Origin: Ianthella basta
Taxonomy: Eukaryota > Porifera > Demospongiae > Verongiida > Ianthellidae
Direction: 5' to 3'
Assembly: GCA_964019415.1 (NCBI GenBank)
Contig: OZ025885.1
Location: forward strand, 2,388,851-2,452,850
Length of the DNA: 64,000 nucleotides
A program made the translations under genes and the position numbers. How positions within the stretch are numbered: position 1 is the first letter of the stretch; each line of letters begins with the position of its first letter. Of the stretch, positions 1-64,000 are shown piece by piece. The notes under the pieces were generated by a model. It worked only from the letters and a program-made list of their open reading frames with translations, was not told the origin of the DNA and searched no databases.

Positions 1-718
1 CCGTAGCTGTAAAGCATGGCCTATCATGGTGCAGCTGACTGACTGGTATTGGATGCCTTCGATAAGTGACTCCCGAGGTAGTAGTGAAGTGTATGCAGAT
101 GTGTTGGTAGTAGTACAAAGCCTCTATTTGGTCAGTTGTCAGCCCACCCTTGCTCACCCTGGGTCTCTGTCTAGTCTGGGAACAAGACTAGGAACTATAG
201 AACTACCTTATGCATGTTGTTTACAGCTATATAGTTCCTGTTTACATTGCCTATGTCAACAATGCAGCAGCTCCTTCCAAGGTGCCCCCACCCAGTCATC
301 TGTGTTGCTTGTTGTGTTGTTTACTGTTTGAGGTGAGTGCTAGTTCTCAATAATATATGAATTCCTTTACTACACCAATCAGTGCTAAATGGTTTGAGTT
401 GTTGTTTGAGTGGTAACTGTGTCTAGGTTAAAGCCCCATGTCGAGTCTCATCATAATTTTAGAAACCTACGTAGGGATGTTGTGCAGTCAACCAAGGGCA
501 AAGGCCAAAGTGATTTACACAACATCCTGAGGTTTCTAAGGCGATGAGATGAGGCTTGGGACCATAGCTGACTTACGTATGCTATGGCACACATATCGCT
601 GCATATCCTGCACTTACCTGTGTCAAGCGAGCGTCTTTCTCAGGCCTCTTTGGCACTGATTCAGTTGGCCAGGTTTCCTAAAAGAAATTAATGACGTTCC
701 AAGGTCAATATGCCACCT
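1..718. other. array spacer, no gene
   Basis: No coding exon is recognisable. The stretch is closely similar by eye to 4190-4905, the spacer between two later array members, so it is part of the repeating unit of the array. It ends where the truncated fibrinogen-like fragment begins. Confidence 0.6.
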
Positions 719-1310
719 CATTCTCCAGAGTAGTCCACACACGGGTGGTAGTGCTTGCTGAAGTAGAACATGTCCTCAGTGAGGGGCAGGTTGTCCCAGA
801 AGGAGTTCTTCCACACCAGTGTCCACCCCCTCCATCAGTGGTCATGTCACAGTACACCTGCAGGGACATGTGCACACATGCGTATAGCAGTTTGTACAGT
901 ACGCTTTGTAGCTCTTAGCTCCTAGCTTGCAGCTCAGGGACATGGAGCATTTTGCACTAATATACTAACCAAACCCACAACATGTATACACTTGGAGTGG
1001 GATGGTCCTTTTACCATAGCCTCACCTACGTAATACATACCTTCTCTCTCTACCCTTATGGGCCCACTGATAGTCTGATGTAGTCCGTTATATGTATGTT
1101 TGAGATGTGCTAGCTGCCCAAGCAGATGGGCTAGCTGTCCACAGCAGCATGGCTGTTGTTGTACAGCAGTGATACACCCACGCCATGCCCATCAGTTATA
1201 TCACTCACCTTGGTCCTGTGTGTGTCCACATCAGTTACCAGGTCCTTGGACAGTGCTGAGGCACTGCAGACTGCCAAGAGACTAAGGATGAACAGTTTGC
1301 AGGCAGACAT
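719..1310 (-). pseudogene. truncated fibrinogen-like gene relic
   Basis: Broken member of the array. Exon 1 (1209-1310) is intact and encodes the family signal peptide beginning MSACKLFILSLLAV, ending at a GTGAGT donor. The next recognisable coding DNA is only the 5' part of the FReD exon (about 719-857), starting after an AG acceptor with V-Y-C-D-M and stopping after the conserved P-C-V-D-Y-S-G segment, where unrelated spacer takes over. Exons 2 and 3 are missing: sequence matching intron 3 of the neighbour (about 2790-2860) joins directly to sequence matching its intron 1 (about 3450) near position 1070, so an internal deletion removed them. Without exons 2, 3 and most of exon 4 it cannot encode a family protein. 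The TATA box at 1370-1377 remains. Confidence 0.75.
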
Positions 1311-2176
1311 AGTTTTCTGAATTGAAGTGAAGAGCTTGAGAGATTGCCTGTGGAAGAGCTGCTGTTGCCTTTTTATACTCTTCGCTAGTTCATGTTTACT
1401 CTGTACTGAGACTGGAAGGAACTGTGGGTGGGGACTGTTGCTTGTTTTCAAATTCAATCATGTCCAATCTCATCTTCCTATCAATGTGCACATGCAGGAC
1501 CTCAGAGTCTTTGTCAACTACTTTACTACAGCACAGCACTTGTTGTTTCTTGTTGCTGGTGGTTGATCTTTGTGTAAAATACCATGAACGTTGTTAACTA
1601 CGATCGCATTGACTATGTATAGCATAGTGCCATTTCAAGTCATCATTTGTCCTCACAAACAGTTCATCTTGAAGCATAATGCACACTATGAGCTAAGTCA
1701 CCTAACACAACTATGAGCTTCTACAGCATCATCACAAATGCATGTTGCATAATTTGCAGTTGGTAACCCCTGAACATAGCTATCTGGTATTAAGAATTCT
1801 TTTGAATATTATGACTTTATCTAATGCTCAGTGATTTTATTGCAACTGTGTGATGGCCATGTTTTCCCACATGCTATGATCTGATAATATGTGGCCGTGC
1901 AGGCAGCGAACATGAAGTTGTAGTGCCCCCCTAAATGAAAGTATCTTCTGCTGCCTATGCATGCACTTCATAAGTGAAGTGAAATTGAGCATACGTATCT
2001 GCTGGCATATTCACACTAGAAGAAGCACTCCGCTTCATACTGCACTGTTCACGCTACTGCTCCATAGTGTGTGTGTGCTGCATTGACTATTGTATGTGTA
2101 TGCACGCAGCTGTTTCTACATAAGGTCAGTTACTACTACTATTCTAGTGCACACTGCTTAGTATACTAGTGGTCTT
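1311..2176. other. array spacer
   Basis: Apart from the TATA box there is no coding exon. 1311-1760 resembles 3664-4010 (upstream region of the next gene). The part from about 1880 resembles the 3' flanks of other array members (for example 10550-10780 and 24360-24584). Confidence 0.55.
1370..1377 (-). promoter_or_regulatory. TATA box of relic gene
   Basis: TATAAAAA on the minus strand, about 60 nt upstream of the exon 1 ATG. Same motif and surroundings as the other array promoters. Confidence 0.5.
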
Positions 2177-3663
2177 TCAACGCACATAAATGGCCAGTGT
2201 CATCTGTTTGCGAGGGAGAAGGCTGGAGATGCTTCCTGGAAGATCACAGTCTGCCCAACGGCAGTCACTTGGGTTGTTGTAATTTCCCCTTATTGTGTCA
2301 CAGTTGACATAGGGTCTGTCAGGGCTATGTTTGTCAAAGCTCAAGCCCAGATCCCTATATCCCCCACTGTTGCTTGGTGCTGGTATGACACCATTGTTCC
2401 TAGTGCAGTGGTCCACAATCTTGGTTGGGTAGAGTAGCCATCCCCCTGTCCAGTCCGAGTCAATGTTGTTGTTGATGTGTCCCTTGTAAGCGTACACCGT
2501 GCGTCGGTTGTGGTAGGCCACAATCATCATTTCTGTTGGAGGTGGTCCGCAGGTCTTGTTGCGGCTCCCCTTGTTGGGTATGTTGCACCAGTCTCCAGAG
2601 TAGTCCACACACGGGCGGTAGTGCTTGCTGAAGTATAACATGTCCTCAGTGAGGGGCCGGTTGTCCCAGAAGGAGTTCTTCCACACCAGAGTCCACCCCC
2701 CTCCATCAGTGGTCATGTCACAGTACACCTACAGGTGACATGGAACAGTATGCACCAATACACTTACCAAACCTATAGAATGCACACACTTGGAGTGGGA
2801 TGGTCCTTTTACCATAGACTTTGCTATACTGCCTTACCTCTCTACCCTTATGGGCCCATTGTCCAACTAGCTGTAGCAGTGTCTACTAGCCCCACCTTCA
2901 CTGCTCTCTTCTGGAGTCCACTGCCACAGCCCTCTTCCAGAGTGATCCAGTAGAGCCCACTCTGAGGTGGTCTGAACCAGTGTGCAGTCAGTGCCTCCTT
3001 GATCTGTTTACATGAGCATCCTGGGGTTTCCATGGTGGTTCCCAGTGCTACAGTCAACCTGAGTGCAGGGGAAGGAGAGGAGGGTGTGTACCTGTATGTG
3101 TCTGTTAGTCAAGTGGTTTGTATGTGATTGTGCTTGCAGTCAGTCCAGTTACCTAATCTGCCTCTGTACATGTGCATGTATGTGTGACACGTGTGATACT
3201 GTGCGTGTGTTAGTGTGTGTCACTCATGTATCATAATTGCTGAAGGTTGGGGGAGTGAGTTGGCAAAGGTTGTTAAAGTGTTGCTTGTACCTAGCCTCAC
3301 CTGTAGGGCAGCCATTTTCCACTGCTACACTTCCAGATGATGTCTTGTGGGTGTGTGACCACTTGCACATCTCCAGCACTGCATTTATCAGTGGGTGGGG
3401 TGAGGGCCTGCCTCTGTGGAGGTATATGGAGGAAGGTTGAAGTATGGGACACTGTTAGTCTGATGTAGTCTGTGATATGTATGTATGAAATTTGCTCTCC
3501 TCAGCAGATGGCTATTGTTGTACAGCAGTGATGCACTCCATGCCCATCAGTGGGGTCTCACCTTGGTCCTGTGTGTGTCCACATCAGTTACCAGGTCCTT
3601 GGACAGTGCTGAGGCACTGCAGACTACCAAGAGACCAAGGAGGAACAGTTTGCAGACAGACAT
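2177..3663 (-). CDS. secreted fibrinogen-related protein, array gene 2
   Basis: Intact four-exon gene: exon 1 3562-3663, exon 2 3301-3413, exon 3 2896-3058, exon 4 2177-2728; 309 residues. All junctions are GT-AG and phases fit (0, 2, 0). Exon 1 gives a signal peptide with predicted cut after C-S-A-S-A. Exon 2 starts with Arg and completes an R-T-K-R furin-type site with the end of exon 1. Exon 3 holds the start of the FReD (G-C-S-C-K, P-x-S-G-L-Y-W-I). Exon 4 holds V-Y-C-D-M-T-T-D-G-G-G-W-T-L-V-W and a Cys-rich remainder ending at A-I-Y-V-R. Intron 3 is short (about 167 nt), unlike later members. This copy has N-K-G-S-R-N-K-T-C where most have N-K-G-G-C-N-K-T-C, losing one Cys, and carries one extra residue (G-G-Y) in a variable loop. 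FReD proteins commonly bind glycans or acetylated ligands; the ligand here is unknown. Confidence 0.85.
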
Positions 3664-3736
3664 AGTTAGAGCTCTGCCACTTTCTGATTTGAAGTGAAGA
3701 GCTTGAGAGATTGCCTGTGGAAGAGCTGCTGTTGCC

Positions 3737-3744
3737 TTTTTATA
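3737..3744 (-). promoter_or_regulatory. TATA box of array gene 2
   Basis: TATAAAAA on the minus strand, 74 nt upstream of the ATG at 3663, the same spacing as most other array members. Confidence 0.6.
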
Positions 3745-6053
3745 CTCTTCGCTAGTTCTTGTTTACTCTGTGCTGAGACTGGAAGGAACTGTGGGTGGGG
3801 ACTGTTGCTTGTTTTAAAAATCAATCTTGACCAATCTCATCTTCCTATCACTGTGCCCATGCAGGACCTCAGAAACTTTTGTCAGCTACTTTACTGCAGC
3901 ACTTGTTGTTTCTCGTTGCTGGTGGTTGCTCCTTGTGTATAATACCATGAATGTTGTTAACTACAATCACATTGACTAAGTACAGCATATTGCCATTTCA
4001 AGTCATCCTTTATCCTCACGAACAGTTCGTCTTAAAGTGTGTCACACATTATGAGCTGCCATTAGTGCCTTGCTGTGTGTGATAGAGATCTGATGGCGTC
4101 TTTCAGTTTGTATTGTAAGACTTACCTATGTTTGTACGCACATCTATGGAGATACTGTACATGTACGAAGGTATTCATACAATGTACAGTAGCTATAAAG
4201 CATGACCTACGTATCATGGTGCAGCTGACTGACTGGTATTGGATGCTTTCGATACAGTAAGTGACTCCTCAGGTAGTAGTGAAGCGTATGCAGATGTGTT
4301 GGTAGTAGTACAAAGCCTCTATTTAGTCAGTTGTCAGCCCACCCTTGCTCGCCCTGGGTCTCTGTCTAGTCTGGGAACAAGACTAAGAACTATGGAACTA
4401 CCTTATGCATGTTGTTTACAGCATAGTTCCTGTTTACATTGCCTATGTCAACAATGCAGCAGTTCCTTCCAAGGTGTCCCCACTCAGTTACAGTATCTGT
4501 GTTGTTTGTTGTGTTGTTTACTGTTTGAGGTGAGTGCTAGTTCTCAATAATATATATATGAATCCTTTACTACACCAATCAGTGTTAAATGGTTAGAGTT
4601 GTTGTTTGAGTGGTAACCATGCCTAGGTTATAGCCCCAATCATAATTTTAGTAACCTAGAGATGTTGTGCAGTTAACCAAGGGCAAAGACCAAAGTGATT
4701 TACACAACATTCTGAGGTTTCTAAGGCAATGAGATGAGGCTTGGGACCGTAGCTGTCTTACGTATGCTTATAGCGCACATATTGCTGTATACCCTGCGCT
4801 TACCTGTGTCAAGCCAGCGTCTCTCTCAGGCCTCTTTGGCACTGATTCAGTTGACCAGGTTTTCTAGAAAAAAATTAATAACCATTCCAAGGTCAATATG
4901 CCACCTCATTCTCTCCTGAAAATCAAAGCATACTATGTATGCCTTTCTTTGGGGGGGGGGGGGGTTCCAGTATCTGTTCTAATGCACACTATTGCTTAGA
5001 TAGAGGTCCAGGTCTGAATTTTGCTCCGTCCATATTGACCCAACTAGTATTTGAGCCTGTCCAAAGTTTCTGTGACTTGATTCCCACCTGAACTCCATTT
5101 GAACATCTGTACATGCCCTTGTGGGCTGCAGTCAACATGGTTGCCTGTCAAGATTCATGTATGTACACATATCTGTTTCAAGGAGAGAGTGCTGTACAAG
5201 GTCATCACATGTACTATATTGTTTGAGATCCATGTGGAATGTTCATCTCTTTTGTAACCACTTCCTTGCTCTTCTCTGAGCACTCTACTGCCTTCAGCTG
5301 AAAGAAGTCTTGCAATTTTCTTGTGTGGACTTCGCAGCTGCAGTGTAAAATCCAACTGTTCACATGTTTGAATGGAATCTAAATCCCGCAACACAGCTGT
5401 GAAGAGCACCGAGTGTGCAGATTCTACTAGTGGTGTCAGAACCTCCACGATCATCTATGTTTGAATTTACGTTATAGTGGCCATTTCAAGGAAATTTATG
5501 CTACTGTGACCCCAGGCCTATCAACAGCATTTCATTAATCTTGTTCAGTGTAACCTCACTTATCTGCTTATGTATAATTAAACCACAAGCAGTAGAGCAT
5601 CAACCCTTCCAGCTTTACTGGAACACTAATGCAAGTGTAGTAGACTGGTTAGACATTAACCCTCTAATGTACCGTACACTTAAACATGAAATCTGTGAAA
5701 ATTGAAAACTGTGAATTATACACTCTGCGAAAATTAATAGCACATATGGTGTAAGTCACCCTGTTTAATAATGTTCCTTTAATGCTGGTTCTCCAATTTG
5801 CACCAAAGAATATAACAGGTTGCTAACAAAACACAGTAAAATATTACTCCTAGTGCACACACCCTTTCACCTCCAATTGCATGTAAGTGGCTAGAGCCAT
5901 CTGTGTATGGTATGGCTTGCTGGATATGTGTATGTATACTGATACTAAAACAATCTCCTCACAGTGCATATGTGCTTATGTGCTGCATTGACTATTGTAC
6001 AGTATGCATATGTACACAAGTGTCTCGACATAAAGTCAATAACCACTACTCCT
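3745..6053. other. array spacer with a unique insert
   Basis: 3745-4905 is array spacer; 4190-4905 matches 1-690. From about 4940 (beginning with a G run near 4951) to about 5890 the sequence has no counterpart in other units that I can see, so it looks like inserted DNA. From about 5930 the 3' flank of the next array gene resumes. Confidence 0.5.
5155..5454 (-). other. open frame of unknown nature in the insert
   Basis: A 99-codon frame inside the part of the spacer that is not shared with other array units. Its composition is protein-like (mixed hydrophobic and charged, starting MIVEVLTPLVESAHSVLF), but I recognise no domain, signal peptide or membrane segment. It could be an exon of an inserted mobile element or a chance frame. 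There is no clear splice context. Confidence 0.2.
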
Positions 6054-7559
6054 TCAACGCACATAAATGGTCAGTGTCATCTGTGTGTTATGGCTAAGGC
6101 TGGAGATGCCTTGAGGAAGAAAACAGTTATGCCAACGACAGTCGTAAGGACTGGTATACCTTGCTCCAATAGTGTCACAGTCAACATAGGGATTATTAGG
6201 CGTATATTTGTCAAAGCTCAAGCCCAGATCTCTTGCATTATGGCTGCTAGGTGCTGGTATGACACCATTGTTCCAAGTGCAGTGGTCCACAATCTTGGTT
6301 GGGTAGAGTAGCAGTCCCCCCGTCCAGTCCCAGTCAATGTTGTTGTTGATGTGTCCCTTGTAAGCGTACACCGTGCTTTGGTTGTGGTAGGCCACAATCA
6401 TCATTTCTGTTGGAGGTGGTCCGCAGGTCTTGTTGCAGCCCCCCTTGTTGGGTATGTTGCACCAGTCTCTAGAGTAGTCCACACACGGGCGGTAGTGCTT
6501 GCTGAAGTAGAACATGTTCTCAGTGAGGGGCAGGTTGTCCCAGAAGGAGTTCTTCCACACCAGGGTCCACCCCCCCTCTGTCAGTGGTCATGTCACAGTA
6601 CACCTACAGGTGACATGGACCGGTTTGCACCAATACACTTACCAAACCCACAACATGCACACACAGTTGAAGTGGGATGGTCCATTCACCATAGACCTTG
6701 TTATACTGCCTTCTCTCTACCAACTAGCTGTACCAGTGTCTGTTAGCCCCACCTTCACTGCTCTCTTCTGGAGTCCACTGCCACAGCCCTCTTCCAGAGT
6801 GATCCAGTAGAGCCCACTCTGAGGTGGTCTGAACCAGTGTGCAGTCAGTGCCTCCTTGATCTCTTTACAGGAGCATCCTGGGAGTTCCATGGTGGTTCCC
6901 AGTGCTATGGTTAATCTAAGGGAAGGGAGAGAACGGTGTGTGTCTATCTATGTGTCTGTTAGTCAAGTGGTTTGTATGTGATTGTGCTTGTAGTCAGTCT
7001 AGTTACCCAGTCAGCCTCTGTACGTGTGCATGTATGTGTGCACGCGTATGATACTGTGCATGTGTTAGTGTGTGTCACTCATGTATAACTATTGCTGAAG
7101 TCCCTGCCAGGGGAGTGAGTTGACAAAGGTTGTTGAAGCGTTGCTCACGAGTGCATAGCCTTACCTATAAGGCAGCCATTTTCCTCCAGTGCTGCACTTC
7201 CAGATGATGTCTTGTGGGTCTGTGACCACTTGCACGTCTCCATCACTGCATTTATCAATAGGTGGAGTGAGGGCTTGCCTCTGTGGAGGTATACAGAGGA
7301 AGGTTGAAGTGGGAGTATAGTACAATTGGGAAGCTGGGATACTATTATTCTGATGTAGCCTATGATATGTACAGTATGAGATTTGCAGTCCACAGCAGCA
7401 TGGCTGTTGTTGTACAGCAGTGATGCACCCACAGCATACCCATCTGTGGGGTCTCACCTTGGTCCTGTGTGTGTCCACATCAGTTACCAGGTCCTTGGAC
7501 AGTGCTGAGGCACTGCAGACTGCCAAGAGACCAAGGAGGAACAGTTTGCAGACAGACAT
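6054..7559 (-). pseudogene. fibrinogen-related gene 3, frameshifted
   Basis: All four exons are present: 7458-7559, 7165-7280 (116 nt, one codon longer than usual, giving S-T-G-G-K-W), 6753-6915 and 6054-6603. Exon 4 is 550 nt instead of 549. The G run coding for D-G-G-G-W has seven G where intact copies have six (plus-strand C run near 6570-6577), so the frame is lost just before W-T-L-V-W and everything downstream is out of frame. The rest of the FReD is open and well conserved, so the event is recent or is a homopolymer sequencing error. Exon 1 starts MSVCKLFLLGLLAV. Intron 3 is short, as in gene 2, so these two form a subtype. Confidence 0.7.
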
Positions 7560-7631
7560 AGTTAGAGCTCTGCCAGTCATTGACTGTTAGGAGATTACCT
7601 TGAGAGATTACCTGTGGAAGACGTGTTGGTG

Positions 7632-7640
7632 TTTTTTATA
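7632..7640 (-). promoter_or_regulatory. TATA box of array gene 3
   Basis: TATAAAAAA on the minus strand, about 73 nt upstream of the ATG at 7559. Confidence 0.55.
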
Positions 7641-9049
7641 CTCTTAGCTAGTTCTTGTTTACTCTTGAGAGGGGTGTAGATAGTTTACTTATTAAACCTC
7701 AGAAGTCTACTGATGTTACTAATTCTACCTAGCATGGAGCAGAGTGCCTTATGATGTATTTCAGTTATATTTCTACAGCACAGTTTCATCTTTGTCTTGC
7801 TCCTACTGTAGGCAATGATTGTCTTTAGTTATGTTGTGGTGAACCTGTATGAGTAAAGATATTCAGCCTTGCATTTGGCTGTCACATTGACTGTCTATGT
7901 ACGCCTACAGTGTATAATAGTATTATTGGAAATGTTTCTTTCAAGCCATCCTTTGTTCTCTAGTGAACAGTTCATCTTGAGGTGTGACACATACTACATG
8001 TGAACTGTCTTCAGTGCCTTGCTGTGTGTGGTAGAGATCTGATGGGGTCTTTCAGTTTGTGTTTGTACACACTTCCAGTTCTCTCTCCTATTCATATGTA
8101 TTCATACCGTATACAGTAGAGAGCATTGATTCATTGCCATGATGGTGCAGCTGGTGACTGGTCAGTGTTTGCCTAGAATAAGTGTGGAAGGGGACGATTG
8201 CTTGCAGTAAGCCACTGCAAGGTAGTTTTTAATCTCAATAGAATAAGCGTTTCCACCAATAGTATAGAAGTGTATATATATATGTAGATGACGTTATGTG
8301 TGGGAGTACTAGCCCTTATTTGGTCAAGTGTCCTCCCACCCTGGCTCATCTGGTTTGCATGGTCTACCTGCAACTAGACTGGAACTACGTAGGTGTGTTG
8401 TCTATTTTGTATGTACAATGTAGTTCCTGTTTACATTGCCTGTGTCAACAATGCAGCTGTTCCTTCCAAGGTGCCCCATGCAGTTTTCTGTGGTTCTGTT
8501 GTGTTGATTTTGTGTGTGCTAGTTCTTAAGAACATATGAAATCCTTTACTACACAATCCCTGCTAAATGGTTTGAGTTGTTGTTTTGAGTGGTAACTATA
8601 GTATGTCTAGGTTATAGCCCCACGTTGAGTCTCATCATAATCTTAGAAACCTAGGGATGCTGCACAATCACTGAAGGCAAAGGCCAAGGTGATTGATGCA
8701 ACATCCTGGGACTATAACTGACTTACGTATACTATGACACACGCATTGCTGTACACCCTACGCTTACCTGTGTCAAGAGTGTCTCTCTCAGGCCTCTCAT
8801 GCAATCACCATTTTTGAGCACTGGCCACAGTAACCTCTCCGTAATCTCGTTGACTGTGTAACCTATCCTTGTCTGCTTGTAACTTGTCATTGATATGGAA
8901 GCAGCCAGTCATCTACATCTAATCTACTGTATGTGTGTCTGTGCGCTGCATTGACTATAATTACAGTACGTATGTGCATGTACGTATGCAGGTTTTTCTA
9001 CATAATTATAGTGAGTTGCTGCTACTGTGCCTTGTATCCTTGTAATGCT
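7641..9049. other. array spacer
   Basis: No exon seen. 7980-8800 is a diverged relative of 4010-4870 (same landmarks around the G-A-G-A-T-C-T-G-A-T-G-G stretch and the C-T-T-A-C-C-T-G-T-G-T-C-A-A-G stretch). A short TA repeat lies near 8271-8284. 8800-9049 leads into the 3' flank of the next fibrinogen-like fragment. Confidence 0.5.
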
Positions 9050-9577
9050 TCAACGTATGTAAATGGCCAGTGTTGTCTGTACTTGGCGTTCATTGCTGGA
9101 GATGCTTTGTGGAATAAAACAGTCTCCCCAACGACAGTCAGCAGGGCTGTTATAATTGTGACATGTTGTGTCAGAGTTGCCATAAGGATTGTCTGGTGAA
9201 ACTTCGTCAAAGCTTAACCCCAGATCTCTCCCACCATCGTTGCTAGGTGCTGGTATGACACCATTGTTCCTAGTGCAGTGGTCCATAATCTTGGTTGGGT
9301 AGAGTAGCAGTCCCCCGTCCAGTCCCAGTCAATGTTGTTGTTGATGTGTCCCTTGTAAGCGTACACCGTGCGTCGGTTGTGGTAGGCCACAATCATCATT
9401 TCTGTTGGAGGTGGGCCGCAGGTCTTGTTGCGGCTCCCCTTGTTGGGTATGTTGCACCAGTCTCCAGAGTAGTCCACACACGGGCGGTAGTGCTTGCTGA
9501 AGTAGAACATGTCCTCAGTGAGGGGCAGGTTGTCCCAGAAGGAGTTCTTCCACACCAGTGCCCACCCCCTCCATCAG
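9050..9577 (-). pseudogene. 5'-truncated FReD exon, copy B0
   Basis: Isolated piece of FReD exon 4. The coding strand begins abruptly at the D-G-G-G codons (near 9577), with no V-Y-C-D-M start, no acceptor and no exons 1-3 behind it; upstream it joins a sequence beginning TAGCCGATTAGATAAATG on the plus strand. There is also a 1-nt loss in the C run near 9313-9317, moving the frame between the W-D-W-T-G and D-H-C segments. The 3' end, ending T-L-A-I-Y-I-R, is intact. The same junction recurs in two later copies, so this truncated form was itself duplicated. Confidence 0.75.
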
Positions 9578-10782
9578 TAGCCGATTAGATAAATGTGCTT
9601 TCCAATTAGTTATTATGCATCACATTCAATTAGATAATTGCACTGTACAATTGAATAGGTCATTGTAAAAATGTTCATAGCTATAATTATACAAACCTGT
9701 TACTGACATAGACCTATGTGATTACAACACCACACTGTACCAGCTAAGTCCTTGTTATTGCTGCTTGTCTGTTCACTAAAGCATTGGAGGGAATTAACTT
9801 CTCATGTTTGTTTGTCTGTTGTGTCATGACAGTCAGCAACAGGTAAATTCCCTGACTGTTGTCCTGTACAAATTTTGCAGGACATTTTTTGTTTTTTTGT
9901 GAGTTAGCACATGTTCTTGAAATAGAACTGCATGCTCGAATGACCAAATTCCCCATCACCTAAAGCACTATACACACTGGAAGTATACTTTGGCAAGTTG
10001 GTTGGGGAAGATTCTTGAACGCTAATTGCATGGTAGACTTTGTCAATGAGCTAACGTAGAATAAATTTCTACTCGATCAAGTGTTTCTATAGTAAGAAAG
10101 ATGATCAATGGTTACTTTAAGAATGCAGACATTCTTATGTCAACTTGTCACCACATATTTCTGTATTCATGTATTCAATAATTCAGCCTGAGTCAAAAGT
10201 TAGTGTGTTGTTGAAGAGCACAATGTACAGCGACAATAGAAGATAGAGAGGTGAGTAGCAGAAGATGTTATCAGTATAATTATTGCCAAGAGCAACAATT
10301 GTGCTATGTCGCATAATGGTGCCTTCCCTCGGGCATTGACTGACCAGGAAAGCACCACACTCGAGTGTACATAGGAATCCTTCTAAACCTGACAGCTGTA
10401 TATGATTGAATATAGGCACGTAATTAGAAAGAAGACACTTCTAGTACCAGTCCACTGGAGTGACAGTAGCAAGGTTAACCATGCAGTGGTCTTGGAGTCC
10501 TATAGGTACATTGTGGACAATATGTGTCTTTGTGAAATCTTCACACATACAGGGACTTCATAAATGAAGTTGAGCATAGGGCCTTGAGCATATCTGCTGG
10601 CAAATTCACACTAGAAGAAGCGCTCAACTTCATACTACAATGTTCACACTACTGCTCCATAGAATTTGTGTATTTGTGCTGCATTGGCTATTGTATGTGT
10701 ATGCACACAGCTGTTTCTACATAAAGTCAGTTACTACTACTGTACTATTCTAGTGCACACTGCTTAGTATACTAGTGATCCT
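9578..10782. other. B-type spacer
   Basis: No exon seen. The segment is repeated with high similarity at 23403-24584 and 34082-35265, each time lying between a truncated B-type FReD fragment on the left and a complete C-type gene on the right. It is therefore a fixed part of the duplicated unit. Confidence 0.6.
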
Positions 10783-13110
10783 TCAGCGCACATAAATGGC
10801 CATTGTCATCTGTGTGTTGACAGTAAGGCTGGAGATGCTTCCTGGAAGACGACAGTTACCCCAACGGCAGTCACTTGGGCTGTTGTATTTTTTATATATT
10901 GTGTCGCTGTTGACATAGAGATTGTCAGGAGTTTCTTTGTCAAAGCTCAGTCCAAGGTCTCTTGCAGCATGGTTGCTAGGTGCTGGTATGACACCATTGT
11001 TGATAGTGCAGTGGTCCACAATCTTGGTTGGGTAGAGTAGCAGTCCCCCCGTCCAGTCCCAGTCAATGTTGTTGTTGATGTGTCCCTTGTAAGCGTACAC
11101 CGTGCGTCGGTTGTGGTAGGCCACAATCATCATTTCTGTTGGAGGTGGTCCGCAGGTCTTGTTGCAGCCCCCCTTGTTGGGTATGTTGCACCAGTCTCCA
11201 GAGTAGTCCACACACGGGCGGTAGTGCTTGCTGAAGTAGAACATGTCCTCAGTGAGGGGCAGGTTGTCCCAGAAGGAGTTCTTCCACACCAGGGTCCACC
11301 CCCCTCCATCAGTGGTCATGTCACAGTACACCTGCAGGGAATGTGCACACATACAGCAGTTTGTACAGTACACTTTGTATATAGCTGTTAACAAACCTAC
11401 ACACATGCACCCAATAATGTTCATTTGCAGTGATTACACCAACGCAGCAACAGGAAATGTGACCAATGGAAAGTTAATATTATTTATGCTGTTTAGCCTC
11501 CACTCTTGTACAGTATATAATTATGTTGAATTGTGTATAGTACACTACCAAATGATGACCTCATACATCAAAGAGACCGCCAGTGCAGTATTCAGATACT
11601 GCACTGCAGTAACCAAGTAAGCGCCTCCAACACTTCCTTATCACCTAAATTGTAGTCAACCAACACCTCTGTAAAGTAAACAAGAGCAGAAAGGTCACGA
11701 GAAGCAATTTAGCCATGAAGTTTCATGTACCAACTTCTGGAGAAGTGGGTAGCTCATGAAAGAGGAGCGCGCACATGTACACGCTTTCCCCAAGGATGCA
11801 TTTACTCCTGGGAAATGAGTAGACACGCAATCGGCGCCAATACACCGCATCCAAACATGTGCAATCGAGCTGAGCCAAAGCAAAGCGTCAAAGCCTTCGT
11901 GACGTCTCCGGGTATTCCTGCGACTCATTTCGTTGGGTACTGCGGCCACAGATCTGCGCACGCACTGAATGTTCCTGGTCTGAGAGTGCGCAGGAACAGA
12001 AGTCGGCAACACCATTGCACAGTACTCGAAAGTACTACTGGGGCGGTGTGGAAAGGATACGAAGCGACTTCAGCCTTGTCCTACGGCTAGTTGTTTCAAC
12101 CACGATCGTCTTTGTCAGCTACTAAACTGACACCAGTAGTCTGTCTAATGTTTAAATGCCTCGAGATTTGACCTCACTGGCTTCCACTGTGTTACTACCC
12201 TTCAGTCATCTGATTTAGCTGAGAAAACAGTCAAACTGAGTTTAGCTTAGTAGTTTTGAGTCATTTCATGAGACCTTTCACTTTAACAAGTTATAATTAT
12301 TTGAAAAAGATAAGTATTTGTTTCAGTAGCCCAGTGTAACATAACCCCATACTGCCTTCTTTAAACCTGTAGCTATATATTGTCTATCCAACTACCTGTA
12401 CCAGTGTCTGCTAGTCCCACCTGCACTACTCTCTTCTGGAGTCCACTGCCACAGCCTTCTTCCAGAGTGATCCAGTAGAGCCCACTCTGAGGTGGTCTGA
12501 ACCAGTGTGCAGTCAGTGCCTCCTTGATCTCTTTACAGGAGTATCCTGGGGTTTCCATGGTGGTTCCCAGTGCTACAGTCAACCTAATTGGATGGGAGGG
12601 GAGAGGAGGGTGTTTGTATGTGTCTCCTTTAGCTACAATGCTACCTATTGTGTGGGTCACCCTGTCTTTCTCTGTAAGCTGTGTAATAGCACAATGAAAG
12701 TGACAATGGTTTGGCTACTTCACCTGTATGGCAGCCAGTTTCCACTGCTACACTTCCAGATGATGTCTTGTGGGTGTGTGACCACTTGCACATCTCCATT
12801 GCTGCATTTACCGGTGGGTGGGGTGAGGGCTTGCCTCTGTGGAGGCAGAGGATGGTTGAGTTTGGAAAATAGTATAGTTTTATATTTTGGTGTATAGATA
12901 TCAGATTTGCCGCTAACACTTAGTCTTGCTTCCAATGCAATTCTATTCATCACAAGTTACGAAACTAGCAGTGATGCATCCATACGATGCCCAGCGGTTG
13001 TGTCTCACCTTGGTCCTGTGTGTGTCCACATCAGTTACCAGGTCCTTGGACAGTGCTGAGGCACTGCAGGCTGCCAAGAGACCAAGGAGGAACAGTTTGC
13101 AGGCAGACAT
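10783..13110 (-). CDS. secreted fibrinogen-related protein, copy C0
   Basis: Intact four-exon gene: 13009-13110, 12724-12836, 12421-12583 and 10783-11331; 308 residues with all phases consistent. It has the family signal peptide, the R-T-K-R junction and the FReD signature. The first Cys of the G-C-S-C pair in exon 3 is Tyr (G-Y-S-C-K), unlike every other copy, so one disulfide may be lost. In the C-terminal part N-S-D-T-I replaces N-C-D-T-I, which removes a second Cys, a trait shared with C1 and C2. Intron 3 is about 1.1 kb because it carries foreign sequence at roughly 11540-12085 absent from the other members. Fold and export are well supported; ligand unknown. Confidence 0.85.
11540..12085. 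mobile_element. unique insert in intron 3 of copy C0
   Basis: Comparison with intron 3 of the other C-type genes (for example 25320-25560 and 36005-36240) shows this block replaces the normal sequence. It is richer in G+C and CpG than the surrounding array. Frames are open on both strands (about 106 and 121 codons) but resemble nothing I know. No clear terminal repeats were found, so the class is unknown. Confidence 0.4.
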
Positions 13111-13183
13111 AGTTAGAGTTCTTCCCAATATTGAATTTATAAGACTGACTTGAGAGTTTCCTCCTGGAAGACTTGTATGTGGC

Positions 13184-13191
13184 TTTTTATA
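13184..13191 (-). promoter_or_regulatory. TATA box of copy C0
   Basis: TATAAAAA on the minus strand, 74 nt upstream of the ATG at 13110. Confidence 0.6.
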
Positions 13192-13655
13192 CCCACTGCT
13201 TGTTGCTGTGTGTCCCATCCGATTGGGTGCTGTACAGGAAATGTTATTACGTAAATGTTTGTGTAAGACTTTGATTAAGGGTCATAGCCAGGAATTTCTA
13301 GAAGAGTTCCATGTTCATTTGAGTGCAGTGTAGCAAATTCAGAACATAGGTGTATCAGCATGACTTTGTGTCATTAGTCACATTACATCATCAAATGGCT
13401 GTATTATTCAATTGAGGAGAGAATACATTACCATCCTAGTTAATTGCTATTACGTGATAATCACAATTCGAATCACAATTAGAATAAATTGAGAAAACTG
13501 TACTAAGTGGTTGGCTGAAAGTATCAAGTCATTGTCTGTGTGACTCTGCAGTAGCTACTTGATATTGTAGAAATTGATTGCCATTTTGATTGGTAATGTC
13601 AAGGGTAACTGATGAGCACTACCACAGCATTCAGTAGCTTGGACTATGCATAAGA
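13192..13655. other. array spacer upstream of C0
   Basis: No exon. Matches the upstream spacers at about 26525-26930, 37186-37590 and 40567-40965, interrupted at about 13656 by a mobile element. Confidence 0.5.
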
Positions 13656-14170
13656 TACTTTAGACCATGATACAACAAAGTAATCTGATTGGTCCAATGG
13701 AGGTATTCTAAATCGCTTATACCACCTCTGATTCACTTATACCACTGCTTATTCAACTTATACCACCTCTGGTAGCTTCTGGCGCTTTAAGGCAAACTTT
13801 CGACAATGTAGCTGCAACAAGCTTGAATCGAAATTAACTTTAGCACTGTTCCGAGGTACTTCACGGCAGCTGGCATGGGCTTCACAGGGTCGTTTCCGCA
13901 CAGTTTACACTGCCATTTGACTACTCAGCTACTTTTTTGTCATCATTTCTAGGTAGAACTAGCCAGCGCGGTCCTTCCCCCTATTGACGCTGGTTGCTAT
14001 CATAGTCTAAACACCTTATACCGAGCTCTTTCAATGTCTACGGGCCAGATTTAGAACACCTAGGAAACCAATATAGAGGCCCTTGTGCTTTGCACGCAGG
14101 CCTCTATAGTAATCGGTTTCCCACGGTGTTCTAAATCCTGTAGACACCTTGGATCTTGGTATAACCTATA
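13656..14170. mobile_element. non-autonomous element, copy 1
   Basis: About 0.5 kb block almost the same as 54322-54830, with no coding capacity. The paralogous spacers near 26925, 37585 and 40965 read straight from AAGATAC into ATCAAATGTTATG without it, so they are empty sites. The left part has repeated T-T-A-T-A-C-C-A-C-C-T-C-T-G units and the right end carries the inverse G-G-T-A-T-A-A. The right third folds into a long hairpin (about 14030-14145: A-T-T-T-A-G-A-A-C-A-C-C against G-G-T-G-T-T-C-T-A-A-A-T, with T-A-G-A-G-G-C-C pairing inside). Confidence 0.7.
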
Positions 14171-15390
14171 TAAATTATATCAAATGTTATGAAGTGTAGA
14201 TTGCCTTGGCTGGTATACAAAATGGTTTTATCAGACAGCACAGTAGTGCTGTCTATGTAGGGATGGTGGTGGTTGTTTGTATGCTGTAATACAAACGGAA
14301 AGTAGCGCTGCTCCTGAACAGTAGTAAGAACCGGCACAAGAAACCGCCTACAAGGAAGGGAGGCTGTACAGTATACAGAGCTAACCTTACTTTCACACAC
14401 ACGCGCGCCGTTGCGAAGAAAGCGCCAATGCCTTTTCCGTGTTTCCTCTTCTTATTTTTCTTATTCTTCTTATTCTCTGTCAACTGTAGCGCACGAACGA
14501 TAGGGAGTAAGAGAATATTTTACCCATAGTTGTACAGCGCTTTCGACGGGTAAGTGCCTTTTGTAAGTTAGATAACTCCGCGAGCACATTCACAAATGGA
14601 GGTTTCCAGAAGTTAGGGAGGTGTTCCTGGGAGAAAGACGCCACTTTATGCTGACATCACCACACGTTTTGGCCACCGTTATTCGCCTAATCCTCCTTCA
14701 GTTTCGATTCAATACTATCACAACGCGATCAGACTACTGTTCCAAATGTTTCCTCCAAAAACAAGGGCAGATGTAGGGATGGTGCAGTGTGTACCTGCAA
14801 GGTAAACTCACCTGGCAGAAAAACCGTAGGAACAAGGAGGAGGGCTGGTCCATGCAAAGAGTTGGACCAGCCGGTCCATGCAACAAGGACAGCACTCCTT
14901 GCAAAGCCCAGGTCATGAACATGCGCAGACTTTGAATACGTTTTCACCATCCCTGCATCTGCCAACATTTTGCTGCGCCTCCTACTACTGCATGCCCATT
15001 CCAGCTCTTCAGCTTCCCCTTTACACCCACAGGTACAGCCTTACAATTTCCCCATCTTTCTGCTTTGTTGCATGTGCTCTGTGCACTAGTTATTAGGTTT
15101 ATCCTTGCAAATTGCTTGCTACTCAATCTACTTTGCTGTGCTCTAGAATCTAGGCCCTCCTGCTCTTCCATGCAATCCATTATGTGTTTTGATGTAACAG
15201 CTAGCTGCAGGACCCATATTCTTTGGATTCATCACTTACTGTATGTAGCTATGCATCTTGCTCTGCCTTGAGACCCTGGAAAACCACTCAGCTCAGCTAC
15301 TAGTACATGTTATTGCTTACCATTGCTCTTCACTACATTGCTGTCTGCTAACCAGTACACCCACTTTCAGGCCCTCTCTGTTTGGCTCTA

Positions 15391-15533
15391 CACTGTAAAA
15401 ACAGTGGTGGTTTCAGGCCATGGCCACCAGTGATGGTTTTCAGGGACAAGCAGTGGTTTCAAACAACCACTGTAACACCTTTAGTCCCTGAGAAACACCA
15501 ATGGTGGTCTGAATCCAACACTGTTTTACAGTG
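15391..15533. mobile_element. palindromic MITE with TA target duplication
   Basis: Terminal inverted repeats CACTGTAAAAACAGTG and CACTGTTTTACAGTG flanked by TA on both sides. The interior is also self-complementary (TTTCAGGGAC against GTCCCTGAGAAA). Size and TA flanks fit a Tc1/mariner-type MITE. Confidence 0.7.
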
Positions 15534-15717
15534 TACACCAGCATAAACATTGTACACTTCACTGTCAACACTTGTGAAGTTCAAATTAACTCCCTATATC
15601 CAGGATGCAAATGTCTTATACAGTGTACAGAGTGCAGCTGTACATGCGCCATGGTGCACACCAGACTGCAATTCTGGCTATTCAGGCTTTCCTCATTAGT
15701 GCTTCAGTCATGTACAG

Positions 15718-15872
15718 CGGATCTATGCAACCTTGCAACAGTTCCCGCACCATGGGCAGTCGTTACCTAGGATACGGACTGGTACTGTACACACCTATTA
15801 TATGTCACCCTGTTCGTATCCTAGGTAATGACCACCCAGGAATGGGAACTGTTGCAAGGTTGCATAAATCCA
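15718..15872. repeat. long near-perfect hairpin
   Basis: TATGCAACCTTGCAACAGTTCCC pairs with its complement about 110 bp away, and inside it TTACCTAGGATACG pairs with CGTATCCTAGGTAA. Arms are about 55-60 nt with a loop of about 40 nt. It lies between the two arms of the larger foldback. Confidence 0.7.
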
Positions 15873-16303
15873 CACTGTACATGGATGTATGCATGCAGCA
15901 TGGTGGTATATATGTACATGGGAACATGTAGCTGGAATGGGCATATGCATGCAATAGGATAGTCTCCTGTGGCAACCCTTGTTATTGCACACTCACATGT
16001 ACAATTGCACTATAATACACAGGCGGAGAAACAGGGGATGGTAGCAAAACCTCAAGCGCGGCAAAATGTTGGCAGATGTAGGGATGGTGAAAACGTATTC
16101 AAAGTCAGCGCATGTTAATGACCTGGGTTTTGCATGGACCAGCCCTCCTTGTTGCATGGACCAGCTGGACCCACTCTTTACATGGACCAGCCATCCTCCT
16201 TGTTTTTACGGTTTTCCGCCAGGTGGTTTTACCTTGCAGGTACACACTGCACCATCCCTACATCTGCCCTAGTTTTTGGAGGAAACATTTTTACACACCA
16301 ATT

Positions 16304-17204
16304 ATGTATACCAGCTGAGGATCTATGCATTAACCTCACCAGTGTGGAGTAGTCTAATTGCATTTTACCTATTTCCTTACCTAACCCAAAGAGAGTATGG
16401 CCTGATCCCCAATGACAAGTAAGAATATCTGTTTGCAGGACCAGCCATTACATTGTCCACGTACTACAATAATAGTAAGATATGTATGATATGTATTAGT
16501 ACACTCCCCTGTCCTACTGTACTGTAACACTGTGCATGTAGAAGGGTGCCTCATTGACAGACAATTTGGTATTACCACTCAATATCCCTATGGCAGATCT
16601 AAAAGTTTCTTCATCTGCATTGAACCAAATGGCAATAGAAGCGGCCTTGGCTGTGACCTCAGCTCCACACACCAAGATTACAGATGAACAAATATGACTT
16701 ACAGTGACACACTGTGCATAAATTATGACAGTCCATTAGTCCAATCCGCTAGTCTAGTCCAGTGAATGCAGACACCCACTTTACTTGCCTATCTGTGTAA
16801 TAATGCTATCATATGTAGGTGCATAGTAATTAAATTACTTCCATGACATCAACATGTGTTGATAGGCAGTTCTTTTTAAGTAGGCCACTGCAGTGGACAA
16901 GCTGGCTAGGCTGTAACATAGTTAATCACTGAAGATATGAATGTAACCGTCCCATTAACCTTCACGATGATGGGACACTGATCAGTCCGACTTGGAGTTT
17001 AAAGAGTGGTGAGCAGTAACTACTGACAAAATTCATGCTTAATCAACCACTCCACCTCATACTATAATGTTTACGCTACTGTTTTATAGTATGTGGGTTT
17101 GTGTGCTGAATTGACTATTGTATGTGTATGTGCACATGTGTTTCTACATAATATCAGTTACCACTACTGTTCTAGTACACACAGCCTTGATTCCTTGTGA
17201 TTCT
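16304..17204. other. array spacer, left end of the 10.7-kb unit
   Basis: No exon seen. This segment begins the large duplicated unit. It is closely repeated at about 26990-27885, 37650-38545 and 41028-41920, each time running into the 3' end of a fibrinogen-related gene. Confidence 0.55.
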
Positions 17205-19358
17205 TCAACGGACGTAAGTGGCCAGAGTCATCTGTGTGTTGCGGCGAAGGCTGGAGATGCTTCGTGGAAGACTGCAGTCATGCCAACGACAGTCATAAGG
17301 ACTGGCATACCTCGCTCCAATTGTGTCGCAGTTGATATAGGGATTGTCAGGTGTAACTTTGTCAAAGCTCAATCCAAGATCTCTTCCTACACTATTGCTA
17401 GGTGCTGGTATGACACCATTGTTTGCTGTGCAGTGGTCCACAATCTTGGTTGGGTAGAGTAGCAGTCCCCCCGTCCAGTCCCAGTCAATGTTGTTGTTGA
17501 TGTGTCCCTTGTAAGCGTACACTGTGCGTCGGTTGTGGTAGGCCACAATCATCATTTCTGTTGGAGGTGGTCCGCAGGTCTTGTTGCAGCCCCCCTTGTT
17601 GGGTATGTTGCACCAGTCTCCAGAGTAGTCCACACACGGGCGGTAGTGCTTGCTGAAGTAGAACATGTCCTCATTGAGGGGCAGGTTGTCCCAGAAGGAG
17701 TTCTTCCACACCAGAGTCCACCCCCCTCCATCAGTGGTCATGTCACAGTACACCTGCAGGGAATGTGCACACATACAGCAGTTTGTACAGTACACTTTGT
17801 AGCTCTTAACAAACCTACACACATGCACACAATAATGTTCACTTGCAGTGATGACACTGGCACAGCAACAGGGAATGTGACCAAAGGTTTGTCTGTTAGG
17901 CCCCCTCTCTTGTATATGTAATGAGTTGTGTATAGTACAATACACTACACATGTGTGATACATTTTGAGCTGCATAGCATAAACTAGTGTAGAGGCTACA
18001 GCACAGCTGTGTCAATGTTTTAAGGGAAAGAGCTTGGACAAAGTTGTTGCTGGTAGTGTTTGTGGCTTATGCAGTAGTGGTCTGGCGGGGGGAGGGGGAA
18101 GTAGTGACTTTAAATTGAACACATAACAGATTGATAGATAGTCAAAGTAAGACGTTTCGACCACAAAAGTCTTCAACAGCTCTAAACTGACATCAGTGGG
18201 CTGTCTAATGTTTAAATGCCTTGAGATTTGACCTCACTGGCTTCCACTGTGTTACTACCCTTCAATCAACTGATTTAGCTGAAAAAACAGCCAAACCGAG
18301 TTTAGCTTAGTAGTTTTGAGTCTTTTAATGAGACCTTTCACTTTAACAAGCTATAATTATTTGAAGATGAGTATTTGTTTCAGAAGCCCAGTGTAACATA
18401 ACCCCTTACTGCCTTCTCTAAACCTGTAGCTATACAGTATATTGCCTATGTAGCTAGCTGTACCAGTGTCTGCCAGTCCCACCTGCACTGCTCTCTTCTG
18501 GAGTCCACTGCCACAGCCCTCTTCCAGAGTGATCCAGTAGAGCCCACTCTGAGGTGGTCTGAACCAGTGTGCAGTCAGTGCCTCTTTGGTATCTTTACAG
18601 GAGCATCCTGGGAGTTCCTGGCTTGTTCCTGTAGCTAGAGTCAACCTGAGAGGAGAGAGGAGAAGAGGGTGTGTGCATGTGTGGTACAGTTGCTTCACTA
18701 TATCTTGTCCCGATTGCCAATACATTTTGTACTCAATCGCTATTACGTGAGTAAAATATTTGGGACAGCACATTCTCACATGTGTAGTAATTCACATGAT
18801 GATCTTATCATGTGTAAATCTACTGAATACTCATGTGATCGATAGCAGAGTGCAAATGTGTGTGTTTGTGTCACTCATGTACTGTGTAACTGTTGCTGAA
18901 GTCATGGCCAGGGGAGTGAGTTGATTAACAAGGTTGTTTAAGCATTTTTTACGTATACATAGCCTCACTTGTATGGCAGCCATTTTCCACTGCTGCACTT
19001 CCAGATGATGTCTTGTGGGTGTGTGACCACTTGCACATCTTGAGCACTGCATTTACCAGTAGGTGGGGTGAGGGCCTGCCTCTGTAGAGGTAGAGCAAGG
19101 TTGAGGTAGGAAGATATTCGTTTGGGAAGCTGGGACACTGTTGGTCTGAGGTAGTCTGTAGTGATATTAGTTTGCTGCCTGAAACTCGCTGTCTACAGCA
19201 GCATGGCTGTTGTTGTACAGCAGTGATGCACTCCATGCCCATCAGTGGGGTCTCACCTTGGTCCTGTGTGTGTCCACATCAGTTACCAGGTCCTTGGACA
19301 GTGCTGAGGCACTGCAGACTGCCAAGAGACCAAGGAGGAGCAGTTTGCAGGCAGACAT
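17205..19358 (-). CDS. secreted fibrinogen-related protein, copy A1
   Basis: Intact: exons 19257-19358, 18969-19081, 18483-18645 and 17205-17753; 308 residues. Exon 2 ends in a C-A-A|GTGAGG junction, giving Lys instead of Arg at the exon 2/3 codon. The start of exon 3 (L-T-L-A-T-G-T-S-Q-E-L-P-G-C-S-C-K-D) differs from the L-T-V-A-L-G-T-T-M-E-T-P form of the other subtypes, so A1 and A2 are a subtype. The partner copy A2 lies about 10.68 kb to the right and is nearly identical except for a cluster of changes inside exon 4 (17313-17357). Signal peptide MSACKLLLLGLLAV. Confidence 0.85.
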
Positions 19359-19431
19359 AGTTAGAGCTCTGTCAACCTGACTGTGAAGAGAAGAGCTTGG
19401 CAGATTGCTTGTGGAAGAGCTGCTGGTGTCC

Positions 19432-19438
19432 TTTTATA
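19432..19438 (-). promoter_or_regulatory. TATA box of copy A1
   Basis: TATAAAA on the minus strand, 74 nt upstream of the ATG at 19358. Confidence 0.6.
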
Positions 19439-22400
19439 CTCTTTGCTAATTCTTGTTTAGTCTGTGCTGAGACTTTGAAGGGGAGTGGTAAGTTTACGTA
19501 CTTAACCTCAGAAATCTACTGTCGTTAATACGTATTTCTACCCAGCAATGAGCAAAGTACCTCGTAATGTATTTCATATTTAATTTCTACAACACACTTT
19601 CATCTGTTTCTTGCTCCTTCTGTAGACGATAATTGTCTTCAACTATGTTGAGGTAATCTTTCATGTGTTAATGGCAGTCACTTGACCCATGTTTACATTG
19701 GAATTGGCTATTTCCTTTGTCCTCCAGTGAACAGTCCATCTTAAATATGATACACAGTATGAACTGTTTTCAGTGCCTTGCTGTGTGTGGTAGAAACCTG
19801 ATGGCATCTTTCAATTTTGTTGTGAGACTTACCAGTGTTTGTGCACACATCCGTTTTCTATGCTATTCGTGTACAAATGAGGGTATTCGTACAATGTACA
19901 GTATACCGTAAGCATTGTCTGTCATTGTGGGATACCTTCAATGTATAAGTGACTCCTCAGATTGTATTAAAGTGTCTGTAGATGTGTTGTGTAGGAGTAC
20001 AATCCCTTATTTGGTCAGATTGTCCAGAGTGCTGTCCAGCACCCTAACACTAAGGGTGAAGGGTTAAAGTTTGTCCTGGTATACTCTGGTTCTAGTTCAA
20101 AATTGGATAGTTGGTGGGCACTGGACAGTGACATAGGAACCGGGTGGTGGGGAGGGGAGGAGGGGGGCTGGGGGGCATAAGCCCCCCCCCCCCCCACGAT
20201 ATTAGAAGGGGGGCATTAGAAGGGCAGCAATGCCCCCCTGAAACTGACATTGTAACATGTAAAAGGCCAGAAAGGGTTGTGCACCTTTCAGCATCAATGC
20301 TTCAATGTTTCTGTGTAACATATTCAATAATCAATTTTTGCTTTTTGTACGTACAATCCAAACTGAATGTAGCAAACTAGTCCTTGAACATCCTTTCATT
20401 CCGTTGCAAGTGGCCATTTTCTCAATCTATTGTGCAACTCTGCATGTGTCATAATAGTCAGTGGGAATTTCATTGTTCTAGAAGTCTTGCTCTAATAACA
20501 AGGATGAAGTGACAAGTCGAATGGGATTAGGACTAGCATAATTGTAGAGTATTGTGAATCCCAACTGGTGCTATTAAAGCTGCATGCAGCATGATATAGT
20601 TTCTCCTGATTGAGTAACACTGTGGTACCGACCAATCTATGGCCTACTGCAGCTGCAAAATATATGAAGATCAGAGGTAGTCAACACATTATACTGTAGA
20701 AACACTGCATTGAATTCCATTAGCTGTGGCCTGCACCATAAACAACCTCAGATTACACCTTAAACTGATCAGTTGGGTCAATACACCAGGTCATTAGGGG
20801 GTCATAGAGTGCTCTAGGAAGAAGCCATACCCCAGGTTGGCACCAGTTGGAGTTCACACTAACCCATATTCCAGCCACAGCCTGCCCTTAACCCCTAGAG
20901 AACCTGAAAATGAAAAGCTGACTGTAGTTATATGCACTGTCCAGGCAATAGTCAAACTGGTCAGTCATTGGATTAGTACGTGCATGTGGTCTGCATGGAT
21001 GAGTCAGGCTAGACCCTCTGTCATAAATCCATTCTTAGCTCGCAACATTTATCTCCACCCCACTGACCCTCCCTATCTCACTTCCACGACCCAACTAACA
21101 CTTCCATCCTTCATCCATAGCACTCATGCTTCCTAACGAACCATACATGCAGTCCATGCAATTATCATCCCCTTCACTTTAGGAGATGCAGTCAACACAT
21201 TACCCAAAGGAATGTGACATGTATTGTAAATTAGCTGTGGTCCAGGCCAACACTAAAATGTGCCACAGCTATATGTCCTTGATCAGCCAAGGGTCAGGTT
21301 TAGGTCAGTGGACATGCAGTTAGGTTACAGAGTGAATCAAGAACAAACCATACTCTGGTTGGTTCCATGCAGTTGGAGTTTACAATAGACCAACCTTGTC
21401 CTACTCCCCCCCCCCTTCATGCACACACACATGCAGTTTAAGTATACACACATGGAATTGCTGACTGTATAGATGTACAATAACAACTGGTGTATTATCA
21501 TATCATCATTGTGTTGGCCTGCATGGTATGATTATATACCCAAATTGTGCCTTTTGGCTCAATGGATCATGATTGGTGTGCATGATTCATGCTCAGCATG
21601 GTTGACAGACTATATTATGCACAGTAGCTTACACACAACAGAATTGGGTAGTTCTTCATATTAGCTTTTGAAATAAGATGCCCACTCAGCACTTCTATAT
21701 GTACACACAATTCTTAACTTATTCACAGAAGTGGTACACAGTAAGATGCTGTGCTGAGTGATTTCATGCCTGCAGTGGATGTGTTAGCTTACTGATCATT
21801 CAGCCATGTGCGGGCATTGTAGCTTAAACATACCAAAGCTTTGCAGATTGGGATCATTATTGTATAACAAATTTACAGTGGTGCCCTAAGCCATGCAGCT
21901 AGAGGAACAGAGGCAGTCAACTCATCAGTCAACAGATTGGCATTGTACATTGCTTCCATTATAGCTGTAGTTTCATTATAGGATTGCACCAAAATAACCT
22001 CAAGCTCTAAACTGCCCCATAAATCAGTTGTGTCAGTACACATTAATTATGAGTCACAGAGTGCAGTGATTGAGACAAACCATGTCACACACTGGCACCA
22101 GTTGGGTTCACACTACCCCCAACCCCTCCCCTCTGGTCCCTCCCTTGATCATGACCCAACCACCTCTCCTTCACCCAGAGTACTGTAACACTGTGCATGT
22201 AGAAGAGCATGCACCTCATTGACAGACTAATTGGTATTACCACTCAATATCCCTGTGGCAGATATGAAAAGTTCTTCATCTGCATTAGACCACATGGCAA
22301 TAGAAACGACCTTGGCTACACACGATTGCAGATAAACAAAATTAATAAGCCTAGCAGTGACACACTGTGCATAAATTATGGCAGTCCAATAGTCTAATCC

Positions 22401-22872
22401 ACTAGTCTAGTCCAGTGAATGCAGACACTCACTTTACTTGCCTATCTGTGTAAACTATTAAAATGCTGTCCAATGTTGGTACATAGTATTTATTATTCCC
22501 ATGCCATCAACATGTGTTGATAGGACAGTTCTTCAAAGTAGGCCACTGCAGTGGACAGGCCGGCTAGGCTTTAACATAGTTAATCGCTGAATATGTGAAT
22601 GTAACCGTCCCTTCAACTTTCAGGATGATGGGACGCGTATCAGTCCGACTTGGAGTTTAAAGATTGGTGAACAGTGACTACTGACAATTTCATGCTAAAC
22701 CAACCACTCCACCTCATATGTACGTAGTACTATGTTCACACTACTGTTTTATGGTGTGTGTGTTTGTGCACTGCATTGACTATTGTATGTGTATGTGCAC
22801 ATGTGTTTCTACATAAACTCAGTTGCCACTACTGTTCTAGTACACACTGCCTTGGTTCCTTGTGATTCTACA
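19439..22872. other. long non-coding spacer of the 10.7-kb unit
   Basis: I see no gene in these 3.4 kb. Landmarks are a G/C homopolymer hairpin at 20149-20240 and a C run near 21406-21415. The whole stretch recurs almost unchanged at 30125-33552. The short frames in it are not conserved in any meaningful way beyond the duplication itself. Confidence 0.55.
20149..20240. repeat. G-run/C-run hairpin
   Basis: A G-rich tract (GGGGAGGGGAGGAGGGGGGC) is followed by GGGGGGCATAAG and 14 C, then two more G6/C5 blocks around a GGGGGGCATTAGAAGGG segment. It can pair with itself and has G-quadruplex potential. The copy at 30835-30925 differs in C-run length, as expected of an unstable tract. Confidence 0.5.
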
Positions 22873-23402
22873 ATGCACATAAATGGCCAATGTCATCTGT
22901 GTGTTGTGGGTAAGGCTGAAGATACTTCGTGGAAGATTGCAGTCATGCCAACGACAGTCGAAGGACTGACATACCGTTTTCCAATGGTGTCACAGTTCCA
23001 TTTGGGATTATCAGGGCTAAGTTTGTCACAACTCAACCCCAAATCTCTTCATCCTGCAGTGTTGCTAGGTGCTGGTATAACACCATTGTTGATATTGCAG
23101 TGGTCCACAATCTTGGTTGGGTAGAGTAGCAGTCCCCCTGTCCAGTCCCAGTCAATGTTGTTGTTGATGTGTCCCTTGTAAGCGTACACCGTGTGTTGGT
23201 TGTGGTAGGCCATAATCATCATTTCTGTTGGAGGTGGTCCGCAGGTCTTGTTGCAGCCTCCCTTGTTGGGTATGTTGCACCAGTTTCCAGAGTAGTCCAC
23301 ACATGGGCGGTAGTGCTTGCTGAAGTAGAACATGTCCTCATTGAGGGGCAGGTTGTCCCAGAAGGAGTTCTTCCACACCAGAGTCCACCACCCCCCTCCA
23401 TC
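22873..23402 (-). pseudogene. 5'-truncated FReD exon, copy B1
   Basis: Same truncation as B0: the coding strand begins at the G-G-G-G-W codons next to the TAGCCGATTAGATAAATG junction, with no exons 1-3. In addition the frame stops at TGA after P-S-N-T-A-G (near 23056), the region corresponding to the C-R-W motif carries a 1-nt deletion relative to intact copies (GTCGAAGG for GTCATAAGG), and the normal stop codon is lost. It is non-functional as a FReD protein. Confidence 0.8.
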
Positions 23403-24584
23403 AATAGCCGATTAGATAAATGTGCATTCCAATTAGTTATTATGCATCACATCCAATTAGATAATTGCACTGTACAATTGAATAGGTCATTGAAAAATGT
23501 TCATAGCTATAATTATACAAACCTGTTGCTGACGTAGACCTATGTGATTACAACACCACACTGTACCAGCTAAGTCTTTGCTATTGCTGCCTGTCTGTTC
23601 ACTAAAGCATTGGAGTGAATTAACTTCTCATGCTTGTCTGGAGTGTCATGATGGTCACCAACAGGTAAATTCCCTAACTGTTGCAACCTGTGCAAATTTT
23701 GCAGAACATCTTTTGCTATTTTCGTAAGTTAGCACATGTTCTTGAAATGATACTGCATGCTTAAATTTCCTTTCATCTAAAGCATTATAAGCACTGGAGG
23801 TATACTTAGACAAGTTGGTTGGGGAAGATTCTTGAGCTCTAATCATGTGGTAGACTTTGTCAATGAGCCAAATGTTAAATGAATCTCTACTCGATCAAGT
23901 GTGTTTCTATAGTAAGAAAGACGATCAATGGTTACTTTAAGAATGCAGACATTCTTATGTCGACTTGTCACCACGTATTTCTGTATTCAAGTATTCAAGA
24001 AGTCAGCCTGAGTCAAAAGTTAGTGTGTTGTTGAAGAGCACAATGTACAGCGACAATAGAAGATAGAGAGGTGAGTAGCAGAAGATGTTATCAGTATATT
24101 GCCAAGAGCAACAATTGTGCTACGTTGCATAATGGTGCCTTCCCATGAGCATGGACTGATCAGGAAAGCACCATACGTACTTGAGTGTACGTAGGAATCA
24201 CTTCTAAACATGACAGCTGTATATGATCGAATATAGACACATAATTAGAAAGAAGACACTTCTAGTACCAGTCCACTGAAGTACCAGTAGCAAGGTGAAC
24301 CATGTAGTGGTCTTGGAGTCCTTTAGGTGCATTGTAGACAATATGTGTCTTTGTGAAATCTTCACACATACAGGGACTTCATAAATGAAGTTGAGCATAT
24401 CTGCTGGCAAATTCACACAAGAGGAAACACTGCACTTCATGCTACGATGTTTACACTACTGCTCCATAAAGTTTGTGTATGTGTGCTGCATTGACTATTG
24501 TATGTGTAGGGACACAGCTGTTTCTACATAAAGTCAGTTACTACTACTATTCTAATACACACTGCTTAGTATACTAGTGGTCTT
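23403..24584. other. B-type spacer, second copy
   Basis: No exon. Same block as 9578-10782 and 34082-35265. Confidence 0.6.
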
Positions 24585-26443
24585 TCAACGCACATAAATG
24601 GCCAGTGTCATCTGTGTGCGATAGGAAAGGCTGGAGATGCTTCGTGGAAGATGACAGTTAGTCCAACGGCAGTCACGTGGGCTGTTGTAATTGTGATATA
24701 TTGTGTCGCTGTTGACATAAGGATTGTCAGGAGATATTTTGTCAAAGCTCAGTCCAAGGTCTCTTACAACATGGTTGCTAGGTGCTGGTATGACACCATT
24801 GTTTGTAGTGCAGTGGTCCACAATCTTGGTTGGGTAGAGTAGCCGTCCCCCGGTCCAGTCCCAGTCAATGTTGTTGCTGATGTGTCCCTTGTAAGCGTAC
24901 ACCGTGCGTCGGTTGTGGTAGGCCACAATCATCATTTCTGTTGGAGGTGGTCCGCAGGTCTTGTTGCAGCCTCCCTTGTTGGGTATGTTGCACCAGTTTC
25001 CAGAGTAGTCCACACACGGGCGGTAGTGCTTGCTGAAGTAGAACATGTCCTCAGTGAGGGGCCGGTTGTCCCAGAAGGAGTTCTTCCACACCAGTGTCCA
25101 CCCCCCACCATCAGTGGTCATGTCACAGTACACCTGTAGGGACATGTGCACACATACAGCAGTTTGTACAGTACACTTTGTAGCTCTTAACAAACCTACA
25201 CACATGCACCCAATAATGTTCACCTGCAGTGATCACACCAGTGCAGCAACAGGGAATGTGACCAATGGAAAGTTTATAATATTTATGCTGTTTGGCCTCC
25301 ACTCTTGTATATAATTATGATGAGTTGTGTATAGTACAATACACTACACATGTGTGATACATTTTGAGCTGCATAGCATAAACTGATGTAGATCTGAGTC
25401 TACAGCACAGCTGTGTCAATGTTTAAGGGGAAGAGCTAAGGCCAGGTTGTTGCTAGTAGTGTTTGTGGCTTACGCAATAGTGGTCTGGTGGGGAAGCAGG
25501 GAGTTATATAGTGATTTTCAAGCGAACACATAGCAGGTTGTTTCGACCACGAAATTCTTTGTCAGCTACTAAACTGACACCCGTAGTCTGTCTAATGTTT
25601 AAATGCCTCAAGATTTGACCTCACTGGCTTCCACTATGTTACTACCCTTCAGTCATCTGATTTAGCTGAGAGAACAGCCAAACTGAGTTTGAACTCTGAC
25701 TGCTTTTCAGCTTAGTAGCTTTTGAGTCATACATCAGTGTCTGCTAGCCCCACCTGCACTGCTCTCTTCTGGAGTCCACTGCCACAGCCCTCTTCCAGAG
25801 TGATCCAGTAGAGCCCACTCTGAGGTGGTCTGAACCAGTGTGCAGTCAGTGCCTCCTTGATCTCTTTACAAGAGCATCCTGGGGTTTCCATGGTGGTTCC
25901 CAGTGCTACGGTCAGCCTGAGTGCAGGGGAGGGAGAGGATGGTGTTTGCATGTGTCTCCTTTAGCTACAATTCTACCAATTGTGTGGGTCACCCTGTCTT
26001 TCTCTGTAAGCTGTGTAATAGCACAATGAAAGTGACAATGGTTTGGCTACTTCACCTGTATGGCAGCCAGTTTCCACTGCTACACTTCCAGATGATGTCT
26101 TGTGGGTGTGTGACCACTTTCACATCTCCATTGCTGCATTCACTGGTGGGTGGGGTGAGGGCTTGCCTCTGTGGAGGCAGAGGATGGTTGTGTTTGGAAA
26201 ATAGTATAGTTTTATTTTTGGTGTATGGATATCAGATTTGCTGCTAACACTTAGTCTTGCTTCCAATGCAATTCTATTCACCGCGAGTTACGAAACTAGC
26301 AGTGATGCATTCACACGATGCTCAACATTATTATCACCCACCTTGGTCCTGTGTGTGTCCACATCAGTTACCAGGTCCTTGGACAGTGCTGAGGCACTGC
26401 AGACTGCCAAGAGACCAAGGAGGAACAGTTTGCAGGCAGACAT
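24585..26443 (-). CDS. secreted fibrinogen-related protein, copy C1
   Basis: Intact: exons 26342-26443, 26056-26168, 25754-25916 and 24585-25133; 308 residues. It has the family signal peptide (MSACKLFLLGLLAV), the R-T-K-R junction, G-C-S-C-K-E-I in exon 3 and the complete FReD exon with N-S-D-T-I in place of N-C-D-T-I. An in-frame ATG ten codons upstream (M-N-S-T-L) exists but is not conserved in the A-type genes, so the MSACK start is preferred. Its duplicate C2 at 35266-37104 has the same FReD except for one Arg/His change, but is broken in exon 2. Confidence 0.85.
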
Positions 26444-26516
26444 AGTTAGAGTTCTTCCCAATGTTGAATTCATAAGACTTACTTTAGAGTTTCTTCCTGG
26501 AAGACCTGTTTGCGGC

Positions 26517-26524
26517 TTTTTATA
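26517..26524 (-). promoter_or_regulatory. TATA box of copy C1
   Basis: TATAAAAA on the minus strand, 74 nt upstream of the ATG at 26443. Confidence 0.6.
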
Positions 26525-27885
26525 CCCACTGCTTGTTGCTGTTGTGTCCCATCCGATTGGGTGCTGTACAGGAAATGTTATTACGTAAGTGTTTGTCTAA
26601 GACTTTGATTAAGGGTCATAGCCAGGAATTTGTAGGAGAGTTCTATGTTCATTTGAGTGCAGTGTACCAAATTCAGAACATAGGTGTATCAGCATGACTT
26701 TGTGTCATTACATCATCAAATGGCTGTATTATTCAATTGGGGAGGTGAATTCATTGAGAAAACTGTACTAAGTGGTTGGCTGAAGATATCAAGTCATTGT
26801 CTAGTGTGACTCTGCAGTAGCTACTTGATATTGTAGAAATTCATTGCCATTTTGATCAGTAATGTCAAGGGTAATTGATGAGCACTACCACAGCATTCAG
26901 TAGCCTGGACTATACATAAGATACTACGTATATCAAATGTTATGAAGTGTAGATTGCCTTGGCTGGTATACAAAATGGTTTTATATTATGTATGCCAGCT
27001 GAGGATCTATGCATGAGCCTCATCAGTGTGGAGAGTCTGATTGCATTTGATCTATCTCCTTACCTAATCCAAGGAGAGTATGGCCTGATCCCCAATGACA
27101 AGTAAGAATATCTGTTTGCAGGACCAGCCATTCATTGTCCCGCGTACTACAATAATAATAAGATATGTATTAGTACACACCCCCATCCTACTGTACTGTA
27201 ACACTGTGCACGTAGAAGAGTGCCTCATTGACAGACAAATTGATATTACCACTCGATATTGCTATGGCAGATATCAAAAGTTCTTCATCTGCATTAAACC
27301 AAATGACAATATATAGAAGCGACCTTGGCTGCCACCTCAGCTCCACACGCCAAGATTACAGATGAACAAATATAACTTACAATGACACACTGTGCATAAA
27401 TTATGGCAGTCCATTATTCCAATCCACTAGTCTAGTCCGGTGAATGCAGACACCCACTTTACTTGCCTATCTGTGTAATAATGCTGTCATATGTAGGTGC
27501 ATAGTAATTAAGTTACTTCCATGACATCAACATGTGTTGATAGGCAGTTCTTTTTAAGTAGGCCACTGCAGTGGACAAGCTGGCTAGGCTGTAACATAGT
27601 TAATCACTGAAGATATGAATGTAACCGTCCCATTAACCTTCACGATGATGGGACACTGATCAGTCCAACTTGGAGTTTAAATAGTGGTGAGCAGTAACTA
27701 CTGACAAAATTCATGCTTAATCGACCACTCCACCTCATACTATAATGTTTATGCTACTGTAACTTTATAATATGTGGGTTTGTGTGCTGAATTGACTATT
27801 GTATATGTATGTATTCATGTGTTTCTACATAATATCAGTTACCACTACTGTTCTAATACACACAGCCTTGATTCCTTGTGATTCT
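26525..27885. other. array spacer across the duplication junction
   Basis: No exon. 26525-26985 is upstream spacer of C1; from about 26990 the sequence restarts the unit that began near 16304, so the boundary between the two large copies lies here. It serves as an empty-site reference for the elements at 13656-14170 and 14230-16303. Confidence 0.55.
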
Positions 27886-30044
27886 TCAACGGACGTAAGT
27901 GGCCAGAGTCATCTGTGTGTTGCGGCGAAGGCTGGAGATGCTTCGTGGAAGACTGCAGTCATGCCAACGACAGTCATAAGGACTGGCATACCTTGCTCCA
28001 ATGGTGTCACAGTTGCCATAGGGAGTGTCAGGAGTGTTTTTGTCAAAGCTCAATCCAAGATCTCTTCCTACACTATTGCTAGGTGCTGGTATGACACCAT
28101 TGTTTGTTGTGCAGTGGTCCACAATCTTGGTTGGGTAGAGTAGCAGTCCTCCTGTCCAGTCCCAGTCAATGTTGTTGTTGATGTGTCCCTTGTAAGCGTA
28201 CACTGTGCGTCGGTTGTGGTAGGCCACAATCATCATTTCTGTTGGAGGTGGTCCGCAGGTCTTGTTGCAGCCTCCCTTGTTGGGTATGTTGCACCAGTCT
28301 CCAGAGTAGTCCACACACGGGCGGTAGTGCTTGCTGAAGTAGAACATGTCCTCATTGAGGGGCAGGTTGTCCCAGAAGGAGTTCTTCCACACCAGTGTCC
28401 ACCCCCCTCCGTCAGTGGTCATGTCACAGTACACCTGCAGGGACATGTGCACACATACAGCAGTTTGTACAGTACACTTTGTAGCTCTTAACAAACCTAC
28501 ACACATGCCCACAATAATGTTCACTTGCAGTGATGACACTAGCACAGCAACAGGGAATGTGACCAAAGGTTTGTCTGTTAGGCCCCCTCTCTTGTATATG
28601 TAATGAGTTGTGTATAGTACAATACACTACACATGTGTGATACATTTTGAGCTGCATAGCATAAGCTAGCATAGAGGCTACAGCACAGCTGTGTCAATGT
28701 TTTAAGGGAAATAACTTGGACAAAGTTGTTGCTGGTAGTGTTTGTGGCTTACGCAGTAGTGGTCTGGCGGGGGGAGGGGGAATTAGTGACTTTAAATTGA
28801 ACACATAACAGATTGATAGATAGTCAAAGTAAGACGTTTCGACCACAAAAGTCTTCAACAGCTCTAAACTGACATCAGTGGGCTGTCTAATGTTTAAATG
28901 CCTTGAGATTTGACCTCACTGGCTTCCACTGTGTTACTACCCTTCAATCATCTGATTTAGCTGAAAAAACAGCCAAACTGAGTTTAGCTTAGTAGTTTTG
29001 AGTCTTTTAATGAGACCTTTCACTTTAACAAGCTATAATTATTTGAAGATGAGTATTTGTTTCAGAAGCCCAGTGTAACATAACCCTTTACTGTCTTCTC
29101 TAAACCTGTAGCTATACAGTATATTGCCTATGTAACTAGCTGTACCAGTGTCTGCTAGCCCCACCTGCACTGCTCTCTTCTGGAGTCCACTGCCACAGCC
29201 CTCTTCCAGAGTGATCCAGTAGAGCCCACTCTGAGGTGGTCTGAACCAGTGTGCAGTCAGTGCCTCTTTGGTATCTTTACAGGAGCATCCTGGGAGTTCC
29301 TGGCTTGTTCCTGTAGCTAGAGTCAACCTGAGAGGAGAGAGGAGAAGAGGGTGTGTGCATGTGTGGTACAGTTGCTTCACTATATCTTGTCCCGATTGCC
29401 AATACATTTTGTACTCGATCGCTATTACGTGAGTAAAATATTTGGGACAGCACATTCTCACATGTGTAGTAATTCACATGATGATCTTATCATGTGTAAA
29501 TCTACTGAATACTCATGTGATAAATAGCAGAGTGTAAATGTGTGTGTTTGTGTCACTCATGTACTGTGTAACTGTTGCTGAAGTCATGGCCAGGGGAGTG
29601 AGTTGATTAACAAGGTTGTTTAAGCATTTTTTACATATACATAGCCTCACTTGTATGGCAGCCATTTTCCACTGCTACACTTCCAGATGATGTCTTGTGG
29701 GTGTGTGACCACTTGCACATCTTGAGCACTGCATTTACCAGTAGGTGGGGTGAGGGCCTGCCTCTGTAGAGGTAGAGCAAGGTTGAGGTAGGAAGATATT
29801 CGTTTGGGAAGCTGGGAAACTGTTGGTCTGAGGTAGTCTGTAGTGATATTAGTTTGCTGCCTGAAACTTGCTGTCTACAGCAGCATGGCTGTTGTTGTAC
29901 AGCAGTGATACACCCACACCATACCCATCAGTGGAGTCTCACCTTGGTCCTGTGTGTGTCCACATCAGTTACCAGGTCCTTGGACAGTGCTGAGGCACTG
30001 CAGACTGCCAAGAGACCAAGGAGGAACATTTTGCAGGCAGACAT
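27886..30044 (-). CDS. secreted fibrinogen-related protein, copy A2
   Basis: Intact: exons 29943-30044, 29651-29763, 29165-29327 and 27886-28434; 308 residues. Near-identical duplicate of A1 including the subtype-specific L-A-T-G-T-S-Q-E-L exon 3 and the Lys at the exon 2/3 codon. Exon 1 has MSACKMFLLGLLAV (Leu to Met). In the FReD C-terminal part it reads F-D-K-N-T-P-D-T-P-Y-G-N-C against F-D-K-V-T-P-D-N-P-Y-I-N-C in A1, within a short stretch holding ten of the differences in that exon region. Confidence 0.85.
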
Positions 30045-30117
30045 AGTTAGAGCTCTTTCAACCTGACTGTGAAGAGAAGAGCTTGGCAGATTGCTTGTGG
30101 AAGAGCTGCTGGTGTCC

Positions 30118-30124
30118 TTTTATA
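30118..30124 (-). promoter_or_regulatory. TATA box of copy A2
   Basis: TATAAAA on the minus strand, 74 nt upstream of the ATG at 30044. Confidence 0.6.
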
Positions 30125-33100
30125 CTCTTTGCTAATTCTTGTTTAGTCTGTGCTGAGACTTTGAAGGGGAGTGGTAAGTTTACGTACCTAACCTCAGTAA
30201 CCTACCGACGTTAATACGTATTTCTACCCAGCAATGAGCAAAGTGCCTCGTGATGTATTTCATATTAAATTTCTACAACACACTTTCATCTGTTTCTTGC
30301 TCCTTCTGTAGACGATAATTGTCTTCAACTATGTTGAGGTAATCTTTCATGTGTTAATGGCAGTCACTTGACCCATGTTTACATTGGAATTGGCTATTTC
30401 CTTTGTCCTCCAGTGAACAGTCCATCTTAAATATGACACACAGTATGAACTGTTTTCAGTGCCTTGCTGTGTGTGGTAGAAACCTGATGCCATCTTTCAA
30501 TTTTGTTATGAGACTTACCAGTGTTTGTGCACACATCCGTTTTCTATGCTATTCGTGTACAATTGAGGGTATTCGTACAATGTACAGTATACCGTAAGCA
30601 TTGTCTGTCATTGTGGGATACCTTCAATGTATAAGTGACTCCTCAGATTGTATTAAAGTGTCTGTAGATGTGTTGTGTAAGAGTACAATCCCTTATTTGG
30701 TCAGATTGTCCATGTGCTGTCCAGCATCCTAACACTAAGGGTGAAGGGTTAAAGTTTGTCCTGGTATACTCTGGTTCTAGTTCAAAATTGGATAGTTGGT
30801 GGGCACTGGACAGTGACATAGGAACCGGGTGGTGGGGAGGGGAGGAGGGGGGCTGGGGGGCATATGCCCCCCCCCCCCCCCCACGATATTAGAAGGGGGG
30901 CATTAGAAGGGCGGCAATGCCCCCCTGAAACTGACATTGTAACATGTAAAAGGCCAGAAAGGGTTGTGCACCTTTCAGCATCAATGCTTCAATGTTTCTG
31001 TGTAACATATTCAATAATCAATTTTTGCTTTTTGTACGTACAATCCAAACTGAATGTAGCAAACTAGTCCTTGAACATCCTTTCATTCCGTTGCAAGTGG
31101 CCATTTTCTCAATCTATTGTGCAACTCTGCATGTGTCATAATAGTCAGTGGGAATTTCATTGTTCTAGAAGTCTTGCTCTAATAACAAGGATGAAGTGAC
31201 AAGTCGAATGGGATTAGGACTAGCATAATTGTAGAGTATTGTGAATCCCAACTGGTGCTATTAAAGCTGCATGCAGCATGATATAGTTTCTCCTGATTGA
31301 GTAACACTGTGGTACCGACCAATCTATGGCCTACTGCAGCTGCAAAATATATGAAGATCAGAGGTAGTCAACACATTATACTGTAGAAACACTGCATTGA
31401 ATTCCATTAGCTGTGGCCTGCACCATAAACAACCTCAGATTACACCTTAAACTGATCAGTTGGGTCAATACACCAGGTCATTAGGGGGTCATAGAGTGCT
31501 CTAGGAAGAAGCCATACCCCAGGTTGGCACCAGTTGGAGTTCACACTAACCCATATTCCAGCCACGGCCGCCCTTAACCCCTAGAGAACCTGAAAATGAA
31601 AATGTTGACTGTAGTTATACGCACTGTCCAGGCAATAGTCAAACTGGTCAGTCATTGGATTAGTACGTGCATGTGATCTGCATGGATGAGTCAGGCTAAA
31701 CCCTCTGTCATAAATCCATTCTTAGCTCACAACATTTATCTCCACCCCACTGACCCTCCCTATCTTACTTCCACGACCCAACTGACACTTCCATCCTTCA
31801 TCAATAGCACTCATGCTTCCTAACAAACCATGCATGCAGTCTATGCAATTATCATCCCCTTCACTTTAGGAGATGTAGTTAACACATTACCCAAAGGAAT
31901 GCGACATGTATTGTAAATTAGCTGTGGTCCAGGCCAACACTAAAATGTGCCACAGCTATATGTCCTTGATCAGCCAAGGGTCAGGTTTAGGTCAGTAGAC
32001 ATGCAGTTAGGTTACAGAGTGAATCAAGAACAAACTATACTCTGGTTGGTTCCATGCAGTTGGAGTTTACAATAGACCAACCTTGTCCCACTTCCCCCCC
32101 CCCCCCCTCCATGCACACACACGGTTTAAGTATACACACATGGAATTGCTGACTGTATAGATGTACAATAACAACTGGTGTATTATCATATCATCATTGT
32201 GTTGGCCTGCACGGTATGATTGTATACCCAAATTGTGCCTTTTGACTCAATGGATCATGATTGGTGTGCATGATTCATGCTCAGCATGGTTGACAGACTA
32301 TATTATGCACAGTAGCTTACACACAACAGAATTGGGTAGTTCTTCATGTTAGCTCCTGAAATAAGATGCCCAATCAGCACTTCTATATGTACACACAATT
32401 CTTAACTTATTCACAGAAGTGGTACACAGTAAGATGCTGTGCTGAGTGATTTCATGCCTGCAGTGGATGTGTTAGCTTACTGATCATTCAGCCATGTGCA
32501 GGCATTGTAGCTTAAACATACCAAAGCTTTGCAGATTGGGATCATTATTGTATAACAAATTTACAGTGGTGCCCTAAGCCATGCAGCTAGAGGAACAGAG
32601 GCAGTCAACTCATCAGTCAACAGATTGGCATTGTACATTGCTTCCATTATAGCTGTAGTTTCATTATAGGATTGCACCAAAATAACCTCAAGCTCTAAAC
32701 AGCCCCATAAATCAGTTGTGTCAGTACATATTAATTATGGGTCACAGAGTGCAGTGATTGAGACAAACCATGTCACACACTGGCGCCAGTTGGAGTTCAC
32801 ACTAACCCCGCCCCTCCCCTCTGGCCTCTGGGCCCTTGATCATGACCCAACCACCTCTCCTTCACCCAGAGTACTGTAACACTGTGCATGTAGAAGAGCA
32901 CCTCATTGACAGACTAATTGGTATTACCACTCAATAATATCCTGTGGCAGATATAAAAAGTTCATCTGCATTAGACCACATGGCAATAGAAACGACCTTG
33001 GCTACACACGATTGCAGATAAACAAAATTAATAAGCCTAGCAGTGACACACTGTGCATAAATTATGGCAGTCCATTAGTCCAATCCACTAGTCTAGTCCG

Positions 33101-33552
33101 GTGGATGCAGACACCCACTTTACTTGCCTATCTGTGTATTAAAATGCTGTCCAATGTTGGTACATAGTATTTATTATTCCCATGCCATCAACATGTGTTG
33201 ATAGGACAGTTCTTCAAAGTAGGCCACTGCAGTGGACAGGCCGGCTAGGCTTTAACATAGTTAATCGCTGAATATGTGAATGTAGCCGTCCCTTCAACTT
33301 TCAGGATGATGGGACGCGTATCAGTCCAACTTGGAGTTTAAAGATTGGTGAACAGTGACTACTGACAATTTCATGCTAAACCAACCACTCCACCTCATAT
33401 GTACGTAGTACTATGTTCACACTACTGTTTTATGGTGTATGTGTTTGTGCACTGCATTGACTATTGTATGTGTATGTGCACATGTGTTTCTACATAAACT
33501 CAGTTGCCACTACTGTTCTAGTACACACTGCCTTGATTCCTTGTGATTCTAC
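30125..33552. other. long non-coding spacer, second copy
   Basis: No gene seen. Near-identical copy of 19439-22872, with a longer C run at 30866-30881 and at 32093-32107. Confidence 0.55.
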
Positions 33553-34081
33553 AACGCACATAAATGGCCAATGTCATCTGTGTGTTGTGGGTAAGGCTGA
33601 AGATACTTCGTGGAAGATTGCAGTCATGCCAACGACAGTCGAAGGACTGACATACCGTTTTCCAATGGTGTCACAGTTCCAGTTGGGATTGTCAGGACTA
33701 AGTTTATCACAACTCAACCCCAAATCTCTACATTCCGCAGTGTTGCTAGGTGCTGGTATAGCACCATTGTTGATATTGCAGTGGTCCACAATCTTGGTTG
33801 GGTAGAGTAGCAGTCCCCCTGTCCAGTCCCAGTCAATATTGTTGTTGATGTGTCCCTTGTAAGCGTACACTGTGCGTCGGTTGTGGTAGGCCACAATCAT
33901 CATTTCTGTTGGAGGTGGGCCGCAGGTCTTGTTGCGGCTCCCCTTGTTGGGTATGTTGCACCAGTCTCCAGAGTAGTCCACACACGGGCGGTAGTGCTTG
34001 CTGAAGTAGAACATGTCCTCAGTGAGTGGCAGGTTGTCCCAGAAGGAGTTCTTCCACACCAGAGTCCACCCCCCTCCATCA
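33553..34081 (-). pseudogene. 5'-truncated FReD exon, copy B2
   Basis: Duplicate of B1 with the same 5' truncation and junction. Here the frame continues past the place where B1 stops (P-S-N-T-A-E-C-R-D-L-G-L), but the shared 1-nt deletion in the C-R-W region still shifts the frame, giving an unrelated tail. It has N-K-G-S-R-N-K-T-C like B0 and gene 2, whereas B1 has N-K-G-G-C, suggesting exchange of short tracts between copies after duplication. Confidence 0.8.
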
Positions 34082-35265
34082 ATAGCTGATTAGATAAATG
34101 TGCATTCCAATTAGTTATTATGCATCACATCCAATTAGATAATTGCACTGTACAATTGAATAGGTCATTGAAAAATGTTCATAGCTATAATTATACAAAC
34201 CTGTTGCTGACGTAGACCTATGTGATTACAACACCACACTGTACCAGCTAAGTCCTTGCTATTGCTGCTTGTCTGTTCACTAAAGCATTGGAGTGAATTA
34301 ACTTCTCATGTTTGTCTGGAGTGTCATGACGGTCACCAACAGGTAAATTCTCTAACTGTTGACCTGTGCAAATTTTGCAGAACATCTTTTGCTATTTTCG
34401 TAAGGTAGCACAATTTCTTGAAATGAAACTGCATGCTTAAATTTCCTTTCATCTAAAGCACTATAAGCACTGGAGGTATACTTAGACAATTAAGTTGGTT
34501 GGGGAAGATTCTTGAGCTCTAATCATGTGGTAGACTTTGTCAATGAGCCAAATGTTAAACGAATCTCTACTTGATCAAGTATGTTTCTATAGTAAGAAAG
34601 ACGATCAATGGTTACTTTGAGAATGCAGACATTCTTATGTCGACTTGTCACCACGTATTTCTGTATTCAAGTATTCAAGAAGTCAGCCTGAGTCAAAAGT
34701 TAGTGTGTTGTTGAAGAGCACAATGTACAGCGACAATAGAAGATAGAGAGGTGAGTAGCAGAAGATGTTATCAGTATATTGCCAAGAGCAACAATTGTGC
34801 TACGTTGCATAACGGTGCCTTCCCACGAGCATGGACTGATCAGGAAAGCACCATACGTACTTGAGTGTACGTAGGAATCACTTCTAAACATGACAGCTGT
34901 ATTATGATCGAATATAGACACATAATTAGAAAGAAGACACTTCTAGTACCAGTCCACTGAAGTACCAGTAGCAAGGTGAACCATGTAGTGGTCTTGGAGT
35001 CCTTTAGGTGCATTGTAGACAATATGTGTCTTTGTGAAATCTTCACACATACAGGGACTTCATAAATGAAGTTGAGCATATCTGCTGGCAAATTCACACA
35101 AGAGGAAACACTGCACTTCATGCTACGATGTTTACACTACTGCTCCATAAAGTTTGTGTATGTGTGCTGCATTGACTATTGTATGTGTAGGGACACAGTT
35201 GTTTCTACATAAAGTCAGTTACTACTACTATTCTAGTACACACTGCTTAGTATACTAGTGGTCTT
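34082..35265. other. B-type spacer, third copy
   Basis: No exon. Same block as 23403-24584. Confidence 0.6.
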
Positions 35266-37104
35266 TCAACGCACATAAATGGCCAGTGTCATCTGTGTGC
35301 GATAGGAAAGGCTGGAGATGCTTCGTGGAAGATGACAGTTAGTCCAACGGCAGTCATGTGGGCTGTTGTAATTGTGATATATTGTGTCGCTGTTGACATA
35401 AGGATTGTCAGGAGATATTTTGTCAAAGCTCAGTCCAAGGTCTCTTACAACATGGTTGCTAGGTGCTGGTATGACACCATTGTTTGTAGTGCAGTGGTCC
35501 ACAATCTTGGTTGGGTAGAGTAGCCGTCCCCCGGTCCAGTCCCAGTCAATGTTGTTGTTGATGTGTCCCTTGTAAGCGTACACCGTGCATCGGTTGTGGT
35601 AGGCCACAATCATCATTTCTGTTGGAGGTGGTCCGCAGGTCTTGTTGCAGCCTCCCTTGTTGGGTATGTTGCACCAGTCTCCAGAGTAGTCCACACACGG
35701 GCGGTAGTGCTTGCTGAAGTAGAACATGTCCTCATTGAGGGGCCAGTTGTCCCAGAAGGAGTTCTTCCACACCAGTGTCCACCCCCCTCCATCAGTGGTC
35801 ATGTCACAGTACACCTGCAGGGACATGTGCACACATACAGCAGTTTGTACAGTACACTTTGTAGCTCTTAACAAACCTACACACATGCACCCAATAATGT
35901 TCACCTGCAGTGATCACACCAGCGCAGCAACAGGGAATGTGACCAATGGAAAGTTTATAATATTTATGCTGTTTGGCCTCCACTCTTGTATATAATTATG
36001 ATGAGTTGTGTATAGTACAATACACTACACATGTGTGATACATTTTGAGCTGCATAGCATAAACTGATGTAGATCTGAGTCTACAGCACAGCTGTGTCAA
36101 TGTTTAAGGGGAAGAGCTAAGGCCAGGTTGTTGCTAGTAGTGTTTGTGACTTACGCAATAGTGGTCTGGTGGGGAAGCAGGGAGTTATATAGTGATTTTC
36201 AAGCGAACACATAGCAGGTTGTTTCGACCACGAAATTCTTTGTCAGCTACTAAACTGACACCCGTAGTCTGTCTAATGTTTAAATGCCTCAAGATTTGAC
36301 CTCACTGGCTTCCGCTATGTTACTACCCTTCAGTCATCTGATTTAGCTGAGAAAACAGCCAAACTGAGTTTGAACTCTGACTGCTTTTCAGCTTAGTAGC
36401 TTTTGAGTCATACATCAGTGTCTGCTAGCCCCACCTGTACTGCTCTCTTCTGGAGTCCACTGCCACAGCCCTCTTCCAGAGTGATCCAGTAGAGCCCACT
36501 CTGAGGTGGTCTGAACCAGTGTGCAGTCAGTGCCTCCTTGATCTCTTTACAAGAGCATCCTGGGGTTTCCATGGTGGTTCCCAGTGCTACGGTCAGCCTG
36601 AGTGCAGGGGAGGGAGAGGATGGTGTTTGCATGTGTCTCCTTTACCTACAATTCTACCTATTGTGTGGTCATCCTGTCTTTCTCTGTAAGCTGTGTAATA
36701 GTGCAATGAAAGTGACAATGGTTTGGCTACTTCACCTGTATGGCAGCCAGTTTCCACTGCTACACTTCCAGATGATGTCTTCACATCTCCATTGCTGCAT
36801 TCACTGGTGGGTGGGGTGAGGGCTTGCCTCTGTGGAGGCAGAGGATGGTTGTGTTTGGAAAATAGTATAGTTTTATTTTTGGTGTATGGATATCAGATTT
36901 GCTGCTAACACTTAGTCTTGCTTCCAATGCAATTCTATTCACCGCGAGTTACGAAACTAGCAGTGATGCATTCACACGATGCTCAACATTATTATCACCC
37001 ACCTTGGTCCTGTGTGTGTCCACATCAGTTACCAGGTCCTTGGACAGTGCTGAGGCACTGCAGACTGCCAAGAGACCAAGGAGGAACAGTTTGCAGGCAG
37101 ACAT
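35266..37104 (-). pseudogene. fibrinogen-related gene C2 with exon 2 deletion
   Basis: Exons 37003-37104, 36736-36829, 36435-36597 and 35266-35814. Exon 2 is 94 nt rather than 113: relative to C1, 19 nt are missing at about 36780 (GATGATGTCT runs straight into TCACATCTCC). This removes the V-V-T-H-P-Q-D codons and shifts the frame; skipping exon 2 would also shift the frame because it has phases 0 and 2. Exons 1, 3 and 4 are otherwise intact, and the FReD differs from C1 by one residue (H for R before D-C-R-W). It is either a very young pseudogene or a sequencing/assembly fault. Confidence 0.75.
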
Positions 37105-37177
37105 AGTTAGAGTTCTTCCCAATGTTGAATTCATAAGACTGACTTGAGAGTTTCCTCCTTGAAGACCTGTGTGCGGC

Positions 37178-37185
37178 TTTTTATA
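37178..37185 (-). promoter_or_regulatory. TATA box of copy C2
   Basis: TATAAAAA on the minus strand, 74 nt upstream of the ATG at 37104. Confidence 0.55.
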
Positions 37186-38545
37186 CCCACTGCTTGTTGC
37201 TGTTGTGTCCCATCCGATTGGGTGCTGTACAGGAAATGTTATTACGTAAGTGTTTGTCTAAGACTTTGATTACGGGTCATAGCCAGGAATTTCTAGGAGA
37301 GTTCCATGTTCATTTGAGTGCAGTGTTCCGAATTCAGAACATAGGTGTATCAGCATGACTTTGTGTCATTACATCATCAAATGGCTGTATTATTCAATTG
37401 GGGAGGTGAATACATTGAGAAAACTGTACTAAGTGGTTGGCTGAACGTATCAAGTCATTGTTTAGTGTGACTCTGCAGTAGCTACTTGATATTGTGGAAA
37501 TTTATTGCCATTTTGATCGGTAATGTCAAAGGTAATTGATGAGCACTACCACACCATTCAGTGGCCTCGACTATGCATAAGATACTACGTATATCAAATG
37601 TTATGAAGTGTAGATTGCCTTGGCTGGTATACAAAATGGTTTTATATTATGTATGCCAGCTGAGGATCTATGCATTAGCCTCATCAATGTGGAGGATTCT
37701 GATTGCATTTGATCTATCTCCTTACCTAACCCAAAGAGAGTGTGGCCTGATCCCCAATGACGAGTAAGAATATCTGTTTTCAGGACCAGCCATTACATTG
37801 TCCCGCGTACTACAATAATAGTAAGATATGTATTAGTACACACCCCCATCCTACTGTACTGTAACACTGTGCACGTAGAAGAGTGCCTCATTGACAGACT
37901 AATTGGTATTACCACTCAATATCCCTATAATGGCAGATATGAAGAGGTCCTCATCTGCATTAAACCAAATGGCAATAGAAGCAGCCTTGGCTGCCACCTC
38001 AGCTCCACACACCAAGATTACAGATGAACAAATATGACTTGCAGTGACACACTGTGCATAAATTATGGCAGTCCATTAGTCCAATCCACTAGTCTAGTCC
38101 GGTGAATGCAGACACCCACTTTACTTGCCTATCTGTGTAATAATGCTGTCCTATGTAGGTGCATAGTAATTAAGTTACTTCCATGACATCAACATGTGTT
38201 GATAGGACATTTCTTCGAAGTAGGCCACAGCAGTAGACATGCCGGCTAGGCTGTAAGCCTGCAACATAGCTAATCACATTCCATGAGCCTTCACGATGAT
38301 GGGACACTGATCAGTCCAACTTGGAGTTTAAAGATTGCATGGTGAGTAATAACTGCTGACAAAATTCATGCTAAACCAACCACTCCACCTCATATGTACG
38401 TAGTACTATGTTCACACTACTGTTTTATGGTGTATGTGTTTGTGCACTGCATTGACTATTGTATGTGTATGTGCACATGTGTTTCTACATAAACTCAGTT
38501 GCCACTACTGTTCTAGTACACACAGCCTTGATTCCTTGTGATTCT
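37186..38545. other. array spacer
   Basis: No exon. Third occurrence of the 26525-27885 type spacer. From about 38370 it resembles the 3' flank of B1/B2 (22700-22870) rather than of A1/A2, so gene D sits in a mosaic unit. Confidence 0.5.
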
Positions 38546-40485
38546 TCAACGCACATAAATGGCCAGTGTCATCTGTGTATTGCGGCGAAGGCTGGAGATG
38601 CTTCGTGGAAGATTGCAGTCATGCCAACGACAGTCATAAGGACTGGCATACCGTTCTCCAATGGTGTCACAGTTCCATTTGGGATTGTCAGGGGTCTGTT
38701 TATCAAAGCTCAATCCAAGATCTCTTCCAGGGTGACTGCTTGGTGCTGGTATAATACCATTGAACCAAGTGCAGTGGTCTACAATCTTGGTTGGGTAGAG
38801 TAGCAGTCCCCCCGTCCAGTCCCAGTCAATGTTGTTGTTGATGTGTCCCTTGTAAGCGTACACTGTGCGTCGGTTGTGGTAGGCCACAATCATCATTTCT
38901 GTTGGAGGTGGGCCACAGGTCTTGTTGCAGCCTCCCTTGTTGGGTATGTTGCACCAGTCTCCAGAGTAGTCCACACACGGACGGTAGTGCTTGCTGAAGT
39001 AGAACATGTCCTCAGTGAGTGGCAGGTTGTCCCAGAAGGAGTTCTTCCACACCAGTGTCCACCCCCCTCCATCAGTGGTCATGTCACAGTACACCTGCAG
39101 GGACATGTGCACACATACAGCAGTTTGTACAGTACACTTTGTAGCTCTTAACAAACCTACACACATGCCCACAATAATGTTCACCTGCAGTGATCACACC
39201 AGCACGGCAACAGGGAATGTGACCAATGGAAAGTTTATAATATTTATGCTGTTTGGCCTCCACTCTTGTATATAATTATGATGAGTTGTGTATAGTACAA
39301 TACACTACACATGTGTGATACATTTTGAGCTGCATAGCATAAACTGATGTAGACAAGTTGTTGCTGGTAGTGTCTGTGGCTTACGCAGTAGTGGTCTGGT
39401 GGGGGGGGGGGGGGAAGGGAGTTAGTAATTTACAAGTGAACACAGCTGGTTGTTTCGACCACGAAAGTCTTCAACAGCTCTAAACTGACATCAGTGGACT
39501 GTCTAATGTTTAAATGCCTCAAGATTGACCTCACTGGCTTCCACTGTTACTACCCTTCAATCATCTGATTTAGCTGAGAAAACAGCCAAACCGAGTTTAG
39601 CTTAGTAGTTTTGAGTCATTTCATGAGACCTTTCACTTTAACAAGTTATAATTATTTGAAGATGATGAGTATTTGTTTCAGTAGCCCAGTATAACATAAC
39701 CCCATACTGCCTTCTCTAAACCTGTAGCTATATACTGTCTATGTAACTAGCTGTACCAGTGTCTGCTAGTCCCACCTGTACTGCTCTCTTCTGGAGTCCA
39801 CTGCCACAGCCCTCTTCCAGAGTGATCCAGTAGAGCCCACTCTGAGGTGGTCTGAACCAGTGTGCAGTCAGTGCCTCCTTGATCTCTTTACAAGAGCATC
39901 CTGGGGTTTCCATGGTGGTTCCCAGTGCTACAGTCAACCTAATTGGATGGGAGGGGAGAGGATGGTGTTTGCATGTGTCTCCTTTACCTACAATTCTACC
40001 TATTGTGTGGCCACCCTGTCTTTCTCTGTAAGCTGTGTAATAGTGCAATGAAAGTGACAATGGTTTCAGCTACTTCACCTGTATGGCAGCCAGTTTCCAC
40101 TGCTACACTTCCAGATGATGTCTTGTGGGTGTGTGACCACTTTCACATCTCCATTGCTGCATTCACTGGTGGGTGGGGTGAGGGCCTGCCTCTGTAGAGG
40201 TAGAGGACAGTTGAGTTGGGAAAATAGCGAAGTCATATAGCTTGGTGTACGTATGTAGTCCATATAGTATAATGGCAATTTTGCTGCTAACACCTAAATA
40301 TCGCTTCCAGTCCCTATTTTCACTGGAAGCAACGAAACTAGCAGTAATGCATCCACATGATGCTCAACATTGTTATCACCCACCTTGGTCCTGTGTGTGT
40401 CCACATCAGTTACCAGGTCCTTGGACAGTGCTGAGGCACTGCAGACTGCCAAGAGACCAAGGAGGAGCAGTTTGCAGGCAGACAT
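38546..40485 (-). CDS. secreted fibrinogen-related protein, copy D
   Basis: Intact: exons 40384-40485, 40079-40191, 39776-39938 and 38546-39094; 308 residues. Exon 1 starts MSACKLLLLGLLAV. The FReD tail reads D-H-C-T-W-F-N-G-I-I-P and F-D-K-Q-T-P-D-N-P-K-W-N-C, unlike any A or C copy in these patches, while flanking residues are the same. The spacing to gene E (about 3.4 kb) is much shorter than in the 10.7-kb unit. The intron 1 donor is GTGGGT, as in C1 and C2. Confidence 0.85.
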
Positions 40486-40558
40486 AGTTAGAGCTCTTTC
40501 CAATATTGAATTCATAAGACTTACTTTAGAGTTTCTTCCTGGAAGACCTGTGTGTGGC

Positions 40559-40566
40559 TTTTTATA
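40559..40566 (-). promoter_or_regulatory. TATA box of copy D
   Basis: TATAAAAA on the minus strand, 74 nt upstream of the ATG at 40485. Confidence 0.6.
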
Positions 40567-41920
40567 CCCACTGCTTGTTGCTGTTGTGTCCCATCTGATT
40601 GGGTGCTGTACAGGAAATGTTATTACGTAAGTGTTTGTCTAAGACTTAGATTACGGGTCATAGCCAGGAATTTGTAGGAGAGTTCCATGTTCATTTGAGT
40701 GCAGTGTACCGAATTCAGAACATAGGTGTATCAGCATGACTTTGTGTCATTACATCATCAAATGGCTGTATTATTCAATTGGGGAGGTGAATACATTGAG
40801 AAAACTGTACAAAGTGGTTGGCTGAACGTATCAAGTCATTGTTTAGTGCAACTCTGCAGTAGCTACTTGATATTGTAGAAACTCATTGCCATTTTGATCA
40901 GTAATGTCAAGGGTAACTGATGAGCACTACCACAGCATTCAGTGGCCTCGACTATGCATAAGATACTATATCAAATGTTATGCAGTATAGATTGCCTTGG
41001 CTGGTATACAAAATGGTTTCATATTATGTATACCAGCTGAGGATCTATGCATTAGCCTCATCAATGTGGAGGATTCTGATTGCATTTGACCTATCTCCTT
41101 ACCTAACCCAAGGAGAGTATGGCCTGATCCCCAATGACAAGTAAGAATATCTGTTTGCAGGACCAGCCATTACATTGTCCCATGTACTATTATAATAAGA
41201 TATGTATTAGTACACACCCCCATCCTACTGTACTGTAACACTGTGCACGTAGAAGAGTGCCTCATTGACAGACTAATTGGTATTACCACTCAATATCCCT
41301 ATGGCAGATCTAAAAATTTCTTCATCTGCATTAAGCCAAATGGCAATATATAGAAGTGGTCTTGGCTGCCACCTCAGCTCCACACGCCAAGATTACAGAT
41401 GAACAAATATGACTTACAATGACACACTGTGCATAAATTATGGCAGTCCATTATTCCAATCCACTAGTCTAGTCCGGTGAATGCAGACACCCACTTTACT
41501 TGCCTATCTGTGTAATAATGCTGTCCTATGTAGGTGCATAGTAATTAAGTTACTTCCATGACATCAACATGTGTTGATAGGACATTTCTTCGAAGTAGGC
41601 CACTGCAGTGGACAGGCCGGCTAGGCTTTAACCTAGTTAATCACTGAAGATATGAATGTAACCATCCCATTAACCTTCACGATGATGGGACACTGATCAG
41701 TCCAACTTGGAGTTTAATGATTGGTGAGCAGTGACTACTGACAAAATTCATGCTAAACCAACCACTCCACCTCATACATACTACAATGTTCACACTACTG
41801 TTTTATGGTGTGTGTCTGTGCACTGAATTGACTATTGTACTGTATGTGCACATGTGCTTCTACATAAACGCAGTTACTAATACTGTTCTAGTACACACAG
41901 CCTTGATTCCTTGTGATTCT
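40567..41920. other. array spacer
   Basis: No exon. Same type of spacer as 26525-27885 and 37186-38545. Confidence 0.5.
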
Positions 41921-43756
41921 TCAACGCACATATATGGCCAGAGTCATCTGTGTGTTGCGGTTATGGCTGGAGATGCTTCGTGGAAGACTACAGTCATGCC
42001 AACGACAGTCATAAGGACTTGCATAGCGTTCTCCAATGGTGTCACAGTTCCAGTTGGGATTATTAGGAGTTGTTTTGTCAAAGCTCAGCCCAAGATCTCT
42101 TCCAGGGTGGCTGCTTGGTGCTGGTATGACACCATTGTTCCTAGAGCAGTGGTCCACAATTTTGGTTGGGTAAAGTAGCAGTCCCCCTGTCCAGTCCCAG
42201 TCAATGTTGTTGTTGATGTGTCCCTTGTAAGCGTACACCGTGCGTCGGTTGTGGTAGGCCACAATCATCATTTCTGTTGGAGGTGGTCCGCAGGTCTTGT
42301 TGCAGCCTCCCTTGTTGGGTATGTTGCACCAGTCTCCAGAGTAGTCCACACATGGGCGGTAGTGCTTGCTGAAGTAGAACATGTTCTCATTGAGGGGCAG
42401 GTTGTCCCAGAAGGAGTTCTTCCACACCAGTGTCCACCCCCCTCCATCAGTGGTCATGTCACAGTACACCTGTAGGGACATGTGCACACATACAGCAGTT
42501 TGTACAGTACACTTTGTAGCTCTTAACAAACCTACACACATGCACCCAATTACGTTCATCTGCAGTGATCACACCAGCGCAGCAACAGGCAATGTGACCA
42601 ATCAAACGTTTGGCTGTTAGGCCCCCTCTCTTGTATATGATGAGTTGTGTATAGTACCATACACTACACATGTGTGATATGCTTTGAGCTGCATAGCATG
42701 AACTAGTGTCGAGTTTTCAGCACAGCTGTGTCAATGTTTTAAGGGGAAGAGCTAAGGCCAAGTTGTTGCTGGTAGTGTTTGTGGCTTATGCAGTAGTGGT
42801 CTGGGGGGGGGAGCGGGGAGTTAATGATTTTCAAGTAAACACATAGCAGGCTTCGACCACGAAAGTCTTTGTCAGCTACTAAACTGACACCAGTAGTCCG
42901 TCTAATGTTTTAAATGCCTTGAGAGTTGACCTCACTGGCTTCCACTATGTTACTACCCTTCAGTCATCTGATTTAGCTGAGGAAACAGCCAAACTGAGTT
43001 TGAACTCTGACTGTTTTTCAGCTTAGTAGTTTTGAGTCATACATCAGTGTCTGCTAGTCCCACCTGCACTGTTCTCTTCTGGAGTCCACTGCCACAGCCC
43101 TCTTCCAGAGTGATCCAGTAGAGCCCACTCTGAGGTGGTCTGAACCAGTGTGCAGTCAGTGCCTCCTTGACCTCTTTACAGGAGCATCCTGGGGTTTCCA
43201 TGGTGGTTCCCAGTGCTACAGTCAACCTGAGTGGAGGGGAGGGGAGAGGGGGGGTGTACCTGTGTGTCTCCTTTAGCTACAATGCTACCTATTGTGTGGG
43301 TCACCCTGTCTTTCTCTGTAAGCTGCGTAATAGTGCAACGAAAGTGACAATGGTTTGGCTACTTCACCTGTAGGGCAGCCAGTTTCCACCAATACACTTC
43401 CAGATGATGTCTTGTGGGTGTGTGACCACTTTCACATCTCCATTGCTGCATTCACCAGAGGGTGGGGTGAGGGCTTGCCTCTGTGGAGGCAGAGGATAGT
43501 TGTGTTTGGAAAATAGTATAGTTTTATAGTTTGGTGTATATAGTCTGTCATGATATCAGATTTGCTGCTAACACTTAATCCAGTGCAATTCTATTCACTG
43601 CAACGAGACTAGCAGTGATGCATCCATACGATGCTCAGCAGTTGTATCACTCACCTTGGTCCTATGTGTGTCCACATCAGTTACCAGGTCCTTGGACAGT
43701 GCTGAGGCACTGCAGACTGCCAAGAGACCAAGAAGGAGCAGTTTGCAGGCAGACAT
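41921..43756 (-). CDS. secreted fibrinogen-related protein, copy E
   Basis: Rightmost (first-transcribed side) member, intact: exons 43655-43756, 43368-43480, 43064-43226 and 41921-42469; 308 residues. Layout: residues 1-19 signal peptide; 20-35 propeptide ending R-T-K-R; about 36-72 a proline-started two-Cys segment (C-S-N-G-D-V ... I-I-W-K-C); about 73-126 exon 3 with G-C-S-C-K and S-G-L-Y-W-I-T; 127-308 the FReD exon with Y-C-D-M-T-T-D-G-G-G-W, an N-K-T sequon and seven further Cys. The canonical C-terminal G-W-W motif of vertebrate fibrinogen domains is absent, so this is a divergent FReD. It shares the P-G-R-D-L-G loop with D but differs in T-T-P-N-N-P-N-W and S-S-H-N-R-N-T. Confidence 0.87.
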
Positions 43757-43829
43757 AGTTAGAGTTCTTCCCAATATTGAATTCATAAGACTGATTTCAG
43801 ATTTTCCTCCTGGAAGACCTGTGAGCGGC

Positions 43830-43837
43830 TTTTTATA
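43830..43837 (-). promoter_or_regulatory. TATA box of copy E
   Basis: TATAAAAA on the minus strand, 74 nt upstream of the ATG at 43756. Confidence 0.6.
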
Positions 43838-46800
43838 CCCACTGCTTCTTGTTGTGGGTGTTGTGCAGGAGATGCTATTACATAAGTGTTAGATCTAGAT
43901 GATAGGTCATAGACAGGAATTTCTAGGGAATTCCTAGTCTCATGTGCCTCACCCCCCTGCAGAGTAATCTGGCATTATTGCTTACATCAACTTGTGTGCA
44001 GGATGAGATCCTGTCTTGGCCGTTCAGATTCGCAGATTGCTGAATGACATCAGCCTAAGTTTAGAGACATGGTGTTGGCTTGCTCGAAGGATATGGTTGG
44101 ACGCACTGTGACTTTGTTCCGGTACACTCAGAAAGCAGTGCAAGAGCGAGCTGTACAAGCAAATCAAAGTGAATCTGAGCACTCCATGCTTCACTTGCCG
44201 CACTGCCACCCTACAGACGACATTGTGCAAGAATTAATCACAATTACATTATAATCATGATTTAAATACATTGAGAAATTGGTGGGCTGATAATATCAAG
44301 TCATTGTCTAGTGTGACTGCAGTAGCTACTTGATATTGTTGAAATTCATTGCCCTTTTGATCAGTAATGTCAAGGGTAACTGATGAGCACTACCACAGCA
44401 TTCAGTGGCCTGGAGTAATATGCTATGTCAACTGTTATGAAGCATGAATTGTCCTTGGCTGCTACAAAATTGTTTAAATTTTGATATACCAGCTGAAGAT
44501 CTATGCATTAACCTCATCCTACAAAGATAGAAGAGCCACTGACAGATCTTTCATCCTTAAGAAAGGGAGCTCAACAGTGTGGTGTGCAGATGGATGATGC
44601 CAAGACAACTGCATCTGCTACAAGTGAAACTGTAATATCTAGTGAGTAGCCATCTCACAATAGCAGACCTGTCAGTTGCACTGCCCTGCAGCAAAGAACT
44701 GTCTCACAACATGTGTAGGGTATGGGAAGTGATCAGTATAGGAAGAGGAAAACAATATTTTACAGATAGCTGTGTCAGCACCAAGAGGTGCACCTCTTTA
44801 GGACAATGTAAACTGTATTTGAACCACAAGACAAATAAATAATACAAATTGGTTCAGGTTGCTTATTGCAATTTTATGACTATGTCTCAAATGCTACTGC
44901 TGCCAGCTCACACCTATTACTATCTTAACATACTGTATATATGGGTGACAGAGCTGTCTGTGGCCCTTCCATCTTTGTAGGCATGGCTGATGTTCGATTT
45001 GTAGATCTTTCTTAGGTGGAGTGAAACATGTTTGTACCAGCTGAGGAGAGTGATGAATCAAATCACTCTGGATTATGGTAAACAGAATGCTGTGGTACTG
45101 TTTGTCAATTTCCCTTTACTCAACCAACTTTGTAAGTAGTTTTTCAGTGTTGTATATATTCCCGGACCTTTAGAAGCTTATTTGTTACAAGAATAAGTGT
45201 GTGATATGTAGCAATAGTATGGTTGAAGACACTGCTATAAAATTATAATGGAATTGAACTAACTTCCTGTGATTGTTTGTCTTGTGGTTGAGTATTGTGT
45301 ACACATTGTCATAAACAGGTGCGGCCCCTGGACCTTGACCCAAGTATTTACTCCCCACATTAGGAAATGAATTTCTCTTATAGATTGTATAAGAGTACTA
45401 ACCACTTCCTTTACCATAAACATGTTGACAGCTAGGACAGGTCTTTGAAATCTGCCACTACACTGGACACTGCAATGCACAGGGCAAGAGGTTGAAAGAT
45501 GACTGTCGTTAATGTAGCTGGGGTTACCTAATTTGCATAATTATTATGCAGCAACTTGTATCAACTCTTTTTCAGTAGCAGAAACTGCCCTAAGCAGTTT
45601 CGGCTATCAATTTCACTGGTGCACTTCTACATTGTACCCAAGCATCAGTGCAATGAAAAGAAGTAGAACGTGCCACCACGCACGTACATTCTGGTCCTAT
45701 TTTGGACATCTCTTACTGCAGTATAGCAATTACTAACCTTCATGTTCAGTAAATAGCGACTTCTGTTTGTGTTACATCGATCTGAGCATCTGTTAGTTGT
45801 TTGGCTGTTACACCACCGTGAACGAACATCAAAAGAGGTCTTGACAAGTGATAACATTAGCACTCCACAGCCTCCCGCCATCTTGGAAGACCGCACCTCA
45901 AAACCCGTGCATAGGCCAGTGCACATCTGGCAGTTGTTGCTAAAAAATCGACGAAGAGAGGCATCAAATATGCAAAATGCGAACAAAAATGCAATCTGCA
46001 CGTGACAGTCACAAGACTATGCATATATAATACAAATGATTCTGTGCATTCGTTCATGTGCGGAATTAAAAACGGACATTTGGTTGGACTATGCAATGAT
46101 ATCACCACAAACATGGCCACTCTGGCAGTGCACACATGCCTCACAGCCGGCCATCTCTTAGACACTCCGCACTCCTCAGTTTGGGTCTCCCGGGTGCGCC
46201 GCGCACTTGTGCAGAAGTTTACTGTTATTATCTGGTGCGAGGGAGCTGCTCTGGCTATTGGTACGTGGGCATTATTGTATCGCTATTTGGTTACTTTAGC
46301 TGTCAGCAATCTGGGTTGATGAAAGCCCTCTCTCTATCACAAAGTAAGCTACTGCGCAGAAAGCTTGCTTGTCTTTGGCACTGCCTTATTGGCTAAGGAA
46401 AAGACATGACCACGAAGTACTTTTAACATGGTGTAGGTGTAGCTATATGTATATTATGTGCATGCAAGTGTATGACAGTGGCCAACGTCAGTGCAAACAA
46501 GATCAGCACTATACCCAGGCAGCGTCACCCAGCTGCAATCACCCAAATGGTGATGGATGGCCTGCGTTGTCTACTCAGCGATGCAATGCAGAGTGAGTGC
46601 GGCAAAAGGCCGTGCTTGCTCGTAAATATTATTAAAAACTGTGGCAGATGGCAGGTCACCCGCCACCTTAATCATTGGAGCTACAGTTTCAGACAGCTAC
46701 AGTAGTTTCGACAGCTACGGTAGTAGACATTTCTTAATCGTTCATCAGTACGCCACACTGATGAGCTCCAATAAGGCAAAACAGCTGTCTGTGGTTCTTC

Positions 46801-47202
46801 CATCTTTATAGAATAACAGTCATCAACGGGGCCCTTGCCCCTCAGCCTCGCTGTGCCAATTCTACTAGTGTAACAGGCTGTTTGGCATAAAATGTTCGAT
46901 GATTGTAACCATCTTTCAATCATGTTGTTTATGTAGAAGAATAGGCTCATTGCTACGTTGTTGAATGTAAGCGAATACTTTGTGGGCAATACGTAGCAGA
47001 TTATTCAACAACTGAATGCAGGACATTTCGGCCCGAAGGCCTTCATCAGTTGCGTTGTCTACATGTTGTTTATGTTGTGTTCTAGGAGAGTGCATCACCC
47101 AATTCGAAACTGAATCAATGCTCAGTTGAAATTGTCTCATTTTGTCGTATATGCATGTTCCTACTCATCTCTCCCCTCTCTCCACCTCTCATCCTCTCTC
47201 AG
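43838..47202. other. array end and repeat-rich intergenic DNA
   Basis: The array fades out: 44270-44515 is a remnant of the spacer seen at 40800-41060. After that there is no recognised exon. A MITE lies at 44518-44981; a CpG-richer stretch around 45740-46260 could be a promoter but no gene could be tied to it; and a GACATTTCGGCCCGAAGGCC palindrome with a CTTCATCAG neighbour at 47022-47050 looks like part of another dispersed repeat. Upstream cereblon exons were sought here and not found. Confidence 0.45.
44518..44981. mobile_element. MITE with 28-bp inverted ends
   Basis: CCTACAAAGAT-GAAG-GCCACTGACAG at the left is mirrored by CTGTCTGTGGCCCTTCCATCTTTGTAGG at the right. CAT flanks both ends, a possible 3-bp target duplication. 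No coding capacity. A related single end (CTGTCTGTGGTTCTTCCATC) occurs near 46784. Confidence 0.6.
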
Positions 47203-48875
47203 CCCTTTCGTACTGGCTAGTGAAGCGTCTTCCTGTGAGCATTCCAGTGAAGATTGACCTTATTGCCATCAACTGCCCCAACAGGAGACTGATGAAAGGG
47301 CTGCAAATCCTACAGGTAGGCATTCTGTGAGTAGTGACCCATAGGTTGCTGTTTGTTTGCACAAACCCTCCAGCAACAAGCTTGAGTGTAGCATTAGCTA
47401 TTAAACTTGAAAGGACTGTATGGAAATAATGTTTATAGTTTGGTATATTCATTATGCAAATTTAAGGTGGTCAGTGCTAAGTTACAGTTCTATGATTGCA
47501 CTTCTTATCATGATATTTGAGATAGTTCAGTAAGTTGTATTACTCAACAAGAACACTATTTTTAAACGCCTACTTACGTGTTCTACATTCCTGCCTGCAC
47601 TTACTCGTTGGGGACTGACTAGCCCCAGGCCATCAGAAGTTAATTAGCAGGGGTGGGAGATCAGTGAGAGGTCCTGAGTACAGGGCTATGGACTGACTCT
47701 CCTCTGTCATCAGCCTTGGGCCCAGAAGCACACCCACAAAACACTTTTGGTGCTCTTCTCTCTAAAAAGTTGCTAACGATACTATAATATTATCACCTGC
47801 CATTTTAGTGATCGTATTTATACAGTGTGCATGATACTAGTCTACTGTAATCTGCAGCTGACAGTCCTCTTGTTGTATCACTCAGGACTTTACCGAGCTG
47901 CAGTGTGCTCATTGTGGCACACTCATTACTGAAAAGCAGCACATCTTCAGCTTGTCAGTGGAGGGACCCCTTGCCTCCTACGTCAACCCAGGAGGGTACG
48001 TCCATGACACTCTCACGGTCAGAGAAGCAAGGAATATTCGGCTCCAAGGGCATCGGACCACAGAGCACTCCTGGTTCCCTCAGTGAGCCTTCCATGTGAC
48101 ATCACATGACATCACATGACATCACATGCTTGTGGTCACGTGTTACATCAACATTATTGATTCACATTGCATAGCTACATACTTCACATGACACTCGCAT
48201 TGCAGCTGTCACAACACACATCACTCTGTGGTACATGACACATTTTGACATTGATCAATGACATCATTTGACATCACTCCTACACATATATAGTGCTTCA
48301 CCTAATGTGCCACTTTCCTAGTCTTGTGTAGCCAAACCACCATTTTGATTAGACTCCGCCCTCCCAAGAGATGTCTTTTGGTAGGGTGGAATCTGAACAA
48401 AATGGCGGTCTATCTGCACAATCAAGACTAGCATGCCAGAATACATCATAGTTACTCTACACATGTTGTCCGATGTTGACAGTTGTGTGTCAAGGTGTTT
48501 CACCCAGTGCTTTACCCCTCACATAGCATACGTACCAGAGTATTGTCACATGACATCACATGCTGTTGCATGCATCATGGCATCACTTGACATCTGTCAC
48601 ATGATGTCACATGATGTCACAATAATTGCTAAGCCAATCATAGATAATCTAAGCTGCATAACCTTTAAATGACCTATAGAATTATAGCTTAATGTATCTT
48701 TTGCTTCATAAGGTATGCTTGGACTATACTAAACTGCAAGTCTTGTCGGCACCACTTGGGATGGAGGTTTGACTGCACCAAGAAAGGACTGCAGCCGCCT
48801 CAATTCTACGGTCTCTCAAGAGGCTCGCTGAAGCTGGTGTCACGCTCCGCAAAGCAGCGCTCTTCTTCCCAGTGA
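47203..48875 (+). CDS. CRBN: cereblon C-terminal exons (CULT domain)
   Basis: Three phase-matched exons: 47203-47315, 47886-48082 and 48713-48875 (stop TGA). Cereblon is the substrate receptor of the CUL4-DDB1 E3 ubiquitin ligase; its CULT domain binds C-terminal cyclic imide degrons and thalidomide-type drugs. Seen: the end of the helical bundle (Y-W-L-V-K-R-L-P ... L-Q-I-L-Q), zinc Cys pairs C-A-H-C and C-K-S-C, the Y-V-N-P[10 protein letters not shown] strand, T-E-H-S-W-F-P, Y-A-W-T-I and L-G-W-R-F. The three cage Trp (human W380, W386, W400) are all present. Differences are Gly for human H353 and Ile for human V388. The first exon starts with two bases of a split codon, so upstream exons must exist; the LON domain and DDB1-binding part were not found in the window. 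The tail after the CULT domain is short and Ser/Lys-rich. It may be a normal gene with distant 5' exons or a 5'-truncated copy. Confidence 0.85.
48092..48638. repeat. ATCACATGAC repeats in a cereblon intron
   Basis: Tandem copies of a 10-11 nt motif (ACATCACATG) at 48095-48130, scattered variants through the intron, and the inverse orientation (ATGTCACATG) at 48598-48620. The two clusters can pair across the intron. Confidence 0.6.
48319..48430. mobile_element. small palindromic element in a cereblon intron
   Basis: Ends TAGTCTTG and CAAGACTA. The interior folds as a hairpin: ACCACCATTTTGATTAGACT and CCGCCCTCCCAA on the left match TTGGTAGGGTGGAATCT and AAAATGGCGGT on the right with few mismatches. 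No coding capacity; typical MITE form. Confidence 0.6.
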
Positions 48876-49264
48876 TTTCGTGGAGCATTTATGCATGCGT
48901 TGGTATGGTTGTTTTGTTTGTCGCAGCTGATGCATTTAATGCTTTGTACCTTTTCTGCGTACTGCCAATGAATGTGTAGTTTGAGCTAGAACCATATCCC
49001 ATGTTCCATGAACGTGTTTTTCACTGTGGTTGCTTTAGCTGCCGTTTTGGGCCACACTTTGCTTATACATCTTTTTCACACACATTATGCTGATTGCTTG
49101 AATGTTTTACATTAATTGCACACAATTATCTGCAGGATGTCGTTTTTGTTGGAATTAACCCAGCTATAGCTCATGGACATGATCAGTCCACATAGTATAG
49201 TAAGGACCATAATTATAATTCTATATGTAGATCTAATCCTTACCCTAGTTTTTATTAATTACAT
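48876..49264. other. cereblon 3' flank
   Basis: No exon seen. This holds the presumed 3' UTR of the cereblon gene, then AT-rich DNA up to the CCA-rich patch. Confidence 0.4.
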
Positions 49265-49862
49265 GCAGTGGGCAACCACCACCGCCTCCACCACCATGCA
49301 CCATGCACACTCACCACCACCACCACTATGCACCACTAGTGCACCGTATATACCACCACCACCACCACCATGCACCACTAGTGCACCGTATATACCACCA
49401 CCACCATCGATCAGCCATGGCCACCGCCATGCACCACGGCCACCATATATGGCCACCACCACCACCACAGTCCAATTAACTTACAATCCTATAGACTTCA
49501 CCTATTCCCCGTCTTTTTTGCTTGCACGACTTTTCGTTCTTCACCCCTCAACCAGCACCAAAACATCCACACACCAGCTAGTGCCACCACCACCACCACC
49601 ATCACCACCACTCATGCAGTACAAGTTGCACAATGTGGCACCAGCATATGTGCCAGTGCCACCAGAGCAACACCCGTCAGATGGGTACAAGCTACATTTG
49701 CATATATGCACTGGTGGGTGTACCCTGTGTATAACTTGTACTGGTGGTGCATATACTAGCTACAGCAATTGTAACCTGGACTGTATGATGGTGCATGGTG
49801 GTGGCAGTGGTGCTGGTGTCAGTGGTGCTGGTGGGGGAGGTGGTGGTGGTGGCTGCACTTTA
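49265..49862. repeat. CCA-rich / TGG-rich mirrored patch
   Basis: The left side is (CCA)n with two near-exact copies of a roughly 48-bp unit containing ATGCACCACTAGTGCACCG and TATATACCACC (about 49325-49400). The right side (49705-49855) is (GGT)n with ATGGTGCATGGTGG and ACTGGTGGTGCATATA. The two sides are complementary, so the block is an imperfect inverted repeat. The long plus-strand open frame across it (His/Pro then Gly rich) follows from the triplet repeat and is not called a gene. Confidence 0.55.
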
Positions 49863-50791
49863 TATATATATATATCAATTGTTATACACAATCATAATAC
49901 TATTATTCATCATGCCTGACATTGTGTGTTTAAATTCTGCATGTCTGTATGTAATTTTGCATGCAGGGGTGCATGTGTGTGCATTGCATGGGAGGGGGAA
50001 ATTGGCAGGACATCCCTGCATGGCCCTATAGCTTGAAGTATTTCTAAATACAGCACTAGTACGGTGTGCATAATTGCAATTTATAATTATATCATAATCA
50101 ATGTTTTATTTAATTCTCCTTAATATACTGTATATACACCTGGCCACATGCGTACACATATAGCACCAGGCCATTGCTCCCGTTGCCGAAGTCCACCATC
50201 CATGGCTTGCTTGCTAATTCCTCCTAACTTAATTTGGCAGCATGCATGCATGTGCAAATGCCAATAATTAAAGAACACACTAATATAATCTAATATAATC
50301 TATATAGAGGGAGTATGCAATTATGAAAGTGGTCGTTTATATGAATAATTACAATGCAAGCTATATACGTCAGTGCAATATGCACTCAAGACTGGCATTG
50401 CAAGCATAATTATCATGTAATGCTGCGATTAACATTGCGTATGTAGGGACAGGTCCATCTGGGCCGGCATGCATGGCCCATGCACCTGTCAACCGTGTAC
50501 CTTACATTCAAGAGTCATTTCATACCTTAAAAATGCACGCTGCGTACATGCTGTGCATGCATTGCAATCAATTTTGTCGCAATTAACACAAAATTATTAT
50601 GATTATCATACAAGGAATGAATAATACATTATAATGAAAGGTGCACTAGCTCCATCAAAGGAGGACAACGGGCCAGGGCAGTCAATAGAGATCAAACAAT
50701 GAAAGGAACAGAATGGAAATCAGTACATGGGACAGCCTCTGAAAGTGTGACTCTGCAAAATAAAAATGACAGTTTTAATACTTCACAAACA
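49863..50791. other. AT-rich intergenic DNA and ARF 3' flank
   Basis: No exon. Contains a TA repeat at 49862-49874 and many short TATAATTAT/TGCATGCA palindromes. The 3' UTR of the ARF gene should lie in the right part; I could not fix a polyadenylation signal. Confidence 0.4.
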
Positions 50792-51358
50792 TTACTGCTT
50801 GCTCTTCCTTGCGTCTTTGACCAACTCTGACAGCTTGACCATTCCGTTGTAGATGCCGTCCCCAGACACAGCACATGTTCCCTGCACATACCACTCCCTG
50901 TCCCGAACATTGTTGATGCCAAGAGCTTCTGCTACCTCAGAAGGGCCCTTTGAATGTGGAAGGTCCTGCTTGTTTGCCAGTATCACCACGGGAACTCCAC
51001 GCATTTCATCATCCTGCAAGATCCATGACAACTCTCCCTTTGCCTCCTCGAATCGCTCAGGATCATTGCTATCAACAACATACAGAAGCCCATCACTGCC
51101 TTGGAAGTAGTGCCTCCAGAGGGGGCGGATCTTGTCTTGACCGCCAACGTCCCACACAGTGAATGTAACATTCTTGGTCGGCTGAACTGTCTCCACATTG
51201 AAGCCGATGGTGGGGATGGTTGAGACCGTCTCATTCACCTTGAGCTTGTAGAGGATGGTAGTCTTGCCTGCTGCATCCAGTCCTAGCATCACAATGCGTG
51301 CCTTGTGCTGTCCAAATGACTCGTACACCTTCACCAACTGTGAAATCAATAGACCCAT
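50792..51358 (-). CDS. ARF-family small GTPase
   Basis: Single-exon frame of 188 codons plus stop. ARF GTPases cycle between GDP and GTP to recruit coats and lipid-modifying enzymes to membranes. All family motifs are seen: Gly2 for N-myristoylation (M-G-L-L-I-S), an amphipathic N-terminal helix, P-loop G-L-D-A-A-G-K-T at 26-33, switch [14 protein letters not shown] with the W-R-H-Y-F segment, N-K-Q-D and the C-A-V-S-G guanine-binding motif (C-A-T-S-G in ARF1). Length is a little above ARF1/ARF6 (181/175) owing to a longer N-terminal helix and a K-S-K-Q tail. It is clearly ARF rather than ARL-like in its core but not assignable to a human class by eye. Absence of introns contrasts with the multi-exon neighbours and may mean retroposition or ancestral intron loss; the frame is intact. 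Confidence 0.92.
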
Positions 51359-51445
51359 GGCTTTGAAAGTCTTTGCTCAAAAGTTGCTCTTGAAGTTCGT
51401 TTCTCGCTCTTGGTTGGTTTGATGGCCCTTGAATCCGCCATACTG

Positions 51446-51453
51446 CTTATATA
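51446..51453 (-). promoter_or_regulatory. TATA box of the ARF gene
   Basis: TATATAAG on the minus strand about 88 nt upstream of the ATG, followed in the same direction by a TATGGCGGATTC stretch resembling a YY1 site around the expected transcript start. Confidence 0.5.
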
Positions 51454-52282
51454 GGCTCAATCCATACACCTTGATTTCGTTGCATTGGCACATTTGCAGT
51501 CATTGTCGCTTACGTTTTTTTGTCGACGTGGCAAGCATTACGTCATTGTCTAAGCCAAATTTAGTAACTTCCATTGGTGATCCGTGACCTTTGGACTGTG
51601 CTCGCCTGTGCCCGCAAATGGGACAATAATGAGAGGAATTTCCTCTTGAGCTTCCGCTGGACATCCCGTCACAGCTACGGCACCACGTTGGAGGTATTGA
51701 AGACGGCGTTGCTCCTTGGAAGCTCCAATGGTCCTCACAAACAGGCGCAGTGCAAGGGAAGAGCAGAGGACAGATGCCGGAGACGACTCGGAGACGCGCA
51801 AGGCGGAAGGAAGGAATGGTGCGGTTTGTACGTGCATGTGTTCGCAGGGCATGTGCTGATGTGTATGGTTAGGTCTGGCCACATGAGACTACCCTATGAG
51901 CGTGCATTGCAGGGATAGTACCGTATCCGTGGCCCCGGCCATCGCCACTCTTAGCTTCCAGTACAACGATGACCCAAAATGTGCAGTTTTCATCTTGCTA
52001 AGAACGTAGCTAGCTACGTGTAGCTACGTATATTGGTAGCTATCTCTGCTAAATTCAACGTTCATCCTTCGCTCCTCTTCACATGTCATGTAAAAATCGA
52101 AAACATGAGGTGCACTCTACTGGTATGCCATGAGTGAAGTGGGACAAGTCACTCAATCCACTGCCTTGTGCATGCCCTCCCTGTACATCTAATCAACATG
52201 CACACATTTTGTGCCTCTTTATATATCACTGGTACTTAGCATTGTTGTACTAAATGTGCTATACTGTGGTTTGGAGCCAGCC

Positions 52283-52568
52283 CTAGAGGGGGGCTACCTC
52301 CACAGCATTGCCAACAAAATTCCATCGGTACATTTGGAATCTGAAAGGCTCCCACTGCTGTTATGGCTATCCCACTGGACAGAGGGATGTCCCACAATGT
52401 CAGAGTATTCCCAATCCCATGTGTGTCCATCCTGTCCCATTGTACCATTGGGAAGGGATGAACACATAGGATTGGGCCTACTGCATGGGACATGACACCA
52501 GTGTCCCTAAATATGCAAAGGGCTTCCAATGTCGCAATGGACACTGTCAGTTGTTGGCAATGTTGAAC
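52283..52568. repeat. imperfect palindrome
   Basis: Outer ATTGCCAACAA at the left pairs with TTGTTGGCAAT at the right. Inner CCCAATCCCATGTGTGTCCATCC pairs with GGATGAACACATAGGATTGGG. Likely a decayed MITE. Confidence 0.45.
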
Positions 52569-52667
52569 AACCTTCGAGTACTGAAGTCCCTCTGTGGCTA
52601 CAAAGGCATTTTCACAATAAGTGTCATACCACCGTTATTTGGACATACGTATGTAATGTTATACTTA

Positions 52668-52696
52668 CATGTGTGTGTGTGTGCGTGCATGCGTGC

Positions 52697-52743
<47 letters not shown>

Positions 52744-52745
52744 TG
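52668..52745. repeat. GT microsatellite
   Basis: (GT)n with GCAT/GCGT interruptions, upstream of the first ASPH exon found. Confidence 0.8.
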
Positions 52746-52987
52746 TGCACGTCCCTTGGTGAGGGGTACTTAGCAAGAGAGCTGATTGTTGGTTTACTGA
52801 GAGAGCTGGTTGAGAATCTTTACGATTGCTCAATGTCTCCTTATGTATTGTATCACTGTGTGCATTCTGTACGGTACAAAGGACACACGGATTCGTTGGA
52901 TGGTTTATTCTCGTAGCTATTGTTAATTTGTATGTAGCATGTGCACATGAGTAAGTGAATTCTCTCTCTTTCGTCATGCCCCTGTAG

Positions 52988-55900
52988 CCTCAAGCTCATA
53001 TTACTCAGACCCATACTCCATTGACGAAGGGTGGACATGGGTGGAGATCCTGAAGTGGACGTCTGTTGTCATTCTGACCATCTGCGCCATTCTTGTACTC
53101 TACCAACAGTACACGCTGCCCTCGCCCGAGCAAATGAGAGCCATGGCGGAAGAAAGAGCGGCAAGAGTGTCACCGCCGGCCTCTTCTCCAAATGCCAAAG
53201 CACCACCAGCGAAGAAACTGCCTGACAAGACGGTGAAAAAGCCACCTAAGCCTGTGAAAAAACCAGCTGACAAACCATTAAAGGAACCAGGGAAAGGAAA
53301 AGGAAAACAAAAAACAAAGTCGAAGAATTCTGACCTCCGTGTAGAGGAAGTAGATTTAACTAAAGTGCCACTATTGCAGTGGCCTATTGCCCCCAGTGAT
53401 CCTGACCGTCCCCTCCTCGTGAGCCTCCTCTCTGGCGATAAGTTGCTACGGCTCGGCTGGTACAAGGAAGCGCTGGAGAAGTTCAGAGATATGCAGAAAT
53501 ATTTTCCTCAAAGTCCTCGGGCAACGTTTGGTGCAGCAGAGGCCCTCTGTCAGCTTGCTAAACAGCAGCAGAATGACACCCTCCTGGATGAGTGCATTGA
53601 GAGCTATCGTGAGGTTGGAATTGTCTCTTTCTTAACTCCGATTGAGTTTAGGATTGCCTCGCTGACACGACTGATTGAACCAGCAACATATCGAGGCAAG
53701 AGTGACGTGGTCCTGGCTGCAATGGAAAAACTGCATGAGCTGAAACCAAAGAGCGAAGATTTTGCATGCCTGCTTGCCGTACAGTATGTTAAGATGGGGA
53801 GACTGAAGGAAGCAAATAGCCAGTTGGAAGCGGTCCTGAAGCAGTGGCCTAAGAACCTGATAGCAAAGGCCCACCTTGGTTATGTGCTGATGACGGCTGG
53901 GAAGATGAAGGAGGCGTTGCCTCTCTTGCTGGAGGGGATTAGAGGATCAGACCAGATCAAGAAGGACCCAAAGTTCTACTTCTTTGCAGGGGATGCACTG
54001 ACTCGGCTAAACAGGAAGGATGAAGTGAGTCACATGACTGTCACATGATCACCAGTACAATGCCTATGGCATGTTTTGCTCCACACACATGTAGTCTTGT
54101 ATTACACCGGAATGAGAATGCATTGTGGCTCTACTTTTAAACGCATTAGTGGACGGCACCCATCCAAAGAGAATGATGTCTGTTTTGCCTGTGTGTAGGT
54201 ACATGTAATAGAGATAATTATCTGCAGATTATTATGAATGCCTTATGATGTAAGGTACGTAGATCTGGCATGTCTGTTTGTCTCAGGCTTCACTGTACTG
54301 CCCCCATGGAGTCCATACATTCTTTAGACGATGATGCAACAAATTGCTGTAATCTGATTGGTCCAACGGAGGTATTCTAAATCACTTATACCACCTCTGA
54401 TTCACTTATACCACCTCTGATTCAACTTGTACCACCTCTGGTAGCTTCTGGCGCTTTAAGGCAAACTTTCGACAACGTACCTGTGACAAGCTTGGAGCAA
54501 AATTAACTTTAGCAATGTTCCGAGGTACTTCACGGCAGCTGGGCTTCCCAGGGTCGTTTCTGCACAGTTTACGCTGCCGTTTGACTACTTGGCTACCTTT
54601 TTGTCGTCATTTCTCGGTAGAACTGGCCAGCGCGGTCCTTCCTCGTATTGACGCTTATTGCTATCATAGTCTAAACACCTTATACTGAGCTCCTTCGGTC
54701 TCTACTGGATTTAAAACACCTAGGAAACTGATATAGAGGCCCTTGCGCTTCACGCACGGGCCTCTATAGTAATCGGTTTCCCACAGTGTTGTAAATCCCG
54801 TAGACACCTCGGATCTTGGTATAACATATATGTATGCAATCTTAGTTTGAAGTAATAATTGAGTATCTAGCCTGCTAGACCCTCCCCTCCTGGAGAATAT
54901 CACTGTGTATATAGTTTAGCAATAGTCAGCCATTGTGCCCTCAAGGTTACAGTATGTAGAGGGACTGAGCTGAGGTGTGCATATTCTTAAGTACAGTTCA
55001 ACAGGTGGTGGCACCAGTATATGCATGCATGCATGTAGCTGCTTGTACTCTACGTCTGCCCATGGGTCAATGTACTTAGTATGTGCGTCTCATGCGCATG
55101 AGACGTTTTCAATTTCAGTGGCACCTCACTTTTCTAGACACCTGTGGGACAATTTGGGACAGGTCCATATGTCCTGATTAGAGAGGTGTCTCTATATCTG
55201 TACACATCTCCACACAGCTGGGACAGAAGGAACTGTCTTCACTAGAGAGTTGTCCTCAGTACAGGGTGCCCTTTTTAAGAGGGTTCCTCTGTGTAACAAT
55301 TTTACTCCTCCCCCTGCCCCCCCACAGGCCGATGCACTGTACAGTGAGGCAGTCGGCCACAGACTCTTCCCTTCCCAGTGGCAGCGGCCGGTGGTGTACG
55401 AGCAAGGGCTGCGTGCTGCTCCGTTCTGGAGTACTGCTGAGCTCCGGGCGTATGACACTGAGCTAGCTAGGGTCACGGCTCAATTGGCAGATGTTAAGAC
55501 GTGAGAATAGAGTCCTTGTACACATGCATATGTACATAATACACTACACACACGCACACACACACACAACACACACACACGCACACACACACGCACACAC
55601 GTTATAAGCACATACATTTATATCCTACGCTCATTCTGACACACAATGACATGTGCACACTCTACATATTCCTCTCCTCTGGTGCAGAGAGGCCTTGCAG
55701 ATTCTGGAGGTGAATGCCTCCCTCTTCAGAACTGAGAACCCCACCATCCTGGCCTCTGGAAACTGGCGCACTTTCTCCCTCTTTGACAAAGGAAGAAAGA
55801 ACATTGACAACTGTAACCTCGCTCCCAAGACATGTGCTCTGCTGGACTCCTTCCGTGATGCAGCTGAGTGCATACATGGACAAGTGAGTCAACATGCACT

Positions 55901-57366
55901 TATTTACTGTATAGGTTCTTATTCTAACTGGTAGCAGGTTCCTAGATTGATTCTTACTCAAACTGGTAGCAGGTTCCTAGATGGATTCTTACTCAAACTG
56001 GTAGCAGGTTCCTAGATGGACAAGGTATGCTATTTTGTAACTGACAAAGGCCTTTGTGGTTGAAATGTCTACCTTGCCCATCTATTGACTTACTATGTGT
56101 TTGCTCAAGAAGCATTAACTCCTTATCTGCTCCTTAAGAGTGAGCCTCTATGAGAGGAGAGAATCCATGTCAGTGTATCCAAGGCTTAAGTTCTCTTGGG
56201 AGTTTCAGACACCAAGCCGTTGAACCTGGCAACAACCCTTTAGTGGTCTGTGGGGGGGAGGGGGAGGGGGAGGAGTAAAATTGTTACTGGTGTACATACT
56301 TGTTACTTGAACCCAGCAACAACCCTTTGCCTCCCCTCACCTTCTGTAGTAGCTCCGCTAGTAGCAGCTGGTGCTACTACAGAAGGTGAGGGTAGGCAAA
56401 GGGTTGTTGCCAGGTTCAACGGCTTGGTGTCTAGAACTCCCAAGAGAACTTAAGGCCCTGAATTGAAGCTGACTGCTTTCCTCTCCCAACATCCAATCAA
56501 GATATGATAGCTTAGCCAATAGCACAGACTGACACTGTAGTCACAGCATTTCATGCTATCCTGTGACACACCTTCTTCTAACTAAAGCTGCTTACAATAT
56601 TATGTGTCACTAACTCTTTAGCATTATATCATTTTGTTGTCTAAACTGTAGCTACTTGTGCTGTCAAGATGCCAATGAAACTAGTCTGTTGTATGTCTGT
56701 AGCTGCTCCCTTTCCTCTTGTTGCTGTCTTATCTCCTTCAATTTCATTTGGTGTCTACCCAGGCCAAGTTTGCCCTGCTGTCCCCCAACACTGTGATGTG
56801 GCCACACACGTCAAAGGCCAATACCAAGCTGAGGTTCATCTACAGCTTACAGGACAGCACACAGACAACAGTCAGAGCTGCTGAGGAGACCAGGTGTGCT
56901 GTGTGCAGCTGTGCTTAGGAGCACCTGCTGGGGGACTGTTGGATGTGTGTGTTGATCAGTACACTCTGTTGAGTGGCTTTGTTGTAATTGGTTCAACTTT
57001 ACACACAACACTCCTGTCCTTCCTCCCTTTCCCTCCCTCCCCTTCTCCCACCCTACCTGATTCCCTCCTCTTCCCCTTCTTCCCCTCCCCATCTCCCTTC
57101 CATCCCCTCGCTTCCCCTCCCGGGACCCTCTCCTTTCCATCCCTTCCTCTCCTCTCCCCTCCCCTCTCCTGCCTCCCCTCCCCTCCCCTCCCTTCCCATC
57201 CCCTGTCTACAGATCTCTGGTGTCCTCCTCCAGTCCAGTCATCTTTGACAACTCTTTTGAGCATCAACTGATGAACCAAGGAGATAGGCTTTGGCTTGGA
57301 CTAATTGTTGATGTCTGGCATCCTGAGCTTTCGGAGGAACGCAAACGCCAATTGCAGCCATTTTGA
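52988..57366 (+). CDS. ASPH: aspartyl/asparaginyl beta-hydroxylase
   Basis: Five phase-matched exons: 52988-54024, 55328-55500, 55688-55883, 56763-56893 and 57213-57366 (stop TGA); the start codon exon is upstream and not identified, because exon 52988 opens with a split codon behind an in-frame stop. The enzyme is a type II ER-membrane Fe(II)/2-oxoglutarate dioxygenase that hydroxylates Asp/Asn in EGF-like domains. Seen: a TM helix after W-T-W-V-E-I-L-K (V-V-I-L-T-I-C-A-I-L-V-L-Y), a Lys/Pro-rich linker, a TPR-like helical region with Y-K-E-A-L-E-K-F, then the catalytic part with P-F-W-S-T, A-P-K-T-C, M-W-P-H-T, F-D-N-S-F-E-H-Q and V-D-V-W-H-P-E-L. Both Fe-binding His are kept. By ungapped alignment to human ASPH, R735 is Trp, H690 is Ile and S668 is Ala, while R688 is kept; co-substrate binding may be altered. 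Confidence 0.88.
54322..54830. mobile_element. non-autonomous element, copy 2
   Basis: Second copy of the element at 13656-14170, here inside the first large ASPH intron. Same T-T-A-T-A-C-C-A-C-C-T-C-T-G repeats at the left, same hairpin (about 54695-54800) and same GGTATAACATATA right end. Confidence 0.7.
55115..55262. repeat. dispersed repeat fragment
   Basis: The stretch with CACCTGTGGGACAATTTGG and AGAGAGGTGTC resembles 61870-62050 (CACTTGTGGGCCAGGTATAATTGG, AGAGAGGTGGC). It looks like pieces of one old repeat family inside introns of two different genes. Confidence 0.4.
55546..55600. repeat. CA microsatellite
   Basis: (CA)n with ACGC interruptions in an ASPH intron. Confidence 0.75.
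55917..56021. repeat. 35-bp tandem repeat, three copies
   Basis: Three head-to-tail copies of a unit reading TTCTTACTCAAACTGG then TAGCAGGTTCCTAGATGGA, just after an ASPH exon donor. The first copy is slightly diverged. Confidence 0.75.
56182..56456. mobile_element. nested palindromic element in an ASPH intron
   Basis: Outer arms: CTTAAGTTCTCTTGGGAGTT and ACACCAAGCCGTTGAACC on the left are mirrored on the right by GGTTCAACGGCTTGGTGT and AACTCCCAAGAGAACTTAAG. Inner arms: CAACAACCCTTTGCC and CTCACCTTCTGTAGTAGC pair with GCTACTACAGAAGGTGAG and GGCAAAGGGTTGTTG. MITE or foldback remnant. Confidence 0.7.
57012..57205. repeat. polypyrimidine intron tract
   Basis: Almost pure C/T run of about 190 nt directly before the last ASPH exon (CCCTCCCC/CCTTCC units), ending at the CTACAG acceptor. 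It serves as an oversized polypyrimidine tract and is a triplex-prone mirror repeat. Confidence 0.7.
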
Positions 57367-57654
57367 ATTTACCACATTTAATACAATTATTAGTAAATTT
57401 AATTGTAGTGGTATTAAGCATGCATTGTTACAGTGCCTGCAACTGCACCTGTATATTTTTCGGTTTCATCACATAACACATGATTGGTGGACTGGTGCCT
57501 TTTCGGAGAGCAGTTCTCGTTCACGACCACGTACTTCCTGATCCGGACAGGAGCGGAAGTGAGGCAGCCATTTTTACGATCATGGCTTACGTGACGTATT
57601 CTGACGTTTTCGCGCACATGTTGACAAGTTTACCGAAGAAGCATTCTGGCTGGA

Positions 57655-60600
57655 ATGGACCGAAGTTTGGACGACGTGGACGTACGTTTGGGCTCCGAAG
57701 ACGAACACCTGTCGCGAGAGGAGCATTTCTCGAGTGAGAGAAGATCTCACGATGATAGGGCTCGTTCGAGATCCCCTCGCGGGCGTCACTATGGCGGTGA
57801 CGGCGGAGAAAGCGACAGGAGAGGAGGCAGCAAACGTGTGTACGTGTCAAACCTGCACTACGACGTGAAGACCAAGGACCTTAAGACTGTCTTCAAAAGA
57901 GGTGAGACGGTTTTGTTCCGGGGGGAGGTTACATAATTAATGCGAAGTGCCCTCTTCAAAAGTACGTCAAGGTTTTAGCCACCAAATGCGATAGCATTGG
58001 CGAACGAAATTTAGGACCACATAAGAGCGAAACTGATTGAAAGGTAACTGAAAGGCTTGCTGTCCATTTTCCCGCCTTCGCTATATAAATGTTCTGTATC
58101 TATGGTTACAGAGATGCTTGAGATAGAACCCAGTGATGTGTGTAGTGTGTGTGAGTGTGTGTGTGTTGGTAAGATGTCAAAATTTGCCTGGTACCCGGAC
58201 TCGTCATCATCATAAGTCATCTTCCTCCTCCCCCCCTTCAATCATACACAAACTTAACCACAGCTACGTGAGAGTACAACTAGTCTGTTATAACAAAACA
58301 CTCTTGTCATAACAGACTAGTTGTCCCTGGGGGACCAGCGTATGAGCCTGAGGGCCAAATTAGTGCAAAATGCTACAAGATGGTGTACTCTTTAACCAGT
58401 GAAAGAGTTGGCTTATCCAGCACTTCAGCTACACTAGATGCTGTAGCCTTCTTCAGAGCTCCTCACCTTGCAGCATCACGACTGCACAAGCAGAGAAGCA
58501 ATCTTTCACAAAAGGGGCCTGCCATATATTGTTTTAGCTACATAGCAGGTTTCCAGCTCCCTATTGCTGTACATCACTACGTACTTCCTAGCAGCTATTG
58601 AGGGGGTATAATTCACATCCTTTCTTCTCTTCCACATTCAGTGGGCCATGTTGTGTGGGCTACAATAAAGGAGGTCAGGGAAGGTGTCTCCAAGGGCTGC
58701 GGGTGAGTAAGGAGGATAATGAAGCATGTACACTGTACCTGCCTTGTGCTTGTAGAGAGAGGATGGTTTGATGGTAAGGCCGCCATCCGTAATGTTTGCC
58801 AGTACCAAGACTTTACCACAATCGACTTTGACTTTTGCTGCAATTTACTTCAGCCATTCTTTGTGGTATGCAATTGCTTTGGCTCAACAAAATTTAATGA
58901 TCACTGTGGAAATCAGTTTAGACACTGTTCAGGCTGATGTACGCAGCAGCTTGTTAATGTGTTTGAGTCTTGTGTGGTCTGTACTTCCTGTGGTGAATTG
59001 GTTGGGAAAGAAGTGCTGCATAAGTCAGTATTTGGAATGCTCTCAAGTTTCTTTCAACTGACTTGTCAATGGATTGAGGAGGAGTAAAGAAGGTATTGGC
59101 TGACATCAGCTCGGGGCTACCAGAGGACATAAAGAATAGCAATAGTTGGTTCATACTGGAATAGCCTGCACTTCAGTGTGTTGTGTTTGGTGGTAAGTTG
59201 AGGTGGACGTGGTCTCTGTGTGCTTGCGTTGATGGATGCTGTATTTGTGAGGTTATGGTAATAGTGCTGTAATCTGTGGTGGTGGTGGTGGTGGTGGTGG
59301 ATGTTACAAAGTGATTGGGTGAACATGCGTAGCTGTAAGTTGTGTGTGTCTGGACTATACATCTCAGGCTTGTAGAATATGTGGACGAAGAGTCGGCAAG
59401 GAAGGCCATCAAAGAGTTGGATGGGATGAAACTGCTCGGAAGGGCCATTCGAGTGAGAGAGGTTGGTTGAATGAAGAGGCAGTGGAGTGGTGTGGGAGGA
59501 AGCACTCTGGTATCACGATGCTAGTACCCACTGTACATGAGATATGGCAGTAGAAGGGAGTCTATGTAGGCATGTACGTAGAGAAAGTGTTGGTCTGCAT
59601 GGAAATTGGTTGGTTGGTGGCTACAGGTAAGTTCTGTGTGTGCAGCGGACATGCCTGCCACAGGGACATCCGTGTGTTGGCAGCGTCCCACTTCTGTGTT
59701 GACAGAACACATGCACAAGTAAGTACGTACGTTAGGATTCAGAACGCCCAGGGGTGCAAAGTGAGATGAAGTTTCATCAGCACAGTCGGGTGATACTGAT
59801 GCAGATTGGCAGGTTGTGTGAAGGTGTTGTGGCATCCTGTCGTGGTGTGGTAAGTCGGTCTGGTGCTTGCCCATGGAGAAGAGGAACACTGCAAGGGGAG
59901 TGGTTGCAGTAGTTGGATGGATGTTGTGTGTGTTTTTCGCAGTAACTTGATGAGTCAGATCCACCAACGTACTGCCATAGCGATGGTACTTGTGTTACAT
60001 ATGGCTCCAATGAAAATGTGAAGAAATGGAGTTTGGGGCTGATTCGCATATCAACTCTTTAACTATTATTAACCTTTATGTGTAACATACAGTGCAGTGT
60101 ATACCTCACTAAGACCTGGCCTACGTACCCGATTGCAGTAGAGACTAATTTTATGAGTCAAACATTCTGATCCCAGTGTAGGGGTCCTCCTCAGTGATTA
60201 AGGGTTATTGAAGAGGACCCCTGGATTGGTGTTAAGAAGTCAGATTGACTCCTAAATGTGTCCCTACTGCAGTCAGCTAGAATTTTTTTTTTTTATATGT
60301 TAGCGAGATAACTGTGATACCTAAAAGTCATCAACATATTTCATACAGTGTATGTGTGTATAATGATAGTGCATTGGCAACATGGAGCAGGGGTAGTGTG
60401 CTAGCCAAGTTTGCTGTGTTTTTGTCCCATTAGGACAATGGAGTAGAGAGCTTTGAGTACAGAAGGGAGATTACGCGCAGGCGAACACCACCACGCCCGG
60501 CTTCACCTTCTTGCACTGTGTTTGTCTCCAACGTGAGTAACATGTGTGTACTTGTATTATTGTATGTACTAGCAGAGAAGGGCGCCTTTGGCGCCCTCCT

Positions 60601-62332
60601 CTGCTCCGGCGCCCAACACAGGTGCTTCCGATGCCAGTGCTTCTGATGCAAAGCACTTCCAAACCTGGCTACTGAGGAATAGTTATAGACACTGCAGTTG
60701 CAGTTAGCTATAGAGTTGCATGCAGCTGACTCCTCTTCCACCATGAATCACCTTCTGCAAGGTCAAGCTTCTTGTATTGCCCTCCAAATTAAACAGAACT
60801 GACTCATGATGGCCCCTTTGAGCTGATTCCTGGTTGTTCTCTTGAGTTGACTCCTGGTTGGTCCTTTGAGATGACTCCCCTCGAGCTGGCTCCTGCTTTT
60901 CCCTTGGTGCTGACTCCTGTGAGTGAAGGTTGAGTGATGGTCTTGGAGTTCTGACAGTTGTTGTCGATTCCTAAGAGCTCTCATCAACCCTGAATGTCTT
61001 GACTTCTTGGTTAGTCCGGTGTTGCCCTTAAATGTTCGGCATATGCGCACTGCAACGGTTGCAAATTGCATTGTTTGGAAGAAACGTATTACGATGACGT
61101 CATGAGATCATTGCGCAAGCCTAAACCCCGCATAACTTGTGCCCATCCTTTCGCCATCGAGCCGCTTTCACTTGCGTAAGACGGCGCTTTCCGCTATATA
61201 GCTTATATCACCCACAGCCTTCTACGTTATGCTAAAACTATAGCAAAGAAGCCGTCGCACCATCTTCCCAGGAGGAGTTGTGTAACAAAGGAGTTAGCTG
61301 CGAATTCCGTAATCTACTTCGCTTTCCTCCGTAAAACAAAAATGGCATCCTATAGTAACGTATGGCGAGTTGGCGCAAAACCTTCATTTCGCAAGCTTTC
61401 GCAGGGAAACCCAGCCGAGGACACCCTCCGGATAGCGCTTCGACATTCGGACCGCGTTTTCTGCGAACCCTCCGCACGGTTCCCGAGATTAGTGCGGACA
61501 AAAAATCGGCCTAGCTCCATTATAATAAGATTTGAGTGCCAGTGTGCTGTGTTGTGTGGCAACTAAGTGTGTACATACATGTACTTACAGTCATGATTTG
61601 ATAGAGGCTTATAGCTACAATGTTCAATCGATCACGTCAATGATGAGCAGTACTTTAGCTTTAATGGAACAATTGGGGAGCAGGACGTTTCGACCGGGGT
61701 ATTTGTCAACTGCTTATAGTACAACTACTTACAGTCATGTCTCCGTATGTTGGGACATTGAGGGACGTATCCAATATATGTTAGCAGTGGAGAGCAACTG
61801 AGCACTAGTGTCACACGTGTCTTCAACAACTGCCTAGTGCGCTGTACATGTGTTTGGGAACAATAGTACAGTGAAACACATCTAAGATAGCCACTTGTGG
61901 GCCAGGTATAATTGGTCTTTGCAGAGAGGTGGCTGCATTACCAAGATGCATACAGATTGCAACGCTTTTGTGCTATATTAGTGCTATTGGCGGCCAGTGG
62001 CGGCTGGCAGTTTGACATAGGTGGCTGTCTTATATGTGCAGTGACCATCATAGACAGATTCCACTGTATTGTGTGTATGTGTGTGTGTGTGTGTGTGTGT
62101 ATGTGTGTGTGTGGGTGTGTGTGTGTGTCAGTCTGTTAATTTATTGCTTCCCTTGTGTTCAGTTGGAGTATAGTGTTGGCTGGCAGAAGTTGAAGGACAT
62201 CTTCAAAGTGGCTGGGCGTGTGTCCAATGTGGAGATCTTCACGGACAAGGCTGGTCACTCCAAGGGAACCGCCATGGTGCAGTTTGAGGACCCAGGATCA
62301 GCCCATAACGCCATCGGTATCCAGTCGCTTGC

Positions 62333-62402
<70 letters not shown>

Positions 62403-64000
62403 TGACCCTTGACTACTTGTCAGCATTGTTCCATGGTCAGATGTTGCAGGATCGACCAATGATAGTCAAAATGGTAAGCATGCATTGCTTCCAGGCACCC
62501 AGCAGCTTCTGTTTAATGCAGTTACTCTTATACGTAATTGTTGATGCGATCAAGTCACTGGTTGCTTGGACATTGCTAATCAAGTTGTACACGAGGGGCC
62601 AGCTGCTTTTATTGTTAGCATCTGTTCAAGATTGAATATTTCAACAATGATTTTACCAAAGCCCCTTCCCACATGTACAAGACTCTAGAGAGAGAGAGTA
62701 CTGCTCACTCCATGTTATGTTTTATTGCACTGTAGGACCGCCGTGCTGGACTCACTCCTGACCCACTTGCAATCCGTCTGGACCGGCTGAGCCAGATGTC
62801 AAGCCTACCTACCTATGGAGGGGAGAGCTATAGTGGGGATTACAGGGACCAGAGAGGCTACTCCAGCCAGCGCTATCCTCGGGACTATGGCAGCTCGTCG
62901 CGTGACTACCGTGACAATCGCGATTATCGTGACACACGAGATTCACGTGACTATCGCGACCATCGTGAATATGATCGCTACAGCCGCTCATCTGACTACA
63001 GCCAGAGTCGGTATTCCTCTGACCGATATGACAGACACGATCGGTTTGACTATGACCGTGGTAGTGACTATGGCAGTCACCGTCAGGAAGGAGCAGCCAG
63101 CTCATACTCCATCCTTGGTCCGCCCCCTCCTATCCCTCCATCCCCAAGGCACACCCCTAAGACAGACAGGCAGTTGTTTGTAACCAACGTAAGTACGTGT
63201 GTACGTGTATGTATGTATAGACTTTGTGTGTAATACATGCACACACACAGTTGTGCTGTGTAGTATTGTTGTACATGTGTGTGTGTTCTAGTGAAAGCTG
63301 GATGTAGTGTGTGTTGCAGTCACCTTTGGGAGTAGACGAAGTGCCTACTTATAGACTGATTGTTGGATAATTTACAGCGTGATCACAAAGTGGGATTCTC
63401 GATGGACAGTTTGTCATTGTAGCGACTGTTCCTTCATTTCCAACCCAATAGTTTAAAATTATATCTGACATTTTGACCACGATGCTGTGTATTCTGATGA
63501 AGGCCACAGCATCCTGGTTGGAGTCCCTGTGTGTGTACATTTCATATAATATTATGTATATTTGGCCATGTCTCCCTTGCATCCTTTTGTGCCCTCTACA
63601 GTTGTCCTTTAAGACTACTTGGCAGTCCATGAAGGACCATTTCAAGAGAGCTGGTATGTGGTGGTTGTGTGGAGAAGCTGTGTGCATGTCAGTCTAGCTA
63701 GCCCAGAGTGTGTAGCGGAAGGAATGTAGTTGGATCACCATACAGTATTCCATGTAACAGCTAGAGCAGTTGTGCAGTCAGTAGTGTGTTTGTTCTGATG
63801 TCCCACTCTGTGCTTTTGTTGCAATTGTTGAGCTGTTAGTGCATGACATCTGTCATGTCCACTCAAGGTCCTGCCTGCAGCAGGGAACCTCTGTGATGTA
63901 CGTACACATCTCTTGATGTGATCTGTTGAGGCGAGACCTCATTCTTTGTTCTCTTTGCACAGGTCGAGTGGACCACACTGATGTGTTAACCACGGCAGAT
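57655..64000 (+). CDS. three-RRM hnRNP M/Gbp2-like protein, partial
   Basis: Exons: 57655-57901, 58642-58702, 59368-59461 (or -59452), 60434-60532, 62163-62316, 62424-62473, 62736-63188, 63602-63653 and 63963-64000+, all phase-consistent; the 3' end is beyond the window. The start ATG opens an acidic, then Arg/Ser-rich leader (R-A-R-S-R-S-P-R-G-R). RRM1 has V-Y-V-S-N-L and K-G-C-G-L-V-E-Y. RRM2 has V-F-V-S-N-L-E-Y and K-G-T-A-M-V-Q-F and ends F-H-G-Q-M-L-Q-D-R-P-M. A D-Y-R-D/R-D-S repeat linker follows, then a proline patch and the start of RRM3 (L-F-V-T-N-L-S-F, T-W-Q-S-M-K-D-H-F). This three-RRM order with an extended linker is that of animal hnRNP M/MYEF2 and fungal Gbp2/Hrb1, nuclear proteins in splicing and mRNA export. 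The donor of exon 3 is ambiguous (GTGAGA after A-I-R, or GTTGGT after R-V-R-E). Confidence 0.88.
58277..58324. repeat. perfect 16-bp hairpin
   Basis: ACAACTAGTCTGTTAT and ATAACAGACTAGTTGT separated by a 16-nt loop, in the first intron of the RRM gene. Stable stem in the pre-mRNA or relic ends of a small element. Confidence 0.7.
59279..59302. repeat. GGT repeat
   Basis: Eight copies of GGT-type triplets in an intron of the RRM gene. Confidence 0.6.
60800..60925. repeat. degenerate minisatellite
   Basis: About five imperfect copies of a 25-32 nt unit containing GAGCTGACTCCTGGTTG-like sequence, within an intron of the RRM gene. Confidence 0.45.
61020..61560. other. CpG-rich intronic segment
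   Basis: Within the largest intron of the RRM gene, clearly richer in CpG than its surroundings, with a full TGACGTCA site near 61095-61102. No exon is recognised on either strand. It could be an internal promoter or an inserted element. Confidence 0.35.
62070..62128. repeat. GT microsatellite
   Basis: (GT)n with ATGT/GGGT interruptions about 35 nt upstream of an RRM2 exon acceptor. Confidence 0.75.
62336..62401. repeat. GT microsatellite filling a short intron
   Basis: About 33 GT dinucleotides making up most of the 107-nt intron between two RRM2 exons. Confidence 0.85.

What the first reader, a model, noticed from the sequence alone, without database searches (positions are those of the whole stretch)
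17205..17470. Short hypervariable patches inside near-identical FReD exons
Seen: across eleven copies the flanks R-D-L-G-L-S-F-D-K and P-D-N are nearly fixed, but the residue after F-D-K is H, Y, V, E, V, I, N, L, I, Q or T. Similar scatter occurs just after D-H-C, before R-D-L-G, around N-P-x-x-N, between C-R-W and the next Cys, after that Cys, and after I-S-S. Invariant scaffold with a handful of variable points is what a diversifying binding surface looks like. Mechanism (positive selection, gene conversion or directed mutation) is open.
Basis: partly seen in the sequence, partly recalled or inferred. Interest (0 to 1): 0.85.

Follow-up and report, generated by a model that had tools for sequence, protein, structure and literature searches.

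The report
Hypervariable patches in tandem lectin genes
An animal genome carries clusters of near-identical secreted lectin-like genes in which a dozen codons keep changing under selection while the rest of the protein is held uniform, largely by copying between genes, as expected of a recognition repertoire.

Summary
The window holds a tandem array of four-exon, 308-aa, apparently secreted proteins on the minus strand; seven of nine four-exon copies have intact frames. In exon 4 the first 106 codons are near fixed; the last 76 carry point-like variable patches. The 209-Mb genome holds 45 aligned full-length exon-4 copies in several clusters, and four clusters vary at the same points: codons 110, 133, 140, 146/147, 153, 158, 161, 170-172. 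Site models support positive selection in all four. A tree-free test on columns chosen from the other clusters agrees when pooled (pN 0.293, pS 0.137, 16 disjoint pairs), though singly it is clear in only two.

New: strictly synonymous divergence also steps up inside the exon, 2.1- to 4.0-fold, and exchange between copies since a recent segmental duplication is detectable. So the scaffold is uniform largely through gene conversion. Directed hypermutation is not supported.

The domain looks intelectin-like (X-type lectin) rather than a classic FReD, without proof. Ligand and expression are unknown. Whether the variable sites form one face could not be decided.

The parts
17436..17753 (-). Exon 4, codons 1-106: homogenised scaffold half (VYCDMTTDGGGWTLVWK...KIVD)
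17205..17435 (-). Exon 4, codons 107-182 plus stop: variable half
17421..17426 (-). Hypervariable codons 110-111 (after DHC-T)
17355..17357 (-). Hypervariable codon 133 (after FDK)
17334..17336 (-). Hypervariable codon 140 (NPxxN patch)
17313..17318 (-). Hypervariable codons 146-147
17295..17297 (-). Hypervariable codon 153 (SP-x-DC)
17280..17282 (-). Hypervariable codon 158 (CRW-x-xC)
17271..17273 (-). Hypervariable codon 161 (after that Cys)
17238..17246 (-). Hypervariable codons 170-172 (after ISS-L)
18483..18645 (-). Exon 3 of the same gene (start of the lectin domain)
18969..19081 (-). Exon 2 of the same gene
19257..19358 (-). Exon 1 of the same gene (signal-like peptide)
41921..43756 (-). 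Reference gene, 4 exons (43756-43655, 43480-43368, 43226-43064, 42469-41921), 308 aa, intact frame
38546..40485 (-). Four-exon paralogue, intact frame
35266..37104 (-). Four-exon paralogue; exon 2 is 19 bases shorter and breaks the frame as modelled; exon 4 open
27886..30044 (-). Four-exon paralogue, intact frame
24585..26443 (-). Four-exon paralogue, intact frame
10783..13110 (-). Four-exon paralogue, intact frame
6054..7559 (-). Four-exon paralogue with a one-base insertion in exon 4
2177..3663 (-). Four-exon paralogue, intact frame, exon 4 one codon longer
33552..34081 (-). Orphan 5'-truncated exon-4 pseudogene
22871..23403 (-). Orphan 5'-truncated exon-4 pseudogene
9050..9578 (-). Orphan 5'-truncated exon-4 pseudogene
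719..1310 (-). Gene remnant: exon 1 (1310-1209) and the first 140 bases of exon 4 (857-719)
16301..39342 (.). Segmental duplication: 16301-28664 against 26985-39342 (96.0% by BLASTN; 2.4% mismatches over 16301-27000)

Best explanation
A germline-encoded repertoire of secreted intelectin-like lectins. Tandem duplication makes copies. Interlocus gene conversion keeps the first part of exon 4 nearly identical across copies (shown at synonymous sites; low total divergence suggests the same for exon 1 and part of exon 3, where synonymous sites were not separated). Conversion also moves short blocks within the variable half. Positive selection keeps changing about a dozen codons in the C-terminal 76 residues, and conversions that would erase those differences are selected against or blocked by mismatch, so a step of divergence stands inside one exon. 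Inferred, not shown: the variable codons lie at or around the ligand site and change which glycans (of microbes, symbionts or conspecifics) each copy binds.
For: Same variable points in 4 clusters, rho 0.37-0.62 in the C-half. M2a over M1a: LRT 14.4, 29.0, 23.7, 43.6; 0 of 60 simulations reach it in each cluster. Tree-free: columns chosen from the other three clusters give pN(HV)/pS 1.37, 1.65, 1.08, 2.78 for C18, C8A, C21, C22 (95% CI 0.98-1.85, 1.20-2.20, 0.81-1.41, 1.72-4.73); 16 disjoint closest pairs pooled pN 0.293, pS 0.137, Fisher p 3e-11, other C-half columns pN 0.046. Synonymous step N-half to C-half: 0.054 to 0.216 (C18), 0.068 to 0.146 (C8A), 0.064 to 0.239 (C21), 0.029 to 0.097 (C22), column-permutation p 5e-5 to 2.6e-3. 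C8A against C23, different contigs: 0.057 to 0.310. The 3' flanks in all four clusters, and the introns clearly in C18 and C8, are more diverged than the N-half. Since the segmental duplication, 16 of 28 N-half differences in three pairs have both alleles in other copies, against 5% expected (p 3e-14). GC3 is higher in the N-half in 45 of 45 copies. VIA-align and profile search favour intelectins.
Against: Recombination can inflate site-model tests; for C18 and C21 the tree-free interval includes 1. M8/M8a did not converge. For C18 the best M2a optimum rests on about one site (omega2 47.7 on 1% of sites); the other optimum had omega2 2.47 on 15% (LRT 9.5). The N-half of C8A also gives a significant M2a (p 5e-4), so selection is not confined to the C-half there. 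Between clusters the N-half is still 1.2-1.8 times less diverged at synonymous sites (3 of 6 comparisons p<0.05), so some constraint adds to conversion. Upstream sequence is not always much more diverged than the N-half: in C21 the windows are 0.057-0.265 (N-half 0.024-0.051), and in C22 six of eight are 0.013-0.049 (N-half 0.004-0.033), with only the two next to the exon at 0.14-0.16. Exon 2 of C18 is not homogenised (windows 0.20 and 0.07). GC3 is also higher in the N-half of five copies outside the main clusters. PHI was significant in 2 of 8 tests. The structure is weak where many variable sites lie. No expression, ligand or polymorphism data.
Confidence: 0.75

Rival explanations
1. No positive selection: the C-half is simply older or relaxed while the N-half is constrained, and the residues drift.
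For: Overall C-half pN/pS is below 1 (0.48, 0.67, 0.57, 0.83 in C18, C8A, C21, C22), and C-half synonymous divergence is high.
Against: Replacement changes concentrate in columns predicted from other clusters, with pN above pS in recent, unsaturated pairs; site tests in 4 of 4 clusters.
Confidence: 0.12
2. Directed or local hypermutation (DGR-like, AID-like) targets the variable codons.
For: Codons such as 133 vary in all three positions; w17 and w28 differ by 10 bases within codons 133-147 while codons 148-182 are identical.
Against: The recent pair w25/w35 differs at 1 base in the C-half, no more than its flanks. Synonymous change at variable codons is not raised: 0.181 against 0.214 (adjacent) and 0.196 (other). 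15 of 21 C-half differences in duplicated pairs use alleles already present in other copies, against 28% expected, which points to conversion.
Confidence: 0.04
3. Assembly artefact: haplotypes or chimeric reads strung together as tandem copies.
For: The 96.0% segmental duplication could be uncollapsed alleles; pseudogene fragments are interspersed.
Against: Copies have different introns, flanks and spacing; the same pattern is seen in clusters on other contigs.
Confidence: 0.04
4. The variable patches serve adhesion, biomineral, gamete or self recognition rather than binding of microbes.
For: Nothing in the sequence names the ligand; a related domain ends large bacterial ORFs.
Against: None decisive; mammalian intelectins bind microbial glycans (PMC12800186, abstract and passages read).
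Confidence: 0.3

Closest known systems
Placozoan intelectin clusters (Trichoplax sp. H2; PMC6321704, abstract and passages read)
   Same: Mostly secreted proteins of about 250 aa with a single short N-terminal FReD match, in 5 clusters of 2-9 genes, up to 31 genes, classed as intelectins
   Different: The passages read report no variable sites, selection or conversion; their sequences were not compared here
Vertebrate intelectins (X-type lectins)
Clustered protocadherins (fugu; PMC1852091, abstract and passages read)
   Same: Within one exon a homogenised part and a diverse part with a discrete boundary, argued from synonymous sites; higher GC3 in the converted part
   Different: Adhesion proteins with 3' homogenisation over cadherin repeats; here the 3' end is diverse and variation is point-like
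Peak-of-divergence model for duplicates under conversion plus selection (review PMC3924837, passages read)
   Same: Predicts high divergence only around selected sites, as in the human opsin genes
   Different: Opsins are a two-gene case; here the pattern recurs in four clusters
FREPs and other diversified invertebrate immune families (PMC12074976, PMC1988830, PMC7588048: search listings only)
   Same: Large families of recognition proteins
   Different: FREPs combine fibrinogen and IgSF domains (listing of PMC7588048); the gene tested here has no IgSF match

Membership tests
Fibrinogen-related domain (Pfam PF00147) | Whole-domain match over the gathering score | tested here: not met
   Exon 4 of the reference copy scores 14.7 bits against the cut-off 22, over residues 1-17 only; with read-in intron residues the same copy reaches 22.1, again on 21 residues. 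The profile-profile match to eight canonical FReDs of the same genome covers query residues 1-53
Fibrinogen-related domain (Pfam PF00147) | N-terminal CDMxTDGGGW motif | tested here: met
Intelectin / X-type lectin | Sequence profile closer to intelectins than to other FReD proteins | tested here: met
   Profile of bacterial, viral and window rows: XEEL 1.5e-11, lamprey serum lectin 6.4e-11 and intelectin-1 2.7e-9 lead the list; a fibrinogen beta chain (1lwu) follows closely at 3.1e-9; the intelectin matches cover only the first 50-65 positions. With animal rows alone no intelectin leads
Intelectin / X-type lectin | Intelectin fold over the whole domain | tested here: inconclusive
Intelectin / X-type lectin | Calcium site and aromatic box (W288, Y297 in intelectin-1) | tested here: inconclusive
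   No residue-level alignment; only position: variable codons 158, 161 and 170-172 lie 24, 21 and 12-10 residues from the C-terminus, W288 and Y297 lie 25 and 16 from residue 313
Intelectin / X-type lectin | Calcium-dependent glycan binding | not testable with these tools
   needs protein
FREP (IgSF + FBG) | IgSF domain upstream of the FBG domain | tested here: not met
   The frames holding exons 1-3 of the reference gene give no Pfam match at E 1; other copies not scanned
Diversity-generating retroelement target | Local excess of mutation at variable codons | tested here: not met
   no template repeat or reverse transcriptase was sought

The most novel reading that the evidence does not exclude
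The array works like a conversion-driven receptor repertoire: intact intelectin-like genes take short variable blocks from neighbours and from orphan exon-4 pseudogenes that lack exons 1-3. Individuals, perhaps even somatic cells, then carry different sets of recognition sites, in the manner of bird immunoglobulin V-pseudogene conversion (recalled) but built on a lectin and in an animal presumably without antibodies.
Probability: 0.12. Interest if true: 0.85.

Novelty: new variant of a known kind. Interest (0 to 1): 0.62.

Why it matters
It offers a compact natural experiment: four arrays in one genome repeat the same division into a copied scaffold and selected points. That points to likely specificity positions of an intelectin-like lectin without any ligand knowledge and makes them directly testable. 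It also suggests a way for an invertebrate to keep a broad recognition repertoire: conversion maintains the fold while selection protects a few codons from it. The full-length bacterial relatives (40-42% identity) give uninterrupted coding sequences on which to study the domain.

Tried and rejected
Structure of the window protein: the alignment of 10 window rows gave pLDDT 34.6 and was not used. A second model, of a bacterial relative with 14 rows, gave pLDDT 63.4, pTM 0.65; of 12 variable codons 11 map to it, all outside strands and helices, but only 10 of 74 mapped C-half residues are in strands or helices at all, so this says little. No 'one face' claim is made.

M8/M8a fits converged poorly (M8a below M1a in 4 of 4 clusters) and are not used. 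PHI was significant in 2 of 8 tests (C8A N-half p 0.008, C21 C-half p 0.001); the GENECONV-like test on the whole exon had at least one pair with global p at or below 0.008 in 4 of 4 clusters. The change point of synonymous divergence is broad: C18 alignment columns 91-136, C8A 75-138, C21 98-168, C22 unresolved (LR 2.9). 'Same place' holds only at this resolution, and the half boundary used in the tests was fixed by eye at KIVD.

Rows dropped or kept: the frame-shifted C18 copy at 6603 was left out of all selection tests; the C18 copy at 35814, whose exon 2 breaks the frame, was kept because its exon 4 is open; the copy upstream of the window was kept with its other exons unchecked for frame. 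The four C8B, two C14/C39, two C4 and one C10 copies were left out of the four-cluster tests. C21_64, with one in-frame TGA, was kept with that codon ignored. C8A includes the two C23 copies, not (table). The variability threshold (mean entropy 1.2) was set once. The 12 variable codons used were chosen from all clusters, so those two uses are not held out. The chance values of 5% and 28% treat all base changes as equal. A fourth pair in the segmental duplication, w28/w39, lies at its diverged end (windows up to 19%) and was not counted.

Solved relatives of the part after the GGGW motif: none (best E 0.38, zinc fingers). Phage records: no match to the bacterial domain. Further viral scans added the same contig again and short matches. 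Organism: not identified; the mitochondrial search did not complete.

Literature: eight searches listed no title or abstract that reports variable points, selection or conversion in intelectin-like genes of a non-bilaterian animal; the library holds only open-licence PMC papers, and most listed papers were not opened.

Full report
What is there. The window is G000:C18:2388851-2452850 of an unnamed 209-Mb genome in 96 contigs. On the minus strand from about 43.8 kb down to the left edge lies a tandem array. The reference gene has four exons (43756-43655, 43480-43368, 43226-43064, 42469-41921) with GT-AG junctions and encodes 308 aa beginning with a hydrophobic, signal-like stretch. Nine copies in the window have all four exons. 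Seven have an intact spliced frame. One (6603-6054) has a one-base insertion in exon 4, and one (35814-35266) an exon 2 that is 19 bases shorter, with an open exon 4. Three more are orphan exon-4 pseudogenes that start at base 19-21 of the exon and lack exons 1-3; one is a remnant; a further copy lies just upstream of the window. The finding's coordinates cover mainly the 3' half of exon 4 of the copy at 17753-17205.

The family in the genome. A search with exon 4 gives 59 matches. Forty-five full-length exon-4 sequences were aligned: 10 on C18, 13 on C8, 9 on C21, 6 on C22, 2 on C23, 2 on C4 and one each on C14, C39 and C10. In the clusters C18, C8A (with C23), C21 and C22 the first 106 codons or so are much more alike than the rest. 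Column by column, variability in the C-half is correlated between every pair of these four clusters (6 of 6; rho 0.37-0.62). The shared points are codons 110, 133, 140, 146/147, 153, 158, 161 and 170-172.

Selection. In the earlier fit codons 110 and 140 reached posterior above 0.8 in four of four clusters and codon 133 in three. The N-half was not significant in C18, C21 and C22 but was in C8A (p 5e-4). Because conversion can mislead tree-based tests, variable columns were also defined from three clusters and tested in the fourth: pN(HV)/pS was 1.37, 1.65, 1.08 and 2.78, with intervals excluding 1 in two of four (C8A, C22). In 16 disjoint closest pairs, pooled, pN at these columns was 0.293 against pS 0.137 (Fisher p 3e-11) and pN 0.046 elsewhere in the C-half.

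The step in neutral divergence. In C18 total divergence is 2-4% in the first 300 bases of exon 4 and 14-27% in the rest, with the upstream intron at 6-27% where alignable and the 3' flank nearly unalignable. The step inside the exon and the diverged 3' flank recur in C8, C21 and C22; the upstream intron is strongly diverged in C8, moderately in C21 (0.057-0.265), and in C22 only in the two windows next to the exon. Counting only codons that keep their amino acid, differences rise from N-half to C-half 4.0-, 2.1-, 3.7- and 3.4-fold in C18, C8A, C21 and C22 (column-permutation p 5e-5, 1.7e-3, 5e-5, 2.6e-3). In the small, older C8B group the ratio is 1.5 (p 0.017). Between clusters it is 1.2-1.8 (six comparisons, three with p below 0.05), and at four-fold sites both halves are far diverged (0.42-0.77 and 0.50-0.75; C8A against C23 apart). 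The C23 genes have N-halves as close to C8A as C8A genes are to each other (0.057 against 0.068) but far older C-halves (0.310 against 0.146). Low synonymous divergence of the scaffold within clusters is therefore mostly concerted evolution, with some added constraint.

Conversion seen directly. A segmental duplication (16301-28664 against 26985-39342) is 96.0% identical; over 16301-27000 mismatches are 2.4%. In three exon-4 pairs inside it, 16 of 28 N-half differences have both alleles present in other copies, where a random mutation would recreate a known allele 5% of the time (p 3e-14); in the C-half 15 of 21 against 28% (p 4e-5). A fourth pair at the diverged end was not counted. In the w17/w28 pair, codons 133-147 hold 10 base differences while codons 111-132 and 148-182 are identical, as a short conversion tract would leave; no donor was identified. 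GC3 is higher in the N-half in 45 of 45 copies, as reported for converted protocadherin regions (PMC1852091), but five copies outside the main clusters show it too. PHI and GENECONV-like tests give mixed support.

Directed mutation. The youngest pair in the duplication (w25/w35) has one difference in the C-half, no more than its flanks, and synonymous change at variable codons (0.181) is not above that at adjacent (0.214) or other (0.196) codons. A local mutator is not needed.

How it may work. Intelectins bind glycans through calcium, with aromatic residues around the sugar, and mouse intelectin-2 differs from intelectin-1 at one ligand-site residue, W288A, with a different sugar preference (PMC12800186, passages read). 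In this family several selected codons lie at a similar distance from the C-terminus as W288 and Y297, which is a count of positions and not an alignment. That selected codons tune the ligand is an inference. The evolutionary pattern is what theory predicts for duplicates under conversion with selection for difference at a few sites (review PMC3924837, passages).

Limits. One assembly, no transcripts, no individuals, no sister species, organism unidentified, no reliable structure of the variable loops, own implementation of the site models.

Noticed in passing
L058:1902-2519, L059:1902-2519, L060:1905-2525: Full-length relatives of the animal domain (40-42% identity) in Deltaproteobacteria/Myxococcales MAG contigs, at the C-terminus of large ORFs, two of them with MopE-like repeats; transfer between animals and bacteria or an old shared domain is open.
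   Followed up: partly
L062:1140-4040: Two neighbouring ORFs in a viral contig each end in a related GGGW-type domain; this part matches PHROG 1325 and others of unknown function, and the N-terminal part of the second ORF weakly matches PHROG 5621.
   Followed up: partly
window 9050-9578, 22871-23403, 33552-34081: Three orphan exon-4 pseudogenes share nearly the same 5' truncation point and similar upstream sequence, so they look like one duplicated pseudogene lineage; possible donors for conversion.
   Followed up: partly
window 24585-25133 and 35266-35814: Three of the six replacement differences between this young pair are CG-to-TG or CG-to-CA changes at arginine codons (24, 76, 153), as methylated CpG decay would give.
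   Followed up: no
window 50795-51376 (-): 194-codon open frame that looks like an ARF-type small GTPase (recalled motif, no family search run).
   Followed up: no
window 57625-63230 (+): Open frames that look like pieces of an RRM/RS-rich RNA-binding protein (recalled motif, no family search run).
   Followed up: no
G000, whole genome: The PF00147 search gives 141 matches, many in clusters (C2, C9, C16, C19 and others), so canonical FReDs are also greatly expanded in this genome.
   Followed up: no
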